Source: Megalobrama amblycephala
Taxonomy: Eukaryota; Chordata; Actinopteri; Cypriniformes; Xenocyprididae
Assembly (NCBI RefSeq): GCF_018812025.1
Contig: NC_063057.1
Coordinates: 21,313,138-21,377,137, forward strand
DNA: 64,000 nucleotides
Direction: 5' to 3'
A program made the position numbers and the translations under genes. The notes under the pieces were generated by a model. That model ran no database searches and had not been told where the DNA came from. It saw nothing but the letters and a program-made list of their open reading frames with translations. Numbering within the stretch: the first letter of the stretch is position 1; the number at the start of each line of letters is the position of its first letter. Positions 1 to 64,000 of this stretch are shown in pieces.

Positions 1-931
1 GATTTTATAACTGAAGATATAGTTTCACAGCATGATTCATCAAGACCACAGCTTTCAAGTCTGCCAAAATGAAATATAAGCAGTGTGAAATCAAAAGCAA
101 GAAAACCCAGGATTTACCGGGGTTTACAATGACCCAGGGTTACCTATTTTACTATTGAAAAGCCCTATTTTGTGGGTTTATATTAATTTTGTTGCTTACT
201 TTTTATTTGTTCATTTTGTTGCTTTTTGTTCATTTTGTTGCTTGTTTAGTTCCTTTTTTGATCTCTATGACATTGCAGTGGTTTATTTTTCATGTTCTAT
301 TTGTACAGTTGTACAGTTTCGTTTTTTTGCACATTGAAATATATATTCCTATGTTCTGCATCACTGTATTGTTTGTTTCCTTTTTCTGTTTAGAAGATAA
401 CTGAGCCATTAAAAATAGTTAACTGACAACTATTAAACATATTAAACAAGTACCTGAATTAATCATGGAATGCAGTAGGAATATGTTTTAATAAAATATT
501 TATTAACACACTGAGTAATTATTACTATATGAATACATTTAGTATAAATAGTATAATAGTGTAATATAAATGGACATTTAAGGTGTAAGATTTTCTTTTT
601 CCCGAAAATACTAGTTAAAGTTATCACATTAGACTGACACTTTGTGACTTTGCTCACACAGGGAATAACTACTTCTCAATTTTTTTTGATCATTTTCACC
701 TTGTCACACTTGTGGTGTGAAAGGAAAAAGTAAATCCTTGTTTATTTGCATTATTTTGGAGATGCATGTAAACATTTGTCGAGTTAAAATTTGAAATGTC
801 TCACGAGTTCGAAGGGAGTCATCATTTTTAGTAGAAGGAGAAAGAGTGAATAGATGTTTTGTCTGTAGGTGTTGTTTTTAAATGCACTTGCTTTAAATTG
901 AGAGAGTAGCCAACAAGTTTAAGATTTAAAT
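1..931. other. AT-rich stretch with no recognised gene
   Basis: No convincing coding region is visible; the short open frames here are low-complexity, hydrophobic, T-rich translations. The stretch immediately precedes a Ty3-like gag start at 932, so part of it may be the leader or LTR of that element, but no matching second LTR was found in the window. Confidence 0.4.
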
Positions 932-2050
932 ATGGCATCCGTTGAAGAATTTGTTAAAGCTCCATCAGAAGACGTGTTGAATTTGTTTGTGAAGCAACAT
1001 TTTAAAATTGGTGATGTAGATAAACAAATAAAGAAAAATAAATTTCCTTCTATTGTGAGAAATTGGTTGATTGAAAACAAACATTTCCACATAGAAAAAA
1101 CACAAGATTGAGAGAAATCCAGTGTATATTTTTTCAGGTTTATCTTTTGAACAGAGAAAAGAAATTTTGCAAATGCAACAGAATCATGATAAAGAATTGG
1201 TCAAGGAAACTAAGCGATATGATTGAAAAATTAAGAACAGATAACTTACTCAAAAAATTAAATATGCACAAAAACAATTAGAAGCTGAAAAATCAGCATG
1301 CGAGTTTGAGCTGTAAGCGGAGCATTTGAAATTGGTAAAGGACAGTAAACTATCTCCAGAGCATGGTGAGAGAAATTTTAATTTGTCTGGTGGTTTTGAC
1401 TGGGACAGTTATTTAAGATTGATCTCTAAATTTAACGAACATGACTCTGATATGATTTTTTTCTTTGTTTGAGACCATAGCTGAAGAGGGAAATTGGCCA
1501 AATGCTGTCCAAATTATTATGCTCCAAACTGTGATTACAGGCAAAGCACAGGAGGCATATGCCGTGCTTCCGATGGAGGACAGGAGAGATTATGATAAGG
1601 TAAAAGTGACAATCCTAAAAGCTTATACAAGTTAGTTCCTGAGGCATACCGCCAGCATTTTAGAAACTGGAGGAAAGGTGACCGCGAAACATTTTCTGAG
1701 GTGGTAAGAGAACATGTTTTGCACTTTGATCATTGGTGTATTGCTTCCGATATTGATAATTTTGAGAAGTTACATGACCTAATTATTTTAGAACAATTTA
1801 AGAACATTGTGCCTGACTATATGGCTACATATATAAATGAAAAGATGCCACATGATGCGATTAAAGCTGCAGTCTTAGCAGATAATTACATTTTGACACA
1901 TAAAACTGATTGATCACTGATCAGGGCGTCACCAGGTAATTTCAGTGAAAACAGAGTTGCATCAAGGAAATTTGAACCAACTTTTTCTTCAAAATTTGAG
2001 AAAAATGGTCGTGGGAAACCTGACCGAGATTTAGTATTGCAATAGGTTGT
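932..2050 (+). pseudogene. Decayed Ty3/gypsy-type gag
   Basis: An ATG at 932 opens a frame beginning MASVEEFVKAP that stays open to a TGA near 1108. Further blocks of the same protein follow in shifted frames. The best is about 1640-1913, with LVPEAYRQHFRNW, a lysine/acid-rich helical stretch and DAIKAAVLADNYILTH. This is the SCAN-like capsid region of gags in fish Ty3/gypsy elements, which in intact copies is followed by a CCHC knuckle and pol. Several stops and frameshifts (near 1108, 1460 and 1630) make it non-functional. Sequence after about 2050 belongs to an L2 LINE, so pol is missing. The family assignment rests on the motif pattern and has not been aligned. Confidence 0.6.
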
Positions 2051-3062
2051 TTGCAATCACATGGTTCTGGTGACACGCGAAATACTGGTGGAGGGCAAGC
2101 AGTGAAAATTAGAATGGAAGAGATGGAGTAAAGTCAATAAAAAGTCAATAAAAATTAAAACAGAGATTCTAATTTTTGGACCAAAAACTTCTTCACGTAA
2201 TAACCTAGAATACTGTCTAACACTTGATGGCTGCTCTGTTAAGTCTTCGTCGTCAGCTAGGAACCTGGGTGTGCTCTTTGATACCAATCTTTCATTTGAA
2301 GGCCATGTTTCTAGCATCTGTAAAACCACATTCTTCCATCTTAAAAATATATCTAAACTACAACATATGCTCTCAATGAAAAATGCAGAACAGTTAGTTC
2401 ATGCGTTCATGACCTCAAGGCTAGATTACTGTAACGCTCTACTGGGTGGTTGTTCCTCCCGCTTGATAAATAAACTACAGCTCATACAAAATGCAGCAGC
2501 AAGAGTTCTTAGCCCAGTTCTGTCAACACTGCATTGGCTTCCTGTTAAACATCGTATAGATTTTAAAATCTTGCTAATTACTTACAAAGCACTAAATGGT
2601 TTAGCTCCCCAGTACCTGAGCAAGCACTTAAAGCATTATAGTCCTTCACGTCTATTGCAATCTCAAAATTCAGGCCAGTTGATAATACCTAGAATATCAA
2701 AATCAACCGCAGGTGGTAGATCCTTCTCCTATTTGGCACCTAAACTCTGGAACAACCTTCCTAGCATTGTTCGGGAAGCAGACACACTCTGTCATTTTAA
2801 TCTAGACTAAAAACGCATCTCTTTAACCTGGCATACACATAACACATTATCAATTTATATTTTCACATCCGTTGAAGGATGGTTAGACTGCATAAATTAG
2901 GTCAGCCGGAACCGGGAACACTTCCTCTAACACCAGATGTACTCGTTATACAGAAGAAGAATGGCATCTATGCTAATATTAGTCTTTCTGTTTATCCCGA
3001 GGTTTACCGTAGTCAACCGGATCTGGGTCGTATCCAGGTAAGATCAAGGACTTGAGCCTTGA

Positions 3063-4081
3063 CGTGACCACAACGCAGCCCTGAAGTATCAGCAGAGATT
3101 GAGGGTGCGTTCACACTTGTAGTTTGGATCGTTTGGTTCATTTGGTCTGGACCAAAGAAGAAAAAAAAGACATTTAGTCCTGGTCCGATTAGCGTTCAGA
3201 TTGGCAATTTTATCACCGAACCAAAAGATATCAAACCTTAAGGCATAAGAATACATTCACAACGTGATAGGTCTGATTTTATGGCGTATTGCCTATTTTG
3301 AGACGGAACTTACCGAACATCCAAAACAATGCTGTGTGCTGAGGTAAATGCGCTCGTTGTGTGTGTGTAGCCTGCATGTGATGGTATTTTGGCCAGCTGG
3401 GAACTCGTGAAGAGCTTATAAAATGTGTAAAGTAGTCAAAACAGTGGCAGGAATCACTCCGTCACACACACAAATTATCTGCTGCGTGGAGACGCGTGTG
3501 TGATGCCTGTGATGGGCAAACTCTCGACTATGACTAGAAAAACTGACATGCGTGAGGATTCTGTCCATTTTAGGGTCTCGTCTTCCTGTTTTTGGTTCGT
3601 TTACATGTCTTTGGTCCGTGTTGCGTTCATATATATTTCGAACCGCACCAGAGTTCGTTTGCAAGCGAACCGAGACCCATCTTTTCAGCGGTCTTGGTCC
3701 ACTTGTTTGGTGCACACCAGGGTTCAGATGGCAGCGTTCACATATGTTCAAATGAACCGCACTAACCGAGCAATCGCACCAGGGTTCGTTTTAATCGAAC
3801 CAAACATGACAAGTGTGAACGCACCCTGAGTCAACTAGATCATCCACTGTGAAGGTCTCATCAACATGACAACCAGTGGCACAGTTCCTCAACAAACCGT
3901 CCATACCGGCATGATGAATACGATCCTCAACTGGACACAACCACAACGCAGCCCTGAAGTATCAGCAGAGATCGAGTCAACTAGATCATCCACTGTGAAG
4001 GCCTCATCGACACTACAGCCAGTGGCACAGTTCCTCAACAAACCGTCCATACCGGCGTGATGAATACAATCCTCAACTGGA
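3063..4081 (+). repeat. Tandem duplication (about 145 bp) in the L2 3' UTR
   Basis: The block beginning CCACAACGCAGCCCTGAAG and ending CTCAACTGG occurs twice. The first copy is split by the MITE (3066-3102 plus 3827-3934) and the second lies at about 3937-4081. The copies differ at only a few positions. The uninterrupted second copy serves as an internal empty-site control for the MITE insertion. Confidence 0.75.
3103..3826. mobile_element. Non-autonomous Harbinger-like MITE, 724 bp
   Basis: The ends are a perfect 18-bp inverted repeat, GGGTGCGTTCACACTTGT at 3103 and its complement ending at 3826. TGA flanks both sides (3100-3102 and 3827-3829). A nearby tandem copy of the host sequence (around 3975) reads straight through this point without the insert, so the 3-bp duplication can be read directly. 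A 3-bp duplication fits the PIF/Harbinger superfamily. No transposase frame is present; the open frames inside are artefacts of repeated GAACC-rich motifs. Confidence 0.75.
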
Positions 4082-4685
4082 TTGAACTGGAATAAATACT
4101 TTGAATGTTGTGATCCCATCGGACTTATGATAGCTACCTGAATCATAATAAAGCACTGTTCGCCAGAGGAGAACTGGCCCCCTGACTAAGCCTGGTTTCT
4201 CCCAAGGTTTTCTCCATTCTTAACACCTGTTTGCCACCTGATGTCACCTGTTGGAGTTTGGGTTCCTTGCCGCTGTCACTTTTGGCTTGCTTAATTGGGG
4301 ACACTTGACATTAGATATTCAACAGTGTTTTGATCTGCCTGCATTGACACCATTGCATGTGAACTGAACTAAGCTGGATGATGACATCACTGTTTACTCC
4401 AGTGCTGATATAGATAAATTAACTAAATTAATAACTATTGTTTCTTAAATTGGAATGAATCAATACTGATTTTACTTAAGATGGATACTGACACCATTTT
4501 CTTTAAGAGCTGCTGTGCAGCCAAAATGATATACCAGTTATCACTGTAAAGCTGCTTTGACACAATCTGCATTGTAAAAAGCGCTATATAAATAAAGGTG
4601 ACTTGACTTGACTTACCCAGTATTTTTACATTTAGTAATATACATTAAATCCTTTAATTAAACAGTAATCAGTGAAATTACTCAC

Positions 4686-6465
4686 AGGGCTTTTCTGCAG
4701 CATCTCACAGCTGGAACGAGTCTCTTGTAGTCTATCTGTGATGACGTGAACCTCTTTGGGTTGAACTCATCCAGCACCTTCTCTGACATCAGCAGTATGT
4801 AGGTCAGCACTGTGCACATTGAAGAAGAGAGTTCTCTTCCTGGATGTTCACCTGAACTGAGGTATCTTTGGATTTCCTCATATATTGAATGATCCTTCAG
4901 CTCAAGTAAGCAGTAGAATAGGTTGACTGAAGCTTCGTCTGAGGTAGAGTACCATTCTAGTACTTGTTTAATGTATTTAGTTGTTTGTGCGATGCTCTCT
5001 GTGGTGTCTTCAGTGTGTAAGATCAGGCCTTGGAGCAGGTTTTGACTGGATCCCAGTGAAATTCCCATTAGAAACCGCAGAAACAGGTCCATATGTCCTC
5101 TCTCACTCTTCATGGCTTTATCAACAGCCTTCTCTAGTAGCTCCTGCAGTGTGATATTTTCTTTAGGTCCATCAAAGAAAAACTGAAGCTCCTGCATGTT
5201 CTTGTTCAGGTAACAGAGGAACACATGCACTGCAGCGAGGAACTCGTGAACACTCAGATGCACAAAGCAGAAGACCTTTTCTTCATGAAGTCCATCTTCC
5301 TTGTAGATCTCAGCGATCATTCCTGTGAACTCGGTGTATCCACTCACATTAATACCACATGCTTTCAGATCTTCCTCACAGAACTCAATGTTTTCCTTCT
5401 TCAGCTGTTCAAATGCTAGCTTGGCTAACTTCAAAATCATTTCTCTGTTTGAGTCTAAGAGCTTTTTACGTTGTCTTTCTTCTTGTTCATCATACTTTTG
5501 GTTCTTTATTTTCATTTGTATCAGCAGGAAGTGAATGTACATTTCAGTGAGTGTTGTGCTGATGTTCTCAGTGTTGTTCTTAAGAATATTCTGAAGTACT
5601 GTGGCTGTGATCCAGCAGAACACAGGAATGTGGCACATAATGTAGAGACTACGAGATGTCTTAATGTGTGAGATGATTCTGGAGGCCTGAGTCTCATCCG
5701 TGATTCTCTTTCTGAAGTACTCCTCCTTCTGTTGGTCAGCAAATCCTTGCACCTCTGTGAACAAACCCACATACCGAGGAGGGATCTGATTGGCTGCTGC
5801 TGGTCGTGAGGTCACCCAGATGAGAGCTGATGGAAGCAGCTTCCCTTTGACCAGACTTGTGAACAGCACATCTACAGATGATCTTTCCTCAACATTGTTC
5901 AATGTTCCACTGTTAAACTTCAAATCCAGGCGAGACTCATCAAGTCCATCAAATATAAATGCAAGTTTACATTCCTTATATAACTTTGATTTCTCCAGAT
6001 CTTTCAGTTCAGGATAAAATTTTAGCAGAAATTCATGGAGATTGAACATCTCATCTTTAATGCTGTTAATCTCTCGGAATGGAAGCAGGAACACACAGTG
6101 TATATCCTGATTGGCTTTTTCTTGTGCCCAGTCCAGGATGAACTTTTGCACAGAGACAGTTTTTCCAACGCCAGCGACTCCCTTGGTCAGCACAATCTTT
6201 TCTTCATTTTTTCCTCTAAGTAATGTAAATATATCATTGCATTTGATTGGTTTGTCCTGTGTTTTTTTGTTCAGGTAAGCATCATCAATCTTCAGAATCT
6301 CACGCTCCTGATTGACACCTTCCATATCTCCCTCTGTGATGAACAGTTCTGTGTAAACATCCTTAAGATGTGCTTCATTTTCTTTTTTGTACTCAAAAAT
6401 ACGTTCTGCTTTCCTCATCATGTTGGTTTTGTGAGTTCCCAAGATATGTTTCAGAATAAAATTAT
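4686..6465 (-). CDS. NLR receptor, FISNA-NACHT exon
   Basis: This 1.78-kb exon encodes the core of a fish-specific NLR (NLRC3-like/NLR-C group), an intracellular nucleotide-binding immune sensor. Counting from codon 6442: FISNA region about 1-75; NACHT with Walker A GVAGVGKT at 88-95, Walker B LAFIFDGLDESR at 160-171, and WVTSRPAA as sensor-1; then the winged-helix signature FCFVHLSVHEFLAA and a helical region ending RCCRKAL. The codon at 6442 is TTG, not ATG, and the frame continues upstream through FILKHIL to an acceptor (AACAG at 6470-6466), so this is an internal exon starting at 6465. The donor is CCCT/GTGAGT at 4685-4684. The frame is intact. The exon enters in phase 1 and leaves in phase 2. 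LRR exons should follow toward coordinate 1 but none is visible. Confidence 0.9.
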
Positions 6466-6908
6466 CTGTTATAAAAGATTGGTGGAAGTAAATAAAACAT
6501 AGTAGAAAGCAAATACATATTTCATTTAAGAAAAAAAAGCTTTCACATTAGCATGATCTGATCAGATCATCTGATCTTCCATTTAATTCACTACATTTTG
6601 ATAAATATATTACACTCATCGAAGGGAATACCCTTAAGCATTCAAATGAGAACTGTCATCCAGGCATATATACTTGATTATATTAATGCCTAATTTGTAA
6701 ACTCAGTACAGAGGATGGGGTTAAAGCAGTGTTTCTCAAACTTTTTCTGCCATTCCCCACTTTGAGCCCACCTGTCCCCAATCGCCCCAACAAAATGAAA
6801 ATAAACTAGACTTTAAGTTTAACTGTTTAAATATATTAACATTTACTTTATTAACATCACATTTTAAAAAAATAACATCAAATAACAGCATTAAAAAAGT
6901 GCAACTGT
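6466..6908. other. Intron sequence upstream of the NACHT exon
   Basis: AT-rich intron DNA of the NLR gene. A stretch near 6735-6790 (TTTCTCAAACTTTTT and a CCCCACTTTGAGCCC-like segment) resembles the edge of a dispersed repeat, but no end or duplication could be defined. Confidence 0.4.
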
Positions 6909-6913
6909 ATTAT

Positions 6914-7234
6914 TGTCACGGAATGCACAGACACAAAATTATAAGATCCACGTGCAGTTTAATGATGTAAGTCCAGGGAATAAACAGTCCACAAAAACAG
7001 AAACCAGAAACAAAGTGCACAAAACAGTAAACAACGAACCACAAACACAGGCAAAAAACACTGAAACTAAATAGACAGAACTAATGAGCAAACACAAAAC
7101 ACCTGAGTGCAATGACATGAGGCTGATAAGTCCAAGGGGTGAATTATGGGAAATGAAGTGAAAACTGGTGACGTAGCCCGTGCTGGAGTGCCCTCTGGTA
7201 GCCAACCAGGGTACTCCAACAGGATATCGTGACA
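6914..7234 (-). repeat. LTR (downstream copy) of the gag-only element
   Basis: 321 bp, TG...CA type. It differs from the other LTR by a 25-bp segment near 7185-7210 that the other copy lacks, plus a few substitutions. Preceded on the minus strand by a G-rich polypurine tract. Confidence 0.85.
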
Positions 7235-7272
7235 TTACCCCCTCCCTACGGAGCGGATACCAGACGCTCCAC

Positions 7273-8553
7273 TTAAAACAAAACAAAACTCAGGAGGGAG
7301 GTGGATAGGAGGAGGATCAGGGGGAGGGATGGCGGGCCAGATCCAGCGTGCTCCCCCGAAGGCCAGGGCGGTGCTGGAGGAACCAACCAGGCGGGCACTG
7401 GCAGGTCTGGAGTCCTAGCTGTTTGCCAGGGCGGCGCTGGAGGAACTGACCAAGCAAATTTCAATGGTTCAGACGGCCTGGGCAGTAGCAGCAGAACATA
7501 AGGCCTGGATGGCGGCGGCAGAGCAGAAGATCTGGGCAGCGACGGCAAGACCGATCGAGGGTGCTCCGTGGCCATATCGAAAAGAGCGAGCAGCTCTGGG
7601 ACGGCAGCGGCCTCGGGCTGCTCAGGAACGACAGCAGGCTCAGACTGCTCAGGTGGCGTCGGCAGGGCAAGGCGCTTCGGTGGCGGCGGCAGGACAGAAG
7701 GCTTGGATGGCAGCGGCGGCAGGGCTGACCAAGGGCACTCCGTGGCCGTGTCAGGGAGAGCGGGTAGCTCGATCACGGCCTCCACGGCCGTATCAGGGAG
7801 AGCGGGCAGCTCGATCACGGCCTCCGTGACCGTATCAGAGAGAGCGGGCAGCTCGGTGATGGCCTCCGTGGCCGTATCAGGGAGAGTGGGCAGCTCGGTG
7901 ATGGCCTCCGTGGCCGTATCAGGGAGAGCGGGCTACTCCGGGACAGCAGCGGGCTCGGGCTGCTCCAGAACGGCAGCGGGCTCTGGAGTGAACTCACTGG
8001 CTAAGGTAAACTCACTAACTAGAGCGGGCTCTGGAGTGGACTCACTGGCTGGAGCGGGCTCTGGAGTGGACTCACTGGCTGGAGCGGGCTCTGGAGTGGA
8101 CTCACTGGCTGGAGCGGACTCACTGACCGGAGCGGCCTCCGGGCCCTGACGTCCGAAGGAAACCTTCTTCCTTCTCCTCCTCCTCGCTTTACCGGGGTGA
8201 AGCTGAGGCTCAGTGCCCACCTCCCCGGTGACTTCAGAGACGGATTCATGGTCAGGGGCATGCACACTGCCTGGTTGACTAGGTGAGGCCCAATCTACCC
8301 GGTGGCGAAGATAGGCGGCGAATCTCCAGAAATCCAAGTCCTGTAGCCCCTCCATCTCACACCGAGGTAGAGGATCGTCAATGCAGCCATTAAAGATATC
8401 CTTCAGCGCCGCATCGTTGTACCTCAGCCCCACCGCCATCGTCCAAAAGACCTTGGCAAAGCATCCTACTTCTTCTCCCTCCTGGCGTAACGCCATCACT
8501 GCCCCAAGCAGAGTCACACGCTCCCTGCATGTGCCTGACAAAATAGTCCTCAT
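7273..8553 (-). CDS. Gag-like protein with repeat-rich tail, one in-frame TAG
   Basis: From the first Met inside the element (8553) the frame encodes a conserved-looking helical segment (RERVTLLGAVMALRQEGEEV, then FAKVFWTMAVGLRYND and LDFWRFAAYLRHRVDW) over about 90 residues. A basic patch KARRRRRKKVSFG follows, then Pro/Ser/Glu repeats. A TAG at 7935-7933 interrupts, but the same frame reopens at once and runs to 7273 with four or more copies of a 14-residue unit (ELPALPDTATEAV type) and a proline-rich end. The first part looks like a retroelement capsid protein; the rest is unassigned. Whether the TAG is a mutation, a suppressible codon or the true end cannot be told from one copy. No catalytic motif is present. 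Confidence 0.65.
7740..7940. repeat. 42-bp tandem repeat (about 4.5 copies)
   Basis: The unit is a GGCCGTATCAGGGAGAG-type 42-mer with a few substitutions per copy. It is a multiple of three and translates on the minus strand to a 14-residue repeat in the gag-like frame. Confidence 0.85.
8000..8125. repeat. 30-bp tandem repeat (about 3.5 copies)
   Basis: The unit GGAGTGGACTCACTGGCT plus GGAGCGGGCTCT is repeated with the last copies nearly identical. On the minus strand it encodes a 10-residue Pro/Ala/Ser/Glu unit in the gag-like frame. It is GC-rich, unlike its AT-rich surroundings. Confidence 0.85.
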
Positions 8554-8582
8554 GCTGCTGGATCTTAATTGGTGGTTCGTTC

Positions 8583-8878
8583 TGTCACGGAATGCACAGA
8601 CACGAAATGATAAGATCCACGTGCAGTTTAATGATGTAAGTCCAGGGAATAAACAGTCCACAAAAACAGAAACCAGAAACAAAGTGCACGAAACAGTAAA
8701 CAACGAACCACAAACACAGGCAAAAAACACTGAAACTAAATAGACAGAACTAATGAGCAAACATAAAACACCTGAGTGCAATGACATGAGGCTGATAAGT
8801 CCAAGGGGTGAATTATGGGAAATGAAGTGAAAACTGGTGACGTAGTCCGTGCTGGTACTCCAACAGGATATCGTGACA
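8583..8878 (-). repeat. LTR (upstream copy) of the gag-only element
   Basis: 296 bp, same termini as the copy at 6914. Short direct repeats (GTACTCC/GGTACTCC) at the missing segment suggest a slippage or recombination deletion after insertion. Confidence 0.85.
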
Positions 8879-8885
8879 ATTATCA

Positions 8886-9165
8886 CTTTGCATTATAATT
8901 TATCAGCGGCGTAATGTAATGAAGTAATAATACTTTGTTACAGTACTTGAGTTTTTAGATTTCTGTCAACTTTACTTTTACTCCACTACATTTCCTAAAT
9001 AAAATGTATAATTTTACTCCGATACATTGTCCCAAAGCATTTTCGTTACTTACTACAAAATAAAGTCTGAAGAACACAGACTGCAAGCAAGCATGTGCAA
9101 ACAAGTGCTCGCACAACCGCACTTGATTTAAATTTCCAGGTTGCATTCGTTGCTGGAGCGGCTGA
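8886..9165. mobile_element. hAT-like repeat fragment
   Basis: The pattern CAGTACTTGAGTTTTTAG, then TTTACTTTTACTCCACTACA, is the common end sequence of a fish hAT repeat related to the one starting at 39656. Only one end is seen, with no target duplication and no coding sequence. Confidence 0.4.
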
Positions 9166-9169
9166 GAAG

Positions 9170-10710
9170 AGTGCGCTGAGTGAGCTTACTTGCACAACTT
9201 CTGTGCAAAGTCCAGGAGGATGAGGAGCAGGTACTTCTAGTTGCGCCCTATTGGCCCAACTGGACCTGGTTCCCCGAACTGATGCTGCTCACGACAGCCC
9301 CTCCCTGGCCCATTACTCTGAGGATGGACCTTCAGACTCAGAGATGGGGCACCCGCATACGGACCTCTGGAATCTCCATGTCTTGTCCCTGGATGGGACT
9401 CAGAGGTGAGATGAGACCCCAGTGAGTGGTAGACACCATCACTTCTGCTAGAGCTCCTTTGACAAGGAACCTCTATGCTCTGAAGTGGAACCTGTTAGTC
9501 GAGTGGTGTTCTTCTCATTGAGAAAACCCCCAAATTTGCCAGATTGGGTCAGTACTTTCCTTTCTGCAGGACAGGTTGGAGCAAAGGCTGTCTCCCTCCA
9601 CCTTTAAGGTGTATGCTGCCGCTATTGATGCACATCATGACGCAGTTGATGATAAGTCTTTGGGGAAACATGACCTGATCATAAGGTTCCTGAGGGGGCA
9701 GAGGAGACAGGTGAATCTGCCTCATCCTCCCTTTATACCCTCTTGGGACTTGTCCCTTGTGCTTACAGCTCTTCAGGGACCACCATTCAAACCTTTGAAA
9801 TCAGTTAAAAGCTCTGTCACTTAAGATAGTTCTCCTGGTTGCACTGGCCTCCAACAAGAGGGTAGTGGACCTGCATTATTTTTCAGTCAACGAATTTAGC
9901 CCAGGTGACACTCACATTATCTTGAGACCCCAGCCCGGATATGTGCCCAAGGTTCCTCCCACTCTCTTTAGAGATCAGGTGGTGAACCTGCAAGTGCTGC
10001 CCTCGGAGGAGCACTTGCCCTTTGCTCTGTTCTGTCCACGCATTGCGCCTGTACATGGACAGAACATGAAGCTTTAGGACCTCAGATCAGCTCTTCATCT
10101 GTTACGGAGACCAGCAGAAGGCAAAGGCTGTCTCCAAACAGAGGATGGCCCACTGGATAGTGGACGCCATCGTCTTGGCGCATCAATCCCAGGGTGTGCC
10201 TTGCCCGCTCGGGTTGAGAGCTCAGTCCACTATAGAAGTTGCTTCTTCCTGGGTGCTGGCACATGGCTGGGCAACACCTAACACGTTCGCTAGATTGTAT
10301 AGCCTCTGTGTGGAACCGGTTGCTTCCCGCATGCTCGCCCCTAGTGGTCAGTAATGCCTGAAGTCCCTGTACATCTCGGTTACGTATGTAACCCCCGTTC
10401 CTTGAAGGAGAGAACGCAGATTGTACATCCCGTCGCCACAGATCCTGTGCCACTGCTGAGCGTGGGCCATGTGCTCATCTTCTCAGCGAAAAACAGAGTG
10501 TGAGTGCACTCGGTTCCGCATTTTTACCCACTCGCGGGGAAGGGTCATATGACGCAAAGCTCAGATGCCAATGTGCATCGACTCATTTAGTTTACACTCT
10601 AAGGTGATTGGGCTCTCATGTGATATCCAGATTTGTCGGTTCACTTCTGACGTATGTCTCCTGAAGGTGAATGAGGGTTACATATGTAACTGAGGCGTTC
10701 TTGTATGTAA
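9170..10710 (+). mobile_element. Decayed DIRS-type retrotransposon, 3' part
   Basis: Plus-strand blocks, broken by stops and frame changes, match fish DIRS elements: the RNase H-side segment LLVAPYWPNWTWFPELM (about 9236-9290), then a tyrosine recombinase in pieces (LSPSTFKVYAAAIDAHHDAV at about 9590, GYVPKVPPTLFRDQVVNLQ at about 9940, MAHWIVDAIVLAHQSQG at about 10145, GWATPNTFARLYSL at about 10268). DIRS elements integrate through a circular DNA with this recombinase instead of an integrase. Where a catalytic His-x-x-Arg is expected, this copy reads AQSTIEVASSW, so His and Arg are lost. The end near 10375-10700 carries GTTACGTATGTAACCCC-type sequences typical of DIRS terminal and internal complementary regions. 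The 5' half is missing. Confidence 0.75.
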
Positions 10711-11377
10711 GGAGTATTTGGCTGTTGAAAAGGTCAGGGGTGCTGTCTGGTTAGTAGCTGTCTGGTGATACAGTACATCACCTCTCACAGTTAACCTCTG
10801 TTCTAATATTAAAAATGCCCCCAACCTGCATGGCAGCATTCAAATGTAAAAAGTCATAAGTAATCTTATACTAACTCTGATTTATCAAGTGAAAATTGTG
10901 AAAAACATAGTTTTATAAATCAACCCTTCATAGACTTTACCTTTTGTGTGCACACAGGCATTTAGGATGAAACAGATTTTCTGTACGTTAGGCCCCTGGA
11001 CTGGTGTAAAATACATCAAATAAATCACTTTAAAAAGGCTAGCTCACACTGCACAGACTGATGCTGAGCAATCACCAGATTAACATTCCTGCTTAAATAT
11101 TCCACAACCTGACAAAGGTGAATGTTCAGTCGGTGAAAACAAACAGACCAACACTAACAGGAAAAAAATGACAAAACCTGGCATTCATGTCTATTGGTGT
11201 TGGATAACATCTGTCTGTGCAGTGTGATTTAAGAGAATACTACTGTTAAAGACGGCACCTTGCTCTTCTTTGTGTTTCTCCACTGTCTCTGTGATATTTT
11301 GTGGCTCTGTGTGGAGAGACAAAAGGAGGGAAGTAAAAAAATATATAATTTTTTTTTTAGATACACAAAAGAAAATA
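10711..11377. other. NLR intron sequence without recognisable features
   Basis: No gene is supported. The small frames around 11190-11500 are short and lie at the edge of the MITE at 11378. Confidence 0.5.
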
Positions 11378-11741
11378 GGGTGATCATACATGCCATTTTT
11401 CCCAGACACGTCCTGGCCAGGATTTCTAAATTCGATATCGGTCAGAAGGCGATTTCAGAAAGCGATTTCTATGTGGAGGTCTGTGCATGCCACTGTTCCT
11501 ACTGACAGTCCTCATGCAATGCATTAAAATGTTGTCGTATTTGCAATGCTTTGATCTCTGTAGATCCCACCTTCTCACAAGCCATGATTGGTCGATTATG
11601 TATAATGCACGCTATTGGTCAAATTACTTTTCAGTCATTACCTTCAGCAAGTATGAAAACAAAGCCAAAGCTGGGACATTTTAGGCAACTTAGAAATCCT
11701 GGCCAGGACGTGTCCAGGAAAAATGGCGCGTATGTTCTCCC
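11378..11741. mobile_element. MITE, 364 bp, long terminal inverted repeats
   Basis: About 50 bp at each end are inverted copies: CCCAGACACGTCCTGGCCAG near 11401 mirrors CTGGCCAGGACGTGTCCAGG near 11698. The outermost bases are GGGTGATC and GTTCTCCC. TA flanks both sides, which would fit a TA-targeting family, but a 2-bp duplication is weak evidence. There is no coding capacity. Confidence 0.7.
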
Positions 11742-11743
11742 TA

Positions 11744-12368
11744 GCTAAAGCATGTGTGCCTTTGAACAATATGAACTTAAAATAAACTAACAGATTTACA
11801 AGCCTCTTACAGCCCTTCCTTTTATTCTATTCCTGAGTGTGATATACTGTTAGTCACCATTGACTTCCCTTATGTTCAATCACCATAGAGAATATATGAG
11901 TAAAGAAATGTCACATATCATCTTTTTTATTTTCCATAACTGCTTTGTATTACTTAAAAATCAACTCATTAAATGTTTCTTTTCCTCTTATTTCTAGCCA
12001 CCTTGTTCCTGTCTTTCTTTGTTTAAGGTTATATTCAATATTTGTAATTTCCGATTGTGATATATTTCCTTTTATGGTTTTATCTTTGTCCGCCCTCTGG
12101 ACAAGGTGGGGTGTCACTTTTTTTTCTATGTAAAGTATAAATTGTGTAAACTACTCAATAAATATTAAAAATTTGTGACATGACTATATTAATTCTTTTC
12201 ACACTGAGAGTGACTGAAAAGCAATTATACTTGATTTAAGAGTAAGAGAAATCTAATTCTTACATGAACTTTAATAGGAAAAGACACAACCACTGAGCAT
12301 TATTTCACTGATCAAGCTATTAAATGTCTGCTAATGTGTCTCAGTGAGCACAGCTGTAGTGATAGTAC
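11744..12368. other. NLR intron 2, 5' part, AT-rich
   Basis: Nothing recognisable. AT-rich sequence follows the MITE. The stop codon that would end exon 2 without splicing is at about 12331. Confidence 0.4.
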
Positions 12369-12503
12369 CGTTTCCTGCAGTGTTATAGTTGAAGATCACT
12401 GATGTGATGGTGTTTCCAGTGAGTACAGGAGCATTTACAGTTGCTCCCGTCTGAGCATTCAGATCAACACTGACTCCAGTGTGAGCGCTGCTGCTCATCT
12501 TGA
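12369..12503 (-). CDS. NLR gene, exon 2 (short repeat-like N-terminal exon)
   Basis: This 135-nt exon encodes VKMSSSAHTGVSVDLNAQTG followed by ATVNAPVLTGNTITS and FNYNTAGN, a short Thr/Asn-rich module seen in N-terminal regions of fish NLR proteins. The acceptor is a good polypyrimidine tract ending TATTCCAG at 12505-12504. The proposed donor is AACG/GTACTA at 12368-12367, which is weak by consensus but the only one giving the right phase. Joined to the exon starting at 6465 it completes an Asp codon and yields the characteristic NFILKHIL junction. Without splicing, the frame runs 12 codons further to a TAG. A separate small gene is possible, but the phase match favours the NLR. Confidence 0.7.
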
Positions 12504-12578
12504 CTGGAATAGAGACAGAGATTAATGACATTTCCTAAATGACAACTTTAACATTACTGATATTCTTTTCTTCGTTAC

Positions 12579-12648
12579 CTTTCTTGTATTCAGGCTCGTC
12601 TTCTTCCAGCTCATCTCGTGTGTCACAATGCGGATCAACAGATGCCAT
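12579..12648 (-). CDS. NLR gene, exon 1 with start codon
   Basis: An ATG at 12648 opens MASVDPHCDTRDELEEDEPE and runs to YKK, then reaches donor AAAG/GTAACG at 12578-12577. The single overhanging G (phase 1) combines with TC of the exon starting 12503 to give Val, producing YKKVKMSSS. This acidic leader exon, with Cys in PHCDT, is of the kind found at the start of fish NLRC3-like proteins. A start in this exon means the protein has no large death-fold domain upstream in this window. The 5' UTR and promoter probably lie in 12650-12990 but no TATA box or other site can be named. Confidence 0.7.
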
Positions 12649-12993
12649 CGTCCTTCACTGACTCACTGCTGTTGGACATGAAGAAAAAGGTTTAGAATTG
12701 CTCCACTGTTACCAGACACTTTCCAAAAACAAATAAGGCACAATTTGAAAATGAACAAGTAAATTAAATAAAAGTGGATATTATAAAAAATAAATTACGG
12801 GTTATTAAATGTCTCTGTATGGATGTATTATCTTATGTACTATTTTAAAAGAGGCAAATAATATTAGGTCTCATTTACTCTCATGCACAAGGATTCCTTT
12901 CATCACTCTCATCAAACATGATCTCTACAAACATTCTCTCACCTGAGAGAAGGCCAAGTGTGCCATTCTCAAAACCAGTTTAATACCCAATAA

Positions 12994-13240
12994 GGTAACA
13001 CTTTAGTATAGGGAACACATATTAACTATTAACTATGACTTTCCCCTCAATAATTTACTGCTTATTAATAGTTAGTAAGTTAATTGCTAGGTTTAGGTAT
13101 TAGGTATGATTCAGAATGTAGAATAAGGTCATGCAGAATAAGGCATTAATACGTGCTTAATAAGCACTAATAAACAGCTAATAATCTAGTAATATGCATA
13201 AAAAGAAACTATTTAAAATACCCTAAAATAAAGTGTTACC
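12994..13240. mobile_element. Small MITE with GGTAACACTTTA termini
   Basis: The left end GGTAACACTTTA and the right end TAAAGTGTTACC are perfect 12-bp inverted repeats bounding 247 bp of TA-rich, partly self-repeating sequence (TTAATAGTTAGTAAGTTAA). No convincing target duplication is visible. This type is widespread in fish genomes. Confidence 0.65.
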
Positions 13241-13906
13241 CAACAAACACACCAAGATTGCAGACTTCTGATTAAACAGCTGTACATAAATGGTCTTTAT
13301 GCAGAGGACTAGGGCTGGGTATTGACACAATTTTCACAATTCATGATTCAATTACTATTCACATGCTTTCGATTGATTATGATTACGATTACGATTTTGA
13401 TTCAATATCGATTATTTTGGATGTAGTATTTCAGTTATAGTACATGGCAAATTTTCTAGAGGAAAAAAATCTCTCAACTAATGCTGTAAACTACACATGA
13501 GAGTCAGCTGGTACTACTATAATAATAATAATGAAGGTTAAATTTACTTATTTATATACAAACACTTAAATCACACTCAATGATGTTTTTTTTTTTTTTT
13601 TTCCCAAAATATTTTTTATTAAGATTTTCTTCATGTAAATACAATCACAATCTTGTTAATAAAAATTTGTCCATGTGAACATAATGACTGCGTTACATGA
13701 ATTTAAACCCATTAAAAGGCAAGAAATAAGCAAGAAAGAACTAACATAGTGAACAACGCTTCTCTCTTCAACATAGGTCATTAATCATAGAAAATAAAGA
13801 ACATAATATAACATATAATCTTATCTCAAAGTGTATATTCTTCCATTTTTATTTAAAGTAAAATTTAAACTTAAGCTTAAATTGTGGAACTACCAGTTTC
13901 CTTGTC

Positions 13907-16460
13907 TCAAAAGTCCAAAAAATCATCTGTCAAATCTAAGTCCTTAATAAAGTCTATGAAAGGTCCCCAAATCCTATCGAATAAATGTTGTTTAGATTTC
14001 CTAATGTATGTTATTCTCTCTAGAGGGAGGCTGGACATCATCTGCTTTAACCACTGGGTGGCGCTGGGTCTGTTCACATTCTTCCAAGACAAAGCTATAC
14101 ATTTCTTTGCAGACAACAAACTTATATTTATAAAAGTACATTCAGTTTTGCTATAATTATGTTTGTCTGGGTATAAAGCTAATAAAAATAATTTTGGGTC
14201 CAAAACTATCTGTTTGGAAGTAATTTTTTCAATTAAAGTTTTTACCTCCTCCCAGAAGATTTTTATTTGCCTGCATTCCCACATGCAATGTATTAGAGTC
14301 CCTTTAGATCCACACTTTATGCATACATCCGGTATATTATTATTATATTTATTTAGTTGTACAGGTGTAATATATACGCGCATTAGCCATTTATATTGTA
14401 GCATTCTAAGACGGCTATTTATAGATATGGTATGGGTTTTAACACAAGCCCTTTCCCACTCCTGCTCTCCAAGCGATAATGACAGGTCCACATTCCATGA
14501 CATAAGTTTATCCCTCGAATTCTCTGCTACAGTGGAGATCAATAGATTATAAAAATCAGAAATAATGCCTTTTCTCAATTTATTTTTAACCATCAACTGT
14601 TCAAGCGATGTAAGGGGAGGTTTACTTAGATTATTATGATTTACTTTCACAAAACTTCTCAACTGGAGGTATTTAAAATAGTGTTTTTTATCAAGTTTAA
14701 ATTTGGATTGTAACTCTTCAAAGGACATAAATATATCAGACTCTGATGGATACAGGTCATTAATTGTTTTAAGTCCTGCCGATGCCCATCGTTTGAAAGT
14801 TGCATCTGCCCTTCCTGGTACAAAGAGCTGGTTGCCCCATATTGGGCTAAATTGTGACAAAATGTTTGATTCTTTGAACGACTTACTTACATCATGCCAG
14901 ACTTTAATCATATTTTTAAGTATTGGATTCCTAGTTTGTTTCCGTAGGTTTTTTGCCCTGTCAGAATACATGAATAATGGGAGAGATCATTTTAAATCAT
15001 GAGACTCCATTTCGACCCAATGTGGATTGTTTTTGCTTGAAAAGTAAAAGATGATAGTCCTTAACTGTGTGGCCCAATAGTAGAATTTGAAGTTGGGACA
15101 TTTTAGCCCTCCACCATCGAATGGTAAATAGAGTAAGGAAAGACGAATCCTAGGCCTCCCATTATTCCATATAAAGCCCACAGTAATTTTTTTCAACCAT
15201 ATAAAAAATTCAGGAGGTGGCGGCAGTGGAACATTTTGAAAAAGATAAAGTAACTTTGGCAGTACATTCATTTTTAGAATATTAACTCTTCCCATTATGG
15301 ATATAGGCATGGATGTCCATCTGTTAATTGAATCATTTATTGTTTTCATTAGATTCTCATAATTAGTTTTAACAACCTGATTCAATACTGGAAAAATCTG
15401 GACACCTAAATAGGTAAAATCTTCCACTACCTTAAATTTAGTAATCTCACAAATAGGATTGTTTCTTTCAGCTACATTTAATAAGAGAATGGAGAATTTA
15501 GTATTGTTTACTTTATAACCTGATATTTTCCCAAACTCCTGAATTACTTTCACCACCGCCAGGATTGACGTCTTGAGATTTGTCAAAAATAAGATGACAT
15601 CATCCGCAAACAGAGAGATTCTGTGTTCCGTGGGTCCCACTGTAATTCCCGAAATTTGTGGATGGACGCGAATGGCTGTTGCCAAAGGCTCTATTGCTAG
15701 CATAAATAGCAAGGGAGAAAGTGGACATCCCTGCCTACAACCCTTTTTAATTTTAATTGGCTCTGAAAATAACTTGTTTGACATGATTTCCGCAGTCGGG
15801 TTGTTATAGAGCATTTTGACCCATTTAATAAAGTTAGTTCCACATCCAAACCTTTCCAGAACATGAAAAAGATAGGGCCATTCGACCTTATCAAAGGCCT
15901 TTTCTGCGTCCAACGATAGGAGCGCAGTATCTTGGGTATTTTGCTTAGACCAAATAACATTCAAAACCCTTCTTACGTTATGATAACCTTGTCTTCCAAT
16001 TATAAACCCATTCTGATCCCTATTTATTATGTCCGGCAGGATTTTTTTGAAGCCTTATTGCTAATAACATTTACAAATTTTAACATTTACAATTTACAAA
16101 TGATCTTAAGATCAGAATTAAGTAAACTGATAGGTCTTAAGTTTTCGCATTTATCAGGGGGTTTACCAGGCTTTGGCAGCAAAGTAATTAGGGCATGATT
16201 CATGGAAGATGGAAGTTCGCTTTTTTCAAATGCCTCTGTAAACATATCTAATAGAGGTATTTTTTATAAAGATCAATAGGAATACCATCTGGTCCTGCTT
16301 GCTTACCAGAACTCATTCCATCAATTGCCCGTGATATTTCAACCTTATTTATTCCTATATTTAAATTAACCCTCGAATCATCTGAGATAACTGGGATATT
16401 TAGCGCATTCAAAAAAATTTTAAGTCGTTACCATCGTGATTTCCTTTGGAATCATATAAC
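13907..16460 (-). pseudogene. L1 ORF2, reverse transcriptase and C-terminal domain
   Basis: RT motifs in order on the minus strand: [12 protein letters not shown] with NVRRVLNV (about 16015-15965), [33 protein letters not shown], catalytic [11 protein letters not shown] (about 15590), [21 protein letters not shown] at 14989-14987 is in frame and the same frame continues for about 355 codons to 13907, including the L1 zinc-knuckle CIKCGSKGTLIHCMWECRQI. Upstream of about 16040 the frame is broken. Apart from those defects the domain is well preserved, so the insertion was relatively recent. Confidence 0.88.
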
Positions 16461-16461
16461 T

Positions 16462-17391
16462 TGTTGTATTATATCAAGAAAATGCAATTACCCTGCCTCC
16501 TTGTTAAGGTTTTGGATCTCTGTTGCTACACATTCGGCCAATGTATTAAATATTAGGCATTTCTTACAATATTATTGTTATTTATATTTGTTTGTTTCTA
16601 AGAAATGCATTATACTGAATGGCCAGAGATATACAGTTATTGTTAGATATGTGTGTGTGGCTGTTTACGAGAGGGAGGAGCAGAGCTGGACTGCAGCACA
16701 CAGAAGTGTGTGTGGTTCTATGTGTGTGTGCTCAAGGACACAGAACTGTGGTTCTACTCCTAAAACCTTATAAGGACATCAGCCATCTTGGCTGAGTTTA
16801 CTGGAGTCCAAGGACACAAAAGCCAGACAGTTTGCACCTGCGAGGCCTTGAGAAGTGTCTGGAAACTTTGGGAAAGTTACAACGTATGTCAATCAAGAAG
16901 ATAATGTAACGTCTGTGATAAACAACACGAGTATAAAAGACGGATGAGTTGATTGCCTCTTCGGATACTGATACGTCAGTACCCCCGACGCCTAGAAGCC
17001 CAGAGCTGAGGACAAGAAACCCCAAGCTGAAGATGGGAAGCCCAGAGCTGACTACACCTTTGACTCGAGATTGATTACTGTATTTTATACCTTTAATGAT
17101 TAAGTTTTATTTGCCTTTACATTTTTGTTTATTATAAAAGAAAAGTAACCAATTAAAAGAAATTTAATTGATTACAAAAGCTGCCTACCTTGATTATATA
17201 TTTACTTATAGCTTGATTTATAGTGTTTTAAGACTTTGAACAAGAACATACCACAGAGGAGTCTTCTGACCAAATTGTAAGTAATTTAAAATGCTTATAA
17301 TTTAGGCCAGACTCGATTTACTTTACCTAACCTGAGAATAATAAATAATAAGGTTAAAAGGTGTTAAGATCAAAATTCACACCGCAAAACA
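16462..17391 (+). repeat. 5' LTR of the 13.65-kb element
   Basis: 930 bp. A promoter-like TATAAAAG lies at 16932-16939 and AATAAA at 17340-17345, giving a plausible U3 (about 500 bp), R and U5. It ends CA directly against the primer-binding site. Confidence 0.9.
16932..16939 (+). promoter_or_regulatory. TATA box in 5' LTR
   Basis: TATAAAAG, conserved in both LTR copies, about 410 bp before the AATAAA signal. Confidence 0.6.
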
Positions 17392-17409
17392 TGGCGCCCA
17401 ACGTGGGGC
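17392..17409 (+). other. Primer-binding site, tRNA-Lys1,2 type
   Basis: TGGCGCCCAACGTGGGGC directly follows the LTR with no spacer. It is the 18-base complement classically assigned to tRNA-Lys1,2, as used by spumaviruses, some lentiviruses and some betaretroviruses. The perfect match supports recent retrotransposition competence in trans. Confidence 0.85.
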
Positions 17410-20400
17410 ATTGATCCATCGACCCCTGGCCACGGTCGATCGAGCAATGCTTTCCCATTCACTTCCGCACTCGTGCACTTGAGTTTTAGATGTAAAAACT
17501 TGGAAAGCTATGAATCACCAGGTAACCTGTAAGACCCAAAAATGTAAATAATCAAGTGGGATTATTTATAGACGACCCAGAAAGGGTTGAACGTGCGTAG
17601 AACAGATAACTTTACGAGCCAGGGAGCCGTAAAGGTTAAGAAAGCTGTAGGAGAGACAGAAAGTCTCACATAGCTAGCCTTAAAGAATGAAAGGCAGAGA
17701 CGGGCTAAAGATATGACCTGTTAGTGAAGGACGCTTCGCTTATGGCAGGGAGAGCCCAGCGAAAATCCAGCAATGCGTTTAACAATGAGAAAGAAAAATT
17801 AGCCTTTCGAGCAGACACACCGGTTCTAGAAATGGAAAGTGGCTCCTGTGACAGACCAAAATTTTTTAAACTTAAAGACTGAGGTAGGTCTAGCAGCAAT
17901 GCAAGAAGAAAAAGTGGAAACGGGGAAAATGTGTACCTGTGATAAAATTACAGTATAAAGCTACTAGAACAGGAAAATGTGATAGATACTGTTGATACAT
18001 AAAGCTAAAGAAAATGTTTTACATTCTTATAGGTGTGGTAGATTTCCAAAAAGAATACTATTTAAACCACCAGACCTGGATTTATCAAATAGTTGTTAAA
18101 ATAGTTATAAATAAATGGATGAAATTCACCTAACATAGTCAGAGGACAGTTTTATGAAGTGGATATAGGCATGCTAAAATTAGGACTTTTTAATCTGTAA
18201 CAATATGTGTTGAGAAAATAATCTTAAGTGACATGGTAATTTAAGAAAAAGTGAATTGAAAATATGATAATTGTTCCCGGAACAGTCGGGATGATTTTAG
18301 AGTAAAATAGGTGTACAGGTTAAAGAGTCTGTGAGCAGAAGCTCGGACTCAAACATGTAACAGCGGTGTACGTAAGATTGTCTCTCACACTGCACTGTCT
18401 GAGGAGCGAGAAGAGCTCATAGTTCAGAACGCTTAATGCTTAAAGACTGGAAAACAATAGTTGTTGTTATAACTGAAGAGAGGCACTGACTACAAAATAA
18501 GTCAGGTAATTTTTCTTTTAATAGAAAGTTAAATAAAGTTTAAAAGGAGTAACAATACTGTAGTATTGAAAGAATGTATTAAAAAATTCCAGACAATGAG
18601 GATAATGGAAGATATATTGCTAACAATAAACTTGTTAAATAACAAAGCAAAGTAGTAGGGAAAAAAATAAATAAATAATAATAATAATAAAAAATCTAGG
18701 ATGAGAAAAGATGATGTTATAGGACCCTCTCAGTCATCCGCACTTCAGTATGAGAAGCCTGCGATAGGGAAAGATTTACAACAGAGTCAGGGTGAGACAG
18801 AGCCAGAGGAGTTAGAGCTCGTATTCAGAGCTTGAATTTGACTCTGATACCACTGACAGTGAAAGCAGATAATCTGATATATTATATTAAAAGACGTTAG
18901 ACTACTGTAACAGTTGACATAAAAGTAACACTTTAAATATTGAATGATTAGCCTGAGGTTAAAGATGGAATATAAATATTCAGATATAGTGAGAAATGAT
19001 GTAGGATACTTAAGAAAAGAGGGGCAAAAAAAGTTGTGCCTTACAGAAATTTGACTTACGGACAGATAAAGTCAGCTCGGTGTTCACCCTTAACCGTATT
19101 GCTCAAACCGAGGGTCTAAAATGGGAAACAGATTTTTTAATGCACTAGTTACAATAAGTGGAAAAGTAACTAAAGTTTTAGAGCTAGTAATATTGTCATT
19201 AAAAAAAAAAAAAAAAAAAAAAAGGATTCTAAAAAGAGTTAGAGAGAGTAAGATGCCAGCAAGAATATCAAAAGCCAAGAGAGTGAGAGAATTTCAGAGT
19301 CCAGATAAAGAGTTGGAAAAAGACCAGAGTAACAGTGGGATTTTGGTGATTCCAGTCTGGATTTTAACCCTTGGAGTTCAATGACGAACAGAATAGTGTA
19401 CAACAAAGAATATTGGAATTAAAATTGTAAATATAACTGTGGTTAGTTATATTTTAATTGTCAGTAAATTAGTTAAGTTAAAGGGAAAGGACATTATAAT
19501 TATATGGTGCTTATGCGGACAGGAGAAAAATGCCCCTGCAAGACAGACCTGTATCAACTGAAGTTTAATTAAAGTAATGAAATTAAAATAATAAATTAAA
19601 CAGGTTATTACTGAGAGATATTAATGGATAAAAGAAAAAGTGATATTGAGATAAGTAATAACTAAATTTTCAAATTACATTTATATAGACATATAAACTG
19701 GCTGTTGAAAAATACCAGAAAAATAAAGGGCAATAAATTGAAAGAAAGAAAAAATGAAGCTTAGCACTATCTTAGTTTGTAACATGATAATACAATTTAG
19801 AGAAAGTTAATAAAAGTTAAGAAAAGGATTTAAAAACCAAATCAACAGAAGACTACTCTAAAAATAAATAAATAAATATCATTAGTAGATTTGTTGGACA
19901 ATATAGTGATAGGGGAAAGGCTACAAAACATGCTGTATAGCTTAACATATTGCAAATCTAAGGTCACTTTAGTCCTTATTAAAAAGGAAATAATGACTAT
20001 ACAGCAGGGGAAAAAATGCTAATATGATAGAGTAACTTAAAACTTAAAAAGTGATTTGAGAAAAAAAAAAAAAAAAGATTGAGAGTAGAAAACTGAAGCA
20101 ACTTCAGAATGATTGACTAGAAAAGCCTAGAAAAGTTTAGAAAAAGGAGAGATTGAGACTCAAATACCACAGGTTTTCTACAGGAAAACTTTGCTACCAG
20201 GTAAGAAAGAATATGATTTTTATTTTGCTAAAATAAAATATTGAATTACTGTTATTACAGGTTATACAATTTATTAGCAGTAAGAAATTGTAAGAGATTT
20301 AGTGATTAAAACAAGTAAAGAAGAAAAAGAAAAAAGTTATAATTGGCAAAAGCATAATTAAAACCATAAAATCCACCTATACATGTGAAGTACTATGATT

Positions 20401-23097
20401 TTTTTTATACAAAAACTGTATTTTTAAAGTCAAAATTATATTGTAGAATTATTAAAGAGGTTAAGGAACCTGTTACTAATGGTTAAATTCAAACAGAGTC
20501 ATTTAAGGTATAGTGACTAAGTCAAGTTTAATGCTTTAAGCTGAAGGAAAAAGCCATGATAGAAAAACAGAATAAGAGATGGAAAAGTGATCTTAAATAA
20601 ATTTAGATTACAATGTTAGGTCTATACATAAGACATTTAGGAAAAGAAAAAAATTGTTTTACTTAAACAATAATTATATTAATATTATTAGATTAAAAGC
20701 TATTTTAATTTGTGAGCTATTTTTTAATGGTAGAAGGTATTAAAATGAATTAAATGTCCATCCTTCCAGCCTCTAAATTTAGCCAAGAAAACACTCTGGA
20801 TGGATGGTACTTGAAATGTGTATTTAATCAATTGATTTTGAAGTCTTTTATAAAGAAAATAAAATGTTTAAAAGCTATAGAGGTAGTACTCAAATTGCTT
20901 AGGAAGTAAAGTTTGAGGATACATATAAAAATGATGATTAATGATTTAAAAAAAAAACATTATTAATGATTGATGTGGTTGAGTTTTAAGCATTTTGGAT
21001 TTTGACAAATACACAGTTTGTAAAATATTACAAAATATATATAAATTATATAGTTTAATGGGTTACATTATATTAGGATAGTCGAATGGCAAAGCCTATT
21101 CACACTTAAAAGAGGATGATTAAACTAGACAGAATTAAGCAAAAGAAGTGTTAGTGTGATTAAAGGAGATTTTCTAATGTATACATTAAACAATAAAACA
21201 TTAGACAATAGATTTGAATATTAGTACAATAGGATATCAATAATAGAAAAAAGACATACCTGTTTGAAAAGAAACTGGCAATAGAGAAAATCCATTATGC
21301 TTGATTGTTTTTGTTAATAAAAAGTTAGCAGTTCTTTGTAAAAGATATTCCAAGCTGAAAAGTTGGGACCAAAGTCAGCAGCTCATATGACGAAGATTTA
21401 AAAAGTGCCTCAAATACAAAAATGGCAAAGGAAGAAAAATTAATAAATGGTAATAAAAAGAAAATAGATTTCTTATGTTGTAACAGCTGTCAGTGACAAA
21501 AAGTTAGAAAAAGGAAAAGAAAAAAAAGAGATTTGTTTAAAAAGTATAATTGTTTGTAAAAAAATATGTGCACTGAAGATTTAATTTTGAAGCAGGAGAA
21601 ACAAGCCGAGATAAGAGAGTCAGTTCCAGGCACAGCCCAGAACGCAGAGTTCACGGGAGTGTCAAGGTCACTCTGAAAAATTAGGAATGAGAATTTTACC
21701 AGACATCCCAGCAAAAGTGTAAAACTATTTTTAATGGAAAAAAAAAAAAATAGATTATGCCGAATTAAATAAATTGGACTGATTCCTGATTTAGTTAAAA
21801 TGTAGAAAAGTTGTGAGGACTTAACCTTTTTACCCAACCAGACAATTCTAAAGAAAACACAGTAATATCTGTGGCAATAATAAAGCTCATAAAAGATTTA
21901 TGAACAAGTTTGACACCTAAGTGAAAATTTGATTGAAGTTTGACAGATAACAAGATATTCCTAAATGAGGACAGACATATTTAGAAATAGGATTACAATA
22001 TTAAAAGGTATTAAAAGATATAACTGAACTATAAAGGTTAAAGATATAACTGAAGTATAAAGTAAGAGTATGTGTATATATATGAGAGTATAATAACAAT
22101 ATATGACAGAGTGAATCAAATATGGAGGTTATAGATAACAAGGAAAAATATATTTAAATCATTAATTAAGTGGGTTACATAATGGATTTTTAGACTGACA
22201 GTCACTGGGGTTGCATGAATGCACTCTCAGTGCTGGGTTGCACCAGGAAAGGAATTTGTTGTAAAATCTGTGCCAAACTGATATAAGGATGATCCACTGA
22301 TGCAGCCAGAAGAAACAGAGAGAGATAGAGAAAGAAAGAATGGATCACCAGAATGAAATTTGAAAATTTGCAAACATAACAAAAGCATTTGTCATTTTAA
22401 ATTCAGAAGAGATAGTGACTGCTTTTGTTCTGACCACAAAACAGTTATTTTAGGAAAATAAAGAGAAAGTTTGAATATTGATTAACTGAAATAATTTAAT
22501 TCAAGTATTAAGATATGCACCAGAAGGATAGAAATGCTAAAAAGCTGTAGCAAACTGATAAAAGTTGCATGCAAGATGAAATGAATGAAATTAATGTTTT
22601 TAATTTTGCAGCTATTATTTAGCAAATATAAATTACAAATTGCTTAATGCAAAGTGAGGTAAAAACTATCTGAATAAAGTAACCATTTAAAAAATTGAAA
22701 AGAATTATAAAAGTTTGGATAGTTGACAAAACTATTGGATTATTAGAACATTTCCTCTGATATAAAGGGAATTTGTTTATTGCTATGAAAAAACAATGTG
22801 ATAGAAGATATTTAACAATAAAATTATGAATACTATAATTTTAGTAAAGATAACTAGTCAGAAAGATATTAGGACTAAGAATAATTTAATCATAAAATGA
22901 AATGCATATTGTCAACGAACATCGAAAAAAAAAATGTTTTTTTTTTTAGAAAGAGACAGGTAGGTTAATAACACCTGTAAAACTAATTCACTAAATAAAT
23001 AACATGCACAAATGTGTTGAGAAGGTATTCGAATATACAGTATTTACTGTGATGATTCAGTTAAAAATACAACCAGGGTTCAGAGAGGAACTAAAGG
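17410..23097 (+). other. Interior of the LTR element, first part: no reading frame
   Basis: Dense stops in all frames and strong plus-strand bias (A and G high, C low). Patches with more balanced composition occur at about 17400-17900, 18290-18480, 18720-18890, 19230-19380, 21580-21700 and 22190-22340. The frame at 19121-19384 contains a poly-Lys run from A23 (about 19201-19223) and is not convincing as a gene. No domain is recognised. Confidence 0.6.
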
Positions 23098-23101
23098 TTA
23101 A

Positions 23102-24628
23102 CCCTCTGGAGTCTGAGGCTGATTTGGGGCCTGGAGAAGTTTTGACATGCTCTGACATTTGTGCTTTTTTCACTTGTTCATAAACATATAAATGACAAAA
23201 GTGTCATTACACTGTATTCAGCACAAACTAGGCTACAATAATATGTGAGGAACATGTATGAACATGTTTGTGTTTTTGAAGGAATAATGTTTATGCGTGG
23301 TTACTGAAAAAACAAAAAACTTAAGTCACTGAAATAAGGCCTGTGTTCACAAGACTTTTGGGTATTGGAGGTTGTAGACTAGAGTTTTTGCTTCAAAATT
23401 ATGTAAAAATTATGCTGCTTACTCCTTCATATAAAACAATATATTGATTTAGTTTTTGTAAGACACTTTTTGCCAAGAAACACAGTATGCATGGAGGCGT
23501 GAATCACCACTGAAAAATGCACCTGAGAAGACAAAAGAATTGGATAGTAATGAGTTGAAATGACTTGCATATTAATGAGGCATTTCAGTCAGGTAGGCTG
23601 TGAAAAAAACCTTCTGTGATGTCTCAAGCTCATCATGATATATGAAACATACAGAAAAATAATATCACAATATAAAGTAATGGTTTTATATTATACTTTA
23701 AAATATAATGTATTTCTGTGATGCAAAGAGTCTGAATATAGGCTTTTAGTTTACAAGCATGCACATTTGGAGAAATATTGGATTCTCATATGCTTATGTC
23801 AATTTTCTATACAGAGGAGTTATATTTATTTAATATTCATTATTTAATGTCATTACTATGAGCGCTGGTGTTTTCAATTCATCCTTGAAGTCGGAGGGCG
23901 CTCTCTGTGCATTTTTAGTCCACAAATTCATCTAAAAGAAGAAGAGGCTATTCCATGAATGGAGTTTCCAATTCATACTGCAGCCGGAGGGCGCTAAAGA
24001 AACAAAAACTCATCTGTAGAAGAAAATAAAACAGGAACTAACTGCATGTCTTCTAGAGCTCCCTAACCATGACTTTTACATCCAGATAAACACTTTTCAA
24101 GACAATAAATACACGATTGAGACGATGTATGCATGTATTGCCTCTGAATTTGCGTCTGAATAGCGCTGGCTCCGTGGGCGTGGCCGCATTAGCGGATAAT
24201 GAGCTGAATCACGGACTTCTGACATGGCTGTCTTTTCATACAGATTACATAAACACAGAAGGTTTGTTTTCGATTTGACTTACATGATTTAAAACCTGAC
24301 ATCTTAACGTTTTTTTAGACATAAGTTTAACTTTTCTGTGATTAGTATTCACTAAGTTACAGTTCATTTTCTGAGAACTATCAGATTGGACTTCGTTCAG
24401 AGGGAGAGGAGAAATCACGCATCATGTTAGTTTTCTTTATTTTACAAAAAGCACAACATTGTGTTTTTACTCTGAGTGTATACAAATAAAAGAAGATATT
24501 CTATAGTTTCAATTGATATATTACTTATGTCTCTATGACAAAAAATGACGGAGTATTTTAAGTCTGTTTTGGTGCAATGTGAAAAAAAACCTGCAAAACG
24601 CGCCGGCGCGTTTTCAGACCTCAGAGTG
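23102..24628. mobile_element. TTAA-flanked (piggyBac-like) non-autonomous transposon, 1527 bp
   Basis: The left end CCCTCTGGAGTCTGAGG and the complement of the right end (CACTCTGAGGTCTG) form imperfect inverted repeats. TTAA lies at both edges (23098-23101 and 24629-24632), the duplication made by piggyBac and Kolobok elements. Inside is an imperfect direct repeat around 23880 and 23950 (GGAGGGCGCT motifs) and no transposase. It sits inside the LTR element's interior. Confidence 0.7.
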
Positions 24629-24632
24629 TTAA

Positions 24633-27600
24633 ACCACTGATAATGCCTGAAAACTACTGAAAAGTTGAATATTTTAGAAGGAGCCATGGAGGTAAAAAAG
24701 AGCCTTGTGTGTGTCTGCCAGGAATGTAGGATGAGTTATCCTCAAAGTAATAATGACCCAGAGACTAAGTGAGCACATGGATGACTATAGGACTGCCTAT
24801 GGTCCGGTATACAGTGGAATACAATGTGATGAATGTGTGGAAGACATTCGTCAGAAGTAACTTGCTGGTATATGTGGTAGGCATAGAATTTGGGGCATGG
24901 ACCTATGGTGATTTAACCAGTAAAGGCAAAAGTGAAGGGACAAAGGTGTAGAATCAGAAACAGCTGGGTATCTCTAGCGTCGTATCTGTAGTCAAAAGTA
25001 TTGACAAACACGAATGACATACAAAGCAAGGGGTTGCTGGTTTTGTCCAGGAGATTTGGGAGAAATCTAGAGAGCCTGAAACCTTGCTTTAAAGATGGCA
25101 AAATGTTCCAACCAGAAAACTGGTTAATGGGAACAATTGCTAAAAGCTATTTAGAATATAGCAAAAGAATGCATAAATTAATTTCCCAAGAAGGGGAGAA
25201 TTTGATGAAATGTATTATTATGCTTTATCAATTTTGACAAATTGGATAAAAATTAAGTGTATAGCAGAGCTGAGTTTCCTGTGTGCCAGTGAACTTCAGG
25301 AAGGGGGAGAGGAGCTGTATCTCCTGGCAGAGAGCCATGGAAGGACAGGACAGAAGTTCTCTGGCACAACAGAACAACTCACAGCAGACTGCAGGGTTTA
25401 GAGCAGGGCTGGGCAAACTCGGTCCTGGAGGGCCGCTGTCCCTGCAGAGTTTTGCTCCAACCCTAATCAAACACACCTGAACCAGCTAATCAAGGTTTTC
25501 AGGATTACACGCAGGTGAGTTTTATCAGGGTTGCAGCTAAACTCTGCAGGACAGTGGCCCTCCAGGACCGAGTTTGCCCAGCCCTGGTTTAGAGGTAATA
25601 GTGAACAGGACCAACACCTCAGAACCTCAGATTCTTACCTGTGCCATGGGAAAGAGCTGGCACAAGATTAACAGAACAGTAAATTATTAAAAGATTCTGA
25701 TGTGAGTGGGGTTATTTTGAATTTACTTATCAGAAACAATGAAAGTAAATAAAGACCACAAAGAACAAGAGCAAATTTTTGCCCAAAAAGAACAAAAATA
25801 ATGCTGAAATGTAGAAACATCCAGCCAATAAGAAACAATTTTTGTGGGATAAATTATTAATTTAATACAAACAAACAAACAAACTATAGATGTTGCAGGA
25901 ATGTGGCTTTTAGTTGATTTTACTGTACAATTGATTGTACAATTGACCATAACTTTTGGAAGTAAAAGAATAAAAACATATACTTATACTTATAAAATAA
26001 TAATTCATAATAATTCTTTATAAAATAATAAAGAACAGATATATCTCTGTTGTATGTGAACAACATTGGAAGAATCGAGCCAATGTGAGAAAAATAATAT
26101 AAGAATGTTACTGTAGAAAATCTACAAGTTTGTATTACAGAAAAGTGGAAAAATATATTTAATGTTACATAAAAGGAAGATAATTTGGATTTGGCAGAAA
26201 ATGCAAGTTATAAAACATATTGACACTGAAGAAGAGCGTCACCAAATGCATTTAAATTAAGTGGTTATATGAAATAAGGAATAACAAACTGGTTTAAAAC
26301 AGGTAATAGCAGACATTGAGACATATTCCTCAGATAAAATTTTTAATTAAATATAAAATATTATATGATGGAACAGCTGAGAATTATGGGATATGAAGAA
26401 TCCAGTAGGTAAACTAGAGTCCACTGGAAGATAGATGAAGTAAATGAGGGGTAAATATTGTACAAAACTGAAAAACCTCAATGATATTGGTATGACTAAA
26501 ACAGCAAGATGTTTTGGGGAGAATGTTCAGACAGAAATGTATGAGCAGAGGAAGGCAGTACTTATACACTATAAGGTGATTATACACTGTAAAACGAAAA
26601 GGGACTTTATAAACCTAAAGAAAAATGACTGGAAATTAAAATATTGTAGATAAAAAGGAAAAGTATATATATTTATTTAAAAGCTGGAATAATTTTGGAA
26701 AAGGGAAAGAGAAGGTAAACATACCTATAGCAACATTGGTCAGACTTGCCAAAGTTTAAGAAGAACGTGTATGACAAAAATAATATACTGAATTGTGTAA
26801 GAATGTAATTTTAGAAAATCTGACAGAGACAAATCCTAAAAACCACAATACAGTTAAGATTAGGATGCTTATTTGGTGATATTGAAACAAATATTTTGAA
26901 AACTACTAATAAGTAATTAAGTAGAAGATTATAAGAAAATTAATCAAGAGATAGTGGTGATATAAAACAGAGTAAGAGTGTCCATGGACAGGATAATATT
27001 ACCTTGTGCTTTTAGTAAGAGTTAGAAATGAAAATTGTCTAAATAAATTCATAAAAAACATAAAAATAATTGAATAAATATGCCAACACTTAAATATAGA
27101 ATGAATGTTAATATTAGTGGAATATTTCATGGTTGAGAAGAAATGTATGTTGACAGAAGTATATGGACAGTATATTATTCAAGAAGAAAACATTTTTGTG
27201 CACATTTTTGTTTTTAGGAACCTAGAAAGAGTAATATTAATCAGTGGATAAGTATGATGATAGCACAGAGCATATAGGCCAATAATATTTAGAGAGAGTC
27301 ATTTAAAAAATAGATGATGGAAACTAAGGAAAATATATGCCTCACTATCTATTATATTAAATTGCAATATTTTTTAATATGTAGAAAGAAGATAAAGAGA
27401 AGATTTGGACTGAAAAGAGAGAAACTGGGAAACTGAGAAAACAGCCAAAACTATAATTAGTTATGTATGTTATTATAGAATACAACATAATTAAATTAAT
27501 AATAGAAAATGAGCTCATTATAAATAAGATGTGCTAGTAGACATATTGTAGTATTTGAAATGACAAGTCATTTTGCTGTGATTGATGCAGGGTGTTTGAA

Positions 27601-29172
27601 CACAGCAAGAGAACAGATGAGGAGGACAAACAAGCTCTCATTAGAAACCAAGAGCACTGAACGGCCTTGAGTGAATCTGAAAACCCTGAAAGAAGGGGGC
27701 AGAAGTAACATAAGGAGTCCTGCATAGTTTGTGTATGCTTATTCAGTTATAAGATAGATTATAGCAAGTAACGACAGCAATACATCCAGCAGCACTGAGA
27801 CCTTATAGCTGGGGTCAGTGAAACCCTTTAGGTGATCCTGGAACTCAGGAGAGCTTTAGGGGGAGAACCCTTGACAAGACCATTTAATTTCTGGAGGGTG
27901 TTTTGAGGATTGGAAAAGTATGAGGTACCACCTGAAAATGATGTACCAAAGGATGAACCTTATAATGGGGATTTATGTAAAGATTTATTATAATAAATTA
28001 CTTTATTAAAAGTATGATTTATGCTTTAAATACTTAAAAGCCATTGTGTGAATTAGAAACATTATTGGCTTCAGTTGACTTTGAAATATAGTTTAGGAAG
28101 CGGCTGTCGGCACTTGGTGTAATAGCAATTAGATTGTGTTTGTATGTGTGAAAGTAGTATAGTTTATTAGTGTAAAGACATTAGACAGTATATTAAGGAA
28201 GTTAAAATATGTGTTATGGTAAATGAAGATGAAACTCTATGATTGTAGTACAGGTTATAAGATTCATTTGTAAATTTTTGAATTTAAAATATGAAATGCT
28301 TAAATGATGGTGAATTTTAAGCTTGGGAGACACATTTTGTTTATAAAATTGACAATGGGAACATTATTGGAACAAACTGATTTATTGATATAGAATGTAT
28401 AATTTATGTTTGAACATAATAATTCAGAAAGTATAATAAAGACTAATGTTGACACAAAGGATTAATTACTGGATTGTTTTTAAAATAATGAATGTACTGG
28501 ATGAATAATGAATGAACTAGAGAAACCATTTTTGTAATGTATTAGTTGTAATGTCAATATTTACTATGTATTATATGTAAATGCAACAATAAGTGCAAAA
28601 ATTTTGAATTAAATGTATTGCTTGAAAATATTTCACCCAGAGTTTTGCAATTAGATATACCTTGTGCACTGTTTGAATTGGTTAAAATGTATGGGTTTTT
28701 TAAATTTGTAGCTAGAGCAAGAAACACCCCAGATACTAATTTTGTGCCTAAAAGATCCGAGGGAATGTAGTCGGCCCAAGTTTCCAGGGTACATGGCCTG
28801 GAAGCTCAGATCCCCTTTGGTTTCTGCAAAGTGTCTAAGCCAGGGGAGGAGCCACACCTTCCTTTGGGAGGACCTGAAGGGTGCTCGAAGTAATTAATGG
28901 ATTCTTTGTAAGATCCAAATTTGGCTTATACTTGAAAATCAAGCAGAGCACAAAGTTTTGCCCTTAAATGATTCTGTACAGAAATATAATTGATTATTAA
29001 AATTATGGAAACCAGAAAACTGGGTGGAATGTTACCTGAATGTGTTACTAACTAATGTTTAAGAATTATGAACAAATGTACATGTTACAGTTAAAATTTA
29101 AAGTGCACAACGTTTGTGTGCCACAACTATGCTTGAATAATGATGTTGAATAATGAGTCCGGATAATTGCAT
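24633..29172 (+). other. Interior of the LTR element, second part: no reading frame
   Basis: Same purine-rich, stop-dense sequence. Less biased islands lie at 24660-25100, 25250-25640, 27550-27900 and 28640-28900. The 25001-25237 frame has an unremarkable charged sequence with no known motif. No env- or pol-like motif could be defended. Confidence 0.6.
25404..25586. mobile_element. 183-bp palindromic hAT MITE
   Basis: The ends CAGGGCTGGGCAAACTCGGT and the complement read inward almost perfectly for about 30 bp. Both flanks are GTTTAGAG (25396-25403 and 25587-25594), a perfect 8-bp duplication typical of hAT. No coding sequence. Confidence 0.9.
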
Positions 29173-29180
29173 GAAGGGGG

Positions 29181-30110
29181 TGTTGTGTTATATCAAGAAA
29201 ATGCAATTACCCTGCCTCCTTGTTAAGGTTTTGGATGTCTGTTGCTACACATTTGGCCAATGTATTAAATATTAGGCATTGCTTACAATATTATTGTTAT
29301 TTATATTTGTTTGTTTCTAAGAAATGCATTATACTGAATGGCCAGAGATATACAGTTATTGTTAGATATGTGTGTGTGGCTGTTTACGAGAGGGAGGAGC
29401 AGAGCTGGACTGCAGCACACAGAAGTGTGTGTGGTTCTATGTGTGTGTGCTCAAGGACACAGAACTGTGGTTCTACTCCTAAAACCTTATAAGGACATCA
29501 GCCATCTTGGCTGAGTTTACTGGAGTCCAAGGACACAAAAGCCAGACAGTTTGCACCTGCGAGGCCTTGAGAAGTGTCTGGAAACTTTGGGAAAGTTAAG
29601 ACGTACGTCAATCAAGAAGATAACGTAACGTCTGTGATAAACAACACGAGTATAAAAGACTGATGAGCTGATTGCCTCTTCGGATACTGATACGTCAGTA
29701 CCCCCGACGCCTAGAAGCCCAGAGCTGAGGACAAGAAACCCCAAGCTGAAGATGGGAAGCCCAGCGCTGACTACACCTTTGACTCAAGAGTGATTACTGT
29801 ATTTTATACCTTTAATGATGAAGTTTTATTTGCCTTTACATTTTTGTTTATTATAAAAGAAAAGTAACCAATTAAAAGAAATGTAATTGATTACAAAAGC
29901 TGCCTACCTTGATTATATATTTACTTATAGCTTGATTTATAGTGTTTTAAGACTTTGAACAAGAACATACCACAGAGGAGTCTTCTGACCAAATTGTAAG
30001 TAATTTAAAATGCTTATAATTTAGGCCAGAGTCGACTTACTTTACCTAACCTGAAAATAATAAATAATAAGGTTAAAAGGTGTTAAGATCAAAATACACA
30101 CCGCAAAACA
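29181..30110 (+). repeat. 3' LTR of the 13.65-kb element
   Basis: 930 bp, the same length as the 5' LTR with only substitutions and no indel. The TATAAAAG box is kept at 29651-29658. Preceded by GAAGGGGG (29173-29180), a short polypurine tract. Confidence 0.9.
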
Positions 30111-30114
30111 AACT

Positions 30115-31142
30115 TCTGATAGTAGTCTTTAAATGCATTATTAATATCTCTAGGGTCTGTGAGCGTTTTTTCCTGTGTTCTAATAGATGTAATTGGTGTT
30201 GATGATTCAAGTTGTTTAATTTGCCAGGCTAATAATTTTCCTGCTTTATCTCCTTGTTCATAAAATGACTGTTTTAATCTTAAAAGACTTAGACGCAGCC
30301 CTAAAACTAGATTGTTTATCATATTCAGCTCTTAGTAACAGCAGTTCTTTTTTCAAATCTGTGTCATTTGTTTGATAAACCCTTTCCTGAATGGTCCTGA
30401 TTTTAGTTTCTAATTCCAACCTATCCCTATTCTAACCTATTCTTAGATTTATTGCCCGTGTAGCTAATAATATGCCCCCTAAGAAACGCTTTAAAAGCAT
30501 CCCATCTCACGCACTCTGACGTTTATTTTGTATTTATTTGAAAAAATTCTTCAATCTGATGTCCAATATACTTAACAAACTCTTCATCCTGCAGCCATTT
30601 ATGCTGAAAGCGCCATCTAGGTGGATCACATGTAAGTTTGTCGTCTCTATATATAAGACAACAGGGTGCATGATCTGAGACTACTATGCTGTCGTATAAG
30701 CAATCTTGGATTTTGGATAGTAATTCTGATGAAATTAAGAAATAATCTATTCTCGAGTATGTCTGAAATGTTGCCGAATAGCATGAATAGGCTTTGGTTT
30801 GTATACATTAACCAAGTTTAAGTTCTCTAATAATAAAGATCCCTGAACTATTAAATATCTGCCCTTCTTATCTTTAATAACATTTTTTACATGAAATGGA
30901 ATGGAATCATGGATCAGAGTCATAACTCCTCTTGCTCTAGATGTGAATGCTGCCGTAAATACACTACCCCGCCACCTCCTCCTAACCCTTCTCTCATCCT
31001 CCTCCACAAGGTGTGTCTCTTGCAGAAATATTATCTTAGAGTCCATGTCTTTTAATTTTGTCATAACTTGTTTAATCTTCTTAACACGTTGTAGGCCCCT
31101 GCAGTTCCACGTAACAAACTTCAGGTTCAATGTTTGTAACAT
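30115..31142 (-). pseudogene. L1 ORF2, AP-endonuclease part
   Basis: The frame from 31142 has the L1 endonuclease signatures LKFVTWNCRGLQ, FLQETHL and GRYLIVQG with NLVNVY. Later blocks in another frame contain SRIDYFLIS and VVSDHAPCCL near 30700-30650, the C-terminal catalytic motifs. The spacer toward RT (AGKLLAWQIKQLES, about 30230) is also present, then the sequence is cut at 30114 by the LTR element. At least one frameshift (about 30750) separates the pieces. This enzyme nicks target DNA to prime reverse transcription. Confidence 0.8.
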
Positions 31143-31680
31143 TTGAGATATATTAAAACTGTAAAATCAGGAAATAAGTATTTACCTCATAAGATAGGAT
31201 TTTTCCATAGAGAAGCGTAACCAACCCGGATATGAGAACATATATCCAACACCATGAACGCGAACTACCCCTCGTTACGTCCCCGTATCCCTCCCTCGAC
31301 AGTACGTCTCCCGCTATCGCATGTGACCACTCCATACCCATTGAGGAGCAGCCTAACCACTCTTCTCTAGCCAAACCAAAACCCTTACTACCGATGCTGT
31401 TCACTATTATTAACAATCAATTAACCACTCTTGTTTCACTGCAAGTTTACACCCTTTGTGCTCTTTTTATAACGCACAATAAGTGCGCCTCCATATTCAA
31501 TCACCCTTTCCTTGTGGGAAAAAAAAAAAGAAAAAAAGAAATGCACCAATAAAACTGGACACTTCAAAACTTAGACATTTCGAATTAACTCAATATCAAA
31601 AATCTAAACAAAGACAGGTGTTTACCGCACAGCGTATCTGGAAGTTTCTCACTGATAAGAAAATAAAGAGAGAGTGTGGT

Positions 31681-32605
31681 TTAGTCCAAGGCTGGCAGTG
31701 ATTCATCCTCTTCTGCTGCCTTCTGAACTTTCTTCACAAACTCTCGTGCCGTCGCTGCTGTTGTGAAGGAGTGAGTCTGACCCTTATAAGTCACCAATAG
31801 TTTGGCCGGATGAGCCACTCCGTGCCGCAGTCCCAGTTTGCGTAACTCCGCTCGAACCGAATCAAACTGCTTCCGTAGTTGATGTAGTCCAGCTGCTGTA
31901 TCCGGGTATATCCGTACCTGTTGATTTTGGAACCGAATGTCATTTTTTGCTCGTGCTGCTGCAAAAATCACCTGTTTATCCTTGTAGTTGAGGAATCTCA
32001 TTATGAGAGTGCGAGGTGGTGTGTTGCTGTCCCTCCTAGGTCCAACACGGTGCGCTCGTTCTATGACAACTGCCCCTGTGCCGAGCATCTCCGGTAACCA
32101 CCTCTCTAAAAACACACATGGGTCCTGTCCTTCAGCTCCCTCCGGCAGGTTGACCAGTCTTAGATTGTTTCGTCTAGATCTTGCCTCGAGGTCCATAACT
32201 TTGTCTTCCAGTACTTTCTCATTGGATTCCAGTGTGTTCACTTTAGCACGTAGGATTTCTATCACGTCTTTCCGTTTGTGATACTCGCCGGATACAGTCA
32301 TTTATCTCTTTCCTCAAACCATCAATGGATTCCACCACTTTGTCAAATCTAGAGGAAAAATCCATTTTCATGGAGTTGACAGTGGACAGTATTTCGTCTA
32401 ACTTGCTGTTTTGGGTTTTCTGTTTATCTTCTCCATCAGACGCCGCCATTAGAACAGAGCTAGCATTAGAGCAAGGGCTCGAGTTAGCATTAGCATTAGC
32501 CTTCTGCACTTCACCACGAAGATGATAGTCCGTCAGCTTGGGTTGTTTTGATTTTTCGCTTGCTTCTTGGCTTGCTTTTGCTGCTTTAGGCATAATTCTA
32601 TCCAC
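31681..32605 (-). pseudogene. L1 ORF1 (RNA-binding chaperone), one frameshift
   Basis: From ATG 32605 the frame encodes a Lys/Ala/Ser-rich start, then a heptad-like helix (LDEILSTVNSMKMDFSSRF) and GLRKEINDCIRRVSQTE. Near 32290-32250 it shifts frame into ILRAKVNTLESNEKVLEDKV, ARSRRNNLRLVNLPEG (start of the RRM) and the C-terminal domain (RTLIMRFLNYKDKQVIF, RAELRKLGLRHG, ending near 31681). This is the coiled-coil/RRM/CTD layout of L1 ORF1p (Transposase_22 family), which coats L1 RNA. One frameshift is the only disruption seen. Confidence 0.85.
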
Positions 32606-33106
32606 ACGAGTGTATTAACGCGCCACTTTGTTGCAAAAGAGAGGTTTTTAACGAAATTTTGACAATAACAGCAGAGCGGTACAGAACACGTCCTTTGTTG
32701 TTGTACTGTATATTTTAACATACCTTCAGATGTTCATGCATGATTATTTCACGCTGTAACTGATATTAAAGCAGAGAAGAGGATGATCACATGCTTCTCT
32801 TTAACTGAGGCGCTAAAGCGATCTGTCACGCCACATTAAACAGCGCCAAAACGGTATTTATTTTTTGAATCTCATAATAAGATGGACGTCATTTGAAATC
32901 TGAGACTTTGCTTCATATCAAAAGTAACAAAGCACAAAGTTTATTGCGATTTATTGGATGGGAGGCGCTACATATTCTGCTCATTCATCAACTGAAAACA
33001 GACTAGACTAATCGATTCTTGGGATTTAAGAATCGATATCAGTTTGTAAAAATGAGAATCGATTAAAATCGAGAAATCAATATTTTTACGCAGCCCTACA
33101 GAGGAC

Positions 33107-34213
33107 TGTTTAATGGTAAACATGTTGAAGATAAGTGGACAGCCTGTCAGTTCAAAAAGTGATCTTAAAGATATTAAAGCCTTGACCATTGACATCCATT
33201 CAAATAAGCCAACCCATTCTTACTCCAAAGGTATCCAATAATAATAATGAAAATCATGCTCCAAAATATTGTCATGATGACAATACCCCAGCATATCATT
33301 TCATGATAATAAAATAACTATGCCCTTCACGTAAAAATTGATGGAATATGTTTTTTCTATAAAAGCCAATGAGTTTAACTGTGCATAGCAATAAAGAGGC
33401 GATGGCGCTTTTGCACAGAAGTCTTGGACATGCAGCATTTATGAGAAGGGGTTGTAAAAAGTGGAGCGTTACCCAGACAGGAAGCGTCACACCTCAGACA
33501 TCTCACAGGCAGGTTTATCGGTTGTTCCATTCTGTACTCATGTTCTCAAGGCAGTCCAAAACAGGCAATAGTTCACTTTAAGAATGAGCAAAGTGACATC
33601 AATAAGTTTAATTTAAGGTATTTGAAAAAACAAACAAAAAAACAGCACAAACGGAAAGAGAAAAAGGTGATCTATATTATTATTTCTCTATATGAATATT
33701 TAGCAAAGACTTTATTCAAGCCACAAAAACAAACTTGTTACTGAAGTATGCACAATACACAATCTTCCAGCCTATGGTGAAGTCAGTATGCACATATATT
33801 TGCCCCAGATTATTGTATTTTATTTGGGTGACGCTGTGGTGTGTTGAACAGCCTGAGTCACATCCCTATATAAGAGCTTTACACGACAGCATTGACCTTT
33901 GAAAGTATGTTCATTCAAATCTGCATTTGCGCTGCCGCTGATCCAGAGAGAGCAGCTGCTATAAATGTACAGTATTAAGCAGCCTCACTAACAGCATTTC
34001 CAACCACACATTTTCTCGACAATTAAGACTTCCTGATGGCCCGGGGCCAGCGTGAACAACACTCGGGACAGTAGACGGAAAGGTCACTTGCCCGATCGGG
34101 CCAGTGCTGTAGGGTGTGCGATATATATCATCTATGACATCGTAATTGTTGATTTAATGGTCTGACATTATAGAATATGTCCCTCACTTTACAAAAAACA
34201 AACAAAAACACAC
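33107..34213. other. Unassigned sequence
   Basis: No gene seen. A stretch at 34109-34150 (GGGTGTGCGATATATATCATC) looks like one end of a hAT-type repeat but has no partner. Confidence 0.35.
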
Positions 34214-34221
34214 CCATTGAG

Positions 34222-34833
34222 TAGGGCTGTGCAATTAATCACAGTCGCAATTTGAGCACATGCAATTTCTAAATCGCATAAGACTGCCATTTTATTTGTT
34301 AATTTATTTAAATTTTAATTCAGAATGTTTTGGAGCATTTTGGATTCAGGAGAGAGGATGTGTCTGAGGGCAAGGTAATTTCCAAGACCAGTGAGATTTT
34401 TGCAACGAAATGGGGCAATACAACACACCTGTCCCAGCACTTAAAACAGCGCCATAAACTGTATGATCAATGCATTTTCGACAAAGTCCATCGAAGCTAA
34501 CAAAAGCACACCTCAAAGCCAGCCTGAACCGACTGAACAAGTATCCATCATTCAAGCATTTGCAAGCATCACGCCTCATGAGAAAGGATCAAAACAGCAT
34601 ATATATATGTAAAGACATGGTGCCTGTGGACATCGTCAGTAAAGACGACTTCTGAAGACTAATACACTCGACAAAAGATACCAAAAGATGCCATCTCTGT
34701 TTATCAGCTGTTAATACTGTTATTTAATTGTGAAATGTTTCGTTATGCATTTGTTATGCACTGAATGCATTCAGAATGTAGCATATTTGAAAAAGCAAAA
34801 CGGTAGCCAAAATTGAAAATAAAATTGCAATAT

Positions 34834-34866
<33 letters not shown>

Positions 34867-34902
34867 GCAATATGATTATTTTGTCCATATTGCACAGCCC
34901 CA
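34222..34902 (+). mobile_element. Deleted hAT element with BED-finger remnant
   Basis: The termini TAGGGCTGTGC and GCACAGCCCCA are near-perfect inverted repeats, flanked by CCATTGAG on both sides (34214-34221 and 34903-34910). The plus strand keeps a transposase N-terminal piece: EHFGFRRED, then WGNTTHLSQHLKQRH, the second half of a BED zinc finger. Next come EPTEQVSIIQAFASITPHEK and CKDMVPVDIVS, found just downstream of the BED finger in ZBED-like hAT transposases. The first Cys pair of the finger and the whole catalytic core are missing. Confidence 0.85.
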
Positions 34903-34910
34903 CCATTGAG

Positions 34911-35577
34911 TCCACGCATACACTATGTGATGCAGTCTAGTAGACTAGTGCACATGCATATTTAGGCCCAATCCTATTTCTACCCCGTACCCCTTCTCTT
35001 TTCCCCTACCCCTTCGTTTTGCACGTTCACCTGAAGGGGCAGGGGTGTCTCGATTGCCTGGAGTGGTAGAGGTAAGGGAAAGGGCCCGATAGCCCTTCAA
35101 GCAAAGATTTTTTGGGACCACACTTCGAACGAAGGGGTATGAGAAATTTCCCAGCATACACCGACCCTTACACCTTACCGCTGCCCTTAAACCTACCCAT
35201 ACCACCAAAGCTTTCCCTAAACTTACCCGTATCCCACCTCAATAGCAGCAAAAGTGTTTTGCAAATCAGTGTGAACACAATAAGTACATTGTACTTATTT
35301 TTTTTGATGTAAGTACATAGTAGTTAAGGCCACTTGATATAAAGTGGGACTGTATGATATAACATAATATAATATAGTGTGTGTGTGTGTGTGTTGATTG
35401 TCGTTTACAAACCTGATCTAAAAAAATACATGTAATTTTGTTTTAATAGTTCAGAGGACTCTGGCTACTTTGAAGGGTTGTTTCTTTGCAAACATTCCTC
35501 TTTTGTTCAGTACATCTGCAAAAAAGTGCAACATGTAAGTTTACTATACTTGCCATCAGATTGCTTGCAAGTACATG

Positions 35578-35626
<49 letters not shown>

Positions 35627-35768
35627 AAAATTGTATCCAGTGATTTCACAAAGTCATGTTTACACGAATGAATCATGCCTGTAAGTTTTTTTCCTCTCTA
35701 TCCCAAATGCAGTGTTTTCCTTCGTATCTTGTATTTCATGTAGTTGGGAGGCAAAGGTTTTTGTGGAT
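34911..35768. other. Unassigned sequence with (GT)n microsatellites
   Basis: A pyrimidine-rich block with several CCCTTC/CCCCTACC motifs at 34970-35240 resembles part of a dispersed repeat. A short (GT)9 lies at about 35377 and a pure (GT)23 at 35581-35626. The Thr-His and Cys-Val runs translated from these are artefacts. Confidence 0.5.
35581..35626. repeat. (GT)n microsatellite
   Basis: An uninterrupted GT dinucleotide run of about 46 bases, likely polymorphic. Confidence 0.95.
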
Positions 35769-35769
35769 C

Positions 35770-36000
35770 TGCAGAGTTTGCTGCTGCGAAAGAGTTTTCC
35801 TGCAAGACCAGCAGTAAGCTGGATGAAGAGGGAATTGAAGTCGCAGTCTGTAGGCATGTGCTCTTTTGAGGGCACTCAATATGTCCAGAGGAGAGATCTA
35901 TGCTTACCCTTTGTACTGCAGAAAGAGCTCTGCACAGAAAATGCTACTTTCTTTTGTGCCGACATCATGTGCAAATACTGGCCATGCCGTGCTGCTAGAA
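35770..36000 (+). pseudogene. KDZ (Zisupton-type) transposase fragment
   Basis: Three adjoining plus-strand frames give SSKLDEEGIEVAVCRHVL, then RALNMSRGEIYAYPLY, then LQKELCTENATFFCADIMCK followed by YWP. This is the central block of fish KDZ transposases, in which the Asp of the ADIMCKYWP-type motif is part of the catalytic set. Two frameshifts and no flanking domains show it is dead. No terminal repeats were identified. Confidence 0.7.
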
Positions 36001-38160
36001 TGCGTGTAGTGATCATGGTAGTGATGTTTCCACTCAGGATGGATCATTTGTGTGTTACCTGGCTGAAAGTTTCTCTGAAGCTTGCTAAACGCGCTATATG
36101 AATGACGTGACCACAAATGAGTGATACAGTTAAAAGAAATATCCTGTCATCCTTCATAGCATAGTCGCTATTTACAACATATAACGTTTTAAAAAAAATT
36201 ACGCTTTTACGCCTCGCGTTTTTCGCGACGGTGTTCACACTCACATTGGCGCCCTTTGTTTAGTCACGAGGCGTTAAACGTGCGCGATATTCGCCCCGGT
36301 GTGTACAGGCCTTTAGAATGTACACTTTCACTGCATGATTTAGCCTATTAAAGACCCCCTGTGGTGAAAATCAAGTTTTTAATGTTGTTTATATGTCTGT
36401 CTGGTGTTTTTAACATGCTTTAAGACAAACCATATGCAAATTCATAAGTCAGCACCATTGCCGGGTATTTTCTCTTTAAAACTGCAGTAAACCAAAGACA
36501 GTCTCAAACCCGGTGTTTGAAATCGCTGGTGTTTCTGCCGTCACAAACTACCTTGTAGCCAATCAAGTCAACGTGCCGGTGGGGTTTAGCATATCATTAA
36601 CTGACCGCGCAAGAGTCTCAAAAGAAGGTTATCCTGGTATATTTTTCTGTTGATATGAAAATCGTGTATATTCAGCAATATGGTGGTTGTATGATGTGTA
36701 TTACAATGTTATGATGAACTATATGCCTATATTCAAAGCATTTGTAAGGATACCGATTGTTAGAAGGCAGCTGTCTGACTCGTGAATATGAACATGGTGT
36801 GTGTAACATTTGCAACACATTATTAGCTGTTTGATAACATAGACAAGCATAGGGCTAATCATATTAATTACCATTATGTGACTTACATTTTAGTCATCAC
36901 CTGTTTCACTCTATTTTGCCAACAAAAATAGTCCACACAGAATAGTTGTGCGTCTCTGAGCAACTCTTCCTGAATGAATCAGCCGCTTGAATGAATCGGT
37001 TGAATCTCAATGATTCGCTGATTTACAGTGATTCGCTGCCACCTACTGGCGGGTATAATTTCACATTTGAAATGTCTACATTTTATAAATAATTTCAAAT
37101 AACAGTATTTAACATTTTATATTTCCAACATTTCAAAACATTATTTATGCATCTGTAACTACTGTTGACTGATTAACGTTAATAAAGTTTAATAGTTAGG
37201 CTATACATTAGATTACAATTTCTGAACCTGAAAATCTCCTGTTTAAACCTACATGAAAAACTTGAAAAGCACCGTTTATTTCATTTAAATGTTTGTTGTT
37301 GTATTTATTTGTGTTATTGCTCATAATTTGATTATTTGCTACTATTTTATTACTTACTGTTTATTTGTCTAACAATATTTAAAATTTAAGTGAGTTAATT
37401 TAGTAGCTTTTGGTGTCATAACCTTATTTATTAAGGTTAAATGTAACAAAGACAACGAAAACAATAACTAGGCTTATTTTATAGGCCCATTTTCTTTTCT
37501 TGTACTTTATTAATTTTTTGTTGTGGGGCCAGTGAAAATTTTGGCGGTGCAAGTAAAAATTTGAAAAACTCTTTAGCGTTGAGCCCTGACTCATTACAAT
37601 CCTACTAGCCCTTCATTTTAGACTAAAAACTCAATGTAATAACTGCACATAATGTCTTACATTATTATTGTAATAAAATGCTCATAATGTAATATTTTTC
37701 TAATCTTGAGCTTATAATGTAATAACAATTTTTACATCATGAGAAATGTATTAAATTATAAACTCACCAATAACATGTCATATTGTCATAATTGTGAAAG
37801 CTTTTAAAACATAAAACATATTTGTATTCCCTTACAGTACATTTGTAAAAATCTAAATCCAGTCTTATACTACCTGCGAAATCAACATATTAAATATGAT
37901 ATTCGTGATATTCATAAATATTCAGCTTGATGATTAGTTAATTCTAAAGTTATTTGTTTCAGTGGCATTGCATAGGTTGTAATTTCACATTAATGGTGCA
38001 AAAGTTCTGGTACATGATTGTAAGTTGTACTGTATTTTTCAACATGCCCTCTGATGTACATTCAGGCTTTGTTTTGCTGTAACTTGTATTGAAGTGAAGA
38101 AATGATTGTTTAACTTGGGCTCTGTGCTGCCGTTAGCTTCAGCAGATAACGTTATCTATC
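36001..38160. other. Repeat-derived AT-rich sequence, no gene
   Basis: A TTAAAGACCCCCTGTGGTG end near 36348 resembles the start of a TTAA-type MITE. 36905-37020 shares blocks (TATTTTGCCAACAAAAATAG, GTTGTGCGTCT, GAGCAAC) with 45990-46090. 37990-38130 shares GTTGTACTGTAT and GCTGTAACT blocks with the right end of the hAT shell near 32700-32770. These appear to be partial copies of one hAT family. Confidence 0.45.
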
Positions 38161-38167
38161 ACACACA

Positions 38168-38212
<45 letters not shown>
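38161..38212. repeat. (CA)n microsatellite
   Basis: About 50 bases of CA repeat with one interruption near its start. Confidence 0.95.
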
Positions 38213-39029
38213 CTCATTGCTAGACTGATACTGTGAGTTGCTTTTTTTGTATACAGTGTTGGTTTTTAACACTGTTTGTAATTTAACTGTATATATACTT
38301 AATGTATGTAAGAAGTTGTTGTAGTAATAATAATAATAGTAGTATCTGTAGGCAGGTTAAAACTGAATTTAGATTTTAAAATGTACTGTGAAAACCCAAC
38401 ATTTTTTAGAGTGTACATTAAAAAATAATGTAAAATACCCGTAAACAAAGCAAAATGTTTACAAACATTTTAAACACACATCAATAGGCTATTTTAGCTC
38501 CCCTCACTCCACATGAAATCACATGAAATCACATGAAAACAGTATTTAGGCTAAATTCACGAAACTGAAGCAACATCTCTCATTCGACACGAGTCCAGAT
38601 GTTTCCATATTCGTATTTGGATGCTGTTATTTATCATGTAAATGAGGCATATTGTACTTTACTCGCATTATAAAACATCATCCTTCACATTCATAGTTTA
38701 ATTCTGTTTCCTCCGCCCACAGAAGCGCGATTAGCTGCTTATATCATGTGTGGAAATGTGCATTATGAGTCCCAACCATCAGGATAAGAGAGTCTGGAGA
38801 GTGACAAAGATTCACCTCACGGCGCTAAACACATGAATGAGCCCATCACTCACGAGATAGACTGAGTAACTGAAGTTGCGACATTAAAGTGTTAGTATAT
38901 GACAGAACAAGAGAGAAACATAGAGATAAATGAACTTACACTCGTGCGCGCACATCTAGAGCTGGCAGAGACGAGAGAGGAGACTGAAATTCAACTGTGA
39001 CAGTGATGATGACGTCACACACAGCCCTG
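38213..39029. other. Unassigned, probably repeat-derived
   Basis: No coding signal. A triplicated ACATGAAATC motif occurs near 38510-38535. Confidence 0.35.
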
Positions 39030-39650
39030 CACAACTTTACTTACTTAGTTGCAGAAAATCTGTATATCTTGAGAGATGGAAATCCAAAGGGATTTGGGCG
39101 GTTGCCCATTTCTTAGATGATAATGGAAATCTGTTACTGTATAGAGAATTTTGTGAGAAATTCCAGCTGCAGTGTCCTGATAATATTGACAATAGAATGA
39201 TTAGAGCCATTCCAGTTGTTCTAAGATGAATGGAGAACAAAATGTCTTCTTTAACCAAAGTCTCCCCAGGATTGAGGCAGCTCTCCTTAGAAGGTGGTGA
39301 TTTTTGTGGCAAAAAATGCATTAGAAAATTAATTTTACATGCATATTATCCAAACCCTATTAAACAGGATTACGTTTAAGGATTTTGATACCTCCGAAAA
39401 AAAAGAAAAGAAAATGATCTGTCTTTTCCCCTCCCTCCTAAAGCTAAAGAGGTGAACTTCAACATTTTAAATGAGATTTTACCAATGAATTTTTAAGATT
39501 GAAATTTAATTTTGATGTAATTTTTTTTTTTTTTTTTTTTTGTGAAACAAATATTGAAAATGTAGAGCATGTGTCCTTTTGTTGTGATTTGGTGCAATCT
39601 TTTTGGAGAGGATATAAGCAGAACTGGTTACGGTCTAGGGAGCTTGAACT
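39030..39650 (+). pseudogene. L1 ORF2 C-terminal fragment
   Basis: The plus strand gives DDNGNLLLYREFCEKFQLQC with PDNIDNRMIRAIP, then, after breaks and a T-run, CETNIENVEHVSFCCDLVQS followed by FW. The latter is the C-terminal zinc-knuckle of an L1-type RT protein. It is a different subfamily from the copy at 13907. Several stops are present, and both the RT core and the 3' tail are missing. Confidence 0.6.
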
Positions 39651-39655
39651 CCCTC

Positions 39656-39790
39656 CAGTGGTGTGTATAAAGTACTCAAAAACCATACTTGAGTAAAAGT
39701 ATAGATATCTTACCAGAAAATGACTTTGGTAGAAGTTAAAGTCACTGTTTAAAATGTTACTTGAGTAAAAGCTTAAAAGTAATCTCCACA
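39656..39790 (+). mobile_element. hAT-type repeat, left end only
   Basis: CAGTGGTGTGTATAAAGTAC, then ACTTGAGTAAAAGTATAGAT, is the common end of a fish hAT repeat. The matching right end and target duplication were not found. Confidence 0.5.
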
Positions 39791-39879
39791 AACAACAGGA
39801 AGAGGAGAACGAGAAAGAGGTAATAGAGGGCGAATTCGTAATCAACGATGAGGCAGCCGTTATCCTTTATCCACAATTA

Positions 39880-40070
39880 CTCTAACGAATGCCTGTTCAG
39901 TTAAAAATAAGATGTCTGAACTTGCAGCATTAATGAAATATAACCGAGACTTCAAGAGAACGAACTTGTTTTGCATTACTGAAATATGGTTAATGGAGGA
40001 GACTGATGACATAAACCTCGAGGCATATTCGTTAATTCGACTGGACTGCGACAGCCAGAAATCATTTAAA
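39880..40070 (+). pseudogene. LINE endonuclease fragment
   Basis: The frame reads KNKMSELAALMKYNRDFKRT, NLFCITEIWLMEETDDINLE and AYSLIRLD. It matches the N-terminal part of a LINE AP-endonuclease (the CITEIW block corresponds to the catalytic Glu motif, normally TETW). It is cut off before the second catalytic block. Confidence 0.5.
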
Positions 40071-40218
40071 AGGTGTTTGTCAACGACAGCTGGGCAACCA
40101 ATACTAGGGTACGTGGAAACTACTGCTCAGCCGATTATCGGTTTCATTCAGACCACATTATTTGCCTCAAGAGTTCAGACAAATTACTATTATTCTGGGC
40201 CAAATTTTACACTTGCGG

Positions 40219-41714
40219 CTAGAGATGCACCGATCCCGATCCGATACCTGGATTTCAGTATCGGCCAATACTGATCCAATACTAAAATATAAAAGAGTGC
40301 TGAATTACCTACTAAACTGTGTGAAAGAGACCTGGATCATTGTTTTGTGCAAGGCATCAGGCTTGACTTATACATTACTCTCCTAACTTAAAACAAATCA
40401 GTTGAGAGAGAGTAAAAATGAGTTTAAATAAATATATTCTATTCATCCTGCTCTATAGACAATACAAATCTGTATGTCTTCTGTTCCAGATGTATACCAC
40501 ATTGTTTATACTTATTTATATTCTTAGTTTTACTTATTTAAATGTTCTTTCTCTTCTCATGTCATATATATGTGAGTACCAAGAGCTTCTCTAAGAAAAC
40601 CACAACAAATTCCTTGTGTTTGTGCACACCAGGCGAATAAAGCTCATTCTGATTCTGATTTATTAAATGATTGTCCACCAGTGCAACAGCTGTAAATAAA
40701 CCAATAGCTTGGTGCAAATTCACAACAGGAGTCGGCTCTTTGTAATGGTTTAGTGCAGAGGAATTCAACATCTACTACAAAAGCATCTGAATATATCAAT
40801 AGCTTCACTAGCTTAGTAGAAAAGGAACATGAAAACAGAAACAAAATCCCTTCGTAATGATTTGGTCAGTGCAAACTGCAAAAAAATTAAAAACCATAAT
40901 ATAAAAACAATATAGGAAAACTGAAAAAAAATAACAGCTTCACTAGCTTGGTAAAACAAAACAGCATGTATAAATAAACAACAGAAACAAAATATCTTTA
41001 TAATTTTAGTCTATGAAAATAGAAATGTAAAAACCAATGTAATATAAACAATAAAGGAGCTGTAAAACTAAAGAAACAAAAGCTTGGTACACATTTAAAA
41101 TGAACATTCAGTCAGCTCTTTGTAACGGTTTAGTGCAAATAGGAAGGAACTTACTTAACATCCAACATTCATACAGAAAAAGCAGCTGAATAAACCAATA
41201 GCTTCACTAGATGGGTAAAAAAACGAAATAAACCAGAGACAGTAGGCCCGTGGATTGATGCCTATTCAGTAACAGAGAGCAAGAGCATTTCACATTTGAA
41301 GATTTTGCAGATTTGTGAACTTGTGGAGTGACCTGCTCAAGCAGAATAAGATTTCTCAAGCTTCTCAAACTCAGGCTTAAGCACATCTGGCAGGTTCTTG
41401 ATTAGGAAAGCAAGCATTTCTGCTCTCTCGGCTGTCAGCCTGTTTCGCTTCCCGGGAAAACGCTGATGGTTGACTCGCCAGTATTTGTATGGGTTTTGTG
41501 TGGCAGGAATCGTTTCCTCTGTAAAAAAGCCATGAACTTGGACAGCAGTGCTGGAGCTGCTTGCTGCACCAGGAACTTCCTCACGCTCCTCCCGAGTTTT
41601 GTCAAACTCTTTCCTGAAGCTGCTGCTTCCTTCCTGGAGGCCTTTTCTGGTGGCTCTGAAGTTCACACCACAGGACGAAACCCACTCCCAGGATGAGGGA
41701 CCTTCCACCTCCAC
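40219..41714 (-). mobile_element. hAT element remnant with transposase C-terminus
   Basis: The left end TAGAGATGCACCGATCCCGA is typical of a fish hAT. On the minus strand, 41714-41337 encodes a transposase C-terminal part: QNPYKYWRVNHQRFP joined directly to KRNRLTAERAEMLAFLIKNL. In intact hAT enzymes a conserved segment with the catalytic-domain CTSVDSERLFS motif lies between these two blocks, so an in-frame deletion has removed it. Inside, about 40690-41230 contains degenerate direct repeats of CAATAGCTTCACTAG units, and a LINE 3' end lies at about 40430-40665. Confidence 0.65.
40430..40665 (+). mobile_element. LINE 3'-end fragment
   Basis: It ends AATAAAGCTCATTCTGATTC with a repeated TGATTCTGATT tail, characteristic of a fish LINE 3' terminus. 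No coding part is attached. Confidence 0.5.
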
Positions 41715-41994
41715 AGTAAGTGATATTTTATACTACTTTCAAACTTAGGCTACATGACCTGTTACACATGCAAGCTCATGCAAACATACACATTCACACA
41801 CACACATACAATTTAGTCCCTAATCATGAAAAATGTACACCAAATAATTATCCTATTTCTTGCAATAACAAAGGCTCTTTTTGTTATTTTCTTTCTGTTC
41901 AGTCTGTGAGATCGGACTTGATCTCAGTGTCGCAAAGGGAGAGGGCCACCATCATATAACCTCACACGTGAGCAACACACTGAATATATTAAAA

Positions 41995-42202
41995 CAAAAA
42001 CATCATCCAGCAAGCAGCCAGCCAAGCAAGCAACCAAAAGGGAAAAAAAGCAGGACAAGAGAAGCAAATCACCTGCAACACCCACTATGGTGACCCAAAT
42101 GACCCTAAGGCTACTGAGGAATGGGTCAAATGTGATCCATGTTCTGCCTGGTTTCATGAGAGCTGTGATGACGATGGCTTCATTTGCCAAGACTGTGTTT
42201 GA
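41995..42202 (+). pseudogene. PHD-like zinc-finger tail of a transposase-like protein
   Basis: The frame ending at the TGA 42200-42202 reads a Gln/Lys-rich linker, then KQITCNTHYGDPND, EEWVKCDPCSAWFHESC and GFICQDCV. The Cys/His pattern (C-x2-H, C-x2-C, H-x2-C, C-x2-C) and the WVKC...WFHESC core are those of the compact PHD-like finger found at the C-terminus of some pogo-type and related transposases. The catalytic domain expected upstream is not visible, so this is either a terminal exon or a remnant. No splice acceptor could be fixed with confidence. Confidence 0.55.
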
Positions 42203-43034
42203 AAAACGTTTTCATCACACACACACTAGTGATATCAGTTTTCAATTTTGAATGTGAATTTGTCATTTGCACATTTTGCTCTAAATGTGTTGTACACATA
42301 CACACACACACACACACACCAGTTCACTGATCTATGCTGTTCCAAAATGGACTTTTTTTACATACACATTTGAATATGTGAAAATGTGTTTCTTTTTTTA
42401 ATGTCACGTATGAATATGTTTGTTTAATGCAGTTTAAATGTTATGTGGCTGTATAAGCAATTGTGTTTTAAAAGTAAAATTGATGATAAATTACGCAGTT
42501 TGACTGGCCCATTTTACCTGAAACTGCTCATGCAAAAAAAAAAGTTGGCACAGCTGATTTTTCAAGAACTGTAGGGCCTAAATAATTATATTTTATTACA
42601 TAATTTCAACACAAAATTATCAAAAACACTAATTATTAATCATAAAAACACATGGAAAAGGCATATATGGTATTGTATTATTGTCCCAAGCGATTTACCA
42701 AAAAGTGGCCCAATTTAGCTGATATCACCCTATAGAAAAATAATGTAGGAATTAGATTTTCTTTAAAATACACATAAATATGCTACTTAGGCTTCTGGAG
42801 TCATTTTTTTTGTGAGAATATTTTACTTCCTGAAAAATGCCAAACCGGAAGTGACGGAATGGGAGGGAGTGCGGTCAGTAATAAACAACTGATAGTTTTC
42901 ACGTGTCGTCACGCCCTGAAGGGAACGCACCACCGGCTGGGCTCATCTGCTCGCCTGTATATAGTATGCATCATCAAAAAGGGATGAACTGAATTTGATC
43001 TTTTAATATCACTCTTTTAGTACATTAATGGACT
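42203..43034. other. Unassigned sequence with short (CA)n
   Basis: A (CA) run of about 22 bases lies at 42297-42319. A GC-richer patch at 42840-42960 has no frame of interest. Confidence 0.4.
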
Positions 43035-43249
43035 TTAAAGGATTAGTCCACTTTTAAATAAACTTTTTGTGATAATTTACTCACCCCCATGTCATCCAAG
43101 ATGTTCATGTCTTTTTTTCTTCAGTTGAAAAGAAATGAAGGTTTTTGATGAAAACATTCCAGGATTATTCTCCATATAGTAGACTTCAATGGGCACCAAA
43201 CAGTTGAAGGTCAAAATTAGTTTCACGGCAGCTTCAGAATTCCGTGAGT

Positions 43250-43392
43250 GTTGACACTGCTAAGTGTATTACTGCCCTCCACAGGCCAAAGTTTGAACTA
43301 ATCGTTATAAACTACTGAACTAGAATATTGCATATAATAATTAGTTCAGACGTTGACCTGTGGAGGGCAGTAATACACTTAGCAGTGTCAAC
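43250..43392. repeat. 143-bp hairpin (inverted repeat, about 60-bp arms)
   Basis: GTTGACACTGCTAAGTGTAT at 43250 and its exact complement ending at 43392 continue inward through TACTGCCCTCCACAGG. The arms are almost perfect for about 55-60 bp with a loop of about 25 bp. Confidence 0.9.
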
Positions 43393-43804
43393 TAGTTCAA
43401 GATGAGCATTTCTGGTTAAAACTTATATAATTTTCAATTTTTTTCAGAAAATGAGCGATGGTTTCACTAGATAAGACCCTTATTTCTCATCTGGGATCGT
43501 GTTCAACAATTTGAAGCTGATTAAACTGTGTGAGATGTTATGAGTGTTTAAAAAGATGAGACAGACGACAGAGATGAATAAATAAAGTGTATTTACAATT
43601 TCCACATGGAACTTAAAAAACACAATAAAACTAGAAAAACGTAGGTTGTTTAAAAGCGTGGAGTCCGTTTGTACCATACCCTAAAACAGTCCTTAAGAGT
43701 CCTAGTAGTGTGCTGAAAGTCCCAATGTGAAAGTGTCCACCGGTGTATATACAAAGTCCTGAAAGTGATAATCCAATGGAAAAGTGATGTGGTTTGCTGG
43801 AAAG

Positions 43805-44460
43805 TAGTGATGACCGTCTGACACCGACGCTCCGACACAAGCTTCGAACTCGGAGCAGCATTTTTCTTGAACTACTGCTTCGGAGCTTGCTTTGGTGCGG
43901 AAAAACACACGTGACCGATGACGTCCGAAGCAGCAACTGCTTCAGTTCTCTAAGTGAATCACGTGAGTGGTTCAGACCAGTCGATACTGCTTCGCATCGC
44001 GAGAGGCTTCATGACGCGAGACTTTGTTGCACGCACGCTTCAGCAGCTTTTTAGGTGCGTAATAGGACTATATAGACACCCAAAATGATGCACAAGATGT
44101 GGGTTTGTTGTATTAGGAGTTTGCATAGTTGTTATTATCACTGCATTGTTTGATCATCATCATGGAGCCAGCTAGGAAGAGAACCTGTTCTCCAATGTGG
44201 GAACATTTTTATCTGATCAGTCCTAATAAGGTGCTTTATTATACCTTGGTTATCCTACTGCACCTGGCTTATTTATTTTGTGGCTGGTTTATTTACATCA
44301 TTCACACAAACCCTAGTTATACTTATATAGACATTATATTGCTATCTACAATTTCGCCACTAGATGTCACTGAAACGAAGCTTTGAATGAATGAACCCAT
44401 TTTCAAAACAATTGATGAAGTGGTTCAATACTGATTCGTTGCTTCATTTGGACATCACTA
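43805..44460. mobile_element. Non-autonomous hAT element, 656 bp
   Basis: Termini TAGTGATG and CATCACTA, flanked by CTGGAAAG on both sides (43797-43804 and 44461-44468), a perfect 8-bp duplication. The interior is rich in GCTTCG/CGAAGC motifs. The short frames in it do not look like a transposase. Confidence 0.9.
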
Positions 44461-44468
44461 CTGGAAAG

Positions 44469-45433
44469 GTAAGTCCGTAAAATGAAACTCCACAGTCCAG
44501 CTAGCAGGTGATCATGTTTGTAATGAGGGGGTGATTGTTTGTCATGCTGCCTCCTTTATACTGGCTTACTTCCTTTTTCCTGTCATGTGATCAGTCACAT
44601 GACAGGCAGACCCATACACATTTAAAGACATACACACATTAAAATAAGTAAGAGAAATAAAATGGCTAAGACAACATGTAACCCAATTAAAACTCAAAAA
44701 TACATAAAACCATCATGTTATATATATTGAGCAGGTAAAACACGTGTCTTATGTGACAGTGTCACAGTGGTGCAACACAACTCGATTTAAAATAAAACCC
44801 AGATCCTTGATTAGCGTTAAACTTTGCTTAATGTAATCCTTATTGGTACAACCCAAAGTGTTGGAAGGTCGGCGTGACTGGGACTCGTATTTTATTGACA
44901 GTTTTCTCATACAAACAAAAAGGGTGTTCACTGTGCTTTCTACCAGCAAAATAACTCAAAATAAGTCAGCATATCACTCCAGCTCTGACGAACAGTCTCT
45001 CCCATAGCACGAGTTCCCAGTCAGTGTCTCTCTCCAGCTCTCCCTTTCCTGGTGGCTTTTAACCAGTCTCTCCACACCAATTACTGAAACGAGACACGGA
45101 TGTTTATCATTTGCACTTGACCTGCTTACACACCGCTCGTCTCCTGCCTCTCTCTCCCATTGCAGACTTCGCTGAGCCACGCCCCCCTTGCCACACTCTG
45201 ATTGGATGTCTGTGATTATGGCATGTCCCAGACACTGCTCAGCTAACTTCAGTGAGTGTAAAAAGTGAACAAATGACATAAAATTCAAAAACCTTTTGAG
45301 TGTTCTTATTGTCCTTGACAAGTTATTTGATAAAACAAGTCATTTTGATCATTTATATTCTATTTTCATAATAATATTAAATGCAAAAACATGACATGTA
45401 CATGTTTTTTGCCACATTATAATAATGTTTTCA
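44469..45433. other. Unassigned sequence
   Basis: Contains the inverted motif CATGTGATCAGTCACATG near 44583 and a 115-codon minus frame (45321-44974) with no recognisable domain. No gene is claimed. Confidence 0.35.
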
Positions 45434-46110
45434 CTAGGGCTGTCGATTTAATGCGATAATTACAGGGGAAAAACACGTTAAAAAAAATTAACGCATTTAG
45501 CGCATCCGGTCCAGACTTGTACAGCATCTAACATAGCATAGTGATGTATAAGAAAACGACTCGTTGTGTGATGTAGCCTGTTAGAATGTAGTTAGAATGT
45601 GCCTAAAATTCAAAAGGATGATAAAAAATGCCCCGAATGGGTTTTATCTTCATATATCATATGATATAGTTAAGCAGTCACACTAGAAAAAGTGTCATTT
45701 TCCTGAATATCTGCAGGAACACATTTGCAAATGTGTTATATTGTATACAACAGTAAAATAAGTGAAGTTCCTAAACGTAATTTAGGGAGGAGCGAGCCCA
45801 TCTAATCTTCCAATCAACAGCCAGAGTATATAAGCAGCTGCTTACCTCTCTTCAGTCTCAGCTGTTCCAGCATCCCTCCACCTCCCCAAACTCCACCTTC
45901 ATCTCAGGTATCTTGCCCTATGTAATCACATCCTATATTTAACAAACTCGTTAAACGAACTCGTTAAACACATATTGTCAATATTGTCAGTTTTTGTTCT
46001 ATTTTGCCAACAAAAATAGTTCCAAACAAAGCCACAGCAGAACTGTTGTGCGTCTATGAGCAACACAAAGCGCCGATTCGTTATGAATGAAGCCACGGTT
46101 TTATCAAGTG
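45434..46110. mobile_element. hAT-family repeat fragment
   Basis: It starts TAGGGCTGTCGATTTAATGC, a common fish hAT end. It later shares TATTTTGCCAACAAAAATAG and GTTGTGCGTCT with 36905-37000. A promoter-like TATATAAGCAGCTGCTTACC lies at 45826. The right end is not identified. Confidence 0.4.
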
Positions 46111-46869
46111 AGCAGTTTTAGTTTCATATTTAGAGTATCATATATTGCTTAAGGGTTTCTTCTTGTTCCTGTTGTTTCTCTGATGTTTCTGTTTTCTTCA
46201 CCAATTAAAGTCTTTGTCCACCCTGTCTTCTTCATCTTTTATGAAAATTAGCAAATTGATAAATGAAAATACAAAAACTACTGAAAACCCACTGATTCAC
46301 GACCGCTGTTACTGCTCTTGTCCTGATGCGGAGGAAGTGGCGCACCAGTAAACAATATTCCTCAATAATCCACATTCCTTGTTTTTTGCCAGTGCGTTTA
46401 ATTTCTTAGACAAACCTGATCTACACAAAGGAAACCAAAACCTTCATTTCTTTTCGACTGACGAAAGAAGGACATGAACATCTTGGATGACATGGGGGTG
46501 AGTAAATTATCAGGAAAAGTTCATTTAAAAGTGTATTAATCCTTTAACATGGAGTACAGCATACAGTGCTTGTGTCCCTTACATTGCATTACAGTAATGA
46601 TGGTTCTAAAAATAAAGACTCGGAGAGGAAATAATCAGTTTTGTTTATGTTAGTGAAGCTAGCCCACAGCGCAGTGTGGTAAACACTGATGATTATCAGA
46701 CACATCCTGCTTTATCAGGAAAAAATGCAGCTTTTCTGAGCTAGTTGTACCTCTTCTGCTTATAAAGAATAATAATGACAACACAACAGAGCTTTAAGAA
46801 GAAAATACATTTTTATTGATAGCTTTTTTATATTAAAAAAATCTAAAGAGATACCTTGTTGGAAAAACG

Positions 46870-46992
46870 TGTAAACAATATTGTAAGTATTTTAAAATGC
46901 TTTTTTATTTTAAAATTTAGATCAGATTTGACTTACTTACCTAACCTGAGAGTAATAAATATAAGGTAAAGATGTGTAGAGACGCACCATAA
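46870..46992 (+). repeat. LTR fragment related to the 13.65-kb element
   Basis: Blocks AAAATGCTT, TTGACTTACTT, ACCTAACCTGAGAGTAATAA and CACCATAAAACA follow in the same order and spacing as the last 110 bp of the LTR ending at 17391, with about 20% differences and small gaps. The rest of the LTR is absent or too diverged to recognise, and no primer site follows. Confidence 0.65.
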
Positions 46993-47879
46993 AACAAACA
47001 CACAGTCATGGTATATATGCATTAGCCCAACGCAGAAACATTTTGAAAAAGCACTGCAGTTGTACACTAACATATTGCACTATTCTTTATCATAACTCCA
47101 AGTAATACCAATGACAATCATTTGACACGTTTCTAGACGACTGCAAGCAAACACACATTGCGGTTAGCCAGAGACCTACGAGCTGCGCAGAGCGTACACA
47201 ACACACACAACTAAATCTGTACTGTGAAACTACACTGAACATAATAGCAGCAATTATTAATCACACTTACGGGTTGTGATTCAGAGAAGGAAGAAGCTGG
47301 TCCAAATAAACCGGGTACTGACCCATCCTTCAATAACAACCAAATTTCTCTTTGAATGCATTTATGCTGAAGAAGCAGTCGATTCTGACTGAAAAACCCT
47401 GTGATTTCCTTCACATTGTAGAGCACAGCATCTTCTCGACATGATGCTGTCCAGCGTTGTGGCAAAAATCAACACTGACTCTTACTGCATAAGAGATCAA
47501 CACATCCAATTGTCTTTCGAAAGTCTAGTCAAACAGTCAACGAGTAGCTGCAGAGCGTGTAAGACAGAAAACGAAAGCTTCCCCTCACTTTTATATCTCT
47601 AACCTCTGTCCTTTTACCATATTAGGAACATCTCTATCACTTCTTCCACGTTTTTCCACTTGTCAGCCTAAGAATGCATACTTGAGCACTTTTGAGAAAA
47701 GAACTAAATCATTTAACCATAAACATATAAGTAAAATCATATGGAAATTATACAGAAACTCAAAATTCCCCCCTCTTCATCATTCAATGCAAGACTTCCA
47801 GTGAGACGGGAACGCTGGAGCGTCTTGGCTGCCGCTCCTCTCAACCTACACTTGTTTTATCGTTGTTTTATTTCTGCAA
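46993..47879. other. Unassigned; one minus-strand frame of unknown identity
   Basis: 47465-47211 on the minus strand is an 84-codon frame containing KEITGFFSQNRLLLQHKC. It reaches a donor-like CCCG/TAAGTG near 47265. It may be an exon or a repeat; I do not recognise it. Confidence 0.3.
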
Positions 47880-48170
47880 ATCACAGGTGTGGCTTTTTGG
47901 AGCTTTGGAAAGTGCCTGGGTTTCCCCTGCACCTACGTGATGCTGTACGCCATTTTAACCCTTGGATTATTGGTTTTATCACAGAGCTATAACCGCCGGA
48001 TCATTGGATTGTTTACAGATTGTGCATCCTACGGCTGGGTTCAAGACGCTCTGGGCAACAGCTCTCTGGTTTCCATGGCTGTAAGGTACACTGCTTGTAA
48101 TCTGCTGAACTTAAAGAGAAACTATTATCTGCCAAATGACATATACGAACTGTGACGTAATGTCTGTGTT

Positions 48171-49928
48171 TTGCGACCCCCGTGCTACATTCATCGTGCG
48201 TCAAAGCGCAGATTTTCTCCTTCTTCAGTGGATAACATATGTGTGTCGGCATACCAGTGTTCAGTATTTCGAATGCTGAGTGCGGGCGCAGACTTAAATA
48301 ACTTGTCAGCGCTGCCTCGCATAGAGCTGTCTTCACTAGCCTCTACACTAACAGACTTTTCATCGGATAACAGCGGTGTGTCGTCATCTCAGCGCAATGT
48401 TCAACGAGCACTGTGTGCTGACAAACTGCCGCGACCTCAACGTACTGAGAAGTCGTCACAATTTTCTACTATCCTGCGCGTGGTGAAATCTGCGCTTTTT
48501 AACACGCGTTCTGTGAACAATAAATCCCTCATCTTATCTGACCTTATCATTGAAAAAGGACATGACTTGGTGTGCCTTACAGAAACTTGGCACAACCAGT
48601 CAGATCGTCTTCTGTTTAATGAACTTACACCTACTGGCTATGGTTTATTTGATTCCCCTCGCTCGTCTGGTAGGGGAGGGGGTATTATTGTTTTGTTTAA
48701 ACAAGATATAACATTAAGTCCAGTAGTTATCCCCCAGTTTAAATCTTTTGAGTGTCTGGCTTTGAGTGTCTCTGCTCCCAGTGCGATTGTAATTGCTACT
48801 GTTTATAGACCACCTAAGTCAAATGCGGCCTTCTTATCTGAATTTGCTGACCTGTTGTCAATGTTGTGCCTTAAGTTTGAGAAAACTCTTATCCTAGGGG
48901 ACTTAAATATTCATGTGGACAAAAAAGACTCTGCGATGACAAAGGACTTCCTTTCTTTACTAGAGTGTTTTGATCTTAAACAGCTGGTGGATTTCTCTAC
49001 ACACAACAAGGGTCACACCCTAGATTTAGTTATCTTCAGTGGCTCATTTTTGTCCCAGCCTTTCACCGTAGACCTAGGTCTGTCTGACCATTTAGCAGTC
49101 CTTTTTAATATGGAATTGGAAAATCCCAAAATCTCTACATCCCAAACTATAAAGTATCGGAATTGGAAATCAATTGATCTCCAGGATTTTTCTGCTTTTA
49201 TTGAGTCCTCTTTAATGTGTTTCTCTTTTACTGACCCTTTGGAGGACAAAGTCTCTGTGTTAAACTCAGTTCTTTTGTCTGGTTTAGATTCATTCGCACC
49301 TATGAAATCTCGCTCTGTTTCATATGTTCGCTCTGCCCCTTGGTATAATGATGAGCTGCGTTCCAAGAAGGCAATGTGTCGTAAGATGGAGCGAAGGTGG
49401 CGTCTCTCTGGTATGAACGTTCATCATCATGCTTGGAAGGACAACATAAATGAATATAAGGCTGAGATTGCTTCTGCTAGGTCCCAGTACTTTTCTCAGA
49501 TTATTATTAATAACCAGAGCAAACCCAGACAATTGTTTCATGTTATAAACAAACTTTTAAAAGGTGACAGTTCCTCCCATACACCCATTGCAGCTGACCT
49601 TTGTGATAGGTTTCTTGATTTCTTCAGTTCTAAGATCGAGAAGGCTCGTAGTTTGAGTCACACTGCTGTGATCGATGACTCTGCTTTCTGTACCCTTCAC
49701 TTTTCTGGTTCTCCTCTCTCAAACTTCTCTATACTTGATTTGACCTCTCTGGGCAAAGAAGTTTCACAAATGAAGGCTACCACCTCCATAGCTGACCCAC
49801 TTCCTACTTGTTTGTTCAAAGCATGCTTTTCTTGTTTAAGCGATGTGGTGCTGAGCATTGTTAATGACTCTCTTTCCTCAGCGGTTGTACCAGCAGCTTT
49901 TAAAATAGCTGCTTACTCCGGTACCTAA
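48171..49928 (+). pseudogene. L2 ORF2, AP-endonuclease half
   Basis: In this frame (first codon TTG; the first ATG is about residue 35) the endonuclease motifs appear in order: FNTRSVNNKS (110-119), TETW (137-140), VYRPPKSN (211-218), LGDLNIHVD (242-250), HTLDLVI (282-288) and SDH (305-307). These cover the metal-binding and catalytic positions of LINE AP-endonucleases. The spacer continues to residue about 580, where the frame runs off after FKIAA into a premature stop at 49928. A one-base deletion relative to the RT frame explains this: the expected PVPKKPN continues at once in the next frame. Confidence 0.88.
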
Positions 49929-51276
49929 AAAGCCGAACGTTGATCTTGACAATTTATACAATTATCGTCCGATTTCTAATCTTCCTTTTTTAGCAAAAAT
50001 TATGGAACGTACAGTTGCATCTCAGTTGTATGCTCATCTAACAATAAATAATTTGTTTGAGCCCCTTCAGTCTGGTTTCCGTAAATTTCACAGCACAGAA
50101 ACAGCCTTAGTGAAGGTTACTAATGACTTGTTACTTGCTGCGGATTCTGGCTGCCTGTCAATTTTAATCCTTCTCGATCTCAGTGCTGCCTTTGACACTG
50201 TTGATCATTCTGTTTTACTCTCTCGTATGGAATCTGTGTTTGGCATCACTGGTACTGCTCTTGACTGGTTTAAGTCCTACCTCACCGACCGTAGGCAGTT
50301 CGTTTCCATGGGTGGGCACAAGTCTAACATTGGCTCAGTCAAATTTGGGGTGCCCCAGGGATCTATTCTGAGTCCTGTACTCTTTAGTATGTATATTTTT
50401 CCCCTTGGTCATCTTTTGCAATCTCTTGGTCTTAAGTATCACTTTTATGCAGATGACACTCAAATTTACATTCACTCAAAACCTGAAGATCACACTGCAG
50501 TGGCGTTTCTCGAACATTGCATATCGGAGATTAAATTATGGATGTCAAAAAATGTTCTCTGTCTTAACAGCGATAAGACTGAGGTCATGCTGCTTGGCTC
50601 TATCCATCAAATACACAAAGCTGGTTTTCCTTCACTCAGTGTTGATGGCTCTGTCTGGAATCTGAAGAATCTGGGGGCGATATTTGATTCTCACCTTACA
50701 TTTGATCCACATGTACAGAATACCGTTAAAACATCATTTTTTCATCTCCGAAACATCGCAAGCCTTCGTCCTATGCTTTCTTTTAATGTTGCAGAAAAAC
50801 TGATCAATACGTTTGTTTTTTCGCGCATTGATTACTGCAACGCCCTGCTCGCTGGAGTATCGAAAAATACCCTCAATAAACTCCAATATGTTCAAAACTC
50901 AGCTGCCAGAATCCTAACAAGGACAAGAACTCGAGAGCATATCACTCCTATCTTGGAGTCCCTACATTGGCTTCCCATCAGGTTTCGTATAGATTTTAAA
51001 ATTCTCATGTTGACTTATAAGGCCTTACATGGCTTAGCCCCACACTATTTATCTGAGCTTTTAACAGTTTATACTCCCAGGCGTGAGCTCCGTTCTTCAG
51101 AGTTAGGCCTCCTGACCGTTCCCACGACTCGCATGCGCTCTATGGGTGACAGGGCTTCCTCTTCCTTTGCTCCAAAACTCTGGAACTCTCTCCCCTGTGA
51201 TATTAGGCATGCAAACTCTCTTAGTGCTTTTAAAGTTTCTCTTAAAACTTATTTCTTTAGACTGGCTTATATGTAA
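49915..51276 (+). pseudogene. L2 ORF2, reverse transcriptase half
   Basis: It resumes in frame +1 at about 49915 with PVPKKPNVDLDN and YRPISNLPFLAKIMER. Counting from Met 50002: QSGFRKFHSTETAL (23-36), LDLSAAFDTVDH (58-69), GVPQGSILSPVLF (116-128), catalytic YADD (149-152), and the C-terminal blocks SRIDYCNALLAGV, LHWLPIRFRIDFKIL and LWNSLPCDIR, ending at the natural stop 51276. All key RT residues are present. It is much more complete than the related copy at 2155. Confidence 0.9.
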
Positions 51277-51408
51277 TCTGTATTTTTATTTCTCTTCTTA
51301 TTTTGTATTGACTGTTTTTTAACTTTGTACTATGTGTAAAGCGCTTTGAGAATATCCTTTTAAAGGCACTATATAAAATAAAGTTTAATATTATATTATT
51401 ATTATTAT

Positions 51409-52639
51409 CGTTCATTGAGAACTAATCGCTACATCTATTTACAACGCTTCACTAAGGTAAAAATGCATATCTTCTCCAAAAATATGAAAACAAGCAAATT
51501 TACATTATTACATCACATTTACACTCTCTGATTTTCATACAAACAACTAATCGAGGTACATCATCCAATCATAGAACTAAAGACAACATCCTTCATTTTA
51601 CAGACGTTCAGCATGCACCATAACATCTTTTCACGACAGATCTATTTTGTGGCCCATGATGTGTCATCGTCCAGCCTCAGTGGTGATTGGGAATTCCTTG
51701 AGCTGATTTCAACTTAATATAGTCGATGGAGAAATGTTTCTCTAAACAACATTTGCCATCAACACTGAACTAAATGCCATCTTTAATTCTGCAACCAGAT
51801 TTCCTCCAGCTTTCTCTGCTTCTGAACATGCTCTGTAAAGAGTTAGAAGAATCATGGTTATTTTCAGATTACACACAGTCTCCTGTGTCTACTCTTCCTA
51901 CAGAAACAGATATTTTCAGATAACAGATTACACGCAGAGAAACAAAGACTTTTTTCATTAGTTTGGGCACAAACAGAAATTCAAACCCCAGCACCCCAAA
52001 AATCATCTACTACCCCAAACTAATAACGGGCGTCTGTGTAGATAGTCACAATTTTTTCAGTCATCAGTTTACCCGCTCCAGTGAGAGTCACAAGCTCATC
52101 TGCGTATACCAAACAATTAGAGGACTAACACTTCACAGACAGAGTATCCTTGCCTCTACCCTAGGCGTCTCTCTCTTACTGCACAAATAATCTTTTCAAC
52201 AGCCTCACAAGACTATAACTTAGACTAGGAGCTTTTTAAAGTGACCTCACAACAAAACGGCTTGGGATTTGTTTTACAAACGACTCATTTAATAGACTCG
52301 CAGTCGACTCTTTCTTTTACCTTCTTTAGCAGGAGACAGACTAGGGTGTACATTACACAACATAACATACAAAATTTTGAACAATCGATAGAAAATATAA
52401 ACATCAATTATTAATCATACTTTTCCCCACAATAGACCCTTTTCACAGATTACGACTCATTTTAATGGTCATCATTATCGTAAATCCTGCAAAGTTTTTT
52501 ATATTTTCATTTTTTTTTTTTTTTAAATGTATGTACATTTATAACAGAATTTTATTAAGAATGAGTATCTAGAAGGTGGTTAAGATATCAGAACACCAGA
52601 AATCTCTGAACAACAAGCAGCAGGAACTGAACAAAACAC
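51409..52639. other. Unassigned AT-rich sequence
   Basis: No supported gene. It may be leader or early gag of the Ty3 element that becomes recognisable at 52640, but no motif is seen. Confidence 0.35.
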
Positions 52640-53605
52640 AGTGGCTGCTGTCAATGCATTGCATCACAAAACTGCCAGCGGACGGATGTTTAACACCCAA
52701 TGCAGAAACTGTGGAGGAAATATCCACATCAAGATGTTTGTCCTGCTAAAGGGAAAGAATGCAGATCATGCAGAAAGTTAAATCACTATGCAAAAATGTG
52801 TCGTTCCTGCACCAAGAAACCCATGTTCTCCATTAAACACAGTGACACTTCATATCATCAACAACAAACCACAAAGGGCCAAACACAATTCATCAAGCAG
52901 TGACAATAAATATCTTTGCTTATGACTCGGAAACAGCTTTGGTGCATTTCAATGCAACGTTCAACCGTCACACAATGCTAAGGGTAAGTTCAGTGTTCTT
53001 CATAACAATGGGTCCACTCAGCACGAGACCTTATAAACATCATCAGTGCTGTTGATTCAACAAAGCACAAACGCACAGCAGCTGATGAACTTGTTGACAG
53101 CCATCCAGAACTGTTTGAGGGAATAGGAAATCTGCGTATCAATCCCGAGATCTGACCCACATAGGCGTGTGCCATTTCACATTCGACAGAAAGTGGAAGC
53201 CGAGTTACAAAAGTTGCCAGATGATGACATTATAGAAACGGGTCCAGCACCATGGGTCTCTAACCAAAAGATCCTGATGAAGTCAGAATATGTGTTGACA
53301 TGCGCCAGGCCAATGTGAGCGTCACATAACACCCACTATTGACGATGCCATACGAGAGACACAGAGATCTTCTCAAAACTTGAGCTCAGAGCAGGTTACC
53401 ACCAGCTGGAACGTCTTCACCACACATTTAGGCTTGAGAAGGTACAAACATCCTTCGTCCACAGCCAAGGTTTTCCAGAATGCCATATCTCAAACGCTCC
53501 CGGGCATAAGAGGTGTCAGAAACCTCAGTGACGATATCATTGTGTATGGCGTGTCACAAGAAGCGGGATGCGTGAGGGATGCTGTCAAACTGTCGAGGAA
53601 TATGG
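52640..53605 (+). pseudogene. Ty3/gypsy gag-pol relic (CCHC knuckle, RT)
   Basis: A nucleocapsid-type region (PHQDVCPAKGKECRSCRKLN then HYAKMC, a CX2CX4HX4C knuckle, about 52720-52800) is followed after several breaks by RT blocks. These are VPFHIRQKVEAELQKL and DDDIIETGPAPWVSN (about 53170-53260), FSKLELRAGYHQLE (about 53365) and LSDDIIVYG (about 53525), which holds the catalytic Asp pair. Protease is not recognisable, and RNase H and integrase are missing. At least four stops or frameshifts make it dead. No LTRs were found. Confidence 0.8.
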
Positions 53606-54169
53606 GTGAGTCTGTATATATACGCTTTCACTCATGCTGATTGGGTAGATGTTGATTACTGATTGCTAACAGCTGTCTGAAATGTGATGATTAGTCAGAT
53701 TATTTGAACGATGATTGTTAATAAAACATAATTTGTGGACGAGTTGAGTTGTGACCGTCCCTAATTAGGCTTAATATTTTACATTTTAGGCTCATTTGGA
53801 GCACAGATGTCCTTTATGCAAATGGAATAGCTGCAAGTATAATTGTTTAGATGAATATTATATTTATTTGTTTATATCTCTGTGTACTCTGATCCATGTG
53901 ATAGATGAGAAGTCTGCATTGTGACGACGGCACTAACGTTAGCGGGAAAGTTTAAAAAAGTGTGCAAAACAATCCTACATACACCCTGTTCAGTCCCTGT
54001 TAGTACATACAAATTGTATTACTTTAATTTAACATTCAGTGTAGCTCGCAGCCCCCTCTGTTGGTGAAAATAATTACTACATGATTGCTCTGGTACTCCA
54101 CAGTCCGCAGGCTATATACTTTTTACCGTGTATTTACAGGTTGTTTTGATTGAACATGCTGTAAAATGG
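53606..54169. other. Unassigned sequence
   Basis: No frame or repeat end recognised. Confidence 0.3.
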
Positions 54170-54246
54170 GAACATTTCCGGGGACAGTTCCATTCCTGGT
54201 TTTTGATGGTCTGTCCCCGGAAAATGGGGACGTCTGGTCACCCTTG
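54170..54246. mobile_element. MITE end fragment
   Basis: TGTCCCCGGAAAATGGGGAC and GTCTGGTCACCC form the right end of a common fish MITE, preceded by an imperfect inner copy. The left end was not found. Confidence 0.45.
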
Positions 54247-55021
54247 GATTGGAGGACATACAGAATTTACAGTCAAACCATTGTTTTGCTAGAAAAAAAC
54301 CCTCTCTGGAGCCAAGCAGAGGAAATCTTTGCTTCTGTTGGTGACAGAAAGACAGGATTCCTCATGGCTAGAGCTGCATGAAAAAATAATAAAAAAAACT
54401 GCATTTTTAAAATTTAAAAAAAAAGAATAAATCGGTCAAAGATCAGTGTTTAAAAAAAATAAAAAAAATTCACGCGTAACTTCCTGTGCGAGTCTACGTG
54501 ATGCTGCGTGGAGAAGACACGTGTCCTGACCAGCTGTGAGGAAGAATTTGCTTAAGCTATGTCTAAAACAAATATATTTTAATACTAATTGTGTGGTGTC
54601 TGTGATCGGTTAAATAAATAACCTTGAAATTAGGATTTACCACACGTCATGCTCATTTCAGCAGCAGAATATTATAATGAAGTGGATAAAAAATCATCAT
54701 CAGAGATGGCTGTTTAGAGTAAATTGAGCAAGTGATAGTGTCAGAAAAAGAATTTTACATGAATTCAGAGCATATCAACAAATAACTTAAAAACATCAAA
54801 TAAATGCATGTAATAGTGCAGTTGAAGCCACTGAGGAATACATTTCCTCAGGTTTTCTTTTTTTTCACAAAATGAGAACTTTTGAGTGAAGGTAAAACAT
54901 CTTTGTGCACTACGGCGCCACACCATTAGATGGCGCATCGCGCGCACATGAAAGACGCAAGAGATTTACTTCCGCCTGTTCGGCGCGTTCAGTAATAAAC
55001 TGACTGCCGCTGTGGAGAGAC
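54247..55021. other. Unassigned sequence
   Basis: A-rich runs at 54380-54470, then about 500 bases with no gene. The last 40 bases (GACTGCCGCTGTGGAGAGAC) are duplicated near 57660. Confidence 0.4.
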
Positions 55022-55024
55022 ACA

Positions 55025-56239
55025 TGCTGCGTCCGAAATCGCATACTTCCCTACTATATGGTATGCGAAAAACAGTATGCGAGGCAAGTAGTATGTCCGA
55101 ATTCATAGTATTCGAAAAACAGTAGGCGAGAAGTACCCGGATGACCTACTGCTTCCGCCCGAATTCTGTAGTAGGCATACGATGGACGCTGCGCTATCCC
55201 GTGATGCCACAGGAGAGGATTCTTCATCTTCATATTCAAAAATGGCGGAAAGCGGCGATATGCTGCTCATTCAAGTCCTTAAGTACCTCAGGGAAAAACG
55301 GTGTTTATTGTGGTTAAATTGCACTTGTTTAACATTATGTAAGTAAACGGCTGACTTATTGAAAGTTTAAACAATGTAATGAGAAGATTAAGAGTTGACT
55401 GTTAAAAGATGTTTAATCATTATTACTGACAGCACATCAAGCTAACGAACAGGTCGAGATAACGTTACATCAGCTTATTAACACTGTTTTATTTAACGGA
55501 GACGTTCGTTGTTAAGCAGTTTAATGAGATTAGAAAACTTAACGGACAGCAACATTCAGGCGGCAGTAGTTTAACTTTATAGAGCTCACAGTTTGTAGTT
55601 TTTTTTTTTTAGAATATGTATATTATTATCATTGTATTTATTTGTATATATTGTATATAATATTTAGGCTATGTTGTGTATTTCTCTCGCCCTCTCTTTC
55701 TATCTACACATTATTTATTTTTATATAATGTTTTCAAGTTTGTTTATTGATTCATGTCTTTTGTTTCTCGTGTATTTTTATATGCATTCATTTTTAACAA
55801 TAAATTACTTAATTTCGTTGCTTCAAATCAGCCTCTGTCGTGATATTAACAGATGTATTTTTTTTCTAAGGTAAAATTTGATAGCTAAATAGGTGATTAT
55901 ACTTTGACATATTTAACAAGCTGTTGAAGAAAGCGTGATCTGCGAGCAGCTGACCGACGCCTCCTTTGAGCTGTTGATTGAATCGACATTAAAACGATGA
56001 AAGCGGTAAACATTAATAAAAAACATTGCTGATGAAAGCGGAGTAGCCCTTTAAATTTTCGCGCTGTTGTGACGAAGCATGACACGTGACAACATTAACA
56101 TGGCGGATGTAGTACGTCCGAATTCCATTCATACTACCCATATTCATACTATATAGAACTTACTGTTTTAACGGTCGGGTAGTACGTTCAAATTCAAATG
56201 TAGTACCTACTCGTGTAGTATGCGATTTCGGACGCAGCC
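55025..56239. mobile_element. Harbinger-like non-autonomous transposon, 1215 bp
   Basis: The left TGCTGCGTCCGAAATCGCAT and the right ATGCGATTTCGGACGCAGCC are inverted repeats of about 22 bp with one mismatch at the tip. ACA adjoins both ends (55022-55024 and 56240-56242). A duplicated, uninterrupted version of the target at about 57670 (GACATAACTTC in place of GACACA...ACAACTTC) shows the empty site. A 3-bp duplication suggests PIF/Harbinger. There is no transposase; the inner TACTACC/GGTAGT motifs are part of extended subterminal repeats. Confidence 0.75.
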
Positions 56240-56930
56240 ACAACTTCTGTCCTCTTGTGTTTTTCACAGGTATGAGTAGATTTCACTAAAAGGTTCAGTT
56301 CATTGTACTTGTGTGAATCGACAGGGGTGATACAAGGAGTTTGAGCGAGTTTGGAAGTGTAACGTTATCTAATCTAAAATAGTGTTTAATTCACAAAGGA
56401 CTAAAAACAGGTAAAGAGCGAGTTTAAAAATGTTTCATGCGTGGTTTATGTTGATTGACATTAGAAAAATGTTAATCAGGTAGAAATATTGAGTTCATGT
56501 CAGATATATTATCGTTTTAGAAGCGTTTCTGAGTGTTTTCTCGTTTCTATCGCCATGTTGAGTGTTCAGCGCGTGTATTTTTCCAGTGTGCGCATGAGTT
56601 AAAATTATAAGAGACTAATTCCATCAAAATAATATATCAAGTGTAATGACATCTAAAGTATTGTCTTCTGAAATCTGGTCTTGAAGACTTTATGGTATCT
56701 TGATTTAATGTTCCTGTTGTGCATTTTTGACACTCTTTTGTCATTGTAAAGTATCTGATTATTATAAATCTATGAAAGATTCTAAATGAATATAATGCAT
56801 ATCTGCATAAATTGTTACCATATACAAATATACACAATATTATGTACAAAGGTTTATTTTACATACACTTATATAGTGTTTTAATGGATTTGTTGTTTAA
56901 TTGTATTCCACCAAGTGCACTTTGAGAGTG
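56240..56930. other. Unassigned, follows a duplicated segment
   Basis: 56243-56272 (CTTCTGTCCTCTTGTGTTTT then TCACAG) recurs at about 57680-57711, after which the two copies diverge. No gene is identified in the rest. Confidence 0.4.
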
Positions 56931-56934
56931 TTAA

Positions 56935-57610
56935 AGGTCCCGTTTTTTGTGGTTTTTTGAAGCTTTGATTGTGTTTATAGTGTGCAATATAACATGTGTT
57001 CATGTTTCGCGTGTAAAAAAACACAGTATTTTTCACATAATTTACTTATCTGTATACCGCTGTTTCCACTGTCATAAAAACGGGCTGATGACTTCCTTGT
57101 TCTATGAAGTCCCTCCTTCAGAAATACGTAACGAGTTCTGATTGTGCCAGCGGTTCCTGTGTTGTGATTCGACAGCAGTTTAGCGCATCTTGCCCGGAAA
57201 GGTCACGCCTCTTACCATAACGTGGAGATGCACGCGCTCAGTGTTATTGTAAACATGTCTTTAATTTTACCCTATCAATCTGAGCCGGAATCAGACCCGG
57301 TGATTGGACTGCGGGATGAAAATAACAGCGTTTCGACGACATGGCGACAAACACACTCTACAAACGCAACTCTTGTGTATTCCTGTGGGTGGAGGTTAGT
57401 CAAAAAACTGTTTTAGTGACGTCATTAAAGAAGGAAGTAGAGGGATGTAGTCCAAACTGGCCGTTCGATGTAGGCGACTTCTGTTAAATAAAATATCTCG
57501 CTTGGCATTGAACTTTGAGCTTTAAAATTTTACAGATTTTATTTATAGTCTAACACCAACATTACACACTAACTAAAGTTTGAAACATGGGATCACGAAG
57601 AACGGGACCT
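56935..57610. mobile_element. TTAA-flanked MITE, 676 bp
   Basis: The ends AGGTCCCGTTTTTTGTGG and CACGAAGAACGGGACCT are inverted repeats. TTAA lies at both edges (56931-56934 and 57611-57614), fitting a Kolobok or piggyBac-derived family. The interior is short-frame only. Confidence 0.8.
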
Positions 57611-58029
57611 TTAAATCTTTTTCAGAAGTTTTTAAAGAGAAATTATTGCAGTAATAATCTGACTGCCGCTGTGGAAAGACATAACTTCTGTCCTCTCATG
57701 TTTTTCACAGAGGTTATTCACCGATCCACCTGTGCATCATTTGCTGCCGGCACAGATATATCCCCTAGATCTGAGGCCGCTAACACAATACTGCTGCACA
57801 GTAGTTACTCTCGTACACTGGATAGGCTACTGAGAAATTATAGAACACAACTGAGTGATGTATTGCTATTGTTATATATTATATTTCTATACATAAAGAC
57901 TAATATATCATCAAAATGACTTTTTTAGAAAATTACAGAATGGTGAAAAAATGAAGAGAAGCTGGCTGGTCTATTCTAAAAAAGCTTCTGCTGTAAGATC
58001 TTCTCAAGTAGAGATTGTAATCTAATTAC
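57611..58029. other. Duplicated segment and unassigned sequence
   Basis: About 57640-57711 is a diverged copy of 54985-55024 plus 56240-56272. The 110-codon frame 57587-57919 runs out of a MITE end and has no recognisable domain, so it is not called a gene. Confidence 0.4.
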
Positions 58030-58490
58030 CAAAGGACTGAATGATCGTCTGTGCTGACATCCTGAAAAACCATGAGAGTATTCCGGAACACAACAGGCAT
58101 CATGGAAGGAATTAGAGATTCGTTTGGAATAAAGGCAAACAATAGTCGTCTTCATATTTAAATAAAGAATATTTCATGGGGTTCCTTGAATCTGCAGAAT
58201 CGTCTGGAGAAAGCCTATCATCCCTCATTCTGAAGAGACTGCAGGATCTCTTTTGAAGATTGCAGGGGACAGTCGTATGATAATGGGGCAAATATGAAGG
58301 GGAAAAAGAAAGGTGTCCAAGCCAGACTGTTAGAAATCAACCCGAAGGCCTTTCTCATGCCATGTGCAACACACTCTTCAAACCTGGAGGAAAAAGCTCC
58401 CCAGAAGCTGCTTCCCTATTTGGTTGCCTGCAGAAGCTGTTCACTCATTTCTCAGCCTCCACACAACATTGGTCTATTCTGAAAAGCCAT
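58030..58490 (+). pseudogene. hAT transposase fragment (ZMYM1/DUF4371-like)
   Basis: The plus strand gives CRGQSYDNGANMKGKKKGVQ, then ARLLEINPKAFLMPCATHSS and NL at about 58262-58395, a hallmark of the catalytic region of ZMYM-like hAT transposases. After a short deletion, PQKLLPYLVACRSC corresponds to the following block in another frame. Upstream, 58030-58260 gives scattered homologous pieces with stops. It is a dead remnant with no terminal repeats assigned. Confidence 0.7.
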
Positions 58491-58801
58491 GTCAGTCTCA
58501 CTCTGGGTGGGGGGGTTGTCAATAGGTATCTCACCTAGGGTGCCAAAAGGGCTAGAAACGGCCCTGTCATAATCACCTGTTAGCTATAGTGAGCGAGTTG
58601 TGCACGTTTCTGTGGTTGGGCAACGACACTTTAACTGATCGGTTAACCTTAACAAGCTTTCATATCTGCTAAATGCAACCTTGGTGAGCATAAGACACTT
58701 CTTTAAAAGAAAGTAATTTTTTTGCAAAATCTTCAAGTAGCGTGTAATCATGCACACTTCATTTCATTAGTAGCTGTAGGTTGACGATTCACGTTTCTTA
58801 C

Positions 58802-59010
58802 CATTCTCTGCATAAACCCTCTGTCTGACAAACTTTGCTCCAGCCGGTCTAGATCCGCAGTGGATGCAAGAGGAAAGATGCCATCCTCTTCATCGTTCTG
58901 CACTGGGGGTAAAAAGCGCCTGTTTCCCACTAGAGACTGGGCCAGTGAAGTCAGGTGGTTGATCTTCAGGTCCATTTTCTCTAGGGTTTGCAGAATTACC
59001 CTTTCTACAG
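58802..59010 (-). CDS. DUF4806-like exon
   Basis: An open minus-strand exon is bounded by acceptor TACTGCAG (59012-59011) and a strong donor AATG/GTAAGA (58801-58800). It reads VERVILQTLEKMDLKINHLT, then after a linker GIFPLASTADLDRLEQSLSD and RGFMQRM. The helix plus FPL...LDRLE...LSD pattern is the start of the DUF4806 domain found in many fish multi-copy, transposon-associated proteins. The rest of the domain should lie on the next exon but was not found. No function is known to me. It could be the tail of the recombinase-like gene upstream or a separate fragment. Confidence 0.5.
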
Positions 59011-59309
59011 CTGCAGTACAGAAGATCATTTAATTTGGCATGTAGATTCAATGAATAAAATGATGCATTTTACAGTTGATAAATAACTTATATGTACATT
59101 GATTTGGTCCAAGACTCAAGACTGGATTTTCCTGTCTCACGCCAGAAGTACCTGTAAGTAAAAATTTACTGTGAGGTTTTCAATTGTCACGTGTGCCTCT
59201 GACTTGGTGGATGTTACATTTCATTGTAAATAATGTGACATTTTCATAAAATGACCCCCACTCATTTTATATATATATATATATGATAGTAGGAAAACAA
59301 AGAAAAACT

Positions 59310-59528
59310 TCTTTTTTTTAAACACAGTCCTTTGTTTCGGATGAAGTCCCGGATGTTTTGGATTGTTCGTCCATGCAGTATTTTTTTCTCCACATTTTTG
59401 CACGAATGCCATTCCTTTAGAGAGGCAAGATGCCCCTTGATTATGTGAGTTTTAAAGTGCCTGAAAACGGCTTCCACTTCTTGCTTTGCCCATGCTTGGC
59501 TTTTTTACATAGTTTGACTTCATAGGTG
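59310..59528 (-). pseudogene. Recombinase-like gene remnant, C-terminal domain exon
   Basis: Acceptor TTTCTTTGTAG at 59530-59529. The frame WAKQEVEAVFRHFKTHI, then KGHLASLKEWHSCKN and GRTIQNIRDFIRNKG, matches the small C-terminal helical domain that follows the tyrosine-recombinase domain in a multi-copy fish protein family. A stop or shift upstream of WAKQ (near 59495) breaks continuity with the first codons of the exon. It lies on the same strand as, and downstream of, the recombinase exons. Confidence 0.5.
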
Positions 59529-59689
59529 CTACAAAGAAACAAGATCAAAATCTTAAATTTAAACCATTTTTTTCTAAATGATCTTACAAATTCAGCGTAT
59601 ACATTTGTTTGCAGTGACCACAGTATGGTTAACTGCATCTGCAACTCCGTTTGTTTCCATAGGTTCAGACTTTAACTTTCATTACACAC

Positions 59690-59759
59690 CAGAAGTGTCA
59701 TCCAGATGTTGCTCATCTTCACATGAATCTTCACTGTTACTCTCATTCTTCACTCTCTT
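59690..59759 (-). pseudogene. Recombinase-like gene remnant, acidic linker exon
   Basis: Bounded by acceptor TTTGCAG and a weak donor CTTCTG/GTGTGT. One frame reads KRVKNESNSEDSCEDEQHLD, an acid/Ser-rich linker of the kind found between the recombinase and C-terminal domains of this family. The phase-1 frame predicted from the upstream donor runs EESEE and then stops, so a small indel is inferred. Confidence 0.4.
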
Positions 59760-61232
59760 CTGCAAATTCTAGATGAGGGGGACATATGCAATAAAAAAAA
59801 TTAAATGGGTATAAAAACATAGATCTGATTGTGTGGCTTATTTACTAAATTATGTAGTTTATTGTTACAAACACACCCACAAATTGTATTCTGGGCTGAA
59901 CAATATTTGCATGCAATATTTTTTTTTATTTTTTTATTTTTTATTTTTATTTTTTTTTTGAAGTGCCCATATTATGCTCATTTACAAATTGGCAGCTAGA
60001 ATACATTCACATAAATTTAAGTTTAATAAAACATTTTTCTCATACTATACAGCAGGTGTTCCCAACCACATTCCTGTAACCCCCCAACACTGTACGTTTT
60101 GGATGTCTTCTTTGGCTTAAAATTTAATTTTTACGTATTTCTAAATTCAAATAATAATAAAACATACGTAGAACAATATTTACCAATGACGTGCATAAAA
60201 CAGTCTGTAATTGTTTAAATAATGCCGCTTCTGTGCCACTTCTGCAGTGCTAAGATTCATTTTTTGATGATTTCTTTTGATTGGTAACAGTCTGATTGGG
60301 TCTTATTGTTCTTATTGTAACTGAATTTAATGTTTAACATTTAAAAACAAATATGCATACTTTTAATATGATTAGGGGAAAAAAAAATCTTATAATGGTA
60401 AAAAGGCAAGGCAATTTTATTTGTATAGCACATTTCATACACAATGGTAATTCAAAGTGCTTTACATAAAGAAGAACCAAATACATAATAATAATAATAA
60501 AACACATAAGAAATGGATATAAAAAGGCCCCTGGAAATTAATTTAAAGTAATGGGAAAGTTAATGTCTGTTATTAAAGAGAAAGTGCTCCAAAGTGAGTT
60601 TGGAGTAAAAACATGTTATTAAATGTTGTCTTTTGTTGGACAATGATAATAAATGCTTCTCATGTCTGGAAAGAAGTGTTGCTTTTTTTAAATGTACATA
60701 AATGACTCAAACTTGCAGTGCTTTTAGATTTGACAAGCTGCTAAAAAAGTAAATAGATAAAATCGCGATTTCCAGAATGGTAACTTTAACCACATTACCA
60801 GTACATTAGCAACATGCAAATTAAACATTTAGAAAGACGATTTACAAATATCACTAAAAATATCATGATATCATGGATCATGTCAGTTATTATCACTCCA
60901 TCTGCCATTTTTCACTGTTGTTCTTGCTTGCTTACCTAGTCTGATGATTCAGCTGTGCACAGATCCAGACGTTAATACTGGCTGCCCTTGTCTAATGCCT
61001 TGAACATGGGCTGGCATATGCAAATATTTCGGGTGTACATATTAATGATCCCGAGTGTTACGTAACAGTTGAGATTCGCCTGTTCTTCAGAGGTCTTTTA
61101 AACAAATGAGATTTACATAAGAAGGAGGAAACAATGGTGTTTGAGACTCACTGTATGTCATTTCCATGTACTGAACTCTTGTTATTCAACTATGCCAAGA
61201 TAAATTCAATTTTCAATTCAAGGGCACCTTTA
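59760..61232. other. Intron-like sequence with repeat fragments
   Basis: A hAT-type end CAGGTGTTCCCAACCACATT starts near 60052 without a partner. 60398-60480 is the complement of an L2-like 3' end (AAGTGCTTTACATAAA, TTTGTATAGCACATTTCATA). T-rich runs occur at 59918-59958. No gene is seen. Confidence 0.45.
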
Positions 61233-61565
61233 AAGGGATGTTTAACCCAAAAATGAGAGAACCTGTATTAATTTAATTTAACTTTCTTCTGCTAAACACA
61301 GATGATATTTTGAAGAATGTGGTTAACCAAACAGGGAAGCCACTGACTTCCATATTATTGACAATAATGGATGATTAATACCTTTAATCAAAGACAACTC
61401 AAAGAATACTAATTAAGTTCATTAGTTACTGAAACGTACATGTAGATGAGTTTGGTCAGGGTTTGAGCTAAACTCTGCTGAACCCTGCACTAAGGTATCA
61501 TGAACACTTACACCATGAATGCCATGAAATTGTAAAAAGCGCTATACAAATAACATTGACTTGAC
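61233..61565. mobile_element. MITE and L2 3'-end fragments
   Basis: TTAAAGGGATGTTTAACCCA at 61233 is the end of an abundant cyprinid TTAA MITE; the copy is incomplete. 61525-61562 (TTGTAAAAAGCGCTATACAA, then TTGACTTGAC) is an L2 3' end in plus orientation, like the one at 4575. Confidence 0.55.
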
Positions 61566-61599
61566 CTGCTTAAAAATTACAAAAATGTACATACCTTGG

Positions 61600-62305
61600 T
61601 GTTACGTGGCTGTGTAGTTTGTTTTAAAGACCCATAGGTGGCGTTGAAGCTCTGGATTGGTGGAAGCATGATGACGTCACCGAGTTTCCGGCATAAATAA
61701 GCGAGGATGGCGTCAATGGAGTCTCTCTCGCTGGGCTGGTCTCGCCGGTGTCTCTCTCTCTGCGATTTCTCTCGCTGCGGTCCCTTTTGGAGCATCTATC
61801 GTCCGCTCTCATGGGCCGTTTAGTCTGTGTTTTGTTGTAGTTTTGTTTGTATTCCTGATCTTTCATTGTTTTGTTCGATATGTTTTCTTTATATGGTTAG
61901 TGTTTAATTTTAACAGTAACGGGTAGTGGATTTGCTTAAACAGGTCACTGTTTATTAATGTAGTAAGTATAGTGAAGGAAGCAGAGGCCCGGAAGACTCA
62001 CTCCTTTTGCTTTATCGGAAGCTAGGTAAGAACTATCGGTGAGAATAGCCAGGCAGGCGTTCTTTGTTTCTTTGGCTGTTTTTCCCTACCTGTTTACTGT
62101 TAATTCTTTTGTTAAGATTTTGTCTAATTTTGTATGTAATATTATTTATGAACTGTTTATTCTTCTTTTTATTATAATTAAATGAGGGCGATTTATTGTC
62201 CTGAAAATTGACAACCGTGTCTGTGGCTCTTGCATGTGTGCGGTCCATGTCCTCATTGGAGTTATTATTCTGAACGAGCTGTTAACTCGGACATGGGCCG
62301 TAACA
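61600..62305. mobile_element. Solo LTR, 706 bp
   Basis: It begins TGTTACG and ends CGTAACA with CTTGG on both sides (61595-61599 and 62306-62310), a perfect 5-bp duplication. There is no internal retroelement sequence, so it is the product of LTR-LTR recombination. It sits exactly at the 3' edge of the recombinase-like exon. Confidence 0.85.
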
Positions 62306-62940
62306 CTTGGATTTCATAGAGAGATTTTCCCTGAAGTTCTGCAACATTTCCTTTTTCCAATGCTAAAAGCATCGCGACCTGAACTGTTGCATCAGGGAGT
62401 CTGTAATAATCCCTGTGAACCCTTATATCATGGCCCAAAAAATCAGCGAGTTGGTCCATCTCATTGTTTTTCAGGTTGAGTATTTGTGATGTTGTTTTTG
62501 CAACTGAGTGGATCTCAAGTATTCAGGCTGCTTTGCTCCAGATTCTAACACAGTCATGTCCTCTGAAATGTGTCAGACATTTTGGAACTGCGAACAGGTA
62601 TCCATTTTCATCCAGGACACCGCAAACCTTTCTTTTTTCTACCATCAATTTGAGTGCGTTCACAAGATCTGGGGTCAGCAACTTTCCGGCCTTTCTTTCC
62701 CTTGATTTCAACCCTACTCAAGTAGGAACAAAGACGTTTTTCATAGTCCGAATTCTGGAAGAGTAGATGAGGCATCCCTTTTAAGAAAATTCTTCAGTTG
62801 TATTCTAGAAACTTCTCCAGAACGTCGTCGGTTGAAGATAATTACTCTTGCAAGGTCAGAATAATACTGAATTGAGGCAGATTTTTTCAGTTTGTTGTTG
62901 ACATAGAACGCAAACAAAATGGCGGCGCCCATTGTCCAAA
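62306..62940 (-). pseudogene. Tyrosine recombinase (Crypton-like) gene remnant, catalytic domain
   Basis: Minus-strand blocks in order: ARVIIFNRRRSGEVSRIQLK (62850-62790, with a first catalytic Arg in NRRRSGE); KLLTPDLVNALKLMVEKRKV and YLFAVPKCLTHFRGHDCVRI (about 62680-62540); then NEMDQLADFLGHDIRVHRDY and YRLPDATVQ (62465-62385), holding the LGH and terminal Tyr of the recombinase fold; then LLALEKGNVAELQGKSLYEI. The Lys/His-Arg block before NEMDQ reads QLQKQHH and is out of frame, so the enzyme is dead. The exon ends ATCCAAG and, ignoring the solo LTR, continues CCAAG/GTATGT, a good donor. I infer a transposon-derived multi-exon gene. Confidence 0.6.
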
Positions 62941-63310
62941 TGTCATGGATTTTTTAAATCTTTGATGTGTTTTCTACTACATATTTCAGTAAGAGACATA
63001 ATTTACGTTATATTAAGCCATTCAAGTCTTAACACCAGGGGTTTCCTTTAAAACTAGTGTCTGTAAAAGCAAATGAGATCTAGAGGCGTTTTAAGTCAAA
63101 TCAAATTAGTCTCATAGCACAACACTGCAAATCATTATCTTGTAACAATGGGCATAATGTATACTACAGCAATACAACAGCCTCTATTTTTTAACTCGTA
63201 GAAACAGCAACAAAAGAGGAACCCTTTGGTTTATGCAGGGTGAAACATGCATTTGATGTTATGATTGCATTTAAAAATGCACTTAAGTTACAATACTTCA
63301 CAACGTGGGT
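62941..63310. other. Unassigned sequence upstream of the recombinase-like exon
   Basis: No promoter or exon is defined. AAAATGGCGGCG at 62917-62928, just inside the upstream edge, resembles a YY1 site but occurs within the frame. Confidence 0.3.
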
Positions 63311-64000
63311 TTAAAGGGGGGGTATCACACACAGTTTCTGCCAATCTCATGTTAATCTTGAGTACCTATAGAGTAGTAGTGCATCCTTCATATCTCCAAA
63401 AAGTCTTTAGTTTAATCATATTTATAAAAGATACATACGCTGTACCAAGTATTTCCGAAAACAGCTGAGCGCCTGGAGGCGTGCCATGTGAGCGGAGCTA
63501 AAGAGTCACGAGCACACGCAGCTTTTGTGTAGAGATCGTCTACAAGCTATCAATGGTCAGCTAAACAACTGTATTTAAACACACACAATACACCATTGCA
63601 TTATCCCTGGATAACTTTTGAATCACTATAATAAATATAGCACATAATGAATGATAAATAATAAATTTATGAATTCACTATGTTTGTGTTCTTTACATCA
63701 TATGCACTTAGGCGCCTATTGCCAACAAAACAGTCATTTGAAGCAGTTTTACTCTCCACCTGCTGTTCCGACTCATGACTGGGATCATTATCGCTGTGAC
63801 CGCTCCATCTTACAGTTTCAAACTATCTGTAAATCCAGTGCTGAAAATCGATCTATCTTACTGCAGTGTGTAACAGTGTCTCACAGCAGCCGCCGAGCGA
63901 ACGCTCAGAGTAACGTTATAACATCATTTTCAACACTCTCAAATGTATCTAAAATGATAAACAGAGCTGCGTTACCTCATACTCATGACCGGAAAAGCGG
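63311..64000. mobile_element. TTAA-type repeat, left part; runs off the window
   Basis: TTAAAGGGGGGGTATCACAC begins a repeat of the abundant cyprinid TTAAAGGGG class, continuing through GTACCTATAGAGTAGTAGTG to the window edge. No coding sequence. The right end and duplication lie outside. Confidence 0.55.

Follow-up and report, generated by a model that had tools for sequence, protein, structure and literature searches.

Retrovirus-type elements that are entirely non-coding are best known from the mouse and, as LARDs, from plants. Mouse ETn elements carry LTRs, lack coding capacity and are mobilized by the coding element MusD, and the non-autonomous mouse VL30 is co-packaged with MLV (PMC6466679). 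For zebrafish BHIKHARI/Bik-1, a lokiretrovirus relative, pol is predicted in no copy of the reference genome, and the element is inferred to move using the enzymes of a partner (PMC10996621, a preprint). With these mouse and zebrafish cases in view, the context offered in the initial annotation of the locus described here, namely that LARDs are known mainly from plants, proved too narrow. The phrase "large retrotransposon derivative" also occurs in a toad genome paper (PMC6895153). Among fish elements, teleost FLERVs and DrFV-1 have target-site duplications (TSDs) and reach sizes of up to 17 kb, and a tRNA-Lys primer-binding site (PBS) is reported for AciFLERV and AliFLERV (PMC5512871, PMC6431247). 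A large non-coding foamy-type element in fish was not found among the literature matches listed, which is no proof of its absence from print.

The analyzed window, a stretch of 64,000 nucleotides from Megalobrama amblycephala, contains an LTR element of 13.65 kb (16462-30110, plus strand). Very probably, this is a non-autonomous ERV-type element that had no recognizable coding sequence at insertion and was moved in trans, the one copy representing one such event. As evident from Table 1, the locus has the structure of a retroviral provirus, with paired LTRs, a short TSD, a PBS beside the 5' LTR and a purine tract beside the 3' LTR. The LTRs matched each other with 1592 bits in BLAST, far beyond chance, and their mismatches comprised 9 transitions and 10 transversions without any indel, corresponding to a K2P divergence of 0.0207. 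The equal LTR lengths, the approximate mismatch count, the perfect PBS and the intact 4-bp duplication reported in the initial annotation were all borne out. A second TATAAAA lies in the 5' LTR at 17133, and GTAAGT recurs at 29996 in the 3' LTR as well as near 46880, at the end of a related LTR.

Table 1. Features of the LTR element and of the LINE that it interrupts (window coordinates)
Feature	Position	Strand	Basis or remark
Downstream part of LINE, ORF2 RT (PF00078, E 2.5e-30)	13907..16461	-	Pfam
TSD AACT, left copy	16458..16461	.	sequence match
5' LTR, 930 bp, TGT...ACA ends	16462..17391	+	LTR alignment
Candidate promoter TATA box TATAAAA	16932..16938	+	motif match; putative function
Splice-donor consensus GTAAGT in putative R region	17277..17282	+	putative function
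Poly(A) signal AATAAA close to LTR end	17340..17345	+	putative function
PBS, tRNA-Lys1,2 type	17392..17409	+	comparison with printed PBS sequences
Non-coding interior, A-rich and purine-rich, holding two nested inserts	17410..29172	+	
Hairpin, 7-bp stem, loop with palindrome TGGCCA; candidate dimerization signal	17418..17440	+	
Nested piggyBac-like DNA element	23098..24632	.	class suggested by TTAA borders
Internal copy of 3' purine tract GAAGGGGG, central-PPT-like	25300..25307	+	motif match
Nested palindromic hAT-like element (25404-25586) with 8-bp duplication GTTTAGAG	25396..25594	.	class suggested by duplication
Second internal copy of 3' purine tract GAAGGGGG	27692..27699	+	motif match
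3' polypurine tract GAAGGGGG	29173..29180	+	immediately adjoins 3' LTR
3' LTR, 930 bp, 19 mismatches to 5' LTR	29181..30110	+	
TSD AACT, right copy	30111..30114	.	
Upstream part of same LINE	30115..32301	-	

The interior measures 11,789 bp, more than the earlier figure of about 10 kb; excluding the PBS and the two nested DNA-transposon-like inserts, the count was 10,042 bp. The longest stop-free runs were 96 codons on the plus strand and 135 codons on the minus strand, neither exceeding the 95th percentile (103 and 154 codons, respectively) of 200 order-1 Markov shuffles. The statement that no frame was longer than about 115 codons thus held for the plus strand; on the minus strand it was slightly exceeded, within the shuffled range. 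In a six-frame Pfam scan none of 21 interior pieces matched at E <= 1, and spumavirus gag, pol, and env were absent from the results; on the plus strand none of 12 pieces matched at E <= 10. The degraded gag and pol that the initial annotation had named as evidence against its reading were not found by this Pfam search. As a positive control, the flanking LINE gave an RVT_1 match with the same method (E 2.5e-30), in one of three frames as expected. Coding-type 3-base periodicity was absent from the interior (median 0.88, maximum 2.78 in 73 windows), whereas two regions with open frames had medians of 6.49 and 5.41. The interior of several kilobases is thus without detectable coding capacity, as in LARDs. 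Elsewhere in the window, Pfam matched neither the open frame 2106-2810 nor the pieces 7273-8892 and 41337-41732 nor any of three frames of 9000-12000. The frame 2106-2810 appears LINE-like by eye yet is Pfam-negative, so Pfam misses some retroelement pieces.

Each plus-strand frame of the interior contains 283-357 stop codons, of which a decay of 0.0104 would add only about 6 per 3929 codons. The lowest frame (283 stops) lay below the order-1 expectation of 323-327, with none of 200 and none of 300 shuffles giving so low a value, and below the order-2 expectation of 304 (fraction 0.047). The plus-strand total of 963 was lower than under order 1 (1028 +/- 22) and matched order 2 (about 960), and the spread between frames exceeded that of the shuffles (fractions 0.007 and 0.023 for order 2, 0.017 and 0.023 for order 1). 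None of 18 blocks of 1.2 kb reached <= 0.05 for a stop deficit. The deficit in one plus frame is a faint, unexplained signal against the non-coding reading and may be the trace of very old coding sequence.

The described systems differ from the locus in several respects. ETn/MusD and VL30 are mouse elements of classes II and I, and the VL30 insertion named in PMC6466679 is 5.5 kb long, whereas the fish element spans 13.65 kb, has a tRNA-Lys1,2 PBS and yielded no retroviral remnant in Pfam. For AliFLERV the annotation lists gag, pol, env, and accessory genes, whereas no such gene was detectable here. Bik-1 encodes Gag in one long ORF, whereas this element encodes nothing recognizable; a long gag ORF of the Bik type was not present among plus-strand runs of at most 96 codons. 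The likeness to LARDs lies in the large interior between LTRs, which need not be coding, and in movement in trans (PMC6431247). In contrast to the LARDs known from plants, the host is a vertebrate and the PBS is of retrovirus type; the comparison involves a single copy, and the LARD label requires a family whose members have the same non-coding interior.

The cis motifs suggest that the element is possibly of foamy type, resembling ETn and VL30 but longer. The motifs that recall foamy viruses include the splice-donor consensus in the LTR, the hairpin with palindromic loop downstream of the PBS and the internal copies of the purine tract. The PBS is identical in 18 of 18 positions to the tRNA-Lys1,2 PBS printed in PMC8775094 and in 17 of 17 to that given for human foamy virus in PMC3386198; this identity is not exclusive to foamy viruses, because simian SERV also has a Lys1,2 PBS. 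The whole GAAGGGGG tract has two exact internal copies compared with 0.10-0.12 expected, and none was found in the remaining window on either strand. A hairpin of the type in Table 1 appeared in 12 of 4000 shuffled 200-nt leaders, yet the window contains 11 separate instances, or about 0.03 per 200 nt, and the hairpin was chosen post hoc, as all of the cis motifs were picked after inspection of the sequence. The layout was likened to foamy virus CAS-I/II/III by description only, and the activity of the motifs is putative; the context differs from that of CAS-I/II/III in that the motifs stand here without any coding sequence.

The interior consists of 39% A, 20% G, and 12% C, and in the LTR as a whole A is about equal to T. 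A strong plus-strand bias toward A and purines was present in 15 of 19 core windows compared with 2 of 99 windows outside; the nested piggyBac-like insert has no excess of A over T. This strand bias and the foamy-like motifs are additions to the initial annotation. An alternative is that, shortly before insertion, retroviral signals came to enclose DNA of host or other non-viral origin, a one-off chimaera that implies no lasting non-coding family. Such an origin is compatible with the single copy known here and with a review that describes LARDs as DNA caught between a pair of LTRs and mobilized in trans (PMC6431247), but the bias extends throughout the core segments and seldom occurs elsewhere, and exact purine-tract copies lie inside the interior. 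We therefore consider a chimaera unlikely.

The element interrupts an L1-like LINE on the minus strand. When the flanks were rejoined on one AACT, an open LINE run of 89 codons crossed the junction. The LINE carries frame lesions of its own, but still has open frames of 355 and 359 codons next to each other. Its endonuclease-like frame (30747-31166) matched Exo_endo_phos at E 0.001, below the family cut-off, and the frame 31681-32301 appears ORF1-like by eye. Decay was simulated with the LINE RT, searched with a profile built from its relatives, rather than with a retroviral RT; the domain was detected in all 20 trials at 0.2 substitutions per site and in 17 of 20 at 0.3. This LINE RT thus stayed detectable to about 0.3 substitutions per site, as against about 0.01 accrued since insertion.

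These values weigh on the proposal that the locus is an old autonomous provirus whose gag, pol, and env decayed in place and whose LTRs look young through gene conversion. LTR-LTR gene conversion is a known caveat (PMC5512871), already raised in the initial annotation, and the plus frame with fewer stops than the shuffles fits a decayed provirus. However, roughly 0.3-0.4 substitutions per site or more would be needed to conceal an RT, the TSD is intact, and the host LINE, which must be older, still has its long open frames and a clear RT match. The caveat is valid in general, but the simulation and the recognizable LINE argue against a hidden great age, and we regard a decayed provirus as highly improbable. 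Because Pfam gave no match, periodicity was absent, stop-free runs lay in the shuffled range, the decay was low and the older LINE is recognizable, the interior most likely lacked coding sequence already when the element inserted. The earlier proposal of a non-coding element mobilized in trans is supported by the empty profile searches, the decay simulation and the state of the host LINE.

An assembly or tandem-repeat artefact joining unrelated sequence between two LTR copies would be compatible with the single assembly used, but it was rejected as extremely improbable, since the flanks on either side derive from a single LINE, as the rejoined junction shows, and the PBS and purine tract lie exactly at the LTR borders. 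Deaminase hypermutation at the last reverse transcription, to which the A-richness of the interior might point, was rejected as practically negligible, because G-to-A editing would deplete G whereas G exceeds C, A about equals T in the LTR, and periodicity should outlast point changes yet is absent.

The non-autonomous element would have retained cis signals for transcription, tRNA-Lys1,2 priming, plus-strand priming and integration. For packaging, reverse transcription and integration its RNA would depend on proteins encoded elsewhere, and the helper would likely be a foamy-type (spumaretrovirus-related) or lokiretrovirus-related element. More tentatively, and in our view less likely than not, the locus might belong to a natural gene-free foamy-type lineage that lost its coding sequence, kept foamy-like cis signals and persists in fish germ lines by parasitizing foamy-like or lokiretrovirus-related helpers, long RNA replication having molded the A-rich, purine-loaded interior. 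If true, this 13.65-kb fish case would indicate that doing without genes is a strategy that evolved in association with foamy-type replication as well. In a copy that lacks genes, signals acting at the RNA level are separated from protein coding; features conserved between sister copies would have to act as RNA or DNA, so that comparison alone could map the signals by which such fish elements are packaged and primed.

Neither Rfam at the gathering cut-off nor ARAGORN gave a match in the window. A 25-base word spanning LTR and PBS had no match in viral_contigs, a collection unlikely to contain such an element, and an 18-base LTR word matched three loci of marine bacteria in genome_contigs, which were regarded as chance matches. 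For six patterns, the number of occurrences in the core interior was compared with that in order-2 shuffles. AATAAA (33 versus 30.5 expected), ATTAAA (28 versus 23.6), AGGTRAG (1 versus 1.7), ACTYAC (2 versus 2.6), and TTTATT (8 versus 11.8) were not clearly off expectation. GTRAGT donors on the plus strand were depleted (1 versus 6.1 expected, fraction 0.013), a weak signal for one pattern among six.

The LTR element has the organization that the initial annotation had assigned to it. It lies at the proposed position between paired LTRs, the target site AACT is duplicated at both ends of the element, and the estimate of about 19 LTR mismatches was accurate: 9 transitions and 10 transversions separate the two copies at 19 sites, without an indel (K2P 0.0207). 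With a slower substitution rate of 3.5e-9, this distance gives an age of about 3 My. With the fish rate of 1.46e-8, as quoted in a passage of PMC5512871, the age is 0.71 My (0.39-1.03). The primer-binding site was described as perfect, and all of its 18 bases, directly 3' of the 5' LTR, indeed agree with the tRNA-Lys1,2 site given in an excerpt of PMC8775094; its first 17 bases are identical to the human foamy virus site in a section of PMC3386198.

Features of the element and of the surrounding window
Feature	Position	Remarks
NLR-type gene piece	4682-6547	open frame with FISNA, NACHT, NOD2_WH, NLRC4_HD2 domains
Direct repeats	6914-7186, 8583-8855	273 bp, 98% identical
LINE, RT part	14987-16054	PF00078 match, E 2.5e-30
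Element	16462-30110	13.65 kb
5' LTR	16462-17391	930 bp, TGT...ACA
TATAAAA	16932	5' LTR, motif match
GTAAGT donor	17277	5' LTR, motif match
AATAAA	17340	5' LTR, motif match
Primer-binding site	17392-17409	
piggyBac-like element	23098-24632	nested in interior, TTAA borders, A equal to T
GC-richer patch	25250-25395	by eye
Internal purine-run copies	25300, 27692	core interior, same strand
Palindromic hAT-like element	25396-25594	nested in interior, perfect 8-bp duplication GTTTAGAG, GC-rich
3' purine run	29173-29180	GAAGGGGG, adjoins 3' LTR
3' LTR	29181-30110	930 bp, TGT...ACA
Diverged LTR relic	46880-46977	by eye to about 46997
Second LINE	48156-51276	two long frames, 590 and 455 codons, that overlap

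The interior was also claimed to have been non-coding at insertion, and this is most likely correct. Translations of 17393-29194 were scanned against Pfam in 12 plus-strand and 9 minus-strand pieces with stops written as X. None of the 21 pieces matched at E<=1, nor did any of the 12 plus-strand pieces at E<=10 when the piggyBac-like insert was left out. The longest stop-free runs (96 codons on the plus strand, 135 on the minus strand) lie within the shuffled range. No 3-base periodicity was seen in 73 interior windows (period-3 power median 0.88, maximum 2.78), compared with medians of 6.49 and 5.41 for two open-frame regions of the window, 1.97 for the lesioned LINE ORF2 and 0.90 and 0.73 for two flanks. 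Two points count against the non-coding reading. The plus frames of 17392-29180 contain 323, 283 and 357 stops, an unevenness exceeding most shuffles, and the lowest count lies below an order-2 expectation of 304 (fraction 0.047). In addition, Pfam missed a LINE-like frame located in another part of the window.

Gene conversion between the LTRs could equalize them and make the element look younger than it is. It would not, however, preserve the minus-strand L1-like LINE that the element interrupts. This LINE, older than the element by position, retains its reverse transcriptase (RT) part as well as a pair of neighbouring open frames, 355 and 359 codons long. Rejoining of its flanks on a single AACT gave an 89-codon open run spanning the junction, followed by LINE-like sequence (judged by eye) with shifted frames. 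The host LINE is still recognizable, despite frame lesions in its 5' half. At 0.0104 substitutions per site since insertion, roughly 6 new stops would arise in 3929 codons, compared with the 283-357 observed per plus frame. Decay was simulated on the LINE RT, with detection by a profile built from 54 relatives, each at most 46% identical. All 20 trials recovered it at 0.2 substitutions per site, 17 of 20 at 0.3, 4 at 0.4, 2 at 0.5 and none at either 0.7 or 1.0. Taken together, coding capacity was most likely gone before the element inserted. Database relatives of the RT numbered 993 at E<=0.001 out of 2274 candidates. Among 120 listed, 13 carried species names: 12 teleosts, one of them also bearing a ferret name, and one bichir relative. 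Fragments among the matches listed (P0035, P0042 and P0044), 93-99% identical across 41-49% of the query, are consistent with a LINE family of recent origin, although this copy itself may be among them.

The core interior (10,042 bp, excluding the primer-binding site and the two nested inserts) consists of 40.6% A, 28.2% T, 19.6% G and 11.5% C. AT skew above 0.1 together with GC skew above 0.15 occurred in 15 of 19 core windows of 500 bp versus 2 of 99 outside; both skews were positive in 19/19 versus 24/99. Taken over its full length, the LTR is close to balance, with parts of it skewed. The one-strand bias runs for about 10 kb and stops at the element's borders, which may point to a long history of RNA replication and not to host DNA that was newly captured. 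A patch richer in GC lies within the AT-rich interior beside the first internal purine-run copy; the 500-bp composition value at this place also takes in the GC-rich hAT-like insert.

The whole 3' purine run recurs twice in the core interior (0.12 and 0.10 expected), a count reached by 0 of 300 order-1 and 1 of 300 order-2 shuffles, and is absent from the rest of the window on both strands. A hairpin with the palindrome TGGCCA in its loop starts 8 bases 3' of the primer-binding site. Such hairpins arose in 12 of 4000 shuffled leaders; the real window holds them at 11 distinct places, 3 inside the element (about 0.03 per 200 nt), so that taken by itself it is modest evidence. The cis signals resemble those of foamy virus, as presented in part of PMC3185757, by layout only. 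Since this is a likeness of layout in short motifs picked after the sequence had been read, a foamy-type reading carries moderate weight only, and its full form, a gene-free element with foamy-like cis signals, is less likely than not, in part because of the hairpin count. The diverged relic repeats the element's LTR end (78% over 100 aligned bases), by eye extends the likeness to an ACA end, and shares GTAAGT and AATAAA with it; it is probably a solo or truncated LTR of a related family. No primer-binding site follows its ACA end.

As read from structural end products alone, transcription would have started from the LTR and the RNA would have been packaged by the proteins of another element, a presumed helper. 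Reverse transcription would be primed by tRNA-Lys1,2 and the plus strand from the 3' purine tract, perhaps also from the internal tracts, with integration producing the 4-bp duplication. The element would work like several known systems, to which it is likened rather than assigned. According to passages of PMC6466679, mouse ETn, an element with LTRs but no coding capacity, is mobilized by MusD, and VL30 is non-autonomous and packaged along with MLV. Zebrafish Bik-1 is described in part of PMC10996621 as carrying gag, with no pol predicted for it in the reference genome. Lys primer-binding sites and full gene sets occur together in foamy-like ERVs of fish, for example AliFLERV (excerpt of PMC5512871). 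LARDs are DNA caught between two LTRs and mobilized in trans, their inter-LTR length seldom exceeding 10 kb (section of PMC6431247).

Elsewhere in the window, the FISNA domain of the NLR-type gene piece is fish-specific. Together with the species names among the RT relatives, it marks the host as a ray-finned fish, most likely a teleost. The 273-bp direct repeats flank tandem-repeat-rich open frames and may represent another small LTR-type element. The second LINE carries endonuclease domains in its first frame.
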